Shown here: in pieces, positions 1 through 64,000 of the stretch
How positions within the stretch are numbered: position 1 is the stretch's first letter
Layout: each line of letters begins with the position of its first letter
NCBI RefSeq assembly: GCF_005144585.1
Contig: NZ_SSMQ01000023.1
Span: forward strand, 1 to 64,000
DNA length: 64,000 nt
Source: Polyangium fumosum
GTDB lineage: Bacteria; Myxococcota_A; Polyangia; Polyangiales; Polyangiaceae
Direction: 5' to 3'
Made by a program: the position numbers and the translations under genes
Notes under the pieces: generated by a model
Told to the model about the DNA's origin: nothing
Databases searched by the model: none
Seen by the model: the letters and a program-made list of their open reading frames with translations, nothing else

Positions 1-19
1 GCTACCGGCTGGTGTAGGT

Positions 20-53
20 CCACCCTGGGCCGGGTGGGTTTCGCACCCACTGG
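20..53. repeat. hairpin-forming segment, possible weak copy of the dispersed repeat
   Basis: CCACCC (20-25) pairs with GGGTGG (32-37), and GTGGGT (34-39) pairs with ACCCAC (45-50). The GGGCC...GGGTTTCGCACCC layout resembles the edge of the four-hairpin repeats found at 8014, 24142, 24845 and 54823. Similarity is partial, so membership of that family is uncertain. Confidence 0.25.
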
Positions 54-71
54 ACGACGATTCAGAATTTC

Positions 72-353
72 ATGAACCTCGCATGTTCAATCCTTCCTGA
101 CCAGTCTTTCCTGGTCGCACGGCAAGCGCACCATATCTACGAGACGGCAAGGATGATCGAGGCCGGCCTCGATGCCCTGGATGGACCGGCGGTGATCCTG
201 TCGAAGGAGGCGCACACGGTGATGACGAACAAGCTGCGCGACGCTACGACGGGCATCGGTCGCGACCAGCTACCGAGGCTCTGGAACGCATACAAGAAAG
301 TCTATGCTGATTGTCCCCATTGGCTCAAGGCGATCAAGCATTACTTCGATTGA
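72..353 (+). pseudogene. AHH-type nuclease toxin C-terminal domain, apparently lacking its N-terminal part
   Basis: The 93-residue reading frame holds an AHHI motif near residue 19, the sequence LSKEAHTVMTNKLR near residue 43, and an ending of the type W-x-x-Y-K-x-V-Y-x-D-x-P-x-W-L-x-A-I-x-x-Y-F. This combination is typical of the C-terminal AHH/HNH-endonuclease domains of bacterial polymorphic toxins. There is no signal peptide or lipobox, and the same frame has a stop at 15-17, so the usual N-terminal delivery part is missing or in another frame. The frame from position 2 stays open to a stop at 98-100, so a frameshift is possible. The next gene starts 27 bases downstream on the same strand. 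Toxin identity is inferred from motifs only; it could also be an intact small orphan cassette. Confidence 0.45.
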
Positions 354-380
354 CGGGTTGGGTGAACCGGACATCGAGCG

Positions 381-1286
381 ATGAAAACCAAGGTAAAAAT
401 ATCTTTCCATGGCCACCATGTCCCTGGGGGAGAGCAGGCTATCCTCGCTCCGGCGGGCTGCGGGACGGATGTCGTCACCGTGCACGATTACAAGGCTCTA
501 CGGCAGGTTCTCGTCGACGTCACCATGGCCGTTGACGACCCTCGTCTGCCTCTCCTCCTCCAGCTCCTCCTCGCCTACAAGGTCGAATGGTTCGAGGATC
601 GCTGGGACGAGTACACGGACGACGACTTCGAGTCCGCGCATTTGATCCTGGTGACCGATACCTTCGAAATCTGCGTCCTCGGAGGCCCGCGGTTCGGCAC
701 GGAGTACGACCTGTCGAATGCGTGCCCCGCGTGCGGGGCGGGGATGCGGCAGACCTCGGCGTACGTGCTCGATGGTGCCGACGCCGAGAGCATGGGAAAG
801 CTCGGAACGTTTCGCGCCGTGGATAGCTACAGCGACATTTTGGTCGACCATCGGCTGGCAGAGACCCTCGAAGGCGCAGGCCTCTCGGGGCTCTCCTTCC
901 AGAGCGTGTACGCCCGGCAGGAAGACATGCGTCAGATCAAGCTGCCCTGGCGGCAGATGTGGGCATCCCACACGCTGCCCCCCATGTCCCGGCAGTCGAC
1001 GGGGGTCTCCTGGGACCGCGTGTGCAAGTCTTGCGGGCACAGCAAGGTGGAGATGACGCACCCTGGGCCTCTGCGGGTCGCCTACCGCATCCAGGATCTC
1101 ATCGGGGCAAAGGACGTGAACCGGATGTGGGAGCACTTCGGTCTTGCGCGGTGGAACGGCGACCTGAAGACAGCCGTACTCTCGCAACCCAAATTTCTCG
1201 TCACCCCCAAGGTCTGGCGCATCTTCCGCGATGCAGGCGTAACCGGCTTCCAATGGCTCCCCATCCGCGTCGTCGAGGAGGAATGA
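381..1286 (+). CDS. double-CXXCG motif protein (myxobacterial paralogous family), candidate immunity protein
   Basis: A 301-residue soluble protein with two zinc-ribbon-like knuckles, CPACG near residue 115 and CKSCG near residue 218. This spacing and length match the Myxococcus paralogous family defined by a double CXXCG motif, members of which often sit directly after AHH-domain toxin-like genes. No signal peptide or membrane segment is visible. It begins 27 bases after the toxin-like fragment, in the same orientation, so an immunity role is plausible but unproven. The start ATG at 381 has no strong Shine-Dalgarno. The last residues are acidic (VVEEE). Confidence 0.6.
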   Translation: MKTKVKISFHGHHVPGGEQAILAPAGCGTDVVTVHDYKALRQVLVDVTMAVDDPRLPLLLQLLLAYKVEWFEDRWDEYTDDDFESAHLILVTDTFEICVLGGPRFGTEYDLSNACPACGAGMRQTSAYVLDGADAESMGKLGTFRAVDSYSDILVDHRLAETLEGAGLSGLSFQSVYARQEDMRQIKLPWRQMWASHTLPPMSRQSTGVSWDRVCKSCGHSKVEMTHPGPLRVAYRIQDLIGAKDVNRMWEHFGLARWNGDLKTAVLSQPKFLVTPKVWRIFRDAGVTGFQWLPIRVVEEE

Positions 1287-1353
1287 CGAGACAGCCCGGA
1301 CGCCCCGCCTCTCCCGTGACGCCGCCCTCCCACCCCGCTACCATCTCCCCGCC

Positions 1354-2457
1354 GTGAACGTCGTCACCCTCTCGATCCCAGCCTTCTTCCTCCTCATGGG
1401 CCTCGAATGGACCGTGGGGCGCTTCAAGAAGCGGCGTGTCTACCGCGGCCCGGACGTGCTCGCGGATCTACTCCTCGGCTCGGCGCAGACGCTTTTTGGG
1501 GTCGTCGCGGCGGGCGCGCTCCTCGGCGGGTACCTCTTGCTTTACGAGCGGCGCTTCTTCGACGTCTCGCCGAGCTCGGCGCTCGCATGGGTCGGTCTGC
1601 TCGTCGGCCTCGACTTTCTTTATTACTGGTTTCACCGCGCCTCGCACCGCATGAACCTCGCCTGGGCCGCGCACGCCCCGCACCACCAGAGCGAGGATTT
1701 CAATTTCGCCGTCGCCCTCCGCCAGGGGCCCGTCCAGCCGCTCGTCTCGCGCTTCTTTTACCTCCCGCTCGCCCTCTTCGGATTCCCGCCCGCCATGTTC
1801 GCGACGGCCCTCGGAATCAACACCGTCTACCAGTTCTGGATCCACACCGAGCTCGTCGGCAAACTCGGCCCGCTCGAATGGGTGCTGAATACGCCCTCCC
1901 ACCACCGCGTGCATCACGGTTGCAATGGGCGGTATCTCGATCGCAACCACGCCGGCATGCTGATCATCTGGGATCGGCTCTTCGGGACGTTCGAGCCCGA
2001 GGCGGAGAAGCCGGTCTACGGGACCGTCAAGCCCGTCGCCTCGTGGAACCCGCTCGTCTGCGCGTGGGCGCCCTTCGGCGACATCGTGGAGACCGCCGCG
2101 CGCGCCCCACGCTTCCTCGACAAACTCAAGGTCTGGTTCATGCCCCCCGAGTGGCGGCCGCAGGGGTTGGAGCCGGCCGCGCTCGACATCACGCCGGATC
2201 GGCCGAAGTACGACGCGCGCCCGACGCGCGGCGCGGGGATCTACGCGGCCGTGATGCTCGTCCTCACGCTCGCCGTCACGGTGTACTTCCTCGTGAAGGG
2301 CGCGTCCGCGCCGCTCGGCACGCAGCTCGTGTTCTCGGCCTGGTTCGTGGCGGCGCTCGGCGGGCTCGGGGGCGTGCTCGAAGGGCGCGCGTGGGCGAAG
2401 CCGCTCGAAGCCGCGCGTCTCGTCGCCACGCCCTTCGTGCTCTGGATGCTCGTCTGA
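1354..2457 (+). CDS. sterol desaturase / fatty acid hydroxylase superfamily protein
   Basis: A 367-residue integral membrane di-iron enzyme of the fatty-acid hydroxylase superfamily. The histidine clusters that bind the iron pair are visible: HRASHR near residue 94, HAPHH near residue 107, and HHRVHH near residue 188, followed by an NHAG segment. Several hydrophobic segments lie before and between the boxes, and two more are in the C-terminal 80 residues, which extend beyond the catalytic domain. The likely reaction is oxygen-dependent hydroxylation or desaturation of a lipid; the substrate cannot be read from sequence. Myxobacteria make sterols and ether lipids, so either class is possible. 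The start is GTG. Confidence 0.8.
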   Translation: MNVVTLSIPAFFLLMGLEWTVGRFKKRRVYRGPDVLADLLLGSAQTLFGVVAAGALLGGYLLLYERRFFDVSPSSALAWVGLLVGLDFLYYWFHRASHRMNLAWAAHAPHHQSEDFNFAVALRQGPVQPLVSRFFYLPLALFGFPPAMFATALGINTVYQFWIHTELVGKLGPLEWVLNTPSHHRVHHGCNGRYLDRNHAGMLIIWDRLFGTFEPEAEKPVYGTVKPVASWNPLVCAWAPFGDIVETAARAPRFLDKLKVWFMPPEWRPQGLEPAALDITPDRPKYDARPTRGAGIYAAVMLVLTLAVTVYFLVKGASAPLGTQLVFSAWFVAALGGLGGVLEGRAWAKPLEAARLVATPFVLWMLV

Positions 2458-2562
2458 CGATCCCGCACCGAGCGTTTGCCGAGGAACCAACGGCCTGGCG
2501 CGCCGAACCCGCGCGCCGCTCGCGCGTCGTGTTCGTGCTCCGTTCGTCCCGCGAGGTGTTGG

Positions 2563-2904
2563 TCAGCCGACGCGGACTTTGGCGTCGCCGCGATGCCGGC
2601 CGGTGCGGGAGCGGATCTCGATCCTGTACACGCCGAGGGCCGACACGACGAACTCGATCGGCGGAGGGCTTTGCGGCGCGCCGGTCGGCGGATCACGCAC
2701 GAGGGAGTCGACGATGTTCGTGCCTGACGGCGCGAAGACCTTGAGGGAGTAGGGCGGGTCCGCCGTCTCGCCGGGGACGAAGACGAGCGAGAGCCGTTCC
2801 CCCTGCGGGATCTTCTCGAAAAACGGCACGGTGCCGCGGTTCGAGGAGCGGGCCGGGTGGCAGTAGATCTCGATGTCGCCTGAGCTCTCGATCGGTCCTG
2901 ACAT
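2563..2904 (-). CDS. hypothetical protein, possible small beta-sandwich domain
   Basis: A 113-residue frame convergent with the desaturase gene. The sequence alternates short hydrophobic strands and turns (LSLVFVPGE, YSLKVFAP, YRIEIRSRTG), as in bacterial pre-peptidase-like or immunoglobulin-like beta domains. It has no signal peptide, no transmembrane segment and no cysteine pairs. The ATG start is at 2902-2904 and a 100-base gap separates its stop from the desaturase stop. It is not recognised as a named family. The reading frame is supported by length and by the absence of a better overlapping frame, not by homology. Confidence 0.45.
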   Translation of the reverse strand: MSGPIESSGDIEIYCHPARSSNRGTVPFFEKIPQGERLSLVFVPGETADPPYSLKVFAPSGTNIVDSLVRDPPTGAPQSPPPIEFVVSALGVYRIEIRSRTGRHRGDAKVRVG

Positions 2905-3155
2905 TGTTGGCGGTGTCGCCCTCCGCGGCGGCTGTGAGGCCAGGGGCGAGGAGAGGACGCTAGCAGCCTTGGGGCTGCGCCATCAAGCCCCGTCGACGTG
3001 GCGCGCGCTCCCCTGGTAGTATCCGCGATGATGCCGAAAGGCCTCGCCTCCGCGAGCGCAAGACACCACGTCGGGCGCATCCGCGGCAGATCGAGCGGGC
3101 GGCGCGTGGATCGTCACGCGAGCCAGCCCCGTACCCGAGGAGAACACGAAGGAAC

Positions 3156-4901
3156 ATGGATCAGCGCGCTCTCCAGCGATCATCGTTAGGCCCGAAGACC
3201 GCGAGCGCCGACCCGATGATCGGCAAGGTCGTCGCAGGTCGTTACCGCCTCGAGACCCGGATCGGCGAAGGCGGTATGGGCGTGGTCTACCGCGCCCGCC
3301 ACGTGCTCATCGATCGGGTCGTCGCGCTCAAGCTCATCCGGCCCGATCTCCGCGGCGAAACGCACCTCCGCGCATGGATGCTCCGCGAGGCTCGCGCCGC
3401 GAACCGGGTGGATCACGCCCACATCATCGACATCCACGACATCGGCGAGACCGAGGAAGGCGAGCTCTATCTCGTGATGGAGTACCTCGTCGGCACGCCG
3501 CTCAGCGCCGAGCTCGCGCGCGGGCCCATGCCGATCGCGCGCGGCGTCGACATCCTCGAGCAGATGTGCGCCGCCCTCGCCCGCGCCCACGACCTCGGCG
3601 TCGTGCACCGCGATCTGAAGAGCGACAACATCCTCCTCACGCAGCGCGGCGGTCGAAAGGACTTCGTCAAGATCCTCGACTTCGGTCTCGCCGCCATCGC
3701 GCGCGACCCGCGCCTCGCGCCGAAGGGCGCGGTCTTCGGGACCCCGGAGTACATGTCGCCCGAGCAGGCCCGCGGCGAGGAGGCCACGCCGCACGCGGAC
3801 CTCTACGCGCTCGGCGTGCTCTTCTACGAGATGCTGACGGGGCAACTTCCTTTCCGTGCAAACGATCGCGAGACGTTGCTCGAGATGCAGCGGACGGCGA
3901 TCCCCCGTCGCCCGCGCACGGTGCGCCCCGACGCGCACCCGCAAGGCGAGACGATCGCGATGCGGCTGCTCGAAAAGGACATCCGCAAGCGCTACCGCGA
4001 CGCCCACCATCTCCAGGAAGAGCTGAAGGCCCTGCAGCGCAGCCTGCCGAGCACGCCCTGGGAGATGGAGACGGGCGAGGCCCTGCCCGCGCCGCCGCCG
4101 CCGCCGCCGCCGCAGTCGGCCGGCGTGACGGAGTGGGCGAACCGGACGGCGCTCTTCGCCCGCATGGCGGCGCGCGCGTACCCGGCGGGCAACGCGCCGC
4201 CCGACATCCAGACCGCGCTCGCGCAGCTCTGGGAGCTCGCGGCGAAGGCGAACCGGCTGGAGGGCGAGGTCGCGAGCCACACGCGCAAGCTCGACGCCCT
4301 CGAGCGGCGCGGGCGCGCGCTCCGCGCAGAGATCGGCCGCAAGGTCGAGGAGCTCGCGCACGAGGAGTCGCGCGTGATGCGCGAGGCCGGGGCCGACGGC
4401 GAGGACGTGGACAAGGTGCGCGGCGAGCTCGCGCAAGCCGAGAAGCTCGCGACGGAGGCGAAGCTGCTCGCCGACGGAGCCGCGCGGCAAGGCGCGTTCG
4501 ATCGGACGGTGTTCGAACGCGCGGGCGCGACGGGCGCGACGGTGCAGGCGAAGCGCGAGCAGCTCGCGCGCTACGAGGCGAAGAAGAACACGCGCGAGAC
4601 GACGGCGCGGGATCTGCGGCGCCAGATCGACGAGCTCCGCGGGCAACTGACGCGGTACGCAGAGGCGCTCGAAGAGGATCTCGGGCAGGGGCGCGAGAAG
4701 GTCGCGCAGCGGACGCGCGAGGGCCTCAGCTTCGAGAAGTCGTTCAGCGACGCGTCGAACCTCCTGCTCGCCCACCTGCGCAACAAGCCCGAATGCCGGG
4801 ATCTCGTGGCAGAGCTGCTCACGGCGAACAAGGACGCGAACCCGGCGTCGAGCGAGAGCGGTGAGCCCAAAGCCACGCTCGACAAACGCCCGGGGAATTG
4901 A
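3156..4901 (+). CDS. Ser/Thr protein kinase with C-terminal coiled coil
   Basis: Residues 25-285 form an Hanks-type kinase: glycine loop GEGGMG, VALKLI with the ATP lysine, catalytic loop HRDLKSDN, DFG metal motif, and activation-segment GTPEYMSPE. All catalytic residues are present, so it should be active. A poly-proline stretch near residue 312 leads into about 250 residues dominated by Arg, Glu, Ala and Leu that read as long coiled coils. There is no transmembrane segment, so it is probably cytoplasmic and may oligomerise through the coil. The ATG at 3156 has an AAGGA site just upstream; ATG 3216 is an alternative start closer to the domain. Confidence 0.88.
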   Translation: MDQRALQRSSLGPKTASADPMIGKVVAGRYRLETRIGEGGMGVVYRARHVLIDRVVALKLIRPDLRGETHLRAWMLREARAANRVDHAHIIDIHDIGETEEGELYLVMEYLVGTPLSAELARGPMPIARGVDILEQMCAALARAHDLGVVHRDLKSDNILLTQRGGRKDFVKILDFGLAAIARDPRLAPKGAVFGTPEYMSPEQARGEEATPHADLYALGVLFYEMLTGQLPFRANDRETLLEMQRTAIPRRPRTVRPDAHPQGETIAMRLLEKDIRKRYRDAHHLQEELKALQRSLPSTPWEMETGEALPAPPPPPPPQSAGVTEWANRTALFARMAARAYPAGNAPPDIQTALAQLWELAAKANRLEGEVASHTRKLDALERRGRALRAEIGRKVEELAHEESRVMREAGADGEDVDKVRGELAQAEKLATEAKLLADGAARQGAFDRTVFERAGATGATVQAKREQLARYEAKKNTRETTARDLRRQIDELRGQLTRYAEALEEDLGQGREKVAQRTREGLSFEKSFSDASNLLLAHLRNKPECRDLVAELLTANKDANPASSESGEPKATLDKRPGN

Positions 4902-5214
4902 TCTCCCGGGTCCCGCCAGGGGGCCGGCCGGGGCCGGCCCCACCTCCAACAAAAGATGGATGACGGCGAAGGCGTGCTGTGGTAGTCAGCGCGCGCCTCG
5001 GCGGGGAAAACCGTCGAGGGCGAGGCTGTGCTGAAGCGTCGGCGTCAGGGCTAGCGGGTCGATTTCGACGGAGCCTGCGCCGCGGGGGCGAACCCCGTCG
5101 GTGCCCGCTCATCCGCGTCTCACGCAGGCGGCCAACCCCTCGGAACCTGGGAGATCGCCGCGGCGGCGGAAGCCGGACGTCGGCAGTCTCCTCGTTTGAA
5201 GGAGGCACACCGTC
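4902..5214. other. intergenic region: palindromic stem and leader of the pyrophosphatase gene
   Basis: This 313-base spacer holds a perfect 10-bp GC stem (GGGGCCGGCC at 4920-4929 pairing with 4932-4941) soon after the kinase stop, a possible factor-dependent terminator. The remainder is the leader of the pyrophosphatase gene and ends with a strong GAAGGAGG site just before the ATG at 5215. No riboswitch or small gene was recognised. Confidence 0.4.
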
Positions 5215-7683
5215 ATGAACGTAGAGGGTTCTTCGCGCCCGAGCGGGGCGCGAGCGTGGCCCGCGCGCGCCTTGGCCGTCGTCGGCGCGCTGTTTGCTAT
5301 CGCCCTGGCTCGTCCCGCGCACGCGGACGAGGCTTCGCTGAAGCTCCCCGATCTGGGCTCTGTTTCCTTCGCCGGAAACATGGACGGACGCACCCTGCTC
5401 CTCGCGGGCATGGGCGTCTGCGCGCTCGGGTTGATCTTCGGAATGACGATCTACTTGCAGCTCAAGAAGATGGCCGTGCATCGCTCGATGCTCGAGATCT
5501 CGGAGCTGATCTACGCGACCTGCAAGACGTACCTGATCACGCAGATCAAGTTCATCATCCTGCTCGAGGTCCTCATCGGGGCCGTCATCGCCGTCTACTA
5601 CGGCTATTTCAAGCACTTCGACGTCGGTCGTGTCGCGCTCATCCTGTTCTGCAGCCTCGTCGGCATCGCAGGCAGCACGGGCGTCGCCTGGTTCGGCATC
5701 CGCATCAACACGTTCGCAAACAGCCGCACGGCGTTCGCGTCCCTCCGCGGCAAGCCCTTCCCGACCTACGCGATCCCGCTCAAGGCAGGCATGAGCATCG
5801 GCACGGTGCTGATCAGCGTCGAGCTGCTCGTCATGCTGATCATCCTGCTCTTCGTGCCCGGCGAGTACGCGGGTCCGTGCTTCATCGGCTTCGCGATCGG
5901 CGAGTCGCTCGGCGCCTCGGCGCTGCGCATCGCCGGCGGCATCTTCACGAAGATCGCCGACATCGGCTCCGATCTCATGAAGATCGTCTTCAACATCAAG
6001 GAAGACGACGCGCGTAACCCCGGCGTCATCGCCGACTGCACCGGCGACAACGCAGGCGACTCGGTCGGCCCGAGCGCCGACGGCTTCGAGACCTACGGCG
6101 TCACCGGCGTCGCGCTCATCTCGTTCATCCTGCTCGCGGTCGCGGACGTCAAGACGCAGGTCCAGCTCCTCGTCTGGATCTTCGTGATGCGCATCATGAT
6201 GGTCGTGGCGAGCGTCTTCAGCTACCTCGTCAACGAGGCGATCGCGAAGGCCCGCTTCGGCACCGTCGACAAGATGAACTTCGAGGCGCCGCTCACCTGG
6301 CTCGTGTGGCTCACCTCGTTCGTGTCGCTCGGCCTCACGTTCGTCGTGTCGTACCTGCTCATCCCGAACCTCGGCGACGGGACGCTCTGGTGGAAGCTCT
6401 CGCTGATCATTAGCTGCGGCACGCTCGCCGGCGCGATCATCCCCGAGGCGGTCAAGATCTTCACCTCGACCGAGAGCAGCCACGTGCGCGAGGTCGTGAC
6501 CTCATCGCGCGAGGGCGGGCCTTCGCTGAACGTCCTCTCCGGCATGGTGGCCGGTAACTTCAGCGCCTACTGGCTCGGCATGGTCATCGCGGGCCTCATG
6601 GGCGCTGCGTACCTGGTCGCGCTCCAGGGCCTCGCGACGATCTTCACGTCGACGATGGCGGCGCCGGTCTTCGCCTTCGGCCTTGTGGCCTTCGGCTTCC
6701 TCGGCATGGGCCCGGTGACCATCGCGGTCGACTCCTACGGCCCGGTGACCGACAACGCGCAGAGCGTCTTCGAGCTCAGCGTGATCGAGTCGCTCCCCGG
6801 CATCAAGGAGGAGATCAAGAAGGAACACGGCTTCGACGTCGACTTCGAGAAGGCCAAGCACTACCTCGAGGAGAACGACGGCGCGGGCAACACGTTCAAG
6901 GCGACGGCGAAGCCGGTGCTCATCGGCACCGCGGTCGTCGGCGCCACGACCCTGATCTTCTCGATCATCCTGGAGCTGCAGGCGGAGTTCGGCGTGGTGC
7001 AAGCGATCGAGCGCCTCTCGCTCATCAACGCGCCCTTCCTCCTCGGCCTCATCGTCGGCGGCGCGGTGATCTACTGGTTCAGCGGCGCCTCCTGCCAGGC
7101 CGTCGTGACCGGCGCCTACCGCGCCGTCGAGTTCATCAAGGCGAACATCAAGCTCGAAGGCGCCGAGAAGGCGAGCATCGAGGACAGCAAGAAGGTCGTC
7201 GAGATCTGCACGCAGTACGCGCAGCGCGGGATGATCAACATCTTCCTCGCGGTCTTCCTCGGCACGCTCGCCTTCGCGTTCCTCGATCCGTTCTTCTTCA
7301 TCGGCTACCTGATCTCGATCGCGCTCTTCGGTCTGTATCAAGCGCTCTTCATGGCAAACGCCGGCGGCGCCTGGGACAACGCGAAGAAGCTCGTCGAGGT
7401 CGAGCTGAAGGAGAAGGGCACCCCGCTCCACGCAGCGACGGTCGTCGGCGACACCGTCGGTGATCCCTTCAAGGACACCTCGTCGGTCGCCATGAACCCC
7501 ATCATCAAGTTCACCACGCTCTTCGGCCTCCTCGCCGTCGAGCTCGCGATCAAGATCCCGCACCAGACGAGCATCGTGCTCGCGGGCATCTTCTTCGTCG
7601 CGTCGACGATCTTCGTGTGGCGTTCGTTCTACGGCATGCGGATCAAGACGGACGTGAAGGCAGCGGCGCCCGCGGCGCACTGA
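5215..7683 (+). CDS. hppA: membrane-bound ion-translocating pyrophosphatase (divergent type)
   Basis: This 822-residue protein hydrolyses pyrophosphate and pumps H+ and/or Na+ across the inner membrane. The pyrophosphate-binding motif GDNAGDSVGPSAD lies near residue 277, preceded by GGIFTKIADIGSDL. VVGDTVGDPFKDT near residue 743 is the conserved C-terminal motif. GNTFKAT near residue 558 has lysine at the position that marks potassium-independent enzymes. It departs from the usual DNVGDNVGDCAGMAAD signature (ADCTGDNAGDSVGPSAD), and it is longer than the usual 660-770 residues, with an extra signal-like segment and DEASLKLPDLG stretch at the N-terminus. About 16 hydrophobic segments are present. 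It is monocistronic, with a strong RBS before and a terminator after. Confidence 0.9.
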   Translation: MNVEGSSRPSGARAWPARALAVVGALFAIALARPAHADEASLKLPDLGSVSFAGNMDGRTLLLAGMGVCALGLIFGMTIYLQLKKMAVHRSMLEISELIYATCKTYLITQIKFIILLEVLIGAVIAVYYGYFKHFDVGRVALILFCSLVGIAGSTGVAWFGIRINTFANSRTAFASLRGKPFPTYAIPLKAGMSIGTVLISVELLVMLIILLFVPGEYAGPCFIGFAIGESLGASALRIAGGIFTKIADIGSDLMKIVFNIKEDDARNPGVIADCTGDNAGDSVGPSADGFETYGVTGVALISFILLAVADVKTQVQLLVWIFVMRIMMVVASVFSYLVNEAIAKARFGTVDKMNFEAPLTWLVWLTSFVSLGLTFVVSYLLIPNLGDGTLWWKLSLIISCGTLAGAIIPEAVKIFTSTESSHVREVVTSSREGGPSLNVLSGMVAGNFSAYWLGMVIAGLMGAAYLVALQGLATIFTSTMAAPVFAFGLVAFGFLGMGPVTIAVDSYGPVTDNAQSVFELSVIESLPGIKEEIKKEHGFDVDFEKAKHYLEENDGAGNTFKATAKPVLIGTAVVGATTLIFSIILELQAEFGVVQAIERLSLINAPFLLGLIVGGAVIYWFSGASCQAVVTGAYRAVEFIKANIKLEGAEKASIEDSKKVVEICTQYAQRGMINIFLAVFLGTLAFAFLDPFFFIGYLISIALFGLYQALFMANAGGAWDNAKKLVEVELKEKGTPLHAATVVGDTVGDPFKDTSSVAMNPIIKFTTLFGLLAVELAIKIPHQTSIVLAGIFFVASTIFVWRSFYGMRIKTDVKAAAPAAH

Positions 7684-7724
7684 TCACGTCCCACACAGCG
7701 GACCCACGATAAGGTCCCGGTCGA

Positions 7725-7764
7725 GCGCCCTCGCTCCCCACAGAGCGAGGGCGTTCGCTTTTTC
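7725..7764 (+). terminator. rho-independent terminator of the pyrophosphatase gene
   Basis: GCGCCCTCGCTC (7725-7736) pairs with GAGCGAGGGCGT (7743-7754) across a six-base loop, and a run of five T follows at 7758-7762. It lies about 40 bases after the pyrophosphatase stop. Confidence 0.85.
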
Positions 7765-7801
7765 GAAGCGAGCGTTACGCCTTCGAACTATAAATCAGGC
7801 C

Positions 7802-8008
7802 ATGCGTGCCCTCTGTCCGTCGTGCGGTTTCCACCACGAGGTCGTCCGCGTACTCGAAGACGGGCACGGAGAAAGCCGCAAAGACGTCTACCAAGTCGCC
7901 CCGCTGGCCGAGTGCGAGCGCACATGGATCAGCGACCAAGAGCTGCTCGAAGCACGCGCCCGCTTCGGCACCGAAGCCATCGTGCAGGACGACGAGTACG
8001 ACGTGTAG
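7802..8008 (+). CDS. small CxxC protein, hypothetical
   Basis: A 68-residue protein beginning MRALCPSCGF, with one CxxC knuckle and a later single cysteine (AECERTW), and an acidic C-terminus. It is not recognised as a named family; a small zinc- or redox-active cytoplasmic protein is possible. A TATAAAT hexamer-like box lies only about 10 bases before the ATG, which would fit a leaderless or very short-leader transcript. The four-hairpin repeat begins directly after its stop. Confidence 0.5.
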   Translation: MRALCPSCGFHHEVVRVLEDGHGESRKDVYQVAPLAECERTWISDQELLEARARFGTEAIVQDDEYDV

Positions 8009-8013
8009 CCGGC

Positions 8014-8116
8014 TGCCGGGGTTTCACCCCGGGCCCCACCAGGGGCTGTCCGCCCCTGGACCCGGACCAGGCACGGCCTGGACCGAGGCTGCATCGACCG
8101 CGATGCGGTCGATGCA
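8014..8116 (+). repeat. dispersed four-hairpin intergenic repeat, copy A
   Basis: The element has four consecutive stem-loops: GGGGTTTCACCCC, AGGGG-CTGTCCG-CCCCT, GGACCAGGCACGGCCTGGACC-like, and TGCATCGACCGCGATGCGGTCGATGCA (quoted as stem TGCATCGACCGC with its complement). The first three stems are nearly identical in copies at 24142-24259, 24845-24953 (inverted) and 54823-54930; the fourth differs in stem sequence but is always a perfect or near-perfect palindrome. The copy sits between convergent genes. Confidence 0.75.
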
Positions 8117-8119
8117 AGG

Positions 8120-8887
8120 TCAGAAGACGACGGGGACGAGGACTTTGACCTGTTGCGCAGGCGCAGGGAAGCGGAACGTGCCCACGACCTGCGCAACGCA
8201 GCTCGCGAGCTCGCGCTGCCAGAAGGTCGACTCGGGGACCCACACCTCGTCCACGCGGCCCGCGCCGTCGATCGTGAACGACAAGGTCATGCGGCCCCGG
8301 ACGCGGTTGCCACGCTTGGCTTCGAGCAAGTAGCAGTCCTGCACGTCCTCGCGGTGATCCGCGAGGATGCGCTGCACGACGTCGTCCGTGAGCGGCCCCG
8401 AGATCGTGGCAGCCTCGATGCGAGCCTTCACGCGCTCCCCCGGGCGACTCGAACCGTAGCCGTAGCCATGCCCGACGGTGCCGATCGAGCCAAGGCCAAG
8501 GACCCCCTCGCCCGTCCCACCGCCGCCGATGCCGATCCCACTCAGGCCGATGCCGCCGGTGCCAAAGACCTTGCTCGGGCCGCCGAGGACGCCGCCACCG
8601 GCGACGCCACCAAAGACCCCGCCTTCCACGCCGCCGATGAGCTCCCCCGGGCCTCCTTGAAGCACGCCGACCATCCCGTACTCGGCGGCCTCTTCGAGCG
8701 CCTTCCTGCGCGCGTCATTCGGATCGTTCGTGGCGGTCGTGCCGGGTTTGTCCGCCGCCTTGGCCTTGACCCCGTCGCCGACCATCACGACGGGCTCGGG
8801 CCCCGCGGAGCGCGCGGCGCCGCTCGCGCAGCCCCCCACGAGCCACGCCGCCGTCGCGAGTGCCGCCACGCGAGCCTGATTGTGCAT
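8120..8887 (-). CDS. lipoprotein with AgmX/PglI-type C-terminal domain
   Basis: A 255-residue exported lipoprotein: hydrophobic signal ending in the lipobox LVGGC at about residue 20, then an Ala/Asp-rich linker, a glycine-rich stretch (residues 75-150) and a folded C-terminal domain. The domain has the features of the AgmX/PglI C-terminal family: paired cysteines (DCYLLEAKRG and SCVAQVVGTF), the G-x-x-x-L-S-F-x-I-D-G-x-G-R-V pattern, and a terminal FRFPAP. In Myxococcus the family occurs in gliding-motility-associated envelope proteins and resembles TonB C-termini. The specific role here is unknown. Confidence 0.75.
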   Translation of the reverse strand: MHNQARVAALATAAWLVGGCASGAARSAGPEPVVMVGDGVKAKAADKPGTTATNDPNDARRKALEEAAEYGMVGVLQGGPGELIGGVEGGVFGGVAGGGVLGGPSKVFGTGGIGLSGIGIGGGGTGEGVLGLGSIGTVGHGYGYGSSRPGERVKARIEAATISGPLTDDVVQRILADHREDVQDCYLLEAKRGNRVRGRMTLSFTIDGAGRVDEVWVPESTFWQRELASCVAQVVGTFRFPAPAQQVKVLVPVVF

Positions 8888-8944
8888 GAAGCGAGGGTAG
8901 GAGCGGAGGCGTGAGGCGTCAACGAACGACGCCCCGAGGAGGCT

Positions 8945-10765
<1,821 letters not shown>

Positions 10766-10980
10766 GTCCACTCCTTAGCTCGGTCCCTTGAACCCGTCTT
10801 GTCGTGCACGTCCGCCGTGCCTGCAAGGGGCCACGCGCGGTCGGACGTCGGAAGAGCGCCTTTTCCCCGCGCTGGCCGCCATCATCGCGGCTCCTTTCGC
10901 CCACTGCAACAGCCTCGGCGTGAAGAAGCGCGTCCGCGCGCTGGCCGCCCCTCCGCCGTTTTGTTACATGAGCGGCGCCC

Positions 10981-12495
10981 ATGCCTCGTTACGCCATCAC
11001 GACGTTCGGATGCCAGATGAACGTCCACGACTCCGAGCGGATGCACGAGGTCCTCCGTCGCGCCGGTTATACGGAATCGGAAGACCCGAAGGCCGCGGAC
11101 GTGGTCGTGCTGAACACCTGCAGCGTCCGGGAAAAGGCCGAGCAGAAGCTCCTCAGCGAGGTCGGCCGTCTCGCGAAGTGGAAGCAGACGCACCCCGAGA
11201 TGGTCCTCGTGGTGGCCGGGTGCGTGGCCCAGCAGGAGGGCGAGCGGCTGCTCACGCGCAGCCAAGGCATCGATCTCGTCCTCGGCCCCGACAACATCCC
11301 CGAGCTGCCGCGCCTGCTCGACGACATCGGCCTCGGCGCGCCTCCGCTCGTGCGGACGGTCTTCGACCTCGAAGCCCCGCGTTTCCTGACCGCGCTCTCC
11401 GACGAGGGGGACGTCGCTCGAAACCCCACGGTCGACGCGCGTGCGCCCACGGCGTTCGTGACCACGATGAAGGGCTGCAACGAGCGTTGCTCCTTCTGCA
11501 TCGTCCCGTACACGCGGGGGCCGGAGCGGTACCGGCCGAGCGCGGAGATCATCGCGGAAATCGCGGGGCTCGTCGCGGCGGGCGTCCGCGAGGTGACGTT
11601 GCTCGGGCAAACGGTGAACAGCTACCGGGACCCGAGCAGCGAGCTTTCGCGCGCGCCCGGCGCCTCGCCCGATGACCCGGACGAGAGCGAGTTCGCCGCG
11701 CTCCTGCGGCGCATCGCAGCCGAGGTCCCCGGGCTCGTGCGGCTCCGGTACACGAGCCCGCACCCGCGGCACCTCACGCCCTCGCTGATCGAGGCGCACA
11801 CGGATCTCCCGGTCCTCGCCCGCCACGTGCACATGCCCGTGCAGTCGGGCGCCGATCGCATCCTGAAGCGCATGATCCGGCGCTACACGCGGGCCGAGTA
11901 CGTCGCGCGGGTGGGCTCGCTCGTGGCGCGGCTGCCCGATCTCTCGCTCTCGACCGACATCATCGTCGGGTTCCCGGGCGAGACCGAGGAGGACTTCGCC
12001 GCCACGCTCTCGCTCGTGCGGGAGGTGGGCTTCCGGGGACTGTTTGGGTTCAAATATTCGCAGCGTCCGTACACGCCGGCCCGCAAGCTCGCGGACGACG
12101 TGCCCGAGGCCGAAAAGAGCGAGCGCCTCGCGCGGCTCTTCGAGGTGAGCGAGGAGCTGCTCGGCGCGCATTTGCAGCGGCTCGCAGGCAGTCGCCAGCG
12201 TGTGCTCGTGGAGGGCGCGGGCAAGGAGGGCACGAACGCCTGGACGGGTCGCACGGAGCGCAACGAGATCGTGCACGTCGCTGGGGCCGAGCGGCTCGAT
12301 CTGCGCGGGTCGATCGTCGAGGTCGTGATCACGCGCGCGAACAAGCACTCGCTCCAGGCCGAGCTCTCGGACGAGGCGCGCGCGGCGGCCAAGCCGCTCC
12401 CCGCGGCCCCGCCCGCGGCGCCGGTGGAGGCGCCGAAGCCACGCGCGGCCGGCGAGCGGCGCTCGCTCCCGATCGTGGCCGCCGGGGGAGGGTAG
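10981..12495 (+). CDS. miaB: tRNA-2-methylthio-N6-dimethylallyladenosine synthase
   Basis: MiaB is a radical-SAM methylthiotransferase that adds the 2-methylthio group at position 37 of tRNAs reading UNN codons. The N-terminal domain carries the three cysteines of the auxiliary cluster (FGCQMN, NTCSV, AGCVAQ) and the core carries the radical-SAM motif GCNERCSFC near residue 166. A TRAM-like region follows. At 504 residues it is longer than usual because of a linker before the radical-SAM motif, an Asp/Pro insertion near residue 235, and a Pro/Ala-rich C-terminal tail of about 40 residues. The next gene begins four bases after its stop. Confidence 0.93.
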   Translation: MPRYAITTFGCQMNVHDSERMHEVLRRAGYTESEDPKAADVVVLNTCSVREKAEQKLLSEVGRLAKWKQTHPEMVLVVAGCVAQQEGERLLTRSQGIDLVLGPDNIPELPRLLDDIGLGAPPLVRTVFDLEAPRFLTALSDEGDVARNPTVDARAPTAFVTTMKGCNERCSFCIVPYTRGPERYRPSAEIIAEIAGLVAAGVREVTLLGQTVNSYRDPSSELSRAPGASPDDPDESEFAALLRRIAAEVPGLVRLRYTSPHPRHLTPSLIEAHTDLPVLARHVHMPVQSGADRILKRMIRRYTRAEYVARVGSLVARLPDLSLSTDIIVGFPGETEEDFAATLSLVREVGFRGLFGFKYSQRPYTPARKLADDVPEAEKSERLARLFEVSEELLGAHLQRLAGSRQRVLVEGAGKEGTNAWTGRTERNEIVHVAGAERLDLRGSIVEVVITRANKHSLQAELSDEARAAAKPLPAAPPAAPVEAPKPRAAGERRSLPIVAAGGG

Positions 12496-12499
12496 GCGC

Positions 12500-13024
12500 T
12501 TGGCGCTCGTCCTTCCTTACGGAGACCATGCCCCGCGGCTCGGCCGGGACGTCTTCCTCGCGCCGAACGCGACGCTCGTCGGCGACGTCGAGCTCGGCGA
12601 CGAGGCAAGCGTGTGGTTCGGCGCCGTCTTGCGCGGCGACATCGGCCCGATCCGCATCGGCCCTCGCACGAACGTGCAGGATCTCGCCTGCCTGCACCTC
12701 ACGGACGGCGTCTCGAAGACGACGATCGGCGCGGACGTCACGATCGGCCACGGGGCGATCCTGCACGGCTGCACGGTCGAGGACGGTTGCCTCATCGGCA
12801 TGGGCAGCATCGTGCTCGACAACGCGGTGATCGGCGCGGGCTCGGTCATCGCGGCCGGCGCGCTCGTGCCGCCGCGGATGGTGATCCCGCCGCGATCCAT
12901 GGTGAAAGGCAGCCCCGCGAAGGTCGTCCGCGAGGTGACCGACGAGGAGGCGCAGCTCGGCCTCGCCGGCGCGGTTCATTACGTGGTGAACGCGCAGAGG
13001 TACCGCGGGATCTGCGGCGGCTGA
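12500..13024 (+). CDS. gamma-class carbonic anhydrase family protein
   Basis: A 174-residue left-handed beta-helix protein built from hexapeptide turns (for example TLVGDVELGDEASVWFG and AVIGAGSVIAAGALV). Metal-ligand histidines expected for the gamma-carbonic anhydrase/YrdA/PaaY family are visible in CLHLTDG and IGHGAILHG. Members form trimers with a zinc or iron site between subunits; catalytic activity varies within the family. The start is TTG at 12500, chosen because GGGGGAGGG lies about nine bases upstream and only four bases separate it from the miaB stop, which suggests one transcript. Confidence 0.88.
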   Translation: MALVLPYGDHAPRLGRDVFLAPNATLVGDVELGDEASVWFGAVLRGDIGPIRIGPRTNVQDLACLHLTDGVSKTTIGADVTIGHGAILHGCTVEDGCLIGMGSIVLDNAVIGAGSVIAAGALVPPRMVIPPRSMVKGSPAKVVREVTDEEAQLGLAGAVHYVVNAQRYRGICGG

Positions 13025-13063
13025 GCGAAGCGAATCGGCGGCGCGGGCGTTCTTGGTCACGCC

Positions 13064-14584
13064 ATGCGTGATCTTCCTCCATCGCCGATCGAGAAACTTC
13101 CAAAGACGGAAAGGTCTCCGCTACGATCGCAGCGGTCTTCCGTGCAAAAGTCCACTCTCCTCCTCGTCCTGGGCATCGGCACCTCGGTCGCCGCAGGGCT
13201 CGGGCTCGGCGCCTATCGGTACGGGCCACGTTCGCCGGTCGTCGAAGGCTTGTTCCTCGGCGAGCAACGCGTGCCCGACGAAGGCTCGCCCGCCTCGTGG
13301 CTTGCCCGCCGTCAGCTCGACGCGCTCGGCTGGGAGGCGCGGTTCCATCACGACGGCGAGATCGTGGAGACCACGCTCGGCGCGGTCGGCGTCGAGATCG
13401 ACGTGCAAGCCTCGCTCGATCGTGCCGGCGAGGTCGGGCATGTGGGCTCGCTCCTGCGTCGCATGCGGGAGGCGCGCCTCGCGCGGAGCAGCCAGGTCTT
13501 CGTGCCGCTCGCCTTCTGGATCGACGAGGCGAAGGCGCGTCGTTTCCTCGAGTCGATCGCGCCGCGCTTCTCCGTCGCGCCTGTCGACGCGGTGCTCGAC
13601 CTCGAGAACAAGCGCAAGATCGAGGACGTCCCTGGCCGTGAGCTCGACATCGACGCCTCGCTCGCGGAGATGCGCGCGACGAGCTTCGAGGACGGCGTCG
13701 TGATCCGCCTCGTCACGAAGCGCGTGCCGGCGAAGGTGACCGCGCTCGATCTCGCGCAGGTCGACGTGACGAAGGTCGTCGCCGCGTTCGAGACCTCGTT
13801 CTCGCTCTTCGGCTCGGGCGCGGGGCGCGCGGTCAACATCCGCAACGCCGCGCGCAAGATCGACGGCGTCGTCTTGCCGCCGGGCGCCGGGTTTTCCTTC
13901 AACGACCGCGTCGGGGCGCGCACGCGGGAGAACGGTTTTACGCTCGCGCCCGAGATCCAGGGCGACGAGCTCACGGACGGCATCGGCGGCGGCACCTGCC
14001 AGCTCTCCTCGACGTTGCACGGCGCGGCCGTCTACGGCGCGCTGGAAGTCCTGCATCGGCAGGGGCATTCGCGCGCGTCGAGCTACACGAAGCTCGGCCT
14101 CGACGCGACCGTGAGTTTTCCCGTTGTCGACCTCAAGCTCAAGAACCCCTATCCGTTCCCGGTCATGATCCACGCCCATTTCCCGCAGCCGAACAAGGTG
14201 CGCGTGGAGATCCTCGGCGGCGAGCCGGTCGCGAAGGTCGAGTACGGCTACGGGGTCGGGCAGTCGTATGATTTCGTCCGTCGGATCACGGTGAAATCGC
14301 ACCTGCCGCCCGGGAAACGCATTCATCGGCAGAAGGGCGTGCGCGGGTACGACGTCACCTCGACGCTCCGCATTTCGTATGTCGACGGCCGCGTCGAGGA
14401 GCGGCGCTGGTTCAGCGGTTATCGCCCTTCGCCCGAGGTCTACTGGGTCGCGCCCGGGTACGACGAGGCGAACCTGCCGCCGCTGCCCGAGCATGCGAAG
14501 GGCATCGAGGGCCGGCTCGCGGACGCCTCTACGGCGACGGCGTCGTTTCCGGTGTCGACGCCTGCGCAGGCTCCGGCGCCGTGA
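13064..14584 (+). CDS. VanW family protein
   Basis: A 506-residue protein with a cytoplasmic basic N-terminus, one membrane anchor (residues 27-48, STLLLVLGIGTSVAAGLGLG), an extracytoplasmic region of peptidoglycan-binding-4 type, and a VanW domain (about residues 265-400) with the hallmark segments LPPGAGFSFND and GGGTCQLSSTLHGA. VanW proteins accompany vancomycin-resistance genes in some Gram-positives, but most bacterial members lie outside resistance clusters and have no established function; a cell-envelope role is likely. No vanA/H/X-like genes are nearby. Its last 56 bases overlap the end of the convergent FGE-like gene. Confidence 0.85.
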   Translation: MRDLPPSPIEKLPKTERSPLRSQRSSVQKSTLLLVLGIGTSVAAGLGLGAYRYGPRSPVVEGLFLGEQRVPDEGSPASWLARRQLDALGWEARFHHDGEIVETTLGAVGVEIDVQASLDRAGEVGHVGSLLRRMREARLARSSQVFVPLAFWIDEAKARRFLESIAPRFSVAPVDAVLDLENKRKIEDVPGRELDIDASLAEMRATSFEDGVVIRLVTKRVPAKVTALDLAQVDVTKVVAAFETSFSLFGSGAGRAVNIRNAARKIDGVVLPPGAGFSFNDRVGARTRENGFTLAPEIQGDELTDGIGGGTCQLSSTLHGAAVYGALEVLHRQGHSRASSYTKLGLDATVSFPVVDLKLKNPYPFPVMIHAHFPQPNKVRVEILGGEPVAKVEYGYGVGQSYDFVRRITVKSHLPPGKRIHRQKGVRGYDVTSTLRISYVDGRVEERRWFSGYRPSPEVYWVAPGYDEANLPPLPEHAKGIEGRLADASTATASFPVSTPAQAPAP

Positions 14585-15335
14585 CGGGCTCCTCGGGGTC
14601 CTTGCAGCAGCGGAAGCCAATCTCGTAATAACGAAACATCGGCCCGTGCGAGTCGTTCGTCCCGCGGCAATGGGCCCAGGGTTTGGCCCAGAATCCCCCC
14701 TTGAGCGACGAGCGGTAGCGCCACTCCTTGCGTGACGTCCGCACCCACTCCTCCACGTTGCCCACGAGGTCCTTCACGCCGAAGCTCGACGCGCAGCGCG
14801 GCCGGGATCCGCTCGCCTCGCCCTGGTAGAGGCGCCACGTCTCGATCTCGCGCACGCGCCGCTCGTCGGCGTTCAGCTTCCCCTCGTCGTACGGGATGAA
14901 ATCCTTCGAGGCGTTGCAGGCGTTCGGGTCGAAGGTGTGGCCGTAGGGCCAGGGCGTCGTCTCCGGGCCCTCGCACGCGAGCTCCCACTCGAATTCGGTG
15001 CAGAGGCGCTTGCCCACCGAGGCGCATTTCTTCTCCGCCTCGACGAACCGCATCATCACCTCGGGCCGCTTGCCCTCGCGGTTCGGCCACTCGTGCTCGT
15101 CCATGCACACGTGCACCGGCGTGGCCACGGGCTCCTGCGCCAGCATGCCCGGGAGGAACGAATAACAGTGCCCGAGGCGCCACGTCGTGCAGAGCCGCTG
15201 CACGTGCTCGTAGTGCGTGCCCGAGACGAGCCGCGTGCCCGAAGGACAGACGTCGGCCGGGGGTGTGACCTGAACGGCGGCAGGCGTGGCCTGCGGCGCG
15301 GCGAAGAGCTGGGCGAGGAGCGTCGGAAGGAGCAC
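14529..15335 (-). CDS. formylglycine-generating-enzyme-like (SUMF1/FGE-sulfatase) secreted protein
   Basis: A 268-residue protein with a short hydrophobic N-terminus suggestive of export and an FGE-sulfatase fold. Diagnostic pieces are CMDEHEWPN, AEKKCASVGKRLCTEFEWELAC, DLVGNVEEWV and the C-terminal GGFWAKPWAHCRGTN...YYEIGFRCC. True FGEs oxidise a cysteine in sulfatases; many relatives in myxobacteria have no sulfatase partner and serve other roles, so activity is uncertain. It is Cys-rich, consistent with disulfides outside the cytoplasm. The start is GTG. It overlaps the VanW gene tail to tail. Confidence 0.75.
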   Translation of the reverse strand: MLLPTLLAQLFAAPQATPAAVQVTPPADVCPSGTRLVSGTHYEHVQRLCTTWRLGHCYSFLPGMLAQEPVATPVHVCMDEHEWPNREGKRPEVMMRFVEAEKKCASVGKRLCTEFEWELACEGPETTPWPYGHTFDPNACNASKDFIPYDEGKLNADERRVREIETWRLYQGEASGSRPRCASSFGVKDLVGNVEEWVRTSRKEWRYRSSLKGGFWAKPWAHCRGTNDSHGPMFRYYEIGFRCCKDPEEPVTAPEPAQASTPETTPSP

Positions 15336-15469
15336 CGAGGCGGGGCATCCTAGCGCAGAAAACGCGCCCTCGGGCGGCGCAACGCTGCGACGCGACGAAC
15401 CCCCTCGACGAGAGCGTGCCCGCCGTCCACGTTCTCGCCCGTCCCATCTGTCCAGGCTACGATGCCGCG

Positions 15470-16117
15470 ATGCAACGGACGATGCTTGGCTTCCTGGGGA
15501 TCATGACGCTCGCGGTTGCGGGGGTCGGTGCTTGCGGCGGCAAGGTGGTGATCGACGCGGACGGCACGGGCGGCGCGGGCGGCGCCGGCGCGGGAGGAAG
15601 CGGGAGCGCCGGGACGAACACGACGACGAGCTCGAGCGGGACGGGGGGCGGCGGCCTGCAGAGCCTCTGCGAGGCGGCGTGCGCGAGCATGAGCAAGATC
15701 CCGGGGTGCGCGGAAGAGGACTGCGTCGACGATTGCGTGCAGGAGTTCGAGGACGAGGCCGGCCCGTGCTTGAACGAGGTCACCGCCTTGCTCGAGTGCG
15801 TCATCGAGAACGCGGGCTTGAACGGCGAGTGCTTCAGCTCGACCTGCTTTCCGTTCGTCGAGGCGCTCGATGCGTGCAAAGCCCCGAGCACCGGCTGCTC
15901 CAGCGTGCTTTGCTCCCAGGGCTCGGACGGGTCGTGCGACTGCTCGGGCCAGTGCAACGGGGCCTCGGTGACCACGCAGTGTTTCTCCCAGCCGGGCAGC
16001 ACGCAGGTCTGCGTTTGCTCCATCAACGGGCAGGACGTCGGCAAGTGCGAGGCCAGCCTCGGCATCTTCGCCTGCAGCGTCGACCAGGGCTGCTGCGCGC
16101 AGTTCTTCCTCCCGTAA
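15470..16117 (+). CDS. cysteine-rich lipoprotein, hypothetical
   Basis: The ATG at 15470 is chosen over an upstream in-frame start because it places a signal peptide with lipobox VGACGG at the N-terminus. A Gly/Ser/Thr linker (residues 30-60) follows, then about 150 residues with some 24 cysteines in repeated C-x3-C and C-x6-9-C spacings. This is the architecture of many myxobacterial outer-surface lipoproteins. No enzymatic motif is visible. The stop codon abuts, with no gap, the stop of the convergent HprK-like gene. Confidence 0.75.
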   Translation: MQRTMLGFLGIMTLAVAGVGACGGKVVIDADGTGGAGGAGAGGSGSAGTNTTTSSSGTGGGGLQSLCEAACASMSKIPGCAEEDCVDDCVQEFEDEAGPCLNEVTALLECVIENAGLNGECFSSTCFPFVEALDACKAPSTGCSSVLCSQGSDGSCDCSGQCNGASVTTQCFSQPGSTQVCVCSINGQDVGKCEASLGIFACSVDQGCCAQFFLP

Positions 16118-17107
16118 TTAGAAGTCGAGGCTGTCGATCCCGGCCGCGAGGATCGAGGGGTCGTCGAGCAGATCCCGGCCCATGCGCAGCTCGTAGTGGC
16201 GCGCGCCGTTCGTGAGGCGGGTCAGCAGGGCGAGGTGCTCGGCCTTTCCGGGCACGTCGTCGATCACGAGGCCGCCGCTCGACGCGATCAGGTGGCCGAG
16301 GCCCTCGGCCTTCGCGATGGGGGCGAGCTGGGTCGGCTGATCCGGCTCGACATGCGGGTAAAGCACGAGGGTCGGCGCGAGGCAGGTGGACCGGGCTTGG
16401 CCCGGGAAGGCGCGCTTCGGGTCGACGTCGCGTCTGTCGCCGTGGCTCTTCGGGGGGCCTGCAAAGGGCGCGAGGCGCGGGAAGGCCGAGAGCGTGGCCG
16501 GGCCGACGTGAAAGGGGCGCGGGAAGGCGCAGAGGCGCGGCCGTCCGACGGGGGTCTCTTCGAGGAGGAGCGCGTCGTCGCCGAGGAGGTCGTAGCCGGC
16601 GGACGCGAGCGTGATCGTGGTGGTCGTCTTGCCCGCGCCCGTGCCGCCGACGACGAGGATGGCCTCGCCGTGCGTGCGATGAACGAGGGCCGCGGCGTGG
16701 AGGTGATAAAGGCCGTGCGCGCGGAGGGCGAGCGAGAGCGCGATCTCGAGCGCGCCGCGGGCCGAGCCGGGGACGACCTCTTCGCCGGCGAGGAAGGCCT
16801 CGATGTGCGAGGTTCCCTCGGGGACGAGGATGCGGCTCTTCCGATCCCAGAGCAGGAAGGCCCGAGGCAAGCCCACGGGCTCGCGGTAGGCCTGCACGAT
16901 GCCGTGGAAAAACGACGGACGATACCCCTCGACGAACGGATCCGTGTCGAGCGGAGCGACGCCGTGGCGGAGGGCGATCTCGATGCGGCCGCGGCTGCCG
17001 TCCGTCTGGCCGATGCCTTCGTCGAGGCCGAGCTCGCGCACGAGATCGGGCGCGCCGTCCTCGGTCGTCCAGGCGAGCGTCACGCCGTGCAGCGCCGCGG
17101 TTTGCAT
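16118..17107 (-). CDS. HprK-like kinase of a RiPP-type cluster
   Basis: About 329 residues with a P-loop GGTGAGKTTTT near residue 153, followed by LASAGYDLLGDDALLL, the arrangement of HPr-kinase-like domains. Related kinases in lasso-peptide clusters phosphorylate a serine of the peptide; others in PqqD/B2 clusters have unknown targets. No PTS HPr or second kinase gene is nearby, so a sugar-regulation role is unlikely. It is the last gene of a run in which the PqqD-like stop lies only a few bases upstream. ATG 17107 or the adjacent GTG 17110 may be used. Confidence 0.75.
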   Translation of the reverse strand: MQTAALHGVTLAWTTEDGAPDLVRELGLDEGIGQTDGSRGRIEIALRHGVAPLDTDPFVEGYRPSFFHGIVQAYREPVGLPRAFLLWDRKSRILVPEGTSHIEAFLAGEEVVPGSARGALEIALSLALRAHGLYHLHAAALVHRTHGEAILVVGGTGAGKTTTTITLASAGYDLLGDDALLLEETPVGRPRLCAFPRPFHVGPATLSAFPRLAPFAGPPKSHGDRRDVDPKRAFPGQARSTCLAPTLVLYPHVEPDQPTQLAPIAKAEGLGHLIASSGGLVIDDVPGKAEHLALLTRLTNGARHYELRMGRDLLDDPSILAAGIDSLDF

Positions 17108-17113
17108 CACGCC

Positions 17114-17392
17114 TCAGGGCGGTAGCACGAGGCCGTCTTCGAGCATCTCGCGCAGCACGCTGTCGACGTCGCGCGCGGCGGTCTCGCGGTCGACGCGGAA
17201 GAGCGCGGTGATCCGCTCGGCGATCGCGCCTGGATCGGCGATCGACTCGGCGAGGGATTTCCACACGATCACGGCGGCCGCGTTCAGCGTGAAATAGAAC
17301 TTCGTGTCGAGGTGGAGCAGGACGCCCGTGCCGTCGTCGAGCTCGGTGAAGAGCACCTGGGGGTTTGGCCTGGGAAGGTGCGGCTCGGTCAC
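17114..17392 (-). CDS. PqqD-like peptide recognition protein (RRE; lasso B1-like)
   Basis: A 92-residue protein with the PqqD winged-helix pattern: VLFTELDDGTGVLLHLDT, then YFTLNAAAVIVWKSL, then a helix pair ending LREMLEDGLVLPP. Such RiPP recognition elements bind leader peptides and present them to modifying enzymes; the stand-alone form matches lasso B1 proteins. The start is GTG at 17392, whose last two bases are part of the TGA stop of the upstream B2 gene, indicating translational coupling. Longer in-frame extensions upstream run through the B2 gene and lack family character. Confidence 0.8.
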   Translation of the reverse strand: MTEPHLPRPNPQVLFTELDDGTGVLLHLDTKFYFTLNAAAVIVWKSLAESIADPGAIAERITALFRVDRETAARDVDSVLREMLEDGLVLPP

Positions 17393-17814
17393 GCGGCGGG
17401 CTCCTTGAGGGATGAGGCGTAACAAGGGTAGGCGTACGTCACGACGAGGTCGGGGTCGAGCTCTTCGCCGTACGGCGCGCCGTCGAGCTCCACCCACGCG
17501 TGCCCCTCGATCTCGCCGGGCCGCGAGAGGCCCATGACGAACCGCGCGGCATGCCCGGCACGTCGGAGCAGCGAGAAACGCGCGAGCGAGCGGTAGAGGC
17601 AGGTGTCGGGGACGAACGGCAAGTGATGGGTGATCACGTCCGCGTGCGCGAGCGCCTCGTCGATCACGTCGAGCGGCGCGGGCTCGATCGTGCCCCGCGC
17701 GAGCGCGTCGAGCAGCGCGGGCAGGCTCGACTGCGCGACCCGCAAGGGCAGCGAGAGGCGCAGGCCGACAGCGGTCGCGGAGAGGCGGAGGTGCTTGGGC
17801 CAGGCTGAAGGCAT
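17389..17814 (-). CDS. lasso-peptide B2-type transglutaminase-fold protease
   Basis: A 141-residue protein matching the B2 leader peptidase family: catalytic cysteine in DTCLYRSLARFSLLRRAGH (Cys72), histidine in GHAWVELDG (His105), and a downstream acidic residue. The family uses a Cys-His-Asp triad to cut the leader from lasso precursors after delivery by the B1 protein. Here the downstream gene encodes that PqqD-like partner with a four-base overlap, and a radical-SAM gene ends 20 bases upstream. No ATP-dependent lasso cyclase is encoded in the neighbourhood. The ATG at 17814 is chosen for the start; an upstream extension is not family-like. Confidence 0.8.
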   Translation of the reverse strand: MPSAWPKHLRLSATAVGLRLSLPLRVAQSSLPALLDALARGTIEPAPLDVIDEALAHADVITHHLPFVPDTCLYRSLARFSLLRRAGHAARFVMGLSRPGEIEGHAWVELDGAPYGEELDPDLVVTYAYPCYASSLKEPAA

Positions 17815-17834
17815 CCCGCGTTCCCCCGCGCCGC

Positions 17835-18890
17835 CTAGCGCACGACGGGCAGGGTGACCTTCTTCGCCCACGCGCCGCGCCACCGCTCCCGCTGCGCCGA
17901 CGGGCCGCCTGCGCCTTCGTCGGTCCAGTGGGGCTTGTCGAAGTGCTTCATGCACCAGTTGCAGGGGAAGTGGTCCCACGTGTCGAGCGAGCCCCGGGCC
18001 ATGGCGGCGAGCCGCGCGGTTTGGGTCTCGTGGATGATGCCGAGCAGGCGGCCGTGGGCCTCGCGCAGGCTCGTCGTGGCGAGGTCGGCGGCGACGTCGC
18101 GCGGCGGGCCCTCGCTCGGGACGCCCGCGTGCTGGCAGCAGAGGTTCAGGCGGCCCTCGACGTCGACGTGGAGCGACTCGCTCTTCATGGCCTCGCAGAC
18201 GTGGAAGGTCTGCTCGCGGTAGAACCCCTCGGGCATCGTCACGGGCATGGTGAGCGCGGCGGAGAGGCGCTCGATGCGGTGCTGCGCGTCCTGCCAGGCG
18301 CGGGGCGGCAGGTACAGCGCCTCGTCGTGGTGCGTGCCGGTCGCCTGGAGCATGGAGAGCGACGCGCGCGCCGCGCCGAGCTGCGCGGCCATGAGGCCAA
18401 ACGCCTCGATCTGATGCACGTTGCGCGCGTGGAGGACCATCTGGAGCGCGAACGGGAGGCCGTGCGCGGTGCAGAGGGTCACGGCCTTCATGACATCACG
18501 AAAGCTCCCCTTGCCGCGGATGCCGTCGTGCGTGATCTCGTCGGCGCCGTCGAGGCTCAGGTTGACGGCGGTGAGGCGCTCGCGCCGCGCGGGGCCGTCG
18601 CGCAGGAGCCCGAGGAGCTGCTCGAAACGCCTGCCGTTCGTGACGATGTGCCACGTGAGATCGTGCTCCACGATCGCGTCGAGCACGCCTTCGAGCTCGG
18701 GGTGGAGCGTGGGCTCGCCGCCGGTGAGCGCGACTTGGCGGGTGCGGTAGAGCCGCTTGGCCTCGGCGAGGACCTTGCGGATCGTGGCGAGCGAGAGATC
18801 CTTCGGTTTCTGGCCGGGATCACGCAGGCAATGCTGGCAGTCGAGCTGGCAGCGATCCGTGAGGTGGAAGGCGATCCAGGTGACGGCCAT
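17835..18890 (-). CDS. radical SAM protein, putative RiPP-modifying enzyme
   Basis: A 351-residue enzyme with the radical-SAM cluster motif CQLDCQHC near residue 13 and the GGEPTLHPE motif near residue 57 that contacts SAM. Extra cysteines near the C-terminus (HVCEAM, LNLCCQHAG, FPCNWCMKHF) suggest a SPASM/Twitch-like auxiliary Fe-S cluster, as in peptide-modifying radical SAM enzymes. It begins 43 bases after the precursor-peptide stop and is followed by the B2 gene, so its likely substrate is that peptide. The chemistry (thioether, C-C crosslink, epimerisation or other) cannot be deduced. Confidence 0.8.
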   Translation of the reverse strand: MAVTWIAFHLTDRCQLDCQHCLRDPGQKPKDLSLATIRKVLAEAKRLYRTRQVALTGGEPTLHPELEGVLDAIVEHDLTWHIVTNGRRFEQLLGLLRDGPARRERLTAVNLSLDGADEITHDGIRGKGSFRDVMKAVTLCTAHGLPFALQMVLHARNVHQIEAFGLMAAQLGAARASLSMLQATGTHHDEALYLPPRAWQDAQHRIERLSAALTMPVTMPEGFYREQTFHVCEAMKSESLHVDVEGRLNLCCQHAGVPSEGPPRDVAADLATTSLREAHGRLLGIIHETQTARLAAMARGSLDTWDHFPCNWCMKHFDKPHWTDEGAGGPSAQRERWRGAWAKKVTLPVVR

Positions 18891-18933
18891 GGCGGTGGGG
18901 GCTCCGGGGCGGGCGCGCGGGGAGGGTGGCCGC

Positions 18934-19113
18934 TCAGCCCATGACGGTCATGCCCGTGGCGGGACCCATCGGCGTGAAGAGCGTCGCGCGGGCCACGGAG
19001 CGCTTCTTCGTGAGGCGCGGCGGCTCGTAGGGCTTGCGCGGATCCTCGACCGGCTCCCTCGCGTCGCCCTCCGAGCCTTCGAGCGTTGCGTTCCGGTCGT
19101 CGATGTCGGCCAT
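18934..19113 (-). CDS. putative RiPP precursor peptide with lasso-like leader
   Basis: A 59-residue peptide beginning MADIDD, with an acidic N-terminal half, the segment YEPPRLTKKRSVARAT and a C-terminal LFTPMGPATGMTVMG. The Y-x-x-P-x-L signature is the element of lasso leaders bound by B1/PqqD-type proteins. The presumed core has no Asp or Glu and so cannot make the isopeptide ring of lasso peptides; it is rich in Gly, Met and Thr. A GGAGAA site lies eight bases before the ATG at 19113. It directly precedes the radical-SAM, B2, PqqD-like and HprK-like genes. Identification rests on context and leader pattern. Confidence 0.65.
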   Translation of the reverse strand: MADIDDRNATLEGSEGDAREPVEDPRKPYEPPRLTKKRSVARATLFTPMGPATGMTVMG

Positions 19114-19254
19114 GCGCGTCGTTCTCCTTCTGCCGCGCCGCGGAGGCGAGCGCCTCGAGGACACTCCGCGCAGCGTATCACCGGGGCGCAGAGGTCACAA
19201 CGAGGGGCAGCCGTGGGTTCGTTGCGCACGCGCGGCGTGGCATTCATGCCTCAC

Positions 19255-20109
19255 TCAGGCCGCGCGCGGGAAGGGGACGAGGAGCGCGTGCGGATAGGGT
19301 CCCTCCTCGAAGAGCGCGACCTCGTAGCCGGACTCGAAGGCGACGCGCGGGATCTCGTCGGGCGAGAGGTACGAGAAGAATCCACCATCCGCGTAGAACT
19401 GATCGCCGGGCTCACTGCGGCCCGGCGCGCCCATCGCGGTGAAGGCGCGGCGAAGCGCGTCGCGCAGGCGTCCCTTGGTCTCGGTCTTCGCTTCGCTGTC
19501 ATGGCGGAGCTGGAAGCTCGTGAGCACGACGGCGCGCGGCGCGAGCGTGCGGACGGCGCGAAGGAGGCCGAGCCGCGCAGCGCCGGGCAAGACGTGCGAG
19601 AGGCTGCCCCAGCCGAGGATCACGGCGTCGAAGGAGAGAGGATCGCCGAGCGAGGCGAGGGGCCCGCCGCGGCCCTGGGCAGCGGCGACGAGGTCGTCGT
19701 AGGAGCCGAGGAGGATGTCGGCGGGGCGGTCCTTGGCGAGCGCGCGAGCGCTCTCGACGAAGGCCTCGCAGGGGTCGAAGGCGGTGACCGTGTAGCCACG
19801 TTCGAGCAGCGCGACGACTTCGCGACCGGCGCCGGCCGCGCCGACGAGGACACGGCCCGCGCGGGGGAAGGCGGGGGCGTCGAGGGCGCGTTTTTCCCAG
19901 GTGAAGAGGCCGCTTTCGAAGCGGTGGCCGCCGGGGAGGTAGGTCTTCTGGCGCGCGTAGAGCGCGGCGGTGAGGGCGGCGCGATCCGCTTCGGGGATCC
20001 AGGCGAGGAGGAGCTCGTCGCGCAGGCCTTCGCGTGCGGTGGCGATGCGGTGCGCGAGGCGGTCGGCCGCGAGGAGGGCGCGGACCCAGGGGGGGATCCT
20101 GTACGTCAC
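19255..20109 (-). CDS. class I SAM-dependent methyltransferase
   Basis: A 284-residue protein with a Rossmann methyltransferase core: VLVGAAGAGREVVALL (motif I) near residue 95, AFDPCEAFVESARAL (motif II), and DAVILGWGSLSHVLPG (motif IV region). The start is GTG at 20109 giving VTYRIPPWVRAL; an ATG a few bases upstream is out of frame. It precedes the precursor-peptide gene by 141 bases on the same strand and could be the first gene of that operon, perhaps modifying the peptide, but this is only positional. A GGGAGC hexanucleotide tract lies just upstream of its start. Confidence 0.7.
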   Translation of the reverse strand: MTYRIPPWVRALLAADRLAHRIATAREGLRDELLLAWIPEADRAALTAALYARQKTYLPGGHRFESGLFTWEKRALDAPAFPRAGRVLVGAAGAGREVVALLERGYTVTAFDPCEAFVESARALAKDRPADILLGSYDDLVAAAQGRGGPLASLGDPLSFDAVILGWGSLSHVLPGAARLGLLRAVRTLAPRAVVLTSFQLRHDSEAKTETKGRLRDALRRAFTAMGAPGRSEPGDQFYADGGFFSYLSPDEIPRVAFESGYEVALFEEGPYPHALLVPFPRAA

Positions 20110-20132
20110 GGGCGGGCATCGTAGCGGGTGGA

Positions 20133-20229
20133 AGCGGGAGCGGGAGGGGGAGCGGGAGCGGGAGCGGGAGCGGGAGGGGGAGCGGGAGCGGGGGCGGGGG
20201 CGGGAGCGGGGGCGGGAGCGGCAAGCGGG
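20133..20229. repeat. hexanucleotide (GGGAGC)n tract, first copy
   Basis: About 16 units of GGGAGC with GGGGGC and GGGAGG variants run without interruption just upstream of the methyltransferase start. Read on the minus strand it would encode alternating Pro-Leu or Ser-Arg, but no supported gene uses it. A second tract of the same hexamer is at 23466-23557. Confidence 0.85.
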
Positions 20230-20582
20230 ATCTTTTGTGTACCGCTGTTGAGGAGGGGGATAGGTCCAGTGCCGGATAGGCCATGGGCCTTGCGAGGTGT
20301 GGCGGGCCGTCAGGGATGATCGATGAAGAGCTCGGCAATCGGCGCGCCTTTCGTTTGGCACGGCGTGCGCGATGGCGCCGCGCGTGGGTTCTTCCAACGC
20401 GCTTTCCGCATTGTACGGCGCCCTGTCATGCTGTAGCTGGGGATACAGCCGCGGCGGCGGCGCCGCGGTGACGGTGTTCGGGCGTGAGGGCAAATGGGCG
20501 GGTTGTTCACCCTATGCGCTCGGGGAGGTAGAGCGAGTCGAAGCCGCGCGCTTCTACGGCGCGCGCCAGCCTTCAGGGCGCT
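20230..20582. other. intergenic region without recognised gene
   Basis: The 353 bases between the hexamer tract and the glutathione-transferase stop contain only short frames with no family resemblance. A palindromic CGGCGGCGGCGCCGCGG stretch near 20452 is the only local structure noticed. Confidence 0.4.
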
Positions 20583-21215
20583 CTAAGCCCCAGGCATCTT
20601 GAGGCCGCGCTCGGCCATTACGGATTTGTTGCGCGCCTCGCTCTTCGCGTACGCCGGGCGGGCTTTGACCCGCTCGGCATATCCGGTGAAGCTCGGGCGC
20701 GGCTCGAGCATCTTGAAGTCGAGCATGTACGCGATGGTGCCGCCGAAGATGACGTCGGCCATCGAGAATTCCTTGCCGAGGACGAAGTCACGGCCAGAGA
20801 TGGCCGATTCCATCGTCGCAATCATGTCGTCGTAGTTGCCCCAACCGGCGGAGCCGGCGCGGAACTCCCAGTTGCCGGCCTTGGCCATCGAGCCGGGCTC
20901 GATGACCGAGGGGGCGAAGAGCGACCAGCGAAAATAAGTGCCGCGCGCCGCGTCGTCGAGCTTCGGCGCGAGGCGGCCCGGGGCATAACGATCCGCGAGA
21001 TAGAGGCCGATCGCCGCGGATTCGGTGACGACGGTGTCGCCGTCGACGAGCAAGGGCAGCTTGCCCATCGGATTGAGCTTCGTGACGTCCTCCTTCTTCT
21101 GGCCGCCGGCCATGATGTCGACGAACTTGAGCTCGTACTCGACGCCGACTTCCTCGAGCATCCACACAGTGTTGGCGGCGCGCGAAAACGGGTGGTGGTA
21201 AAGAACGATGGCCAT
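20583..21215 (-). CDS. glutathione S-transferase family protein
   Basis: A 210-residue cytosolic glutathione transferase. The N-terminal thioredoxin-like domain starts MAIVLYHHPFSRAANTVWMLEEVG, with the Ser/Arg pair near residue 11 in the catalytic position, and contains the cis-proline segment MGKLPLLVDGD and the TESAAI glutathione-contact motif. The helical C-terminal domain includes FSMADVIFGG, the N-capping box of the family. Conjugation or peroxide-reduction substrates are not predictable. The ATG at 21215 starts the domain exactly; long upstream extensions are spurious. It is divergent from the WD40 gene. Confidence 0.88.
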   Translation of the reverse strand: MAIVLYHHPFSRAANTVWMLEEVGVEYELKFVDIMAGGQKKEDVTKLNPMGKLPLLVDGDTVVTESAAIGLYLADRYAPGRLAPKLDDAARGTYFRWSLFAPSVIEPGSMAKAGNWEFRAGSAGWGNYDDMIATMESAISGRDFVLGKEFSMADVIFGGTIAYMLDFKMLEPRPSFTGYAERVKARPAYAKSEARNKSVMAERGLKMPGA

Positions 21216-21605
21216 GGTGGTGTCTCTTTCTCCGTTCGTTTCCGCCGGTCGGTCGGCGGCGCGGCGGAGGCTACCAGAGGCCGGTCCCGTTGGGCGCGGC
21301 GCCAGGTGCGGCAGATTTGAATTCCTCTGCCCGCCGCGTTCATGGCGCCCGTCTCGGCGCGTGGCGACCTCGACCGCTACCCGGCGATGATCACCGGCTC
21401 GAGCCGCGGCCACACGAACGAGAGCGCGCAGGCGCCGCGTCGGCGCCTCCAAAGCTCGTCCAGCGGGCCGAGCACGCGGGCCTGCGCCGCAGGCTGTGGA
21501 GTGAGGGCGGCCCCCTGGATGGGATGAGGCAGCCCAAGCGGCGCCGGATCCGCCGTTTGGGGTTGACGCGCGGGACGGGGACGTACCCAATCCCGAGCGA
21601 TTTCG
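21216..21605. other. divergent intergenic region
   Basis: This 390-base spacer should hold the promoters of the glutathione transferase and the WD40 gene. A TTGACG hexamer near 21563 is a possible -35 element for the WD40 gene, with no convincing -10 at standard spacing. No small gene was recognised. Confidence 0.35.
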
Positions 21606-23036
21606 ATGAAGAGCCACCTTCACAGGCCGGGCACGAAGCTCACCGGCCATTCCACGAGTATCCTCGCCGCGGACTTCAACGCAGACGGGTCCCGGCTCGT
21701 CTCGACGGCATGGAAGGACCGCACCGTTCGCGTATGGGACGTCGAAGCCGCGCGGACCGTATCGACGCTCGAGATCGCGAAAGACGTCAACAAAGCACGC
21801 CTCTTCCCGACCGGGGACCGGCTGGCTGCCACGTTCGACGACCAGGTCGTTCGCATCTACGAGCTCGAAAGCGGCAAGGAGCTCTCGCGCGCGCGCCAGA
21901 GGCTCCATCCCCGGGCGCTTTGCGTGTCTCCGGGCGGCGGGGTGTACTGGGCGGGCTGGGGCAGCGACGACACCGTCGTCTGGTCGTGGCTCCCCGACGA
22001 AGCCCCGAAGCCGCTCCTTCGGGAGATTCAATCCTTCGAGCCCGAATGCAGCTTATCGCTCGCCCGGGACGGCGAGGAGCTGTGGTGCTTCTTCGAGTGG
22101 GATCTCGTGGGATTCGACACGCGGACGGGCGCGGAGATCGCGCGGTTTCACGGCGACAGGGACGTGGCCCTCGGGGAAGGCTTCGTGCTCTCTCCCGAGC
22201 GATGCGCCGTGGCCGTGAAAGCAATGCTCAACCGTGATGACGATCCGGTCCGGCCGCGCATCTACAAGTGGAACCTCGATTCCGACATGCATGAATGGGG
22301 CACGGAGATCTTGGGACATCCCTATGGCGACAAACCGCTGCTGACGATGGCCCGGAGCCAGCGCTGGGTCGCGAGCGTCGGCAAGGGGGGCGTGATGTTT
22401 CATTCGCTTCGCAGCGGACGAGCGCTCGGGCTGCTGCCCTTCGAGGCGCCCGAGGCGACGCTTTCTTGCCTGAGCGTGTCACCGGACGATGACCTCCTCG
22501 CGGTAGGGGCTTCGAATGGCGACCTGGTCGTTTATGCCCTCGGCGATTCCTTGGTCGAACCGAGCGTGGCGACGCCGCAGATCGCCACGCGCTCTCGCCA
22601 AGGAAGCCAGCTCCTCTTGCGATTGCAGAAACGACCAGGGCTCTGGTTACGGGTGCACCAGGACGGCTCTCTCGAGCAGGCCGAAGGTGATGCCCGCGCC
22701 GATTCGAACATCACGACGCTGGCCATCCGGGCGGACCATGGGAAAAATGTGTCCGTTTATCCTCCCCGCCTTCGATGGGACCTTTGCAGGCGCCTCTGGC
22801 AGCACGACCTCACGAAGCCGTCGCCCTTTCGCACGTCTCATCCCGTGCAGGTCTTCCTCAAAGCCGATCTGGTCGTCGAGGGTTACCTCGGCGTCGGAAA
22901 TGACCCGGGAGCGGGGCAAACCCTTCTCGGCGTCGACCATGATCCCGACGGCGTGGGAGAGAGGGTCGCCGGGGAGCTCAGCGCCCGGACGATCCTCGCC
23001 GGCATCGACGAGCTGCTGGCATTGCTACCGGATTGA
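21606..23036 (+). CDS. WD40-repeat protein
   Basis: A 476-residue protein opening with a clear WD40 repeat (LTGHSTSILAADFNADGSRLVSTAWKD then TVRVWDVEAA) and two or three weaker ones (VVRIYELESGKEL; LSCLSVSPDDDLLAVGASNGDLVVYAL). The C-terminal 150 residues diverge and do not match a known domain. No signal peptide or transmembrane segment is visible, so it is probably a cytoplasmic beta-propeller scaffold. No kinase or protease domain is fused, unlike many myxobacterial WD40 proteins. The ATG at 21606 lacks an obvious Shine-Dalgarno. Confidence 0.75.
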   Translation: MKSHLHRPGTKLTGHSTSILAADFNADGSRLVSTAWKDRTVRVWDVEAARTVSTLEIAKDVNKARLFPTGDRLAATFDDQVVRIYELESGKELSRARQRLHPRALCVSPGGGVYWAGWGSDDTVVWSWLPDEAPKPLLREIQSFEPECSLSLARDGEELWCFFEWDLVGFDTRTGAEIARFHGDRDVALGEGFVLSPERCAVAVKAMLNRDDDPVRPRIYKWNLDSDMHEWGTEILGHPYGDKPLLTMARSQRWVASVGKGGVMFHSLRSGRALGLLPFEAPEATLSCLSVSPDDDLLAVGASNGDLVVYALGDSLVEPSVATPQIATRSRQGSQLLLRLQKRPGLWLRVHQDGSLEQAEGDARADSNITTLAIRADHGKNVSVYPPRLRWDLCRRLWQHDLTKPSPFRTSHPVQVFLKADLVVEGYLGVGNDPGAGQTLLGVDHDPDGVGERVAGELSARTILAGIDELLALLPD

Positions 23037-23756
23037 GACGCGAGGGGCCTCCCGCGCGAGCCGACGCTTTCGATGCTCATCTCTCTCCTTGTCGAGGATG
23101 ACAAAGCCGTGTCCCGCATCAGGAATCCCCCCGTCAGGCACGACGACCCACGCGTGCTTGTACACGGGGAGAAGACGGGCGCGTGCGCCGCCCGCGCGGC
23201 GGCTGTGCTGTCATCGGAGTCCGCGATCATTGCGAGGCGTCGGGCATCGGCATCGTGCGCGACCACCGCAGCGTCGATGTCGCCTGCCGCCGCCGCCGTG
23301 ACCTCCCCTTGCACGAGCACGGCCTGAAGGGTCCCGCGTGGGTTGGCGCCGGGGATGCCCCAAAGGGCGGCCACGGGGTCCGAAGTGGCACCAACGCGCG
23401 CCAACGGGGCCGATCCGGCGTCAGCAGGACGCGGAGCCAGCGGGGTATGCCGGGGTAGGGGTGACGGAAGCGGAAGCGGGAGCGGGAGCGGGAGCGGGAG
23501 CGGAAGCGGGAGCGGGGGCGGGAGCGGGAGGGGGGGCGGGAGCGGGAGGGGGAGCGGCATTCAGAGATACCGCTCGGGGACGGCGAGCGTACCGTCGTGC
23601 TCGGCCTCTTCAAGGCCAAGCCGTCCTCGCCGTCCTCGCAGCACTGCGTGCTGCTCCGGGCGGCTCCGGGCGGTGCTGCGCAGCCTTGAAGAGGCCTGCG
23701 CGCGACGGTGTGGGACGGGGGCCCGGCGAGAGGGTCGTCGGGCGGAGGGTTTCGTC
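23037..23756. other. intergenic region with possible minus-strand gene relic and hexamer tract
   Basis: No intact gene fits these 720 bases. On the minus strand about 23035-23340 reads as protein-like text in two frames: one with VVAHDADARRLAMIADSD, then another with VYKHAWVVVPDGG and GHGFVILDKERDEH ending at a stop, as if a frameshift had broken a short gene. The family is unknown. The hexamer tract at 23466-23557 follows. Confidence 0.3.
23466..23557. repeat. hexanucleotide (GGGAGC)n tract, second copy
   Basis: About 15 units of GGGAGC with GGAAGC and GGGGGC variants. It has the same unit and strand as the tract at 20133-20229, 3.3 kb away, and lies about 200 bases before the four-helix-bundle gene. 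Confidence 0.85.
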
Positions 23757-24086
23757 ATGCTGAGGATTTACGAGGTCGTTTTGGTTATGGCTGGGGACGC
23801 GGCGGGGATCGCAGAGCAGATTGAACGGCGGGATTCCGATCTGGCTCGGCAACTGCGCAGGGCCATGCATAGCGTCGCCCTCAATGTCGCCGAAGGAGCC
23901 GGGAACACGGCGGGACATAAACGGCAGCGTTATCAAACAGCCCTCGGTTCCGCCCGGGAGGTGCTCGCCTGCATCCAGGTCGCACAGGCCATGCGCTACA
24001 TCGGCACGGTCGATGCCCGCGTGCTCGATCGCATGGACCACGTCATCGCCACCCTGGGCCGCCTGGTCTACCGCCGCGCTTCGTAA
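23757..24086 (+). CDS. four-helix bundle protein (23S rRNA intervening-sequence protein family)
   Basis: A 109-residue protein with the family pattern QLRRAMHSVALNVAEGAGN, then a YQTALGSAREVLACIQVA helix and a final helix ending TLGRLVYRR. Proteins of this family form pentameric four-helix bundles; some are encoded in rRNA intervening sequences, and a relative (Avd) assists diversity-generating retroelements. No reverse transcriptase or rRNA lies nearby, so it is a stand-alone copy. The ATG at 23757 is chosen because the family domain begins there; upstream in-frame sequence is the hexamer tract. A four-hairpin repeat follows closely. Confidence 0.75.
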   Translation: MLRIYEVVLVMAGDAAGIAEQIERRDSDLARQLRRAMHSVALNVAEGAGNTAGHKRQRYQTALGSAREVLACIQVAQAMRYIGTVDARVLDRMDHVIATLGRLVYRRAS

Positions 24087-24141
24087 GGAAAAGCCTCCCC
24101 TCGCCCCTCTCCCGGAACGCTGAGCATGGGTCTCCTCTGGG

Positions 24142-24259
24142 AAGCGCCCCGTCGGGGCGCTGCCCCGGACCCCGCGAGGGGCTGTCCGCCCCCTCGACCC
24201 CGGACCAGCGAGGCGCTGGACCCAGGGTTGAAAAACTGCGCGGTGCGCAGTTTTTCAAA
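24142..24259 (+). repeat. dispersed four-hairpin intergenic repeat, copy B
   Basis: Four consecutive stems: GCGCCCC-GTC-GGGGCGC, AGGGG-CTGTCCG-CCCCCT, GGACCAGCGAGGCGCTGGACC, and GAAAAACTGCG-CGGTG-CGCAGTTTTTC. It is in the same orientation as copy A and lies 55 bases after the four-helix-bundle gene. Confidence 0.75.
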
Positions 24260-24844
24260 CAGTCCGACGAAGAAGCCGGGGGGACAGCAGTAGCCGCAGC
24301 GCGGCTGTCTTGGTGAGGAACGCCGCCGCCGGTCAAAGACCAATGGTGGTCTTGTCTACCAAAGGCCGCAGCGTTGACAGGTCGGCGGCCAACGCCTCGT
24401 CGCATGACGTCGTGGCGTGATGCGGTGGCCTCACGTTCCAAACAGCACGGCTCCGTCCCTCCACGTGATGGGGCCGTAGGTCTTCGGGCGATGAGCCTAT
24501 GGTCTCCTGCATCGTGCCCATCTCTCGACGCCACGAGCCCGCCGCTCCTTCCATCGCCCCCGTTCCTCCAAGACACGGCCTCGTACCTCCGGAGGCTCGA
24601 CCTCGTGTCTCCGGAGGCTCGACGTCGTCTCTTCGGACACATGCCCCCATCCCTCGCACACACGTCCCCGTCGCCTTTTGGCTCGGCCCCCAGGCTTGAA
24701 GACACGGCCTCATCGATGAACTGCGTATCGCGCAGCTCATCGAACCGACGCCAGCGAACCTCCCCATACTCTTGCCACCGGCCCCCTGGAAGGCCGCGCG
24801 CCTGTCTCGGTTGACAACGTCGCTGCCGGTCTTGACCGGGCCTG
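24260..24844. other. non-coding stretch between two inverted repeat copies
   Basis: Frames here lack family character on both strands. It contains a 21-base tandem duplication around CTCCGGAGGCTCGAC (24588-24623), the sequence AAGACACGGCCTC twice (about 24570 and 24699), and an isolated hairpin CGATGAACTGCG/CGCAGCTCATCG at about 24713-24743 that matches the fourth stem of copy C. It looks like decayed repetitive DNA. Confidence 0.45.
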
Positions 24845-24953
24845 TTCGATGAACTGCGCATCGCGCAGTTCATCGACCCCGGGTCCAGCCCCTGGCTGGT
24901 CCGGGTCCAGGGGTGGACAACCCCTGGTCGGGGCCCGGGGTGAAACCCCGGCG
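24845..24953 (-). repeat. dispersed four-hairpin intergenic repeat, copy C (inverted)
   Basis: The reverse complement matches copy A closely through the first three stems (GGGGTTTCACCCC, CAGGGGTTGTCCACCCCTG, GGACCAGCCAGGGGCTGG). The fourth stem is TCGATGAACTGCG with its complement CGCAGTTCATCGA. It abuts the stop of the FetB-like gene, and copies B and C form an inverted pair about 600 bases apart. Confidence 0.75.
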
Positions 24954-25766
24954 CTACGCCCGCATGTCGCTCGCCGGCGCGCGCTTGGGCAGGCGAAGCT
25001 GGGCGTGCGGCGTGAAGAGCAGGCGCCTTCCGAATTCCCCTGCGAGCACCCCGGAGACCGCAGCCACGGCGACGAGCTGATACAGGATCACGATCTGGTA
25101 ACGCACGGCCTGCTCGGGCGCCGTGCCGCTCACGATTTGACCCGTCATCATCCCCGGCAGCGCGACGAGCCCGACCGTGAGCAGGCTGTTGATGGTGGGG
25201 ATCATCGCGGCGCGCACCGAGGCCCGCACGTGCCGGGCGAGCGCCTGCTCGGGCGTCGCCCCGAGCGCGAGGAGCTGCTCGATCTCGCCTGCATGTGCAT
25301 GCGCAGCGGCGAAGATGCGCTCGAAGACCTGTGCCACGACGTTCATGGCGCTGGCGATCATCATCCCGCTGATGGGCACGAGATATCTCGCCTCGTACAT
25401 CGGGTGCAGAGGCACGACGAAGATGAAGACCGGGGCCAGCGCCACCACGGAGCCGAGCACGATGGCCAAAAGCGCATAAGGAAACAGCGTGCGCGCCGAG
25501 GGCCCGTGCTCGACGCGCCGCGCGCTGGTCGCTGCGGCCACGCCGAGCATCCCCGAGATGGCCAGCGCCACCCATTCCGGCCGCTCATGCTTGAAGAGCA
25601 GGAGCAGCACGTGACCGATGGCGAGAAGTTGCACGGCCCCGCGCAGCGCGCCCCAAGCGAGGTCACGCTCGAGGTCGAGCCGCTTCCAGCGCGAGGCGAG
25701 GATCGCCAGCGCGACGAGCCCGAGCGTCACTACGAGCCGCGGCAGCGGGATCTCGAGGTAGCTCAC
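24954..25766 (-). CDS. ABC transporter permease, FetB/UPF0014 family
   Basis: A 270-residue permease with about seven hydrophobic segments and the family hallmarks RGAVQLLAIG, PVFIFVVPLHPMYEARYLVPISGMMIASAMN (cited as its PISGMMIASAMN core), and SVRAAMIPTINSLLTVGLVALPGMMTGQI. FetB-type permeases export iron or related metals and protect against peroxide stress in Escherichia coli. The GTG start at 25766 overlaps the TGA of the ATPase gene, so the two are translationally coupled. The C-terminus is cytoplasmic and basic. Substrate assignment follows family knowledge only. Confidence 0.85.
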   Translation of the reverse strand: MSYLEIPLPRLVVTLGLVALAILASRWKRLDLERDLAWGALRGAVQLLAIGHVLLLLFKHERPEWVALAISGMLGVAAATSARRVEHGPSARTLFPYALLAIVLGSVVALAPVFIFVVPLHPMYEARYLVPISGMMIASAMNVVAQVFERIFAAAHAHAGEIEQLLALGATPEQALARHVRASVRAAMIPTINSLLTVGLVALPGMMTGQIVSGTAPEQAVRYQIVILYQLVAVAAVSGVLAGEFGRRLLFTPHAQLRLPKRAPASDMRA

Positions 25767-26422
25767 GGCCCCTCCGCGACGGCCACGAGCTTCCCCGCCT
25801 GGAAGACGTAACGCCTCCCAGAGAGCGCCTCTGCGTGCGCCGCGATGTGCGTGACCATCACCACGCCGCGCCCTGCGGTCGCCATGCTGCGGACGAGCTC
25901 GATCACCTGCAGGGCCGTCTCTGGATCGAGCGCGGCCGTGGGCTCGTCGAGGAGCAGCACCTTCGGTTCGTTGGCGAGCGCGCGGGCCAGCGCGACGCGC
26001 TGGCGTTCTCCGCCCGAGAGCTCGTTTGCCCCGCGCGTGAGGAATGCTTCGTCGAGCCCCACGGCCCGCAAGAGCTCGATTTGCCGCTCGGGCGCGAGGG
26101 TCTCGCCGCGTAGCGCCGGCCCGGCAGCCACGTTGTCCGCGACGGTGCCAGGCAGCATCGGCGGCGCCTGGGGCAGATAGGCGATGCGGGTCCGAAAGCG
26201 GGTCGGAGGCAACGCGATCGCATCCACCCCGTCGAGCAGCACATGCCCGCTGTCGATCGGAATCAGCGTCGCCATCGCCCGAAGAAACGTGCTCTTCCCG
26301 CTGCCGGAGGGGCCCGCAATCGCGACCTTCTCGCCGTACGAGACCACGAGGCTGGCGCCGTCGACGAGGGTGCGTCCTTCGCGGATCACGCGGATGTCGC
26401 GGGCTTCGAGGGCAGAGGGCAT
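25763..26422 (-). CDS. ABC transporter ATP-binding protein, FetA-like
   Basis: A 219-residue ATPase with Walker A GPSGSGKST near residue 37, Q-loop YLPQAPPMLPG, signature LSGGERQRVALARAL, Walker B VLLLDEPT and switch histidine in VMVTHIA. Order, size and pairing with a UPF0014 permease match FetA of the putative iron exporter. The ATG at 26422 is chosen because it opens the nucleotide-binding domain (MPSALEARDIRVI); a much longer upstream frame has no domain character. The last four bases overlap the permease start. Confidence 0.86.
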   Translation of the reverse strand: MPSALEARDIRVIREGRTLVDGASLVVSYGEKVAIAGPSGSGKSTFLRAMATLIPIDSGHVLLDGVDAIALPPTRFRTRIAYLPQAPPMLPGTVADNVAAGPALRGETLAPERQIELLRAVGLDEAFLTRGANELSGGERQRVALARALANEPKVLLLDEPTAALDPETALQVIELVRSMATAGRGVVMVTHIAAHAEALSGRRYVFQAGKLVAVAEGP

Positions 26423-26895
26423 GGGGCGTCCCGTCTGCTCGTCTAGCTTCGGGGATGGGCACGCGCCAGACGTGCGTCCTTGCGATGCGCCGGGCAGCCT
26501 CGGCCTCCCGGCGCGAAGCTCGCCCGTCTGGCGCGCCGTCGAATTCGAGGAAGCCGCGCGCGGAAGAAATCTTTGCCATCTCCGGACGACGACCGGCGAC
26601 GGGGGAACGAGGCGCCTTACGAAAATGGGGCGCGTGGATGCGGTGCAATCGCTCGATTTTCCTATCCGCGGGCCCACGTTGACAGCGCGGAGGGACGTTT
26701 GTAGGCATGCGATATGGGGGAACTTCGGAGATACGACATTGCGGCCGATCTGCCCCGACCGTCGTACCTGCGGATCAGCACGCTCGCGCCGTGTCTTGTT
26801 CCGCTTCCCTGTCGACGCGTCGTTCCTGCTCGGAGGGTTGCATCCGCGAGGGCGCTGGCGCCTGCTCGGCATCGGGCCATGCAGAGGGCCTCCCC
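26423..26895. other. divergent intergenic region, no gene recognised
   Basis: These 473 bases separate the FetA-like ATPase from the giant hybrid kinase and should contain both promoters. In-frame extension of the kinase upstream to 26707 gives non-domain sequence. No repeat or structured element was noticed. Confidence 0.35.
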
Positions 26896-29800
26896 ATGAC
26901 GCACCTTTCGACCGAACCAGGAATGGTTCCGATCCAAGGGTATCGCGTCATCGCGAAGACCGGCGAGAGCGCAGGATCCGTCACGTACCGGGCCTACCGC
27001 GAGGCCGACGGCGTCGAGGTGGCGGTGAAGGTGCTGCATATCGACTCCGCACGGATGGCTGCCGACATCACGCGGTTCAAGCACGCCTACGGCATCATCA
27101 AGCGCATCGATTCGGAGAGGATCGTCAAGGTCCACGATGTCGAGGAGCACGAGGAGGGGCTCATGCTCATCACCGAGTCTTTCCCGGGCACCGCGCTGTC
27201 CGCGAAGCTCCCCGGCAAGCTCGACCTCCGCGCGTTCCTGGACGCCGCCGTCTCGATGGCCGAAGCCCTGGTCGACATCCACCGGTGTGGTGTCATCCAC
27301 GGCGACGTGCGGCCTCCGAACATCCTGCTCGGCGCGGGAGGTCAGGTAAAACTCACGGGATTCGGCGTCGATTCCATCGTGACGCGTGAAAAAGAAGCGA
27401 TCTACAGCCCCCGCGTCCTCTCGGAGGTGCTCCCCTACACATCCCCCGAGCAGACCGGCCGCATGAATCGCAGCGTCGACGACCGCACCGACATGTATTC
27501 GCTCGGGGTCGTCTTCTACGAGATGCTCGCCGGGCGAAAGCCATTCGAGGCGGCGGATCCGCTCGAACTGATGCACGCTCACATGGCCGTGAAGCCGGCT
27601 CCCCCCTCGGACATCCATTCCGAGGTGCCCGACGCGCTCTCGGCCATCACGATGAAGCTCCTCAGCAAGAACGCGGAAGACCGCTATCATGGCGCCGATG
27701 GGCTGAAGGCCGATCTGGAAGCGTGTCGATCACAATGGGAGCGCACCGGCAGGATCGGCCCCTTCCGCCCCGGCCAGTACGACAGGCGAGATCTCTTTCA
27801 GATCCACCAGAAGCTCTACGGCCGCGAAGGGGACATCCGAAAGCTCATCACGTCGTTCGACGACGTGCTCCAGGGCAAGCGCGCGATCGTCCTCGTTTCG
27901 GGCTATTCGGGCATCGGCAAATCGTCTCTCGTCCAGGAGATCCTGAAGCCGCTGGCGCGCGAGAAGGGCTACTACATCAGCGGGAAATACGACCAGCACA
28001 ACCGCGACACGCCCTACAGCGCCATCGTCCAGGCGTTCGACGCGCTCATCAAGCAGCTCCTCTCTGAAAGCGAGGAGAGAATCACGACGTGGCGAGACGC
28101 CATCCGGAGCGCCCTCGGGAGCAACGGTCAGGTGCTCTGCGACGTCCTCCCTTTCCTGAAGCACATCATCGGCGAGCAGCCGCCCATCCCTGCGCTCGGA
28201 CCGATCGAGGCACAGAATCGATTCAATTTCTACTTCCAAACATTCGTCTCGGTGTTTGCCAGCCACGCCCACCCGCTGGCCATGTTCCTCGACGACCTGC
28301 AATGGGTGGATTCGGCCAGCCTCAGCCTGATCACGGCCCTCCTCGCGAACGAGGACATGAAATCACTCTTCTTTTGTGGTGCGTATCGCGACAACGAAGT
28401 GAGCCCGACACATCCCTTCCTCGTCGCGCTGAAGGCGCTTCAAAAGGGCGGACTCGGCGTGGTGAACATCGTCCTCGAGCCCCTCCGGCGGGTCCACCTG
28501 ATCGCGCTCATCAACGACAGCCTCCAGGTCACCGACGGAGCTCCGCTCGCGAGCGCGGTTCTGAAAAAGACCAGGGGCAACCCGTTCTTCGTCAAGCAGT
28601 TCATGAGGCACCTTTACGAGACGAAGGTGCTCGTCTTCGATCCCAAGGCGGGTTGGGGCTGGGACCTGCCGCAAATCGCGCGGCTCGGGTGCACCGACAA
28701 CGTCCTCAGCCTCATGGTGGAGACCCTCCGGCGCCTGTCGCAGGCGACGCAGGAGGTGCTGCGGCTGGCCTCGGCGATCGGCAACATGTTCGCGCTGGAC
28801 GTGCTGAACACCGTCAGCGAGCGCCCTCCCGAGGAGACGTACGGGAGCCTCGACAAAGCCCTCGGGGAAGGGTTGATCGTGAGCGCCGACCAGCAGTACC
28901 GCTTCGCGCACGACAAGATCCAGGAGGCTGCGTACTCGCTGATTCCCGAGGGAGACCGACCGGCGTTCCACGACCGGATCGCAAAGCTCCTGCTCGGCAA
29001 GCTGGACCTCGCCGAGGGGCGCAACCTGTTCGACATCGTCAATCACTTGAACAGCGCGGGCGACCTGATCCGGGCCCCGCACGAGCGCATGCAATCGGCC
29101 AGGCTCAACCTCGAGGCTGCGGGGCGAGCCGAGGAGTCGGCGGCCTTCACCGCGGCGTTGAAGTACCTGGAGCATGGCATGGCCATGTTGCCCGAGGACG
29201 CGTGGACCTCCGCGTACGAGCTGACGTTCGTCTATCACACGAAAAAAGGATTGATGGAGTCGCTCTGCGGGCGGCACGACGACGCGCTCGCGACCCTCGC
29301 GGGCTGCATCGATCATGCGAGGGGACGCCTCCACAAGACCGAAGTGCGGCGCCTGAAAATGAACGTGCAGATCCTCGAAAACGATCTGCCTGCTGCCCTG
29401 GAAGAGGGGCTCGCGGCCCTGCGGGCCTTCGACATCCATTTGCCGCCCTACCCCGATGACGACATGCTCACCGCCGAGTTCGAACGGACGATCGCCATGA
29501 TCGGGGACCGCCCGATTGCATCGCTCGTCGACCTGCCCGCGCTGAACGATCCCGAGATCGCCGTCCTGCAGGATGTCCTGCAAGAGATGTTTTCGCCTAC
29601 CTATCAGCTCGGGACGAACAATTTCGAGATCACGGTGATGCGGATGCTACAGAATTCGATCGAGCATGGTGTCTCGAAGAATTCGATCTACGCGTACGTG
29701 AATTTCGGGACGGTCCTGTGCGCCAGGCACGAGATCGAGAAGGGATATGCGTTCGGGCGGGCGGCGGTCCGCCTCAACGAGATCCATCCGGACAAGAAGT

Positions 29801-32325
29801 CCGAATCCATGCTGTGCAACATGTGGGGAGCGTGGGTCCAGCACTGGAAGGACACCTACGAGGAATCGAAGGCTTCCTTGCGCAAGGGCATCCACGCCGG
29901 CATCGAGACCGGGCAATACATCTGGGCCTTTTACAACACGTGCAACGCGACCGTGAACAGCCTGCTTCGCGGGGCACACCTGCGCGACATCCTCGAGGAG
30001 GCGAAGCAGTATCTGCCGCTGTGCAAGCTCGACAAATTCAATGCGATCACGTGGATGGTCGGGGCCGTCGCGCAGGTCGCCGAAAAGCTCTGCGCGACTT
30101 CCGAGGGCGAACGGACGCACGCGGCGTGGGCGGACATCGACGCCGTCGCCGAGGAGGCCCGCAGGATCAACAACCAGGCGTCCCTTTACTTCTTGAACAT
30201 CTTCGGGGTCCTCGCCGGCGTCTTTCAGGGCGCGTACGAGGAGGTGGCGCAGCGATGGGGCTCGACCGACCCGGAGAGCCTGGGAATGCTCGCGGCATGG
30301 CACGCGAGCCCCTGCTATTCTTTTTATGGCGCGCTTTCGTTCTCGCGGGCCGCCGACGCTGCCGCCCCAGCGCTCAGGGAAACGTACCTCGCGAGGCTCA
30401 GGGAAGGCGCGCACAAGGTGGAGTCCTGGGCGCAGCTCGGCCCGGCGAGCTTCCGCCACCGCAGCCTGATCCTGCAGGCAGAGCTCGCCCGGGTGGAGGG
30501 GCGCGAATGCGCGGGCACCCTGTACGATCGCGGGATCGCCGCCGCGCGGGAGGGGCGATTCCTGCATGACGCGGCGCTGGCCAGCGAGCTCTGCGCCCGC
30601 CATTACATCGATCTCGGCAGGGAGTTTTTGGCGTGCGCCTACATGACCGAGGCGCATCGCCTCTACGCTCGGTGGGGCGCCTTTCGGGTCACGAAGCGCC
30701 TGGAGAGAGACTTCCCGCACCTCCTCCCGCGCGAGGCGACGCGCCGGCAGCAGGATCGGGGCGCGCCCGGGCCTCCCGCCTTGTTCGACGCCTCGCGCGC
30801 GGAGCTCGAGTTCGCCACCGTGCTCAAAGCCTCGCAGGCCGTCTCCGGGGAGCTCGTCCTCGACCGGCTCATCGAGACGCTGCTGTCGATAGCGGTCGAG
30901 CACGCGGGCGCCGAGCGGGGCCTCTTGATCCGCCCCCATGGCGCCGAATGCGACATCGAGGCCGAGGTCGTCACCGTGCGCGACCGGGTCGAGGTCACCC
31001 TGCGCGAGGCGCCCATCACCCCGGCCGATCTTCCCACGGCCATTCTGCACTACGTGATTCGCACGCGGGAGACCGTGATTCTCGACGACGCGGCCGCGCC
31101 CAACCTGTTCTCGGAGGACGCCTACGTGCGCGAGCGGCGCCCCCGCTCCGTGCTTTGCCTCGCCCTCGTGAAGCAAGGCACGCTGGTGGGCATGCTTTAT
31201 CTGGAGAACAACCTGACCCCGCGTGTCTTCACCGCCGACCGGATCGCGATGCTGGAGCTTTTGGCCTCCCAGGCCGCCATTTCTCTGGAGAATGCGCGCC
31301 TCTATACCCAGCTCCAGCAAGAAAACAGCGAGCGAAAGCGGGCAGAGCTTTTGCTGCGGGAAAGGGAAGCGCGGATCCGACGCCTGGTGAACGCCAACAT
31401 CATCGGGATCAATTTTTGGGACCTGGATGGCAGGATCACGGACGCGAACGATGCATTCCTGCGCTTCATCGGCTATAGCCGGGAGGATCTGGTCTCGGGA
31501 AACCTCGACTGGATGAAGATCACGCCTCCGGAGCATCACGCCGTCGACGAGCGGGCGCGGGCGCAAGTGCGTTTGACGGGCCAGTTCGGTCCTTTCGAGA
31601 AAGAATTTTTCCGGAAGGACGGCAACCGCATCCCGGTGCTGCTCGGCGTTGCACGATTCGAGGGGTCGGAGAGCGAGGGGGTGGCGTTCGTCCTCGACTT
31701 GACCGAGCGCAAGCAGGCGGAGGAGCTCCAGAAGCTCTTGCTGAACGAGCTGAACCATCGGGTGAAGAACACGCTGGTGATCGTACAGGCAATCGCCGCG
31801 CAGACGCTGCGCATGGCGGATTCGCCCAAGGCCTTCACGGAAGCCTTCATGGCCCGGCTGCTGGCCCTGTCCCAGACGCACAACCTCTTGAACCAGACCT
31901 CCTGGCAGAGCGCCAGCCTCCGCGATATCGTATGCGCCGAGCTGGCGCCGCACGCCAATGGCGACGCCGGCCGCTTCAGCCTGGCCGGTCAGGATGTGCG
32001 CCTCCGTCCGGAGGCAGCGGTGACGCTCGGCATGGTCTTCCACGAATTATCGACCAACGCGGCCAAGTACGGAGCGTTATCGCTGCCGTCCGGTCACGTC
32101 CAGGTCACGTGGAACGTGAACACCTGCGCGGCCGAACGGCGGCTCCACCTGGAATGGCAGGAGATGCACGGGCCGCCGGTGCGGGTGCCGCGCCGCAAGG
32201 GATTCGGCTCGCGCCTGATCGAACGTGACCTCGGGCGCCAGCTCGAAAGCGAAGTGCACCTCGAATTCCTGCCCGAGGGCGTGCGTTGCGTGATGGACCT
32301 GCCCTTGGAGCGCGTGGCCGCATGA
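26896..32325 (+). CDS. giant hybrid regulator: STK-like domain, AAA ATPase, GAF, PAS and HWE-type histidine kinase
   Basis: An 1809-residue cytoplasmic protein. Residues 14-270 are a Ser/Thr-kinase-like domain with the ATP lysine (VAVKVL), but the catalytic loop reads HGDVRPPN and the DFG motif reads GFG, so the magnesium-binding aspartate is absent. An AAA/predictor domain follows (LYGREGDIRKL; P-loop GYSGIGKSS near 334; FLDDLQWVD), then a long helical TPR-like region, a GAF domain (about 1300-1470), a PAS domain (1488-1610) and a histidine kinase with LNELNHRVKNTL, HELSTNAAKYGAL and WQE, typical of HWE/HisKA_2. The ATG at 26896 opens the domain series. The downstream response regulator overlaps it by four bases. 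Confidence 0.88.
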   Translation: MTHLSTEPGMVPIQGYRVIAKTGESAGSVTYRAYREADGVEVAVKVLHIDSARMAADITRFKHAYGIIKRIDSERIVKVHDVEEHEEGLMLITESFPGTALSAKLPGKLDLRAFLDAAVSMAEALVDIHRCGVIHGDVRPPNILLGAGGQVKLTGFGVDSIVTREKEAIYSPRVLSEVLPYTSPEQTGRMNRSVDDRTDMYSLGVVFYEMLAGRKPFEAADPLELMHAHMAVKPAPPSDIHSEVPDALSAITMKLLSKNAEDRYHGADGLKADLEACRSQWERTGRIGPFRPGQYDRRDLFQIHQKLYGREGDIRKLITSFDDVLQGKRAIVLVSGYSGIGKSSLVQEILKPLAREKGYYISGKYDQHNRDTPYSAIVQAFDALIKQLLSESEERITTWRDAIRSALGSNGQVLCDVLPFLKHIIGEQPPIPALGPIEAQNRFNFYFQTFVSVFASHAHPLAMFLDDLQWVDSASLSLITALLANEDMKSLFFCGAYRDNEVSPTHPFLVALKALQKGGLGVVNIVLEPLRRVHLIALINDSLQVTDGAPLASAVLKKTRGNPFFVKQFMRHLYETKVLVFDPKAGWGWDLPQIARLGCTDNVLSLMVETLRRLSQATQEVLRLASAIGNMFALDVLNTVSERPPEETYGSLDKALGEGLIVSADQQYRFAHDKIQEAAYSLIPEGDRPAFHDRIAKLLLGKLDLAEGRNLFDIVNHLNSAGDLIRAPHERMQSARLNLEAAGRAEESAAFTAALKYLEHGMAMLPEDAWTSAYELTFVYHTKKGLMESLCGRHDDALATLAGCIDHARGRLHKTEVRRLKMNVQILENDLPAALEEGLAALRAFDIHLPPYPDDDMLTAEFERTIAMIGDRPIASLVDLPALNDPEIAVLQDVLQEMFSPTYQLGTNNFEITVMRMLQNSIEHGVSKNSIYAYVNFGTVLCARHEIEKGYAFGRAAVRLNEIHPDKKSESMLCNMWGAWVQHWKDTYEESKASLRKGIHAGIETGQYIWAFYNTCNATVNSLLRGAHLRDILEEAKQYLPLCKLDKFNAITWMVGAVAQVAEKLCATSEGERTHAAWADIDAVAEEARRINNQASLYFLNIFGVLAGVFQGAYEEVAQRWGSTDPESLGMLAAWHASPCYSFYGALSFSRAADAAAPALRETYLARLREGAHKVESWAQLGPASFRHRSLILQAELARVEGRECAGTLYDRGIAAAREGRFLHDAALASELCARHYIDLGREFLACAYMTEAHRLYARWGAFRVTKRLERDFPHLLPREATRRQQDRGAPGPPALFDASRAELEFATVLKASQAVSGELVLDRLIETLLSIAVEHAGAERGLLIRPHGAECDIEAEVVTVRDRVEVTLREAPITPADLPTAILHYVIRTRETVILDDAAAPNLFSEDAYVRERRPRSVLCLALVKQGTLVGMLYLENNLTPRVFTADRIAMLELLASQAAISLENARLYTQLQQENSERKRAELLLREREARIRRLVNANIIGINFWDLDGRITDANDAFLRFIGYSREDLVSGNLDWMKITPPEHHAVDERARAQVRLTGQFGPFEKEFFRKDGNRIPVLLGVARFEGSESEGVAFVLDLTERKQAEELQKLLLNELNHRVKNTLVIVQAIAAQTLRMADSPKAFTEAFMARLLALSQTHNLLNQTSWQSASLRDIVCAELAPHANGDAGRFSLAGQDVRLRPEAAVTLGMVFHELSTNAAKYGALSLPSGHVQVTWNVNTCAAERRLHLEWQEMHGPPVRVPRRKGFGSRLIERDLGRQLESEVHLEFLPEGVRCVMDLPLERVAA

Positions 32326-32702
32326 TGACCGTGGATCCCAAGAATGCGGGCGTGCTGCAGGGACTCCGTGTCCTCATCGTCGAGGATGAAGCCTTGATTG
32401 CCTCGTTCCTCGAAGACGCGCTGACCGACCTCGGCTGCGAGGTGATCGGCCCGGCCTCGAACATGAAGGACGCGCTTCGGTTGGCCCGCGAGGCGGTGAT
32501 CGATGGGGCGGGACTGGACATCAACATCGCCGGCGAGAAGGTCTATGCCGTGGCCGACATCCTCGCCGAGCGGGGTCTCCCGTTCGTCTTCATGACGGGA
32601 TATGGGAAAGCAGGGCTGCGCGAGTCCGATCGCGGCCGGCCCGTGCTGCAGAAGCCCTACAATCTCGATCGGCTGGTGGAGATCATGACGCAGTGGCGAT
32701 AG
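32322..32702 (+). CDS. stand-alone response regulator (receiver domain only)
   Basis: A 126-residue CheY-like protein: acidic pair VEDEALIAS near residue 20, phosphoacceptor aspartate in GLDINIAGE, Thr in FMTGYG and Lys in LQKPYN. There is no output domain. Its ATG overlaps the TGA of the hybrid kinase gene (ATGA), so it is almost certainly the cognate receiver of that HWE kinase, as is common for this kinase class. An adjacent second ATG at 32325 could also be used. Confidence 0.9.
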   Translation: MMTVDPKNAGVLQGLRVLIVEDEALIASFLEDALTDLGCEVIGPASNMKDALRLAREAVIDGAGLDINIAGEKVYAVADILAERGLPFVFMTGYGKAGLRESDRGRPVLQKPYNLDRLVEIMTQWR

Positions 32703-32723
32703 CCGCGGGGCGCGCGGCGTCGT

Positions 32724-33446
32724 TCACGCACCGATCGAGGATGGCTCGTAGCGCGTCACCCAGACGCGGAACTGAAGCTCGCCGAAGATGAAACGGGGCG
32801 CCGTGAAGCCTGCCTGGGCCAGGAGCGCGAAGACCTCGGCATCCGAGGCCGGGATCCGCAGCGATGCCATTGCCTTCCGTCGGTGCTCCACCACCTCGGG
32901 CGGCTTGCCATTCAATACGATCCGCTGCTCCTCGACGGCCCTGAGCAGCGGCTCATCTCCAACCCGACAACCGATCACGAAGTGCGCCCCCGGCGCGAGC
33001 CGCCCGGCGATCTCCCGCAGGAGCGCGATACGCGCATCGTCATCCGGAAGATGATGCAGGACGCCGATCATCTGCGCGCCGTCGAACAAGGGCCCGCGCG
33101 GGAGATCACGGAGCTCGCAGGCATGCAGGCTCGTCCGTTCGAGCAGGCCTGCCGCCTCGAGCTTCTCCCTGGCAATGGCGAGCATCTCCGGCGAGGGATC
33201 GACGCCCGTGAATTGAAAGGCGGATCCTGCGTAGCGCGCGAACGGCTTCACCTCGCTCCCGGTCCCGATGCCGACCATCAAAAGCGACGCGGCCTTCTGG
33301 TCCGCGAGCGCCGCGACGAGCACCTCCGCGGCGACCTGGTGCATGGCCTCGTAGCCCACGATCGAGAGGCGCACCTGGCTGTCGTACTGCAATGCACGCT
33401 CGCGCTCGAAGATCACCGCATGTTTTCCGTGCTCGTCCGTTTTCAT
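32724..33446 (-). CDS. class I SAM-dependent methyltransferase
   Basis: A 240-residue enzyme with motif I LLMVGIGTGSEV near residue 58, TGVDPSPEMLAIAREKL (motif II), and GVLHHLPDDD plus LREIAGRLAPGAHFVIG (motifs IV-V). The overall pattern resembles carboxymethyl-uridine-type or small-molecule methyltransferases, and the substrate is not evident. It is convergent with the response regulator, 21 bases away. The first codons are GTG-ATG; ATG 33446 is listed. Confidence 0.8.
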   Translation of the reverse strand: MKTDEHGKHAVIFERERALQYDSQVRLSIVGYEAMHQVAAEVLVAALADQKAASLLMVGIGTGSEVKPFARYAGSAFQFTGVDPSPEMLAIAREKLEAAGLLERTSLHACELRDLPRGPLFDGAQMIGVLHHLPDDDARIALLREIAGRLAPGAHFVIGCRVGDEPLLRAVEEQRIVLNGKPPEVVEHRRKAMASLRIPASDAEVFALLAQAGFTAPRFIFGELQFRVWVTRYEPSSIGA

Positions 33447-33705
33447 CACGCGCTCTCCTTGGACCGACGGTCATCGGACCGCCGGCAAGCAAGACGTAGC
33501 CCTCTCCGCCAAAGCACGACAGGGCGGGGCTTTTGATCCAATCGGCGGATCTTTCGAAGCCGGCCCACACGCACGATCCTCGCGCCCTGTCAAGGCAAAC
33601 TCCATTTCGGACGCGGCGCGCGCGGGTCCTCGGTCACCTTCACACGCGCGCAACGCGCCTCTGCTTGGCTCCCGGAGGCTCCCGGGTCAGAATCCTGGTT
33701 CGCGC

Positions 33706-36700
33706 ATGCGCCCTGGGGACATCATCGGTGAGCGCTTCCGTGTCGAGCGCCTGGCCGGCGTGGGCGGCATGGGGGAAGTGTATCGCGCCGAGGATCTCCA
33801 GACCGGACACGTCGTCGCCGTGAAGCTCCTCCGCGCGTCGGAGCTCTCGAACAGCGAACGGCTCGCGCAAGAAGCCCGCGTGCTCGAGGCGCTCGGCCAC
33901 CCGCACATCGTGCGCTACGTCGATCACGGCGTCGCCCCCACGGGCGCCCCCTGGCTCGCCATGGAGTGGCTCGAAGGCGAGAGCCTCGCCGCGCGCCTCG
34001 GCCGACAAGGCCTGCGCCTCGAAGAGTGCATCACGCTCGCCGTGCGCGTCGCCGACGCCCTCGCCACAGCCCACGCGCGCGGCGTCGTCCACCGCGACAT
34101 CAAACCCAGCAACCTCTTCCTCGAACGCGGCGAGATCGAGCGCGTAAAAGTGCTCGACTTCGGCGTCGCGCGGGATCGAGGTCGCGGTCGCTTGACCCTC
34201 ACCGGCACGATCGTGGGCACGCCGGGCTACATGGCGCCCGAGCAAGCGCGCGCCGACAAGGCCGGCGTCGACGCGCGCGCGGATGTCTTTTCCCTCGGCG
34301 CCGTGCTCTTCGAGTGCCTCACCGGGCAGCCCGCCTTCGACGGCGAGCACGCGTTCGCGATCCTCGCGAGCCTCTTGCTCGCCGAGGCCCCGCGCGTGCG
34401 CGACCTGCGCCCCGACGTGCCTCAGGCCCTCGACGATCTCGTGTCCAGCATGCTCTCGAAGGACGTGGCGAGCCGGCCCTCCGACGCAGGCGCCGCCCTG
34501 CGCGCGCTCGTCGCGCTCGGCCCCGTCGAGGGCAACGCCACGCCCGTGCAAACAGCCTCCGCAGAGGTCATCACCGACAGCGAACGGCAACTGCTCAGCA
34601 TCGTCGCCGCGCTGCCGCCCTCGCTCCCCGACGGCAAGGAGGCGCCGTCGCGGTTCTTGCCGCGGGATCGGATCGCGGCCATCGAGCAGGAGATCGCGAA
34701 GCTCGGCGCCCGCGTGGAGGAGATCGACGGCGGCGCGCTGCTCCTCGGCCTCGTCGGTCGCGGCAACCCCACCGATCAGGCCGCACGCGCAGCCCGCGCC
34801 GCGCTCCGCCTGCGCGCCCTCGCCCCCGAGGCCCGCATCGTGCTCGTCACGGGGCGCGAGGAGACCTCGCACGGGCTCGCGCTCGGCTCGATCTCGAAGC
34901 GCGCCGCCGCCCTGCTGGATCTCGGCGAAGAGGCGGGCGCCGTGCGGATCGACGCCTCGACACAAGCCCTGCTCGACGTGCGCTTCGACGTGAGCGCAGG
35001 CGCCGACGGGATCTTCCTGCGCGGCGAGCGCGAGGTCGGTTCGGGCACGCGCACGCTGCTCGGCAAGCCGAGCCCGTACCTCGGCCGCGAGCGTGAGCTC
35101 CGCAGCGTGCGCGACTTCCTCGAAGAAGGCCTCGACGAAGGCAAGCCGCGCGTCGCCGTCGTGCTCGGCCTGCCCGGCATGGGCAAGTCACGCCTGCGGC
35201 ACGAGCTCGTCGAGCAGCTCCGCCGCGGCGCCGTGGAGCCCGCAATCGCCATCGGCCGCGGCGATCCGATCGGCGCGGGATCGGCCTTCTCCATCCTCGG
35301 CTCCGCCATCCGCACGATGGCCCAGATCGGCATCGGCGAGCCCGTCGCCTCGCGCAGGCTCAAGCTCGAAGCGCTCGTCGCGACCTACGTCGAAGGCGAC
35401 GATCGCGCCCGCGTCACGGCGTTCCTCGGCGAGATGGTCGGCGCGCCCGCGGGCGACGAGCGCCCCGACCTCCGCGCCGCGCGCCAGAACGCCACGCTCA
35501 TGGCCGATCGCATCCGCGAGGCGTGGATCGACTTCGTCGAGGCGCTCTCGGTCGTGCGCCCGCTCGTGGTCGTCCTCGAGGATCTGCACTGGGGCGACCG
35601 CGCATCGATCAAGCTCGTCGACGCGGCCCTCGCGGTGCAGGGCGAGCGCCGCTTCGCCGTGCTCGCGCTCGCCCGGCCGGAGCTGCACGATCTCTTCCCG
35701 AAGATCTGGGCCGATCGGGAGCTGCTCGAAGTGCGCCTCGGCGAGCTCGGGCGCCGCGCGGCCGAGCGGCTCGTCCAGCATTTCTTGGGTGAAGTCATGT
35801 GCGAGGAGGAGATCCAGCGCCTCGTCGATCGCGCCGCGGGCAACGCCTTCTACCTCGAAGAGCTCATCCGCGCCGTGGCCGAGGGCCGCGGCCGTGATCT
35901 GCCCGAGACTGTGCTCGGCATGGTCGAGGCGCGCCTCCTCTCGCTCGAACCCGAGGCGCGGCGCGTCCTGCGCGCGGCGAGCGTCTTCGGCCAGTCGTTC
36001 TGGTGGGGCGGCGTCGCCGCGCTCATCGGCGACGCGTCCTTGCCGAACGGTCGCGTCGGTCTGCTCGATCGCCTCTGCGAGCGCGAGCTCATCGTGCGCC
36101 GCCGCGAGACCCGCTTCCTCGGCGAGGAGGAGTATGCCTTCCGCCATGCGCTCGTACGCGAGGGTTCGTACGCGATGCTCACCGAGCGTGATCGCCGACG
36201 CGGACATGCGCTCGCGGCCGAGTGGCTGCTCGCGTCGGGCGAGACGGACCCGACGATCCTGGCCGATCACTTCGAAAGCTCGGGCGACATGGAGCGCTCG
36301 GCCGAGTTCTTCGCGGCCGCGGCCGAACTCGCGCTCTCGGCCGGTGATTTCTCCGCGGCCGTGAGCTTCACGGATCGGGGCCTCGTGGCGAACCCACGCG
36401 CGGACATCGTGGCCCAGCTCCGCGCGATCCGCGCCGACGCGTGGAACTGGACGAGCTCCTCCGCGAAGGCCTACGAGGCGGCCATGGAGGCGCTCGAGAG
36501 CGCGCGCTCGGGCAGCAAGGAGTACGGCCGCGCGCTCGGCGCCGCCCTGGGCAGCGCCTTGCTCCTGCGCAAGAAAGACGCCCTCGACGCCCTCATGGGC
36601 GAGCTCTACCGCATCGAGCCCGCCGAAGACGCCATCCCCGCGCTCTCGTTCGCCTACAGCTCTGCGATCATCTCGCAGCTCGTCATGGGTGAACGCGCCA

Positions 36701-37572
36701 TGGCCGAGCGTTTCCTGCGCCGCATGGAGCAGGTCGTCGGCCCTCTCCTCGCCCGTGATCCGTCCGTCGCCGGCCGCTTCGGCTACGCCCGCGGCTACTG
36801 GCATAGGTACGCCGAGCAGGATCCGTACACGGCGCTCGGCATCGAGCGCGAGGCCATCGCGAACTTCATGGTCTCGGGCGATCGACGGTTCCTGCCGCTG
36901 CTCCGCGCCCATGTGGGCCTCGACCTCGTGCTGCTCGGCGCGTACGACGAGGCCGAACGCGAGTTCGAGCTCGCCCTCGCGATCGCGTCGGCCGACAGCG
37001 TCTCCGCGCTCCTCGCCGGCTGCTTCCGCGCCGGGCTCCTCGTCGAGCGCGGCGCGCTGGACGAGGCCATCACGCTCGGCACCACCGTCGCGGACGAGGC
37101 CGCCACGCATAGCGAGGGAGTGATCAGCGTGAGCGTGCAGTACTTCATCCTCGAAGCGCATCTGCGTCGTGGCGACCTCGACGCGGCTCGGCGCCTCCTC
37201 ACGGCCGTCGCGCCGCTCGTCGAGCTCCTCCCGCTCGGGCGGATATGGGCGCTCGCGGGCCACGCAGCGCTCGAGCTCGCCGAGGGCCGTCCCGCGAGCG
37301 CCGTCGAGCTCACCGAGAGCGCGCTCGCACAGACGGCCGAGATCGGCATGCGGCACACGAGCGCCCACGCGCGCATCGTCCTCACGCGCGCCGAAGCCCT
37401 TTGGGCCGTCGACAAGCACGGCGAGGCCCGCGCCACGATCGAAGACGCCCGCGCGGATCTCCTCGCCCGCGCTGCGCGCATCGCGGATCCGGCCTACGCC
37501 CGGACCTTCCTCGAGGCGGTCCCGCTGCACATGCGGATCCTCGACCTCTGGAAGGCGTGGAGCGGCGTCTAG
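33706..37572 (+). CDS. Ser/Thr protein kinase fused to AAA ATPase and TPR-like region (PknK-like)
   Basis: A 1288-residue protein. Residues 8-270 are an intact kinase (GVGGMGEVY, VAVKLL, HRDIKPSN, DFGVA, GTPGYMAPEQ). Residues 287-440, starting ERQLLSIVAALPPSL and including EEIDGGALLLGLVG and AARAARAALRLRAL, follow the layout of class III nucleotide-cyclase domains but lack the metal-binding aspartates. An AAA domain follows (YLGRERELRS, P-loop GLPGMGKSR near 487, VVVLEDLHWGD), then about 550 residues of TPR-like helices. Relatives are one-component regulators in which ATPase and TPR parts sense ligands or partners. It is the largest gene on its side of the divergent spacer. Confidence 0.88.
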   Translation: MRPGDIIGERFRVERLAGVGGMGEVYRAEDLQTGHVVAVKLLRASELSNSERLAQEARVLEALGHPHIVRYVDHGVAPTGAPWLAMEWLEGESLAARLGRQGLRLEECITLAVRVADALATAHARGVVHRDIKPSNLFLERGEIERVKVLDFGVARDRGRGRLTLTGTIVGTPGYMAPEQARADKAGVDARADVFSLGAVLFECLTGQPAFDGEHAFAILASLLLAEAPRVRDLRPDVPQALDDLVSSMLSKDVASRPSDAGAALRALVALGPVEGNATPVQTASAEVITDSERQLLSIVAALPPSLPDGKEAPSRFLPRDRIAAIEQEIAKLGARVEEIDGGALLLGLVGRGNPTDQAARAARAALRLRALAPEARIVLVTGREETSHGLALGSISKRAAALLDLGEEAGAVRIDASTQALLDVRFDVSAGADGIFLRGEREVGSGTRTLLGKPSPYLGRERELRSVRDFLEEGLDEGKPRVAVVLGLPGMGKSRLRHELVEQLRRGAVEPAIAIGRGDPIGAGSAFSILGSAIRTMAQIGIGEPVASRRLKLEALVATYVEGDDRARVTAFLGEMVGAPAGDERPDLRAARQNATLMADRIREAWIDFVEALSVVRPLVVVLEDLHWGDRASIKLVDAALAVQGERRFAVLALARPELHDLFPKIWADRELLEVRLGELGRRAAERLVQHFLGEVMCEEEIQRLVDRAAGNAFYLEELIRAVAEGRGRDLPETVLGMVEARLLSLEPEARRVLRAASVFGQSFWWGGVAALIGDASLPNGRVGLLDRLCERELIVRRRETRFLGEEEYAFRHALVREGSYAMLTERDRRRGHALAAEWLLASGETDPTILADHFESSGDMERSAEFFAAAAELALSAGDFSAAVSFTDRGLVANPRADIVAQLRAIRADAWNWTSSSAKAYEAAMEALESARSGSKEYGRALGAALGSALLLRKKDALDALMGELYRIEPAEDAIPALSFAYSSAIISQLVMGERAMAERFLRRMEQVVGPLLARDPSVAGRFGYARGYWHRYAEQDPYTALGIEREAIANFMVSGDRRFLPLLRAHVGLDLVLLGAYDEAEREFELALAIASADSVSALLAGCFRAGLLVERGALDEAITLGTTVADEAATHSEGVISVSVQYFILEAHLRRGDLDAARRLLTAVAPLVELLPLGRIWALAGHAALELAEGRPASAVELTESALAQTAEIGMRHTSAHARIVLTRAEALWAVDKHGEARATIEDARADLLARAARIADPAYARTFLEAVPLHMRILDLWKAWSGV

Positions 37573-37621
37573 AACCGGCCCTCGCATTGCCTCTGCGCCC
37601 GCGCCCGGTACGCTCCATCGT

Positions 37622-38122
37622 ATGCGCCGAAACTTCGCTCCCCTTATCCTTGCTTGTTTCTTCGTCTCCTTCACCACCTCGTCCGCACACGCGGACGAAC
37701 CCCCGGGCTGGGTGCCCCGCGACGAACCTGAAGCCCTCCCGCCACCTCCTCCCGCGCCGCCGCCCCCGCGCCCGGGACCCACGACCTACACGATCGAACA
37801 GCGGGAGTTGTCCGAGACCCCGACGAAAATGGCGAGCCCGACGGCGTTCTACGTCGGCACGATCCTCGCCGGCGCGGGGCTGCTCGGCGTCGTCACGGGG
37901 CTCGTGATCCGGGCGGATCTCCCGCAAACCGAATGCACCGACTGTCCCGCGGCGGAGAAGCGCTCGGCGTCGCTCGGCCTGATCCTCGGCGGCGGCCTCG
38001 GCATGTTGATTGGCATCCCCATCGCCGTGGTCGGTGGGCGAACGATCTCGGAGCAACCGTCGTGGGCGCGCCCGCAGGTATTCGTCTCTCCGCGCGGCGG
38101 CGCGCTTCAGTGGACGTTCTGA
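37622..38122 (+). CDS. exported membrane protein, hypothetical
   Basis: A 166-residue protein with a signal peptide (MRRNFAPLILACFFVSF, cleavage near AHA-DE), a Pro-rich segment (PPPPPAPPPPRPGP) and two hydrophobic segments with glycine patterns (GTILAGAGLLGVVTGLVI and LGLILGGGLGMLIGIPIAVVGG, the latter over 20 residues so given here as LGMLIGIPIAVVGG). A CTDCPAAEKR loop separates them. This layout recurs in myxobacteria beside protein kinases, but its function is unknown. It lies 49 bases after the kinase stop and may be cotranscribed. Confidence 0.7.
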   Translation: MRRNFAPLILACFFVSFTTSSAHADEPPGWVPRDEPEALPPPPPAPPPPRPGPTTYTIEQRELSETPTKMASPTAFYVGTILAGAGLLGVVTGLVIRADLPQTECTDCPAAEKRSASLGLILGGGLGMLIGIPIAVVGGRTISEQPSWARPQVFVSPRGGALQWTF

Positions 38123-38478
38123 ACGTCGCGTCACCCTCCGATTGACGAATTCGTCCCCGTCCGCCGAGCCTTGGAATGCGGCGCGCACCCGGGACGTCGC
38201 GCCTCCCAAAACGAGCCCGAATTGCTCGAAATGGCCCGCCTCTCCGGGACGTCGCCGCTGGATGCGGTGTGCATGCCGTACCCACGCCGCACGACGGAAT
38301 CCTGCTCGCATGCAATGCATGCACGGCTGCAATCTGGCTCGCGCGAATTTCCCGACCGTCTGTGGATTCCCTGGTGTCTTGATCGACCAAGCTGCCCGGG
38401 CATGACGCGTGCACCCCTGGGGGTGGGCGACCTAGGCGCTTGGCCTTGTTGTGGAAAGGCTCTCACGTGCTTCTAGCC
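38123..38478. other. intergenic region without recognised gene
   Basis: A 356-base spacer. The only structure noticed is a GCATGCAATGCATGC palindrome near 38308. It presumably carries the promoter for the STAS-like and terpene-synthase genes. Confidence 0.35.
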
Positions 38479-38907
38479 ATGCAGGAACAAGGAATTCGAT
38501 ACGACTTTGGTTCGAGCCGGATGTGCTTCGAGCCGCCGAACACCTGCTTCGTGACGTATGTCGGCGACCTCGACGCCGACATCGTCGCGCGGATGAACGC
38601 GGCGCTCGAAGAGACCATGCGGCGGCACGAGCCCGTCGACTTGCTCGTGGATCTGTCTCGTACGGGACAGGTGACGGAGCTCGTCCGGCGCCACGCCGTG
38701 GGCGGCATGCTGGCCCTGAACCCGCGCGCCACCGCCGTGTTCGGCGCCGATTTTCACCTCCGCGTGGTCGTGTCGATGATCACGAAGGCGATTCGATTGC
38801 TCCACGTGGATCTGCGCGGGCAGATCAAGTTCTTCGACCGCGAAGCGGACGCGCGCGCCTGGCTCGCCGAGGTCAAACGGAAAGAGAGATTGCAGCGCAG
38901 CGCTTGA
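38479..38907 (+). CDS. STAS/SpoIIAA-like protein
   Basis: A 142-residue protein with the alternating strand-helix pattern of STAS-like folds: CFVTYVGDLDADIVARMNAALEE, PVDLLVDLSRTGQV, ATAVFGADFHLRVVVSMITKAIRLL, and a final DREADARAWLAEVK, where the aspartate/alanine ending is typical of SpoIIAA-like proteins. It has no signal peptide. It precedes the terpene-synthase gene by 19 bases and may share its transcript. ATG 38479 is preferred because the domain begins there; ATG 38440 is an alternative. Confidence 0.65.
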   Translation: MQEQGIRYDFGSSRMCFEPPNTCFVTYVGDLDADIVARMNAALEETMRRHEPVDLLVDLSRTGQVTELVRRHAVGGMLALNPRATAVFGADFHLRVVVSMITKAIRLLHVDLRGQIKFFDREADARAWLAEVKRKERLQRSA

Positions 38908-38926
38908 GCGCTTTGGGGGGGCGATC

Positions 38927-40030
38927 ATGCTTGCAGCCAAGGAACGGCCCGACGAGACCATCACGGTTTGTCCTGCCAGGGAAATCACGGCGCCTCACGC
39001 GCCGGACCTCGCGCTCGGGATCCCGCGCCACTGGTGGCCCGATCCGCTCGTGAACGTGCACGCGGCGCGGATCGAAGAAGAGACGCTCGCGTGGTTCCGC
39101 GAGCTCGGCTTCGGCGAGCGCTCGATCTGGATCGTCCGCACCTTCGCGCCGGCCGACTATGCGGGCATGCCCTTCCCGCTCGCGGCCCCGCGCGAGCTCT
39201 TGCTCCTCGCCAAATACCTCTCGCTCTGGCTGCTTTGGGACGACGTCGACGTCGAGGGCCGCGAGCGCACCTTCCCCTTCTGCGGCCCGGCCGTCCTCGA
39301 GCCCAGCGCCTCCGGCGTCACCACCCTCTTCGGCGCCACGTGGTCGGCCCTGCTCCGCGAGCTCGCCACGACCATGAGCCCCGCCTGGATGGCGACCCTC
39401 TGCGAGGCCATGGACACCTGGAGCACGGCCGCGCTCAAGGAAGCGCGCACCTCGAAGCAGCGCCGCGCGGGGCTCGCCCACATCTCGTACGAAGAGGCGC
39501 TCCGCTCGCGCATCGACACCATCGGAATGGCCGCGACGGGCTACCTCCTCGAATACGCGCGGGGCATCGAGCTCCCGCCGGACTTCCACGCCCACGAGAC
39601 CGCGCTCGCCTTGAAGACCCTCTCCGGCAAGATCGTCGGCTTCGGCAACGACATCTGGAGCCTCGGCAAGGACTGGGCCTCGGGCTACGTCAACGTCATC
39701 CTCGCGCTCCGCGAGGAGCAAGGGCTCACCATGCTCGAGGCCGTGCGGCGCATCATCCGCGACCACGACGAGGCCATCGCCGAGTTCGACCGCCTCGCCC
39801 GCGCGCTCCCGAGCTTCGGCGCGGCGTGGGACACGCACATCGCGACCTGGGTGCAGGACCTCCGGCACGCGTCCCTCGGCTTCACGCTTTGGGAGTCGCG
39901 CGCCCCGCGGTACGCGGCGTTCAAGATGCTCGTGAATGGCACTCCGATCGATCCTTCCTTCATCGTGCCCACGTCGCTCGCCCCGCGCGCCGCCGCCGCG
40001 ACGGCGTCCGCGTATGCTCCCCACGCTTGA
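38927..40030 (+). CDS. class I terpene synthase
   Basis: A 367-residue cytoplasmic cyclase that ionises a prenyl diphosphate. The aspartate-rich motif is LLWDDVDVE near residue 105 and the second metal motif is NDIWSLGKD near residue 245, fitting the NDxxSxxKE/D consensus. The helical background and length match bacterial terpene synthases of the geosmin, 2-methylisoborneol and sesquiterpene type. The product cannot be predicted. A prenyl diphosphate synthase or P450 is not adjacent; the acyl-CoA dehydrogenase downstream is 35 bases away. The ATG at 38927 has a G-rich upstream but no ideal RBS. Confidence 0.88.
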   Translation: MLAAKERPDETITVCPAREITAPHAPDLALGIPRHWWPDPLVNVHAARIEEETLAWFRELGFGERSIWIVRTFAPADYAGMPFPLAAPRELLLLAKYLSLWLLWDDVDVEGRERTFPFCGPAVLEPSASGVTTLFGATWSALLRELATTMSPAWMATLCEAMDTWSTAALKEARTSKQRRAGLAHISYEEALRSRIDTIGMAATGYLLEYARGIELPPDFHAHETALALKTLSGKIVGFGNDIWSLGKDWASGYVNVILALREEQGLTMLEAVRRIIRDHDEAIAEFDRLARALPSFGAAWDTHIATWVQDLRHASLGFTLWESRAPRYAAFKMLVNGTPIDPSFIVPTSLAPRAAAATASAYAPHA

Positions 40031-40065
40031 CACCGCCTCGCGGCTGGCATCACGTGCGCCGCGCG

Positions 40066-41865
<1,800 letters not shown>

Positions 41866-41975
41866 CGCGCACGGATCCGACGACGACGGTCGACGATCCC
41901 CTGTCCTCCGCGGCCGTCCTCGGGCTGCGCCGTAAGCCTGCGATCTTGTACGGATCACGCGGTCCGTGGTAGGGT

Positions 41976-41992
41976 CCGCGGCAGTGCCGCGG
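41976..41992 (+). other. stem-loop in the leader of traA
   Basis: CCGCGGC (41976-41982) pairs with GCCGCGG (41986-41992) around a three-base AGT loop. It ends 26 bases before the traA ATG and could affect traAB translation; regulation is inferred from position only. Confidence 0.4.
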
Positions 41993-42018
41993 AGTGCGGC
42001 GCGAAGGCCGACGGTGAC

Positions 42019-44055
42019 ATGGAACTCAGACGAATCCTCCTTGCTTCAGTCGCCCTCCTCGCGATGGCTCCTCGGGTCGCGAGCGCTGCGCCGGTCACGA
42101 TCCCGGAGGGCGTTTCGGACCCGCTCGACGGCCTCGGCACGGGCCTCTGCGCGGCCTCGGCGATCGCGGCGAGCGTCAACGAGTTCGGCGGCTTCCTCAA
42201 CTACACGGGCGACGTCAATGCGTTCATCGAGGCGCACGCCGTCGATCGCACGGAGCACGTCATCCGCACGCTGCTCGACCTGTCCAACAACAACGCCGCG
42301 AACCAGGCGCTGAGCTACGGCGACTTCATCGACGCCGCGCTCGATCAGGGCTGCAAGACGGGCGGCTGCGATTTCTTCGTGAATGACACGTCGACGAGGT
42401 TCGGCAGCCGCATGCGTGGCTACCTCAACGTCACGGCCGACCTCGTGAACAAGCCCATTCACTTCGGGTTTTACGTGGACGACGCCGTCAGCCTCACCAT
42501 CTACGACAAGAACAAGGGCGTCTACAACGTCGTCACGCGCCCTCCCGTACTCGGCGCGACCACCTACCGCTTGACGAACCAGGTCACCTTCCAGAAGGCC
42601 GGCCTCTACCCGATCGAGATCCTCTACGTCGAGCTCATCGAGCACGCCGCGCTCGAGATGTCCTACTTCGTCGGGGACTTCGTGGACTTCGAGCGAGAAG
42701 CGAACGTGCCGCCGATCACGAAGCTCAATGACTTGGGGTTCACGGTCTTCCCCGAGACGATGTTTTTCCAGACGCTGAGCGGCAGCCCCTCGTACCCCGA
42801 CCTCGGCGTCTGCAAGCAGTGCAGGCGCGAGTTCGCCGACCAGGGAGGCAACAACGGCTGCGACCCGGGGCAATACTGCAACTCGGCCGCGCTTTGCGCC
42901 CCCTGCGACACCAAAGATCTCTGCGGCCCGAGCTGCTCGCCCTGCGGCGTCGACACGCCGTTCTGCGTGAACATCAACGGCACCCTCCAGTGCGGCGCAT
43001 GCAAGACGGACGAGGACTGCAAGGAGGGGTTCATCTGCAACCCCGACACGAAGACCTGCGACGAGTGCAATGAGAGTTCCGACTGCCCCAAGGGCGCGGC
43101 GTGCATCGAGAACAAGTGTGAGCCTTGCGCGACGAGCGCCGAGTGCGCCGGCGCCTCCTGCAACTGCTGTCCCGACGGCGCGAACGGCCAGCAGATGAAG
43201 TGCGCCCCGCTCGAGCCGAACGGCAACCCGAGCTGCGTCGAGTGCACGACCGACGCCGAGTGCGGCGGCGGCATCTGCAACCTCTCCGTCGGCCGCTGCC
43301 AGGGCACGCTCCCCGAGAACAACACGCCGACCTGCTGCGGCGACGGCTGCGTCAACTGCACCGCGCTCGAGGTCATCGTCGTCAACGGCACGGCCCAGCC
43401 GCGCTATCCGTTCTGCCTGCCCGGCCCCGTCGGCACCGCGTGCGCCGAGTGCCGCCACGACATGGATTGCGGCGAGGGCGCCTTCTGCCTCAGCGGCACC
43501 TGCACCCCCTGCACCCGCGACAAACGCTGCGGATTGCGCTGCGATAGCTGCGGCGGCGACACGCCCTTCTGCTCCGGCCAGAACGCCGCCGCCGCTGCGT
43601 GCGTGCGTTGTGTCGACGACGCGCAATGCGGCGCGGGCTCGACCTGCGACACGGCGACCCACACCTGCACGGTCAGCACGGGCTGCATGCTCACCTGCTC
43701 CTCCGAGACGCCTTATTGCAACGGCACGGCCTGCGTCGCTTGTTACGCCGACTCGCACTGCCCCTGCGGCGGCACCTGCAACCTCTCCTCGAACACCTGC
43801 ACGCCCTCGTGCAAGACCAATGTCGACTGCCTCGGCAGCGACCACTGCCGCTGGAACGAGACGGAGACCGCGAAGGAGTGCGCGCTCGGCCCGATGCCCG
43901 ACGGCGTCGATTGCGGTGGCACCCTCGCCACGATATGCTCAGCACGGCCCGGTCGACATGGAGGTGGCGCGCCCGGAGCCGCATTGCTCGTCCTCTCCGT
44001 CCTTGGCCTGCTTGGCCGCCGCCGCCTCCGTTCAACCCTCCGAGGTGAGTCGTGA
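42019..44055 (+). CDS. traA: outer-membrane exchange receptor TraA
   Basis: A 678-residue cell-surface protein matching TraA in length (692 in Myxococcus xanthus) and architecture: signal peptide (residues 1-24), an N-terminal PA14-like variable domain (about 25-230, with [16 protein letters not shown] and [11 protein letters not shown]), a long cysteine-rich repeat region (about 235-625) and a C-terminal segment with a cysteine ([12 protein letters not shown]), a hydrophobic stretch and Arg-rich end, the MYXO-CTERM sorting pattern. TraA mediates kin recognition and transient outer-membrane fusion through its variable domain. Its stop overlaps the start of traB. Recognition specificity cannot be predicted. 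Confidence 0.85.
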
Positions 44056-46001
44056 AGCGATCGATCTCGTTCTTGCTCTCGCTCGCGACGCTCGCCGTGG
44101 CGCCTGTGGTCGCGGAAGCCGCCGAAGAAGGCCGCTTCGACGCGCAGACCTTCCGGCCCTCCGCGGCCCCGCGTGATCTCGTGATGATCCAGAAATCCGA
44201 GGTCGTCAGCCATCTCTCGCCGACGTTCGGCATCTACACGGACATCGGCCTCGATCCCCTCGCGGTCGCGGCGATCACGACGGGGCAACAGATCCGCGCC
44301 GTCGGCGCGCGCCTTCAGGTCACGGCCCTCGCGGGCATCGGCTTCTACGACATCTTCGACATCACGATGGCGATGCCGTTGGTCGCCTGGCAGATGTCCG
44401 ACAACCTGAGGCCGCTCGGCACCGAGGGCGAGATCTCGCCGAGCGCGCTCGGCGATCTTCGTTTCAACACAAAGATTGCGATCCCCTACCTGAACCGGAA
44501 AGCCCAAATCAAAGAGGGCTTCGGCATGGCGGTCACGGGCAACTTGAACTTGCCCACGGGGGATCAGAACGCGTTCGCCAGCGACGGCGCCGTCTCTGGC
44601 GGCCTCGGGCTCGTCGCGGATTATCGCTTCAACTTCGGCCTGCTCGTCACGGCAAACGGCGGCGTCTGGTTCCGGCCCGACCGACAGTTTGCCGGGACGA
44701 AGGTCGGCGACATGGCGAACTTCGGCATCGGCGCGGAGATGTACGTCGTGCAGCGCTGGGGTTGGTCCGTGCTCGGCGGCGTGTACGGCAGCGTCTCGAT
44801 GGTGAAGTTCCCGGACAGCCCCTCGCAGGTCCCGGCCGAGGCGCTCATGGCGATGCGCTGGCAGTGGGCGAGCGGCTTCTCGCTCACGGTCGGCGGCACG
44901 TTCGGCGCGAACTGCGGGTTCGGCGCGCCCGTCTTCCGCGCGTTCGCGGGGCTCACGTGGCAACCTTCGAAGTCGCGTGAGCAGCAGGAGATCGATCGCC
45001 TGAAGCAGGTCGACAGCGAGGATCCCGATCACGACGGCCTCATCGGCGACGCGGATCATTGCCCCGAGCTGCCGGGCGTCCCGCAGAACATGGGCTGCCC
45101 CGACTCCGACTCCGACAAGGACGGCGTCCCCGATCGCGACGACAAGTGCCCGATGCTCGCGGGCGGCCGCGGCGGTTGTCCCGGCGCGTTCGTGAAGGGG
45201 GACGAGATCAAGATCCTCGATCAGGTCCACTTCGCGACGGACAAGGACATCATCCTCGACGATTCGAAGAAGGTGATCGAAGCGGTCATCACGGTCCTCC
45301 GGGACAACCCCGAGATCCGCGCCGTCGAGATCGAGGGCCACACCGACGTGCGCGCGGGCGACGTGTACAACCACAACCTCTCGCAGCGCCGCGTGGAGAG
45401 CGTCCGGGCGTACATGATCCAGAGGGGGATCGATCCCTCGCGCCTCACCGCGAAGGGGTACGGTCATTCCAAACCCATCTACGACGACTCGATGTGCCTC
45501 GGGAAGGATGAAGAGCTCTCAGAAGACTGCAAGTTCATGACGCAGACGAACCGCCGCGTCGTCTTCCGCATCAAGGGCCAGGGCAGCGCGCCCGGCACAG
45601 CCGTGGGCGGCGGCGGCACGGTCCTCTCGCCGGGCGACAAGACGCTCGACGGCGAGGGCGTGATCAACGGCAACGGCGTGCTGAACGGCGGCAGCACCTT
45701 GCCGAGCGGCGGCATCCTTCCCAAGGGGAACGGCGTGCTCGACACGAAGGATCCGACCCTTCCTGGCAGCACTCTCCCGCGCTCCGGGGAGCAACTGCAG
45801 CCCGAGGCGCCGAAGGAGGAAGGCGCGGACAAACCGGCCGACGGCAAGGACAAACCCGGCAAGCCCGGCGCCGCTCCTGCACCCGCAGCGCCGAAGCCTG
45901 GTGCCGCTCCTGCGCCCGCAGCGCCGAAGCCCGGCGCCGTGCCTGCGAAGCCGCCTGCGCCCGCGAAGCCCGCCACGCCGAACCCCACGGCGCCGCGCTG
46001 A
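44052..46001 (+). CDS. traB: outer-membrane exchange partner TraB, OmpA-like
   Basis: A 649-residue outer-membrane protein: signal peptide, N-terminal beta-barrel-like region (residues 30-310), thrombospondin-type-3/calcium loops ([34 protein letters not shown]), and an OmpA C-terminal peptidoglycan-binding domain with [20 protein letters not shown] near residue 430. A long Pro/Ala/Lys-rich tail with [11 protein letters not shown] repeats closes it. TraB acts with TraA in outer-membrane exchange. The GTG start at 44052 overlaps the traA stop (GTGA) and has GAGG upstream, indicating coupling. The extended tail is unusual. Confidence 0.85.
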
Positions 46002-46008
46002 TCCCCGA

Positions 46009-46037
46009 GGCCTCGCTCCGACGAACGGAGCGAGGCC
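46009..46037 (+). terminator. perfect 12-bp stem after traB, likely terminator
   Basis: GGCCTCGCTCCG (46009-46020) pairs perfectly with 46026-46037 across an ACGAA loop, eight bases after the traB stop. No T-run follows, so termination efficiency is uncertain; it may also serve the convergent lipoprotein gene. Confidence 0.6.
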
Positions 46038-46193
46038 CCGCGCCCCCTCCCCCGCCCTTCCTCACGATCTCGCTCGCTCGCGCGCGCCGCGAGTGCCCGC
46101 GATTTTTTGGTGCACAAACGAAACGAGGCCACGAGCGACCCTCCCCTTGCGGAGGCTCGCGCGCGACCTCGTCTCCCGTTGCCTTGCGGCGGG

Positions 46194-46811
46194 CTACTTC
46201 TTCGTCGTGGTCTTCGTCGTGGTCTTCGTCTTCGTCGTCGACGTCGAGCCCGTCGCCGACGTCGTGGGCGTCGGCGTCGGCGCGGCGGCCGTCGTGGTGG
46301 GCGTCGCCGCTGCAGTCGGCTGCGGCGCCGGGGCCGATTTCACCTCGGCCGCGGTGTTGATGGGCGTCGCCTCCTTCGGCGGGTTCGGATCCGCCGCCGG
46401 CACCGGCTCGGCGCCCTTGTCCGCCTCGGAATGGGCGCCCATGTCGAGCGGCTTCGACGAGGATCCTTCGCGCCGGATCCAGACGATCGCCGTCCCCGTG
46501 GCGACCTTTCCATACGAGGCGTCGGGCAGGCGGATCTCCTCCTCGATCGCCTCGATGACGGCGTCGCCGCCTGCCATGCACGCGGCCTTGCGGAGCGACC
46601 GCAGGCGCTCGGGCTCGGTGCGGGCCCCGGGCTCGCTCTGCACCGGCTCCAGGCGGTGGAACTCCCTGTCGGGTTGGGTCTTGCCCGCGAAGATGGGCAT
46701 GTCCGTGCAGAACTCGCCCGACGGCGTGCGCATGTCCTGGAAACGCGGAGGCGCCGCGCAGGCGACGAAGATCGCGGCCGTCGCGGCCGAGAAGAGAACG
46801 ACACGTTGCAT
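46194..46811 (-). CDS. lipoprotein, hypothetical
   Basis: A 205-residue lipoprotein with signal MQRVVLFSAATAAIFVACAA (lipobox VAC) and a folded middle part (SGEFCTDMPIFAGKTQPDRE, AACMAGGDAVIEAIEEEI, GTAIVWIRRE). Residues 135-205 are Pro/Ala/Thr repeats ending in Lys/Thr runs, probably a disordered surface tail. It is convergent with traB. No named family is recognised. The ATG at 46811 sets the signal peptide. Confidence 0.7.
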   Translation of the reverse strand: MQRVVLFSAATAAIFVACAAPPRFQDMRTPSGEFCTDMPIFAGKTQPDREFHRLEPVQSEPGARTEPERLRSLRKAACMAGGDAVIEAIEEEIRLPDASYGKVATGTAIVWIRREGSSSKPLDMGAHSEADKGAEPVPAADPNPPKEATPINTAAEVKSAPAPQPTAAATPTTTAAAPTPTPTTSATGSTSTTKTKTTTKTTTKK

Positions 46812-46963
46812 GGCTATTTTCTTACCAGTTTCTATGCACGTCGTGCAAACGTCGCGTCGAGCCAAGAGCCACCGAGTGCACGCCCGCCCCGGGTTGGGCA
46901 GCTTTCCGGCTGGCCTACGCCCGCCCATGCGGTAGAGAAGGCGCCCCCGAACGAGGACGCGCC

Positions 46964-48207
46964 ATGACCACGCCTGCCCCGGCCGAGCTGCCCCGCGACA
47001 CGATCCAGGTCCTCCTGCTCGAGAACATCCACCCGAGCGCCACGGAGACCTTCCACGCCTTCAGCGAGGGGCGCACCTACGCCATCACCAAGAAGAGCAG
47101 CGCGCTCAAGGAGGACGAGCTCATCGCCGCCCTCCCGGGCGTGCAGCTCCTCGGCATCCGCAGCAAGACCCGGATCACGGCGCGCGTCGTCGAGAACGCC
47201 CACGACCTGCTCTCCATCGGCTGCTTCTGCATCGGCACGAACCAGGTCGACCTCGTCGCCGCCAACGCCCGCGGCGTGCCGGTCTTCAACGCGCCGTTCA
47301 GCAACACGCGCAGCGTCGCCGAGCTCATGATCGGCGAGATCATCCTGCTCGCCCGCCAGCTCGGCGATCGCTCGCGCGAGGTCCACACGGGCGTGTGGAA
47401 GAAGGTCGCCGCGAATTGCTACGAGGTCCGCGGCAAGGTCCTCGGCATCATCGGCTATGGGCACATCGGCCGCCAGCTCGGCGTGCTCGCGGAGGCCGTC
47501 GGCATGCGCGTGCTCTACCACGACATCGCCGCGCGCCTGCCGATGGGCAACAACCGCTCGGTCCCCTCGCTCGCGGCCTTGCTCGCCGAGGCCGACTTCG
47601 TCTCGCTGCACGTGCCCGAGACGCCGGAGACGCGCAACATGATCGGCGCGGCCGAGCTCGCGAAGATGCGCAAGGGCAGCTACCTGCTCAACGCGAGCCG
47701 CGGCACCGTCGTCGATATCCCGGCGCTCGTCGCGGCGCTGAAGAGCGGGCACCTCGCGGGCGCGGCGATCGACGTCTATCCCGAGGAGCCCGAGTCGAAC
47801 ACGGATCAGTTCAAGACCGAGCTCCAGAACCTTTCGAACGTCCTGCTCACGCCGCACATCGGCGGATCGACGGAGGAGGCGCAGGAGGCCATCGGGCGCG
47901 AAGTCGCGGCGGTGCTCGGCAAGTTCGCGACGATGGGCGCGACGACGGGCTCGGTGAACTTCCCGCAGGTCGAGCTCCCGCCGGTGAAGGGCACGCACCG
48001 TATCTTGAACGTGCACCGGAACGTGCCCGGCGTGCTCCGCGACGTGAACCGTGTCGTCGCCGATCTCAACGCCAACATCGACAGCCAGTTCCTGGCGACC
48101 GAAGGCGCGATTGGTTACCTCATCATGGACCTCGAGCAGGACGTCTCCGCCGAGGTGAGCCGCCGGCTCGAGGCATTGCCCTCGAACATCCGGACGCGCG
48201 TCGTCTA

Positions 48208-48211
<4 letters not shown>
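46964..48211 (+). CDS. serA: D-3-phosphoglycerate dehydrogenase
   Basis: A 415-residue enzyme of the Escherichia coli SerA type that oxidises 3-phosphoglycerate to start serine synthesis. The substrate/NAD core includes IRSKTRITARV, IGCFCIGTNQVDL, the Rossmann GIIGYGHIGRQLG near residue 164, ASRGTVVDIPAL with catalytic arginine, and TPHIGGSTEEAQE with the catalytic histidine. A C-terminal ACT domain (HRNVPGVLRDVNRVVADLNANI, cited here as HRNVPGVLRDVNRV) provides serine feedback. Its stop overlaps the convergent FAD-oxidase gene by four bases, and SerA-type enzymes also make D-2-hydroxyglutarate. Confidence 0.93.
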
Positions 48212-49599
<1,388 letters not shown>

Positions 49600-49683
49600 G
49601 GTCGCTCGATACAGCGCTCGCGTCCTCCCTGCAACCGGCAAGCGCCGCTTGACGTGGCGGGCCCCACGGCTACCACGAGCGCG

Positions 49684-50988
49684 ATGAGTCGCTGGCTCGA
49701 ACGTACCCACGTCGAGGATGCCTCGTCCGTGCTCCGGCGCGCCATCGCCGACGGCTTTTTCCGCGAGGACACGCCGGCCGCGCTCTTCCACGACCTCGGC
49801 CGCGTCCGCGCGCGTCTTGCCGAGCTCGACGCGTGTTTCCCCGAGGGCACGCTGCACGCCGTCGCGGTCAAGGCGAACCCCCTCGTCGAGATCCTCCGCG
49901 CGCTCGTCGCGGCGGGCGCGGGCCTCGAAGCCGCCTCCTTCGAAGAAGTCCGCCTCGCAATGGCGGCCGATTGCCCGCCCTCCCGCATCGTCTTCGACTC
50001 GCCCGCGAAGACGAAGGACGAGCTCGCCTGGGCCCTCGCGCACGGCGTCCCGATCAACGTCGACAATTTCGACGAGCTCGATCGCATTGCGTCGAGGATC
50101 GGACAAACCAAACCCGCGCACATCGGCCTGCGCGTCAATCCCCAGGTCGGCGGGGGCTCGATCGCGCTCACCAGCGTCGCGACCCGCGCCTCGAAGTTTG
50201 GTGTCCCGATCGAACGCCGGGACGAGATCATCGCCGCGTTCGAGGCGCACCCCTTCCTGTGCGCGCTGCACGTGCACGTGGGCTCGCAAGGCATGCCGCT
50301 CGCGACCCTGGTCGAGGGCGTGCGACGTGTGGATTCGCTGCGGGCCGAAATCGAAGCTCGCACCTCGCCTGGCCGCGTCCACACCTTTGATCTCGGCGGC
50401 GGCCTCCCCGTCGCGTATCGACCCGACGACACGCCGATCCCGCTCTCCGCGTACGTGAATGGATTGAAGGAAACCACCCCCGGGCTCTTCGCCGGCGGCC
50501 TCCGGCTCGTGACCGAGTTTGGCCGAGCCATTCACGCGACGGCCGGCTGGGCGGCGAGCCGCGTCGAATACGTCAAGCAGGCCGGCGACGAGCGCCTCGC
50601 CGTGATCCACCTCGGCGCCGATCTCCTGGTCCGGCGCGCCTATCGCCCGGAGGAATGGCACCACGAAATCGCGGTCCTCGACGCGGAAGGGCGGCCCAAG
50701 GGCGGCCTCACGGAGCCCGTCACGATCGTCGGTCCCCTCTGCTTCTCGGGCGACGTCCTCGCCCGAGGCCTCGCCCTCCCCCGCGTCGATCCGGGCGATT
50801 TCGTGGTCCTCCACGACGTCGGCGCCTACACGCTCGGCATGTGGTCGCGCCATTGCAGCCGCGGCCTGCCGCTCGTCCTCGGCTATGACGGAGAAACCCT
50901 CTCCATCCTGAAAGACCGCGAAACGCCGGACGACGTCGTCGCCTTCTGGAGCCGCTCCCGCGAGCAACCCCCCAGAAGCGAACCGTAA
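49684..50988 (+). CDS. PLP-dependent decarboxylase, diaminopimelate-decarboxylase-like
   Basis: A 434-residue fold-type III enzyme: the PLP lysine in HAVAVKANP near residue 60, HVHVGSQG, LGGGLPVAY, and the C-terminal CFSGDVLARGLALPRVDPGD then GAYTLGMWSRH, with the active-site cysteine. The usual EPGR glycine/arginine loop reads EFGRAIHATAG, which departs from LysA, so the amino-acid substrate is uncertain; carboxynorspermidine or another diamino acid are alternatives. The ATG at 49684 is chosen because the longer upstream frame runs antisense through the neighbouring oxidase gene. Confidence 0.8.
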   Translation: MSRWLERTHVEDASSVLRRAIADGFFREDTPAALFHDLGRVRARLAELDACFPEGTLHAVAVKANPLVEILRALVAAGAGLEAASFEEVRLAMAADCPPSRIVFDSPAKTKDELAWALAHGVPINVDNFDELDRIASRIGQTKPAHIGLRVNPQVGGGSIALTSVATRASKFGVPIERRDEIIAAFEAHPFLCALHVHVGSQGMPLATLVEGVRRVDSLRAEIEARTSPGRVHTFDLGGGLPVAYRPDDTPIPLSAYVNGLKETTPGLFAGGLRLVTEFGRAIHATAGWAASRVEYVKQAGDERLAVIHLGADLLVRRAYRPEEWHHEIAVLDAEGRPKGGLTEPVTIVGPLCFSGDVLARGLALPRVDPGDFVVLHDVGAYTLGMWSRHCSRGLPLVLGYDGETLSILKDRETPDDVVAFWSRSREQPPRSEP

Positions 50989-50996
50989 TCCCCTCT

Positions 50997-51698
50997 CTAT
51001 CGCCGCGTCCCCTGCGGAATCCTGTGCGGCCGATGCTCCTGCTTCACCCAGAGCCGCAGGTGCGACGCGCCTTCGGGGTCCTCCTCCACGATCTCGTAAT
51101 CGGGCGGCATCTTTCCGCCGAACCCCTGGTACGTCACCACGCGCATCCCGGGCGGCGCGGCTTCGAGCGCGGCCTCGATCCGCGCCACGTCCTCCTGGAA
51201 CCGCTCCAGCGAGAGCGGCACCGCTCCGTCCATCTGCCACGACGGCGCGACCAGGTTCTCCTCGAACGGGTTGTAGAAGTAGAGCGCGTCGAAATACGAA
51301 AAATCGATCTCCTCGATCGTCCCGTGCACGAGCCGCGCGTTCCTCGCGCCCACGGCCGCCATCACCTCGCGGCCCACGTCGACGAGCGCCCGCCTATGCT
51401 CGATCCCCACGAAAATGCTCTCCGTGACGAGCGCGCCGACGAGGCAGAATTTCCCCACGCCTGCGCCCACGTCGAGCACGCGCGCCCGCCCCTCGGGCGC
51501 GCAGAGCTTGGCCGCGCGCACTGCGATGGAGACGGGCGTCCAGAATCGTGACGAGAGCTCGCGGACGTCTGCAGGATACAGCGTGTCCAGCGCCTCGTCG
51601 GTCACTGGCTCGCCGGCGCGGAGCGCCTCGATCGTTTCCCACTGGGACGCAGAGAGCACGAGGGTGCCTGGACGGTGATGCGGGAGAACGGCGCGCAT
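50997..51698 (-). CDS. class I SAM-dependent methyltransferase
   Basis: A 233-residue protein with motif I VLDVGAGVGKFCLVGAL near residue 74, FVGIEHRRALVDVGREVM (motif II), and DALYFYNPFEENLVAP, where NPF occupies the motif IV position. It resembles small protein-lysine or nucleic-acid methyltransferases of the class that use an NPPY-like motif, but the motif is altered. The substrate is unknown. It is convergent with the decarboxylase, with eight bases between the stops. Confidence 0.72.
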   Translation of the reverse strand: MRAVLPHHRPGTLVLSASQWETIEALRAGEPVTDEALDTLYPADVRELSSRFWTPVSIAVRAAKLCAPEGRARVLDVGAGVGKFCLVGALVTESIFVGIEHRRALVDVGREVMAAVGARNARLVHGTIEEIDFSYFDALYFYNPFEENLVAPSWQMDGAVPLSLERFQEDVARIEAALEAAPPGMRVVTYQGFGGKMPPDYEIVEEDPEGASHLRLWVKQEHRPHRIPQGTRR

Positions 51699-51761
51699 GC
51701 GCGGTTCATCGGACGCGGGATCCGGGACCGGGAGCCCTCCGGAGAGACGCTCGCGGCCGCT

Positions 51762-52679
51762 TTACCGGATGATGAGCTCCTGGATCCGTCCGCGCCCCGT
51801 GCCCTTGCAGTTGATGGCGCGCGAAGCGCCCACCGCGGCGAGCTCGAAGCCGTCCCCATAAAGCGAGTACACCTCGGGCGCCGACGAATTCGAGAGCAGG
51901 ACGCGCACCCCGCGCTCCTTGAGCTCGCGCGCCACGTCGCGAAGCCTCTGCTGCTCGCGCATCCCGAACCCGCCGCTCGTGTACGACGTGAAGCTCGACG
52001 ACGCCGAGAGCGGCACGTAAGGCGGATCGAAATACACGAAGTCGCCCGCCCGCGCCCGCGCAGCGACGTCCTCGAACGAAGCATGCCGGATCGAGGCGTG
52101 CTTCAGGGCCCGCGAGCAGGCACGGAGGTTCTCCGCGTCGCAGATCGTGGGGTTCTGGTAATCGCCGAACGGCACGTTGTACTGGTTTGCCCGGTTCACC
52201 CGGTAGAGCCCGTTGAATCCCGTGCGGTTCAGGTAAATGAACCAGGCGGCCACCTCCACGTCGGTCTTCGTGTCGATGTCGCTCGAGCGCAACTTCATGA
52301 AGAAATCGCGATCGTGCGGGTAGGACGCGAGCCTGTCGATCACGTCCTCGACGGCGTCGCGCACGCCGAGGTACGTGCGCACGAGCCGCTCGTTCGTATC
52401 GCTGAGCTCTGCGCGCTCGGGCATGAGGTGGAAGAAGAGCGCGCCGCCCCCGACGAAGGGCTCGTGGTACGTATTGAAGCGCGACGGAATGCGCGGCTCG
52501 AGCTCGTGGATGAGCTGCCGTTTTCCGCCGACCCACTTGATGAACGGTTTTGCCGTCCCCGGCTCGATTTCACGAATGTCCGGACGCGGCTTTCCACGGG
52601 CCTTGAGGGGCCCGGGGCGGACGGACGGAAGGGGAACTGCGGCCGGGGTGGAGAGCGGTCGAATCGCGCGCTCGAGCAT
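51762..52679 (-). CDS. DNA adenine methyltransferase, D12 class
   Basis: A 305-residue Dam-type N6-adenine methylase. SAM-binding FIKWVGGKRQLIHEL and EPFVGGGALFFHL lie near residues 32 and 56, the catalytic DPPY motif (VYFDPPYVPLSASSSF) near residue 200, and target-loop residues NRTGFNGLYRVN near 130. The class usually modifies GATC. No restriction endonuclease or MutH homologue is encoded next to it, so it appears solitary. The ATG at 52679 is chosen; an extension to 52721 adds a non-conserved segment. Directly upstream are direct repeats that resemble insertion-sequence ends. Confidence 0.85.
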   Translation of the reverse strand: MLERAIRPLSTPAAVPLPSVRPGPLKARGKPRPDIREIEPGTAKPFIKWVGGKRQLIHELEPRIPSRFNTYHEPFVGGGALFFHLMPERAELSDTNERLVRTYLGVRDAVEDVIDRLASYPHDRDFFMKLRSSDIDTKTDVEVAAWFIYLNRTGFNGLYRVNRANQYNVPFGDYQNPTICDAENLRACSRALKHASIRHASFEDVAARARAGDFVYFDPPYVPLSASSSFTSYTSGGFGMREQQRLRDVARELKERGVRVLLSNSSAPEVYSLYGDGFELAAVGASRAINCKGTGRGRIQELIIR

Positions 52680-52738
52680 GTGGATACCCCAGCACCTACA
52701 ATGGGGAATCGCGCTCGGCAAAACTTTCGATCGAAGAA

Positions 52739-52800
52739 GTTCCGGACAAATTCTATCGCTGAAAACTTGTCCCGGATTCGTGCGCTGAAAACTTGTCCCT
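52739..52800. repeat. tandem repeats resembling IS21-type terminal repeats
   Basis: CGCTGAAAACTTGTCCC occurs at 52757-52773 and again at 52783-52799, with CCGGACAAATT and CCGGATTCG before each. Multiple short repeats of this GAAAACTTGTCC form are found at the ends of IS21-family elements. No transposase gene remains between the dam and pssA genes, so this is probably an abandoned end. Confidence 0.4.
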
Positions 52801-52825
52801 GAACAACCGATCGGGTCTCACGGGT

Positions 52826-53470
52826 TCAGGGCTTCGGAATGCGGAGCGTCTTCGATATCATCGCACTGCCGCTCACCACGAAGAGCAATACGATCGGGTG
52901 CAGCTCCCACGGCCCGAGCGTGACGGCCCCGCCCGGCAGCGCCGCGCCGATATACCCGTGCGCCGAGAGCGCGCCGAAGAGCGCCACGAGCGCGAGGCTC
53001 GTCGGGATCGGCGTCCCCTCGTAATACTTCACCTTCCCGCCCTCGTCGGCGAGCTGGCTTGCCGTCGCGTTGTACCGCGCGAGTCGGCTGATGCCGCAGG
53101 CCACGAAATACACGAGCGCGATCGCGTCCCAGCCCCCGCGCATCCCGAGCCCGAACGCGAGCGCGGCCGGGGCCACGCCGAACGACACGAGGTCCGCGAG
53201 CGAGTCGAGCTCTTGCCCGAGCATCGAGACCTCGCGCCGCGCCCGGGCCACGCGCCCATCGAGGAAGTCGCAGAACAACGCGACCGGGAGCAGCCCAAAG
53301 GCGAGCCGGAGGAACGTGACGTCGCCCGAAGCCACGTACTTCATCGTCGCCAGCATCGACCCGGTGCCGGCAAAACCATTGCCGAGGGTCAAGAAATCCG
53401 CGACCTGGAAGTCACGAATCATCGAGAAGCGGCGGCGTCGAGGCTTCTTCATGGCAGCGCTGGCATCCAT
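52826..53470 (-). CDS. pssA: CDP-diacylglycerol-serine O-phosphatidyltransferase
   Basis: A 214-residue inner-membrane enzyme making phosphatidylserine. The CDP-alcohol phosphotransferase signature is complete: DFLDGRVARARREVSMLG then QELDSLADLVSF, giving the D-x2-DG-x2-AR-x8-G-x3-D-x3-D pattern near residues 71-95. Six hydrophobic helices are visible. The substrate assignment is from similarity to bacterial PssA type II proteins (HGWNP-like text DFQVADFLTLGNGFAG at the N-terminus). ATG 53470 is listed; ATG 53452 is an alternative. It is divergent from a lipoprotein gene. Confidence 0.88.
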   Translation of the reverse strand: MDASAAMKKPRRRRFSMIRDFQVADFLTLGNGFAGTGSMLATMKYVASGDVTFLRLAFGLLPVALFCDFLDGRVARARREVSMLGQELDSLADLVSFGVAPAALAFGLGMRGGWDAIALVYFVACGISRLARYNATASQLADEGGKVKYYEGTPIPTSLALVALFGALSAHGYIGAALPGGAVTLGPWELHPIVLLFVVSGSAMISKTLRIPKP

Positions 53471-53598
53471 GGCACAACGTGGGCACGCGGCCAAGATCCC
53501 CCGCACGGTACCGCCCCGCGCCTTGACACCCCCCGTGTTTCCATCGGACCCTCGACGCCCTGGACGACGCCCGCCCGCCGAGGCGTTCCCGGTCCGCC

Positions 53599-54804
53599 AT
53601 GGCCCCCACGACCCCGCGCCTGCTCCCCCGCCTCGCCCCGATCCTCGCCCTCCTCGTCGCCGCCGCATGCGACCCGCCCAAGACCGAACCCGCCGCCTCC
53701 GCTCCCGCTTCCGCTTCCGCGCGCGCCTCCGCCCCCGCGTCCGCATCCGCCGTCACCCCGGCCTCCGCCCCCGCCGCGCCTGCGTTCGGCCCCTTTGGTG
53801 AGCTCATTCGCACCCTCTCCGAGCCAGGGGGCGACTTCATCTCGGACAACCTCATCTCGAACGAGACCTCGTACCTCCAGACGGCCAACGCGCTCGCGGC
53901 GCGGCCCGCGGGGGGCGTCTACGTCGGCGTCGGGCCGGAGCAGAATTTTACGTATCTCGCCCTCACCCGCCCGCGCCTCGCGTTCATCGTCGACATCCGC
54001 CGGGACAACCTCCTCCAGCACCTGTATAATCGATTCCTCTTCGAAGAAGCCGAAAGCCGCTCCCATTTCCTCGCCCTGCTCGTCGGAAGGCCCTACGACG
54101 CAGCCACGGCCCCGCCCGCGACCGCGGACGTCGACGCCGTCCTGAAGCACGCCGAGACGAAAGCGCCGGATCCGAAGCTCTTCGCCACGACCGTCGATCG
54201 GGCCATGAAGCGCATGCAGGAGGCCTACGGCGTCACGCTCACGGACAAGGACAAACGCGCCCTCGCGCGGATGACGCAGGTCTTTTTCGACAAACAGCTC
54301 GATCTCCGGTTCGAGCTCAAAGAAACCTCCGGCCGCAAATACCCCTCGCTCCGCGAGCTGCTCGGCGCAGCGGATCCCGCAGGCAAGAAGCGCGGGTTCC
54401 TCGCGACGGACGAAACCTTCCGGTTCGTCCAGACGATGGAGCGCGAAGGCCGCGTCGTCCCCGTCGTCGGCGACTTCGCGGGCGACGGCGCATTCCCCGC
54501 CATCGCCGCGTTCCTCCAGAAAAACGACCTCCGCGTGAGCACGTTTTACGTATCGAACGTCGAGCAATACCTGCTCGAACCGCCCACGTGGTCGAAATGG
54601 ATCCGGAACGTCGCCGCCCTCCCGCGCACGGACGACGCGCTCTTCCTGCGTTGTTACCTCGACCAGGGCAAGAAGCACCCGAAGCAGATGGAAGGCCACC
54701 GCACGGCCACCGTGCTCGCCAAGATCGACGATTTCGTCACGCGCGAGCAGAAGGCCCCGACGCGATCGTGGTTCAAGATCGCGACCGAAGGCAACCTCGA
54801 CTGA
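53599..54804 (+). CDS. lipoprotein, LIC_10091-like family
   Basis: A 401-residue lipoprotein: signal ending VAAACDPP, a 40-residue Ala/Ser/Pro linker whose DNA is a hexamer-like tract, then a large domain opening LIRTLSEPGGDFISDNLISNE (quoted to GDFISDNLISNE) and GGVYVGVGPEQNFTYLALTRPRLAFIVDIRRDN (quoted to VYVGVGPEQNFTYLAL). That text matches a family of bacterial proteins of methyltransferase-like fold found in Leptospira (LIC_10091) and myxobacteria, function unknown. No catalytic residues can be assigned. It is divergent from pssA by about 130 bases. Confidence 0.7.
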   Translation: MAPTTPRLLPRLAPILALLVAAACDPPKTEPAASAPASASARASAPASASAVTPASAPAAPAFGPFGELIRTLSEPGGDFISDNLISNETSYLQTANALAARPAGGVYVGVGPEQNFTYLALTRPRLAFIVDIRRDNLLQHLYNRFLFEEAESRSHFLALLVGRPYDAATAPPATADVDAVLKHAETKAPDPKLFATTVDRAMKRMQEAYGVTLTDKDKRALARMTQVFFDKQLDLRFELKETSGRKYPSLRELLGAADPAGKKRGFLATDETFRFVQTMEREGRVVPVVGDFAGDGAFPAIAAFLQKNDLRVSTFYVSNVEQYLLEPPTWSKWIRNVAALPRTDDALFLRCYLDQGKKHPKQMEGHRTATVLAKIDDFVTREQKAPTRSWFKIATEGNLD

Positions 54805-54822
54805 AACGAGAACGTGGGCGCG

Positions 54823-54930
54823 CGCGGGGCTCTGCCCCGCACCCCGGAAGGGGGCTGTCCGCCCCCTTCACCCCGGACCAGGCACGGCCTGGACCGAAAG
54901 CGTAGAAGCCGCGCGATGCGCGGTTTCTGA
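54823..54930 (+). repeat. dispersed four-hairpin intergenic repeat, copy D
   Basis: Four stems: GCGGGGC-TCT-GCCCCGC, AAGGGGG-CTGTCCG-CCCCCTT, GGACCAGGCACGGCCTGGACC-like, and AGAAGCCGCGC-GAT-GCGCGGTTTCT. The orientation is that of copies A and B, directly after the LIC_10091-like gene. Confidence 0.75.
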
Positions 54931-55035
54931 AGCCCGGCGTCTCGCGCTTGACGATCGGGCCTTATGCGCACCGCACCACATCATCTCTTGACATTCGGGA
55001 GGTTCCCGATTGAGATCCCCCCCGGAGGATTATTC

Positions 55036-57975
55036 GTGCACAGATCTATGTTGTTGCAATTCGGATGGACGCTCGTCTGCGCCTCGCTGATCGGCGTCGC
55101 GGGATGCGGCCCGGCTGGCGGCGAGTCGAGCGGCAGCGGCGCCAACGGCCAGGGCGGCGACGCCGGGAGCGGCGGTGACGGGGGAAACAACCCCTCCGGA
55201 ACCGGCGGGATGGGACAGGGCGGCGGGGGCGGCGGCGAGTGCACGGATCAATGCAGCGCAGGGCAGACCCAGTGCTCGAACACGCAGCTCCAGACGTGCG
55301 CGCTCCAGGCCAATGGCTGCTACGATTGGTCCACGCCGCAGAGCTGTCCCACCTTCCAGACGTGCTCCGGCGGGCAGTGCGCCTCGTCCTGCACCGATCA
55401 GTGCTCCGCGGGGGAGACGCAGTGTTCCGGGGCGAACGTCCAGTCCTGCGCGCTCCAGGCGAACGGCTGCTACGATTGGAACCCGGCGCAGGCATGTCCC
55501 ACGTTCCAGACCTGCTCCGCCGGCCAGTGCGCGCTCGCGTGTACGGACACGTGCTCGAACGGCGGCACGCAATGCGCGAACGGGCAGATCCAGAGCTGCG
55601 GCCTGCAGGTCAATGGCTGCTATGACTGGAACCCCGCGCAGAACTGCCCGACGTTCCAGACCTGCAATGGCGGCCAGTGCGTCAGCTCGTGCAGCGATCA
55701 ATGCATGGGCGGCGCGACGCAGTGCTCGGGTCCGCAGGTCCAGACGTGCGGGCTCCAGGCGAACGGCTGTTACGACTGGAACCCCGGCGCGAGCTGCCCC
55801 TCGGGCCAGGCCTGCGAGGCCGGAGCCTGCGCCTCCCAGTGCGACGACAAGTGCACGCAGGGACAAACCAAGTGCTCGGGGACGCAGGTGCAGTCCTGCG
55901 CCATGCAGCCGACCGGCTGCTACGACTGGGCCGCGCCGATGGCCTGCCCGTCGCCGCAGATCTGCCAGGGAAGCGCGTGCGCGTCGTCGACGTGCGTGCA
56001 GAACGATCTGCGCTGCAACGGCAACCTCCTCGAGGTCTGCAACGGCAGCAACCAGTGGCAAACCCAGCAGGTCTGCGCGCAGGCGTGTGACCCGGCGATG
56101 AAGGCCTGCACGGGCACGACCACCTGCGTGGCCGGCTCGCGGCGCTGCAACGGCCTGCAGACGCAGGTCTGCAACTCCACCGGCACCGCGTGGCTCACGG
56201 TCGAGACGTGCGCCATCGCCTGCGACAGCGGGAGCGGCCTCTGCGCCGGCTCGTGTGAGGCGGGCGAGAAGCGCTGCAATGGCAACACGCCCGAGACCTG
56301 CAACCCCACGGGCACCGCCTGGACGCAGGGGCAAACCTGCGGGACGTATTGCTTCAACGGTGACTGTGCGCAGCCGAGCCTGGTCATCGACGCCAACGCC
56401 AACGCGACACTCAACGGCGAGCAGGTCTTCGCCGGCGACGTGACCATCATCAACTCGAGCGTGCTCACGGTTCCCTCGGGCAAACTCGTGATCCGCGCGA
56501 AGAACTTCGTGCTCGACGCGAGCTCGCAGATCGTCGTGACCCCGACGGGCAACGATCCGCGCGGCAAGGGCGGCAACGGCGGCGCGAGTTCCTGCAACGC
56601 GCAGGGATATTGCACCGCCTCCGGCACGCTGCCCGCCGGCGGCGGCGGCTACGGCGTCGCGGGCGCCGCCAGCAGCGCGACGTTCAGTTGCTACTACAGC
56701 GGCACGCGGTACTGCAGCGTGTCGGCCCAGGGCGGCCCCGTCTACGCGATCGCCGATCAGGATCCGGCGACGGGCTCGAGCGGCGGCACCTGCACGAGCG
56801 GCACGCCGGGCCTGGGCGGCGGCATGCTCGTGATTTACGCCGATAACATCACGATCGCGGGTCAAGTCACGGTGAACGGCCAGAGCGCGTCCGGCTGCGC
56901 CGGCGGCGGCTCCGGCGGCGGCGTCGTGCTGCGCGCGACGAGCGATCTCAAATTCACGGGCTCCATCTCGACCGCGGGCGGCAACGGCGGCGCGAGCGGC
57001 GGCGGCAACGGCGGCAACGGCGCGGTCAAGCTGCTCTACGGTAACTCGAAGACGCTGACCGGCTCGGTCGTGGCCTCGAAGTTCGAGTCCTACATGGCGC
57101 CGTTCGACGTCTCGTCGTCCACGCACCCGAGCTCCAACCTCTGGTACAACGACGGGTATCCCTCCTTCGAGCTCGCGTGGAGCAAGCCGTTCACCGCCTC
57201 GGCTGGCTACTACTACAAGCTCAACACGGCCTACGGCTTCGTGCCGAATTCGTCGAACGCGAGCTACAAGCCGGAGGAGTCTGTCCTGTACACGCCGGCG
57301 GATCTCGCCGTCGGGACGAACTACTTCCACATCAGCACGCTCGGGCCCTTCGCCAACTTCGGCACCGTCGAGTCGCGCTTCGTGGTCAACATCAACGCGA
57401 CCACGCCCGCGGTTTCGTCGTCGAGCCACGCGAGCGCGTCGACCTGGTACACGAACAACTCGCCGTACTTCGCGTGGACGCTGCCGAAGGCGGACGAGAA
57501 CACGAAGAACTTCTACTGGGAGTTCGATCCCTACGCGACGACCATGCCGGATCACGACTCGAACAAGATCCCCATGGATCTGACGAGCCCGCAGAACTCG
57601 AAGCAGATCCTCCTGCCCGGCAAGGCCAACGGCATCTGGTTCTTCCACCTGATCGCCGAGGACACGATGGGGAACCTGACGAAAAACGCCACGCACTTCC
57701 GCGTCCAGATCGGCACCGATCCGGGCAAGGGCAGCGTGTCGGGCACGGTCACCGACGCGATGACGGGCCAGTTCGTGTCGGGCGCGTCGATCACCCTGAA
57801 CCGCGGCATGCACGACGGGACGACCAACGCGAGCGGCGGCTTCGCCTTCGCGAACGCGGTCTTCGCGCAGCAATACGAGGTGCGCGTGAGCAAGGCCGGA
57901 TATCAGGACATGGTCAAGATGGTCACGGTCACCTCCGGACAAACCTCGACCGTGAACTTCGCGATCCAGCCCTGA
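55036..57975 (+). CDS. large lipoprotein with five 50-residue cysteine repeats and carboxypeptidase-regulatory-like C-terminus
   Basis: A 979-residue surface protein: signal with lipobox VAGCGP, Gly/Ser linker, then five repeats of about 50 residues beginning C[TS]D[QKT]C and containing LQTCALQANGCYDW, followed by three shorter Cys units (CNGNL, CNGLQTQVC, CNGNTPETC). A glycine-rich beta region (residues 470-700) and fibronectin-like stretches lead to a C-terminal beta domain (GSVSGTVTDAMTGQFVSGAS, ASGGFAFANAV, YEVRVSKAGYQ). GTG 55036 is chosen because GGAGG lies seven bases upstream; ATG 55048 would sit too far. An adhesin or scaffold role is inferred. Confidence 0.8.
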   Translation: MHRSMLLQFGWTLVCASLIGVAGCGPAGGESSGSGANGQGGDAGSGGDGGNNPSGTGGMGQGGGGGGECTDQCSAGQTQCSNTQLQTCALQANGCYDWSTPQSCPTFQTCSGGQCASSCTDQCSAGETQCSGANVQSCALQANGCYDWNPAQACPTFQTCSAGQCALACTDTCSNGGTQCANGQIQSCGLQVNGCYDWNPAQNCPTFQTCNGGQCVSSCSDQCMGGATQCSGPQVQTCGLQANGCYDWNPGASCPSGQACEAGACASQCDDKCTQGQTKCSGTQVQSCAMQPTGCYDWAAPMACPSPQICQGSACASSTCVQNDLRCNGNLLEVCNGSNQWQTQQVCAQACDPAMKACTGTTTCVAGSRRCNGLQTQVCNSTGTAWLTVETCAIACDSGSGLCAGSCEAGEKRCNGNTPETCNPTGTAWTQGQTCGTYCFNGDCAQPSLVIDANANATLNGEQVFAGDVTIINSSVLTVPSGKLVIRAKNFVLDASSQIVVTPTGNDPRGKGGNGGASSCNAQGYCTASGTLPAGGGGYGVAGAASSATFSCYYSGTRYCSVSAQGGPVYAIADQDPATGSSGGTCTSGTPGLGGGMLVIYADNITIAGQVTVNGQSASGCAGGGSGGGVVLRATSDLKFTGSISTAGGNGGASGGGNGGNGAVKLLYGNSKTLTGSVVASKFESYMAPFDVSSSTHPSSNLWYNDGYPSFELAWSKPFTASAGYYYKLNTAYGFVPNSSNASYKPEESVLYTPADLAVGTNYFHISTLGPFANFGTVESRFVVNINATTPAVSSSSHASASTWYTNNSPYFAWTLPKADENTKNFYWEFDPYATTMPDHDSNKIPMDLTSPQNSKQILLPGKANGIWFFHLIAEDTMGNLTKNATHFRVQIGTDPGKGSVSGTVTDAMTGQFVSGASITLNRGMHDGTTNASGGFAFANAVFAQQYEVRVSKAGYQDMVKMVTVTSGQTSTVNFAIQP

Positions 57976-57995
57976 CCCGGAACGACCCACCCCTC

Positions 57996-58025
57996 CGCGG
58001 CCGGGACGAACCCGTCCCGGCCGCG
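57996..58025. terminator. perfect 12-bp stem between convergent genes
   Basis: CGCGGCCGGGAC (57996-58007) pairs with GTCCCGGCCGCG (58014-58025) around a GAACCC loop. It lies between the stops of two convergent surface-protein genes and could end both transcripts; no T-run is present. Confidence 0.6.
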
Positions 58026-58048
58026 CTCCCCTCCCTCGCCGGATCCCG

Positions 58049-59518
58049 TCAATTGCAGGTGAGCTGCGGCTGCACCGGCGTCGCTTTCAAAAGGACGGCC
58101 GTGCCATCGCCGAGCTGCCCGGCGTCGTTACGCCCCCATATGTAGATCGTACCGTCGGCCGTGAGCGCGAAGCTGTGCTGCGCGTCGGGGCCCGCCGCGA
58201 TCGTCTTGATCGCGGGCAGTCCGGCGATCTGCGCCGGCGTCGCTCGTTGCGAGGTGCTGCCATCACCGAGCTGCCCGTTCTGGTTATCGCCCCAGGTCCA
58301 TAAGGTCCCGTCGCTCCGGAGCGCCATGCTGTGCAGATCGCCTGCAGCGATGGCCACCACGTCGGAGAGCCCCTGCACCTGCACGGGCGTATTTCGCTGC
58401 GTCGTGGTCCCGTCGCCGAGCTGACCGTTCGTATTCTGGCCCCAGGCCCATACGGTCTTGTCGGACTTCAGCACCAGGTTATGCCCCTGCCCGGCTGCCA
58501 CAGCCACGGCCCCCGTCATGCCTTGCACCTGCACGGCCGTATTTCGTTGCATCGTGGTGCCATCGCCGAGCTGGCCATACAGGTTCAATCCCCAGGCCCA
58601 CGCCGTTCCATCTGCCCGGAGCGCCACGTTGTGGAGCTGCCCGGACGCGACGATGGCCACGTTGGCGAGGTTCTGCACCTGAATGGGCGCCGTGCGATTG
58701 TTGACGCTCCCATCGCCGAGCTGACCGTTCGTGTTCTGCCCCCAAGCCCATACCGCGCCGGCCTTCGTGAGCGCCAGCGAATGGTACGAGCCCGCGGTGA
58801 CGGAAATGATGTCGGCAATGTTCTGCACCAGCACCGGCGTATTCCGTTGCGTCGTGGTCCCGTCGCCGAGCTGGCCATACAGGTTCGATCCCCAGGCCCG
58901 GACCGTGCCGTCACTCTTGACCGACACCGCGTGGACACGCCCCGCGGCGATCCGCAAGGCGCCCGTCAGCCCCTTGACCGGCACCGGCGTGGGCTGATTG
59001 TTCGTGCTCCCTTCGCCGAGCTGACCCGAGGCGTTGCTCCCCCAGCCCATGACCGTGCCTTCGCCGCGCACCGCCAAGCTATGCCCGCGACCGCCGGCCA
59101 CGTCGACGAGACAAGGCCCCTTTTCGCAGGTTGGACCCGTATATCCGGGGGCACAAACGCATACGAAGGCGCCATCCGTGTTCGTGCACGTGGCGTTTGC
59201 GCTACACGGGTTCGACGTGCACTCGTCGATGTCCTCGCATTTCGTGGGCTCGCCGCTGCACGTGAAGCCCTGCTCCGTCGAACACGTGGCCGAGCACCCG
59301 TCACCGTCCGCCGTATTGCCGTCGTCGCAGTCCTCGCCGCCGCCGACGATCCCATCGCCACATTCCTGGTCGCCCTCCCCTCCGGAACCCCCCTCGCCAA
59401 TCGTCCCGGAGGCCCGCGCGCAGCCCCCGCCCGATGCTCCGAGCACGCCCGAGAGGAGCGCCCCGCTCAGCAACGTGGCCAGCGCTGTCCAGCTCGTCAT
59501 CGTTCGAATTTGGTCCAC
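58049..59518 (-). CDS. RCC1-repeat lipoprotein with DUF4215 and EGF-like domains
   Basis: A 489-residue exported protein. After a signal ending GGGCAR come a myxobacterial Cys-rich DUF4215 repeat (CGDGIVGGGEDCDDGN, GDGCSATC), a calcium-binding EGF-like domain (DIDECTSNPCSANATC, CVCAPGYTGPTCE), and seven RCC1/BNR-type repeats of about 50 residues, each with a GHSLAV/YHSLAL strand and WGSNxYGQLGDG (residues 150-470). The repeats form a seven-bladed propeller. Its target is unknown; RCC1 propellers bind proteins. The start is GTG at 59518 with GGAGGAG seven bases upstream. Confidence 0.82.
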   Translation of the reverse strand: MDQIRTMTSWTALATLLSGALLSGVLGASGGGCARASGTIGEGGSGGEGDQECGDGIVGGGEDCDDGNTADGDGCSATCSTEQGFTCSGEPTKCEDIDECTSNPCSANATCTNTDGAFVCVCAPGYTGPTCEKGPCLVDVAGGRGHSLAVRGEGTVMGWGSNASGQLGEGSTNNQPTPVPVKGLTGALRIAAGRVHAVSVKSDGTVRAWGSNLYGQLGDGTTTQRNTPVLVQNIADIISVTAGSYHSLALTKAGAVWAWGQNTNGQLGDGSVNNRTAPIQVQNLANVAIVASGQLHNVALRADGTAWAWGLNLYGQLGDGTTMQRNTAVQVQGMTGAVAVAAGQGHNLVLKSDKTVWAWGQNTNGQLGDGTTTQRNTPVQVQGLSDVVAIAAGDLHSMALRSDGTLWTWGDNQNGQLGDGSTSQRATPAQIAGLPAIKTIAAGPDAQHSFALTADGTIYIWGRNDAGQLGDGTAVLLKATPVQPQLTCN

Positions 59519-59581
59519 TGCTCGACTCCTCCCTCTGGATCTCGCCGCGTACCACGTCCATATACCCGATTCCAGGAACCT

Positions 59582-61372
59582 TCAAAGCCCCAGCGCGAGC
59601 CCGCTCTTGTTGCGTGGCTCGGCGGCGCCCGTCCACACGCCGCCCGGACCCCGCACGATCGACGGCGCGTCAGCGATCGCGTCCCACGCCTCGAATTTGT
59701 GCCCACGCGCGCCGAGCGCCCGCTGCACGTCGTCCGGCAGCCCGCCTTCCTCGATGAAGATCTGATCGGGCAAATGTTGATGATGCACCCGCGGCGCGCC
59801 CACGGCCGCGGTCGCGCCCATTCCGTGATCGAGCACGTTCGTGATCACCGCGAGCGCCGCCGAGATGATCGTCGGCCCGCCGGCCGCGCCCGTCACGATC
59901 CGCACGGCCCCGTCCGGCCCCACCACGATCGTCGGCGTCATCGACGAGAGCATCCTCTTGCCCGGCGCGACCGCATTCGCCTCGCCCTGCACGAGGCCAA
60001 AGACGTTGGGCTTTCCGGGCTCGGTCGCGAAATCGTCCATCTCGTTGTTCAGGAGAAACCCGCCGCCCCGCACGACCACGGCCGAGCCGAGGGACGTATT
60101 GATCGTCGTCGTCAACGCCACGGCCGCGCCGCTGCGATCGACGATCGAAAAATGGGTCGTGTGTTTTTTCTCGTCCGCGCCCCCGCGCCCGGGCCCGACC
60201 TCGGACGAGGGCGTCGCGCGGGCCGGCTCGATCGAGGCACGCGCCTTCTCCATGGCCTCCGCCGAGAGAAACTCGCCCGTGGGGACCGGCACGAACGCGG
60301 GATCGCCCAGGAAATGGTTTCTCTTGGCGAACGCGCGCCGCGACGTCTCCACCGTCACGTGCAGCGCCTCCGTCGAAAGAAACCCCATCTTCCCGAGATC
60401 GTAGCCCCCGAGCACGCCGAGCGAGAATGCGAGCACGAGCCCGCCGGACGAGGGCGGCGGCATCGCGAACACCTTGTGCCCGCGATACTCCATCTCGACC
60501 GGCGTCCGCCAGACCGGCCGATAGGCCGCGAGATCCTCGGCCGTCACGATCCCCCCGCCCGCCTTCATTTCCTCGACGAGGAGGTTTGCCGTCTCGCCCT
60601 CGTAAAACCCCGGCGCCCCGCGCTCCGCGATCCGCACGAGCACCTGCGCGAGCTCCGGGTTTTTCAGGACCGCCCCCACGCCGAGCGGCTTTCCCCCGGG
60701 CATGAACATCGCGGCCGAGGCCGGAAACCGGGCGATGTCCGCCGCGCGATCCCGGAGGATCTCGGCGAGCCCCTCGTCCACGACGAACCCCTCCTCCGCG
60801 AACCGGATCGCGGGCGCGACGAGCTCCTTCCACGGAAGTTTCCCGTACGTACGATGCGCCTCCCCTAACCCGGCCACCGCCCCCGGCACCCCCGCGGCCA
60901 GGTGACCCACGAGCGACGCGTCGTTTTTCCCAAAGAACATTTCCCGCGTCGCCTTCGCCGGCGCGGTCTCGCGAAAATCGAGCGCGCGCACCTCCCCTTG
61001 TTCCGCGCGTACGACCATGAATCCCCCGCCGCCGATGTTCCCCGCCTGCGGGAACACCACGGCGAGCGCGAATGCCACACCCACCGCCGCGTCCACGGCG
61101 CTCCCGCCCTTGCGGAGGATCTCCACGCCCACGCGCGTCGCGTCGGCCGCGTCGCTCGTGACCATGCCCTCCCGCCCCGACGCGGGCGCAGCGCGCAAAT
61201 CGAAGCGCCACTTCGCAGGGACACGCGCGAGCGCGGGCACCACGGCAGGCGAGGACGCGACCGCCGGCACCTCCGGCGGTTTTGCGCCTTCGCCGCACGA
61301 AGCCGCGAGGATGGAGGAAACGAGGAAAGTGGCGCGGACGAGGAGCCGGCGCGCGGCAGCGTTGGCGTTCAC
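59582..61372 (-). CDS. ggt: gamma-glutamyltransferase
   Basis: A 596-residue N-terminal-nucleophile hydrolase precursor. The nucleophile threonine is in KKHTTHFSIVD near residue 396, the self-cleavage site dividing the two subunits; downstream are LTTTINTSLGSAVVV, LLNNEMDDFA, and SSMTPTIVV and GAAGGPTIISA substrate loops. The N-terminus has a signal with lipobox LAASC, so the enzyme is likely a lipoprotein acting in the periplasm or at the surface. It removes gamma-glutamyl groups from glutathione and related peptides. The start is GTG. Confidence 0.9.
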   Translation of the reverse strand: MNANAAARRLLVRATFLVSSILAASCGEGAKPPEVPAVASSPAVVPALARVPAKWRFDLRAAPASGREGMVTSDAADATRVGVEILRKGGSAVDAAVGVAFALAVVFPQAGNIGGGGFMVVRAEQGEVRALDFRETAPAKATREMFFGKNDASLVGHLAAGVPGAVAGLGEAHRTYGKLPWKELVAPAIRFAEEGFVVDEGLAEILRDRAADIARFPASAAMFMPGGKPLGVGAVLKNPELAQVLVRIAERGAPGFYEGETANLLVEEMKAGGGIVTAEDLAAYRPVWRTPVEMEYRGHKVFAMPPPSSGGLVLAFSLGVLGGYDLGKMGFLSTEALHVTVETSRRAFAKRNHFLGDPAFVPVPTGEFLSAEAMEKARASIEPARATPSSEVGPGRGGADEKKHTTHFSIVDRSGAAVALTTTINTSLGSAVVVRGGGFLLNNEMDDFATEPGKPNVFGLVQGEANAVAPGKRMLSSMTPTIVVGPDGAVRIVTGAAGGPTIISAALAVITNVLDHGMGATAAVGAPRVHHQHLPDQIFIEEGGLPDDVQRALGARGHKFEAWDAIADAPSIVRGPGGVWTGAAEPRNKSGLALGL

Positions 61373-61479
61373 GGGCGCTACATACCACGCGCGTCGCGAA
61401 GGCCCGCATCGATCGTACGATCGTCTTCATGCCGCCGCGCGCCTCGCGTAAGGATGGACAGGAACCGCGGAGGTCCTCC

Positions 61480-63168
61480 ATGCGATCTTTCTTTTCGTCC
61501 ATCACCCTCGCCACGCTCGCCTGCACCACCCTGCTCACCGCTTGCGGAGGCAATGGCGGCAAAGTCGAAAGCGGGAGCGGCGCCGGAAGCGGCAGCGGCG
61601 GCGCAGGCGGCAGCGGCGGCGGCAGCGGCGGCGCAGGCGGCAGCGGCGGCGCAGGCGGCAGCACCCCGATGGGCTGCGAGCCGCCGAACGAGCTTGCCGA
61701 CGTCTCCAGCCCGACCACCGTCGTCGGCACGGGGACGCCCGCGAGCTGCACCGAAGCGGCGCTCGACGCGGCGATCACGAACGGCGGCGTCATCGTCTTC
61801 GATTGTGGCCCCGACCCGGCCACCATCGTCCTGAGCAAGGCGAAGACCATCCAATCCGATACCGTCGTCGACGGCGGCGGCCGCGTCACCTTGAGCGGCG
61901 ACCAAAAGACCCGCATTTTCGAGATGGACACGAAAAACTTCGAGGCCACGAGCCCCACCCTCACCGTGCAGCGCCTCACGCTCCGGGACGGCAAAGCCTC
62001 GGGCACGGCCATTCCGCTCGGCACCGACGTCGACGGCGGCGGCGGCGCCATCTACCACGTCGGCGGCAACGTCAGCGTCGTCGATTGCGTTTTTCTGGAC
62101 AACGAGGCCGCGCTGGAGGGCCCGGACGTCGCGGGCGGCGCCATTTCCAGCATCGGCCGGGGCACGCTCCGCGTCATGAGCAGCCGCTTCGCGGGCAACC
62201 GCGCCTCGAACGGCGGGGCCATCGGCGCGCTCGGCGCAGCGATCCTCATCGCGAACAGCACCCTCGAAGGAAACCGGGCCACGGGCTACGGCGCCAACTC
62301 CGTCGAGCCGAATGGCCAGCAGATCGGCCGCGGCGGCAATGGCGGCGCGATCTGCATGGATGGGCAAGGGCGGACGCTCTCGATCTGCGGCACGCTCGTC
62401 CAGAACAACCAGGGCCGCGCCTACGGCGGCGCGCTCTTTCGCACCGGCTACGAGACCGAACCCACGATCATCGATCGTTCGACCTTCGACGGGAACTCCA
62501 TCGTGGATCAGAACGACGCCCCCGGAATGCCGAGCAGCGCCGGCGGCCTCTACATCCAGGGCACGCACGTCACGATGACCGCGTCGACGGTCTCGAACAA
62601 CCAATCCGAGGCCGTCGCGGGCCTCTGGATCCTCGGCCACGGCGCGACGCCCGCCATCGCGGATCTCACGAACGTGACCCTCACGGGCAACACCACCTAT
62701 CCCCGCGCCGATTTCACGACCCGTGGCATCGGCGGCGGCCTGTACATCGGCGATAAGACCACCGGCAAGCTCACGAACTGCACGATCGTCGGGAACGCGG
62801 CCCAGTTCGCCTCGGGCATCGCCAACGTCTCGAACCTCGAGCTCCACAACACGATCCTCCACAACGACGCCGAGAACCCGTACACCCCCCTCAACTGCAC
62901 GGGCAGCGCCTACGCGCAGCCGCCCGGCACCGGGACGAACAACCTTCAATGGCCCATCGGGATCAAAGACGACATGGATTGCACGCCGGGCATCTCCCGC
63001 GTGGATCCGCTCCTCGGCGACCTCGCCGACAACGGCGGCCCCACACGGACGATCGCGCCCCAGGCGGCGAGCCCCGCGATCGGCGCGGGCACCAATTGCC
63101 CGCCCACCGATCAACGGGGCAACCCCCGCAATCCGGCGCAATGCACGCTCGGCGCTTACGAACCCTGA
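61480..63168 (+). CDS. beta-helix lipoprotein, choice-of-anchor type
   Basis: A 562-residue lipoprotein: signal with lipobox LTACGG, a Gly/Ser/Ala repeat linker (GGAGGSGGGSGG-like, residues 28-58), then a right-handed parallel beta-helix with polymorphic-outer-membrane or pectate-lyase-like turns (VVDGGGRVTLSG, NRASNGGAI, NRATGYGAN, NNQGRAYGGALF). The C-terminus (DPLLGDLADNGGPTRTIAP, SPAIGAGTNCPP, DQRGNPR) is the choice-of-anchor segment of many secreted bacterial beta-helices. No lyase catalytic residues were identified. GGAGG lies just before ATG 61480. It is divergent from ggt. Confidence 0.82.
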   Translation: MRSFFSSITLATLACTTLLTACGGNGGKVESGSGAGSGSGGAGGSGGGSGGAGGSGGAGGSTPMGCEPPNELADVSSPTTVVGTGTPASCTEAALDAAITNGGVIVFDCGPDPATIVLSKAKTIQSDTVVDGGGRVTLSGDQKTRIFEMDTKNFEATSPTLTVQRLTLRDGKASGTAIPLGTDVDGGGGAIYHVGGNVSVVDCVFLDNEAALEGPDVAGGAISSIGRGTLRVMSSRFAGNRASNGGAIGALGAAILIANSTLEGNRATGYGANSVEPNGQQIGRGGNGGAICMDGQGRTLSICGTLVQNNQGRAYGGALFRTGYETEPTIIDRSTFDGNSIVDQNDAPGMPSSAGGLYIQGTHVTMTASTVSNNQSEAVAGLWILGHGATPAIADLTNVTLTGNTTYPRADFTTRGIGGGLYIGDKTTGKLTNCTIVGNAAQFASGIANVSNLELHNTILHNDAENPYTPLNCTGSAYAQPPGTGTNNLQWPIGIKDDMDCTPGISRVDPLLGDLADNGGPTRTIAPQAASPAIGAGTNCPPTDQRGNPRNPAQCTLGAYEP

Positions 63169-63193
63169 CGCTTTCGACCGCGCGTGCCCCCGG

Positions 63194-64000
63194 TCAACTC
63201 GCGCCGGCGCGAACGACCGGGAGCCGGAAGCAGAACCGGCTCCCCCGCGGCACGTTGTCTTCGATCCAGCTCGTGCCGCCGTGCGCCTCGACGGCCATTT
63301 TGCAAAAGGCGAGTCCGAGCCCCCAACCGGTGCGGCCCTTCTCTTCGACCCGCACGTACCGGTCGAAAATGCACTGACGCATCTCGACCGGGACCCCGGG
63401 GCCCTCGTCGCAGATCGCGACCGTCACCCACGCGGCGTCCGCATGCGCCTCGATGCGCACCGTGCTCTTCGTGGGGCTGTGACGAATCGCGTTGTCGACG
63501 AGGTTCTGCAGCGTGCGTCCGAGGAGCTCTCGATCGGCCCAGAGCGCGCCCTCGGGCACATCACACGACACCTCGATCCCCTGCTCGCGTTTTTCGGCGA
63601 GCGGCAAGAGCTGCTCGCGAATCTCGGCGATGAGCCCGCCGAGATCCACGACAGCGTAACGCGGCACGAGCCTGCCCTCCTCGCTCTGGGCGATATCGAG
63701 CACGCTCGCCGCCGTGCGGACGATGCGCTCCGCCGAGGAAAACACGACGCCCCAGCGGCGCCGCTCCGCGGGCCCGAGGTCGGGGCTCCGGAGCTGCAAA
63801 GAAGCGGCGAGCACGATGGCGGCGGCGGGGCTCTTGAGATCGTGCACGACGAGCGCGCTCAGCGCCTCCTTTTGCCGCTGAAGCTCGAGCAGGGCCGCGT
63901 GCTCCTCGGCGAGCCTTTGGCTCTTCTCCTCGAGCTCGCGCGTCCGGTCCTGCACGCGTTTCTCCAGCTCGGCGTAGACCTCGACATTCTCCATCGCCAC
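63194..64000 (-). CDS. sensor histidine kinase, C-terminal part (runs off window)
   Basis: The 268 visible residues start after an unseen N-terminal region. A coiled coil (RTRELEEKSQRLAEEHAALLELQRQ; quoted to RTRELEEKSQRLAEEH) leads to the phospho-accepting VVHDLKSP motif near residue 52, then the catalytic ATP domain with N box QNLVDNAIRHSP, G1 DEGPGVP and G2 GWGLGLAFCKMAVEAHGG. The coil and H box indicate a GAF- or PAS-linked cytoplasmic kinase. Its sensor and partner regulator lie outside the window. It is convergent with the beta-helix gene. Confidence 0.85.
   Translation of the reverse strand: MAMENVEVYAELEKRVQDRTRELEEKSQRLAEEHAALLELQRQKEALSALVVHDLKSPAAAIVLAASLQLRSPDLGPAERRRWGVVFSSAERIVRTAASVLDIAQSEEGRLVPRYAVVDLGGLIAEIREQLLPLAEKREQGIEVSCDVPEGALWADRELLGRTLQNLVDNAIRHSPTKSTVRIEAHADAAWVTVAICDEGPGVPVEMRQCIFDRYVRVEEKGRTGWGLGLAFCKMAVEAHGGTSWIEDNVPRGSRFCFRLPVVRAGAS

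Follow-up and report, generated by a model that had tools for sequence, protein, structure and literature searches.

A probable RiPP operon in Polyangium fumosum that combines lasso-peptide machinery with a radical SAM enzyme in the cyclase's place

Analysis of a 64,000-nucleotide stretch of the Polyangium fumosum genome (the window) points to a complete and probably working RiPP operon that is built on lasso-peptide machinery and has a radical SAM enzyme (rSAM) where the lasso cyclase would be expected. The product is probably a peptide that related bacteria have also retained. The first-pass annotation had placed six genes on the minus strand between 20109 and 16118, and the order, the identities and the positions of all six were confirmed as follows.

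19255..20109, minus strand: SAM-dependent methyltransferase (MT, P0006), the first gene; PF08241, 21.7 bits (cut-off 21.2)
18934..19113, minus strand: precursor peptide of 59 aa (P0001); homologues with equal leader spacing near the rSAM in 26/26 loci
18982..19029, minus strand: leader recognition motif Y-E-P-P-R-L ... T (Tyr +0, Pro +3, Leu +5, Thr +15)
18937..18978, minus strand: predicted core FTPMGPATGMTVMG, assuming a putative cut after Thr-Leu
17835..18890, minus strand: radical SAM enzyme (rSAM, P0002) with CX3CX2C and twitch-like cysteines; PF04055, 84.8 bits
17389..17814, minus strand: lasso-type B2 transglutaminase-like protease (P0003); NF033537, 56 bits (cut-off 33), and PF13471, 56.5 bits
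17114..17392, minus strand: PqqD-type RiPP recognition element (RRE, P0004); PF05402, 53.3 bits, above cut-off
16118..17107, minus strand: HprK-like kinase (P0005); HprK_rel_A, 35.5 bits, E 5.8e-9, against a cut-off of 200

The gaps within the operon are short, and the B2 and PqqD genes overlap by four bases (GTGA), the coupling that had been read from the sequence at first pass. A sigma-70 scan returned no promoter-like site. There is no exporter gene within the operon; the nearest ABC protein of the window is encoded at 25763-26872, ~5.6 kb away, and an ABC protein scoring >100 bits lies nearby in 14 of 25 fetched loci. The methyltransferase matches the daptide_MTase model at 36 bits, under its cut-off of 175, and its gene is found in 12 of 26 rSAM loci, the window counted. 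Two neighbouring secreted-looking proteins of 450-480 aa received no Pfam name among those scanned.

The gene set is found repeatedly in Polyangiales and in other Myxococcota, which answers the co-occurrence check suggested by the first-pass annotation. We compared 26 rSAM loci, comprised of the window and 25 relatives (16 + 9, near copies included), drawing on a scan of related loci in close relatives and a genome search within the Myxococcota phylum. The rSAM and a precursor are present in all 26 loci, while B2, PqqD and the kinase are each present in 25; locus L043 ends at a contig edge ahead of PqqD and the kinase, and L049 has no B2 within 10.5 kb. A precursor with a lasso-type leader lies near the orthologous rSAM throughout, and also in a 27th locus (L121). 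The rSAM was found in all five sampled genomes of the same genus. Among six same-genus genomes the median dN/dS is 0.21 for the rSAM, 0.23 for PqqD, 0.26 for B2, 0.41 for the kinase and 0.18 for the methyltransferase, values that indicate purifying selection on each of these genes; for the precursor it is 0.54 over 59 codons. PD40-propeller proteins adjoin some of the rSAM loci, and an NTP_transf_5 protein and an ABC protein are present in some.

For the precursor, Pfam and NCBIfam gave no match at E<=1. The lasso-type leader proposed at first pass is exact in the window (YxxPxL with Thr at -2), and alignment of the precursors, also suggested then, revealed a spacing common to the rSAM loci: the signature YxxPx[LIV]...T is kept, with Thr +15 in 24/26 and Leu +16 in 25/26 precursors, the Thr being replaced by Ala in L014 and by Val in L046. 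Lasso precursors of related genomes have equal leader spacing. Among 6150 ORFs of 40-400 aa from the fetched loci, 41 carry the motif near the C-terminus, namely 23 rSAM-locus precursors, 14 ORFs in other B2 loci, one orphan in L112 and three chance-like ORFs. The 14 are spread over 13 loci, and 12 of these have a cyclase, as judged by the single query or by membership of the profile seed set (L084 by profile). In the window two of the 386 ORFs in this size range have the motif: the precursor itself and a chance ORF at 21025-21201. Judged from these counts, the presence of the leader motif beside the rSAM is not due to chance.

The predicted cores vary widely from lineage to lineage. Asp and Glu are missing from 22 of 26, including, as had been claimed, that of the window, which has no Cys either; the four exceptions are L017, L018, L047 and L048, three of which (L017, L047, L048) have an acidic residue at core position 7-9, the place of the lasso ring acceptor. 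Cys occurs in two cores (L017 and L018) and in none of the other 24, Tyr in one (L049), and Trp or His in none of the 26. The first residue is Phe, Leu, Val, Ile or Gln in 25/26 and Gly in one, and the second is Ser or Thr in 23/26. Phe at core 1 is the only aromatic residue of the window core; it is found there in 11 of 26, with mostly Leu or Val in the others. Given the two precursors that lack the leader Thr, the four cores with Asp or Glu and the two with Cys, a single reaction may not suit every member of the family.

The absence of an asparagine-synthetase-like cyclase, also claimed at first pass, holds for the operon and for the window. All 496 ORFs across the whole 64 kb were scanned, and the best profile match there is E 0.18, against 0.74 in the other 25 loci, so that 0.18 is the lowest E value across the fetched extent of the 26 rSAM loci; L121 has no cyclase either. 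Neither of the two findings that the first-pass annotation named as refuting its reading, a cyclase gene in the operon or orthologous rSAM genes without a conserved precursor-like neighbour, was therefore seen. For comparison, among 40 other myxobacterial B2 loci a single AsnB query detects a cyclase in 16 and the profile in 22 at E<=1e-14, 12 of these 22 having helped to build the profile; the rSAM family of the window is found in 0/40 of them at E<=0.01. The locus-level absence refers to the fetched flanks, and PF00733 domains occur elsewhere in the genomes of all 16 relatives checked and at three places in the genome of P. fumosum itself. A true lasso pathway with its cyclase encoded elsewhere, merely tailored by the rSAM, would use such a gene, and passages of PMC9266682 describe lasso tailoring enzymes, including the kinase, that work on the precursor before cyclisation. 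We nevertheless consider this very unlikely: the strong PF00733 place encodes an MCG-type (glutamine-dependent) AsnB, B2, PqqD and HprK are found at none of the three places (3-4 kb fetched around each), most cores including that of the window have no acid to accept the ring bond, Gly begins just one of 26, and the loci themselves, as fetched, hold no cyclase.

The nearest solved sequences to PqqD are the lasso RREs TbiB1 (E 2e-7) and TfuB1 (E 1.3e-4), and it matches lasso_PqqD_Strm at 52.6 bits, under the cut-off of 70. B2, for which there is no credible solved relative by sequence, keeps its catalytic Cys in 24/25 and His in 23/25 loci. The kinase, whose solved relatives by sequence are HPr kinases only (E ~0.3), retains the P-loop Gly/Gly/Lys and the Asp-Asp in 23/25. 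A single branch (100/98) of the PqqD tree splits the rSAM loci from the cyclase loci, and a quick kinase tree splits them at 99; in each case 0/500 label shuffles were as clustered as observed. The B2 tree requires two changes, with L047 as a long outlying branch. For PqqD and likewise for the kinase, the rSAM side of the tree also includes L112, which has no rSAM of the window's family. L112 and L114 (kinase 108 bits, B2 97 bits) were considered as intermediates and set aside, as L112 lacks this rSAM family and the L114 contig stops just past B2.

These data bear on the idea of a decayed lasso cluster that has lost its cyclase and whose remainder drifts next to an unrelated radical SAM gene. 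The rSAM frame is split in L013 (Minicystis rosea) and the precursor is weakly constrained, as decay would have it, but the association is repeated in 26 genomes, the rSAM is under the constraint given above, B2, kinase and rSAM keep their catalytic residues in nearly all loci, and PqqD and the kinase form a lineage separate from their cyclase-locus counterparts. We regard decay as barely credible.

The rSAM itself has nine Cys residues (C14, C18, C21, C140, C232, C251, C252, C310 and C313) that are invariant in 16/16 aligned enzymes, the first three forming the CX3CX2C radical SAM motif; C140 or C252 might conceivably donate a hydrogen. The first-pass annotation had described the cysteines of the enzyme as SPASM-like. 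SPASM is a seven-Cys pattern; the invariant C-terminal set here is limited to C232-x13-G-x4-C251, C252 and C310xxC313, which is twitch-like and falls short of the full SPASM set, and no SPASM model is among the Pfam matches of the rSAM at E<=1. The enzyme carries no fused RRE. Its best named matches are MftC (85.4 bits, cut-off 265), ScmF (84.2, cut-off 400), TIGR04053 (71) and PqqE (70.6, cut-off 381.35), and among its best 25 NCBIfam matches it reaches no curated cut-off. By profile the best solved match is PqqE (E 1.9e-18). With a predicted structure of pLDDT 86.9, the top-ranked solved structures are the peptide-modifying enzymes SuiB (Z 24.4), SkfB (22.7) and PqqE (21.9), and by Foldseek and VIA-align the model falls among peptide-modifying and viperin-like enzymes, none of which is individually close, so that the fold does not reveal the reaction. 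The peptide epimerase EpeE scores Z 17.7, below the 24.4 of SuiB, a value that speaks neither for nor against epimerisation.

The likeness to SuiB and SkfB, together with Cys in the L017 and L018 cores, would suit a sactipeptide, ranthipeptide or triceptide pathway with a borrowed lasso protease. The other 24 cores have no Cys, Trp and His are absent from all and Tyr occurs in one, and the RRE is lasso-like and separate from the rSAM, all of which makes such a pathway distinctly improbable.

A different comparison is offered by PQQ (PqqD/PqqE) and mycofactocin (MftB/MftC), where the radical SAM enzyme that modifies the peptide works with a discrete RRE in trans and the substrates contain Tyr. 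A peptide-derived cofactor or redox carrier of that kind, with B2 as the protease, would be consistent with MftC and PqqE being among the closest named and solved relatives of the rSAM (with ScmF and TIGR04053, all far under their cut-offs), with its presence in every same-genus genome sampled and with the PD40-propeller proteins beside some loci. The operon of the window differs in having B2 and a kinase and in a core without a Tyr-type substrate; across the family only the L049 core offers Tyr, hence the rest lack the known type of PQQ or mycofactocin substrate. The cores vary between lineages as a cofactor precursor would not, and the neighbouring genes (kinase, NTP_transf_5, ABC) resemble those of lasso clusters. 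A cofactor pathway is therefore rather unlikely. The SynChlorMet cassette, by its NCBIfam names, combines the rSAM proteins ScmE and ScmF with ScmD (SCM_PqqD_rel); its ScmC is HprK-related, and to our knowledge it includes no B2. A search by its name brought up no paper on it in the open literature covered. Unlike the window operon it has two rSAM enzymes, and none of its models reaches cut-off in the window (ScmF 84.2 bits against 400, ScmE 68.2 against 400, ScmD 18.1 against 100, ScmC 11.7 against 125).

The closest known systems are lasso pathways in which B1 and B2 are split and a kinase is present (paeninodin, pseudomycoidin). They share the YxxPxL leader with Thr -2, a discrete RRE, B2 and the HprK-like kinase and, with some of the rSAM loci, an ABC protein and NTP_transf_5. 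Genomes from the window's own family contain lasso clusters composed in this way. In contrast to them, the window operon has an rSAM and no nearby cyclase, its core lacks the acceptor Asp/Glu, and core residue 1 is other than Gly in nearly all loci. About 300 RREs matched by the discrete lasso model of RRE-Finder adjoin rSAM enzymes; passages of the RRE-Finder paper (PMC7470986), which describe neither the set of B2, kinase and rSAM nor its precursor, class them as false positives of that model. Lasso-type RREs beside rSAM enzymes are already known; the gene set with B2, kinase and precursor has no description in the open literature searched, at the level of titles and abstracts, in agreement with the first-pass view that this is not a characterised pathway.

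For the preferred reading, an rSAM operating with lasso machinery, we infer the chemical steps, their order and the cleavage site as follows. PqqD would bind the leader through the Tyr, Pro and Leu of YxxPxL and pass the precursor to the rSAM, as PqqD does for PqqE. The rSAM would then abstract a hydrogen from a core residue that is aliphatic or hydroxylated, the core being rich in Gly, Thr, Ser, Ala, Met and Val, and would replace the cyclase as the bond-forming step, which need not be ring closure. The kinase may phosphorylate Ser or Thr, core position 2 being the best candidate, and B2 would then cleave after Thr-Leu to release the 14-residue core. As most cores have no Cys for a thioether and no Trp, Tyr or His for an aromatic cross-link, we favour C-alpha epimerisation, Ser/Thr-centred oxidation or an ether link, which jointly are perhaps an even call.

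It is a tentative possibility that these operons constitute a distinct, lasso-derived RiPP class of Myxococcota in which the ATP-dependent cyclase was exchanged for a radical SAM enzyme and the leader, RRE, protease and kinase were kept. In that class, the rSAM might make a bond or a stereochemical change on Gly/Ser/Thr/Met-rich cores mostly without Cys or acids, a suggestion offered just as cautiously; we know of no lasso-type leader with such chemistry. For genome mining, the proposed pathway would mean that the combination of B2, PqqD and kinase need not signify a lasso peptide. If the proposed pathway is true, an rSAM subfamily under all curated cut-offs among its best 25 NCBIfam matches acts on a core without Cys, acid, Trp, Tyr or His, and the operons offer natural enzyme swaps for engineering. 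The part of the lasso machinery that reads and cuts the leader would then be a portable module, joined by evolution to a different bond-forming enzyme.

The predicted RiPP operon, called lasso-type with a radical SAM enzyme (rSAM) where the Asn-synthetase-like macrolactam cyclase (AsnB, PF00733) is expected, and its downstream neighbours are arranged as follows.

20109-16118, minus strand: methyltransferase, 59-residue precursor, rSAM, lasso-type transglutaminase-like protease B2, PqqD-type RiPP recognition element (RRE) and HprK-like kinase, in this order
15416-16117, plus strand: Cys-rich protein, probably secreted, between the operon and the next gene
14529-15335, minus strand: formylglycine-generating (FGE-sulfatase) family protein, close downstream of the operon

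Family assignments are firm for B2 (NF033537, 56 bits versus a cut-off of 33), PqqD (PF05402, 53.3 bits) and rSAM (PF04055, 84.8 bits); the kinase scores 35.5 bits with HprK_rel_A, under the cut-off of 200, and the methyltransferase family match is weak. The B2 and PqqD genes share a GTGA overlap, and the other intergenic gaps measure 6 (PqqD-kinase), 20 (rSAM-B2), 43 (precursor-rSAM) and 141 bases (methyltransferase-precursor).

A scan of 84,980 species genomes yielded 16 loci (L005-L020) with best-segment identities of 48-91%, and at E<=1e-40 the rSAM family was found in 19 of 377 sampled genomes of the phylum, including all five same-genus genomes. Flanks were retrieved for nine additional loci (L043-L051) and afterwards for L121, which has the precursor, rSAM, B2, PqqD and kinase without a cyclase. 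In the set of 26 loci formed by the window, L005-L020 and L043-L051, rSAM and the precursor are always present, and PqqD, B2 and the kinase are present in 25 loci each; the contig of L043 ends before PqqD and the kinase, and L049 has no B2 within 10.5 kb. Because near copies are included (six of the window's genus and three of another, L043-L045), the independent lineages are fewer than 26, roughly a dozen. B2 and PqqD lie on the opposite strand in four loci (L010-L012 and L019), and the precursor is ~2 kb away from rSAM in L043-L045. In Minicystis rosea DSM 24000 (L013, 8001-9064) the rSAM gene is broken into two overlapping frames, which reflects either a genuine frameshift or a mistake in the assembly.

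Among the 377 sampled genomes, 78 encode B2 (55 of them above cut-off), and 18 of the 78 also possess the rSAM family; for 40 of the 60 B2 genomes lacking that family, the surroundings of B2 were fetched. A single AsnB query revealed the cyclase at 16 of these 40 loci, several of them with a kinase, PqqD and lasso-type precursors containing Asp/Glu, and a cyclase profile at E<=1e-14 recovered 22 of 40, 12 of the 22 having served as profile seeds. Across the 26 rSAM loci as fetched, no cyclase-profile match fell below E 0.18, and the rSAM profile gave nothing at E<=0.01 in the 40 other B2 loci, in some of which absent genes mean little because of short contigs. A single branch parts the rSAM loci from the cyclase loci in the PqqD tree (100/98) and in a quick tree of the kinase (99); the B2 tree requires two changes because of L047. 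The trees are unrooted, so that an origin from lasso clusters is an interpretation rather than a result. L112, a B2 locus outside the 26 without rSAM of this family, groups with the rSAM side in the PqqD and kinase trees. It encodes B2, PqqD, a kinase and a precursor with lasso spacing, YAAPTVSLAVPVGKVTMGLSLGVSPP, at 4489-7516, with neither a cyclase nor rSAM of this family in the fetched 11.9 kb, and is possibly a further variant.

The Polyangium fumosum genome has a single B2 and three PF00733 places, the strong one being an MCG-type AsnB, with no B2, PqqD or kinase within the fetched 3-4 kb around them. PF00733 places occur somewhere in the genomes of all 16 named relatives, and the profile located none inside the fetched flanks of rSAM.

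The window precursor, MADIDDRNATLEGSEGDAREPVEDPRKPYEPPRLTKKRSVARATLFTPMGPATGMTVMG, carries YEPPRL and then Thr at +15 from the Tyr, which is the lasso leader spacing. YxxP is described as the lasso recognition sequence (PMC12710340), and Thr at -2 as invariant in lasso leaders (PMC10885120). If B2 cleaves as in lasso pathways, the predicted core would be FTPMGPATGMTVMG. Thr at +15 is found in 24 of 26 loci and Leu at +16 in 25; counted after the inferred cut behind Thr-Leu, core position 2 is Ser or Thr in 23 loci, and Asp/Glu are absent from 22 of 26 cores. A distant relative (L049, 186-359) has the leader F-x-x-P-x-L...T-A-G and an 8-residue core, GFFGTFYP. Comparison of six same-genus genomes (15 pairs per gene) gives the enzymes median dN/dS values of 0.18-0.41 and the precursor a value of 0.54. 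Within the precursor, YEPPRLTKKRSVARATLFTPM is identical in all six genomes and the N-terminal third is variable.

The rSAM protein begins at its radical SAM core, with no fused RRE. It contains the radical SAM cysteines C14, C18 and C21 and a twitch-like set (C232, C251, C310, C313); C140 and C252 are likewise invariant in 16/16 aligned sequences. Among the best 25 of 63 NCBIfam matches of the window protein, led by MftC, ScmF, TIGR04053 and PqqE, none reached its cut-off, and the other 15 members have largely the same leading families, as a ranking rather than a cut-off comparison. The structure model (pLDDT 86.9) aligns best with SuiB, SkfB, PqqE and anSME.

Two AGCGGG-type hexanucleotide arrays occupy 20133-20230 (16.2 copies) and 23465-23557 (15.5 copies); the window loses its similarity to five same-genus loci at 20125-20216, on or next to the first array, and the downstream side is collinear with those loci to ~9.4-10.0 kb, the extent of the fetched loci. 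In the 25 fetched loci, with the window treated separately, neighbours that recur with scores of >100 bits include an ABC protein (14), a methyltransferase (11, or 12/26 with the window), an NTP_transf_5-type protein (7) and a secreted-looking protein of 450-480 aa (7). The only ABC match in the window lies outside the operon (25763-26872), and the latter two profiles have no match there. Lasso tailoring genes are known to include a kinase and a nucleotidyltransferase (PMC9266682). Secreted-looking lipoproteins of two kinds repeatedly adjoin the peptide genes: an unnamed 450-480 aa family near the precursor in L009-L013, L019 and L020, with no Pfam match in two members scanned, and PD40-propeller proteins at L045 (9051-10817), L047 (9108-11210) and L015 (9026-9868).

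RRE-Finder notes ~300 lasso-model RREs beside rSAM enzymes, treated there as false positives (PMC7470986), so the pairing in general is already published; the open literature searched contained no description of the six-gene architecture, the precursor family or how these loci differ from the lasso clusters of related genomes. The proposed reading is that leader recognition and cleavage rest on lasso-peptide machinery, the bond-forming enzyme being of another kind. Going by composition, most cores are unlikely to receive a thioether, a macrolactam or an aromatic cross-link; epimerisation or Ser/Thr chemistry would be a better-fitting candidate.
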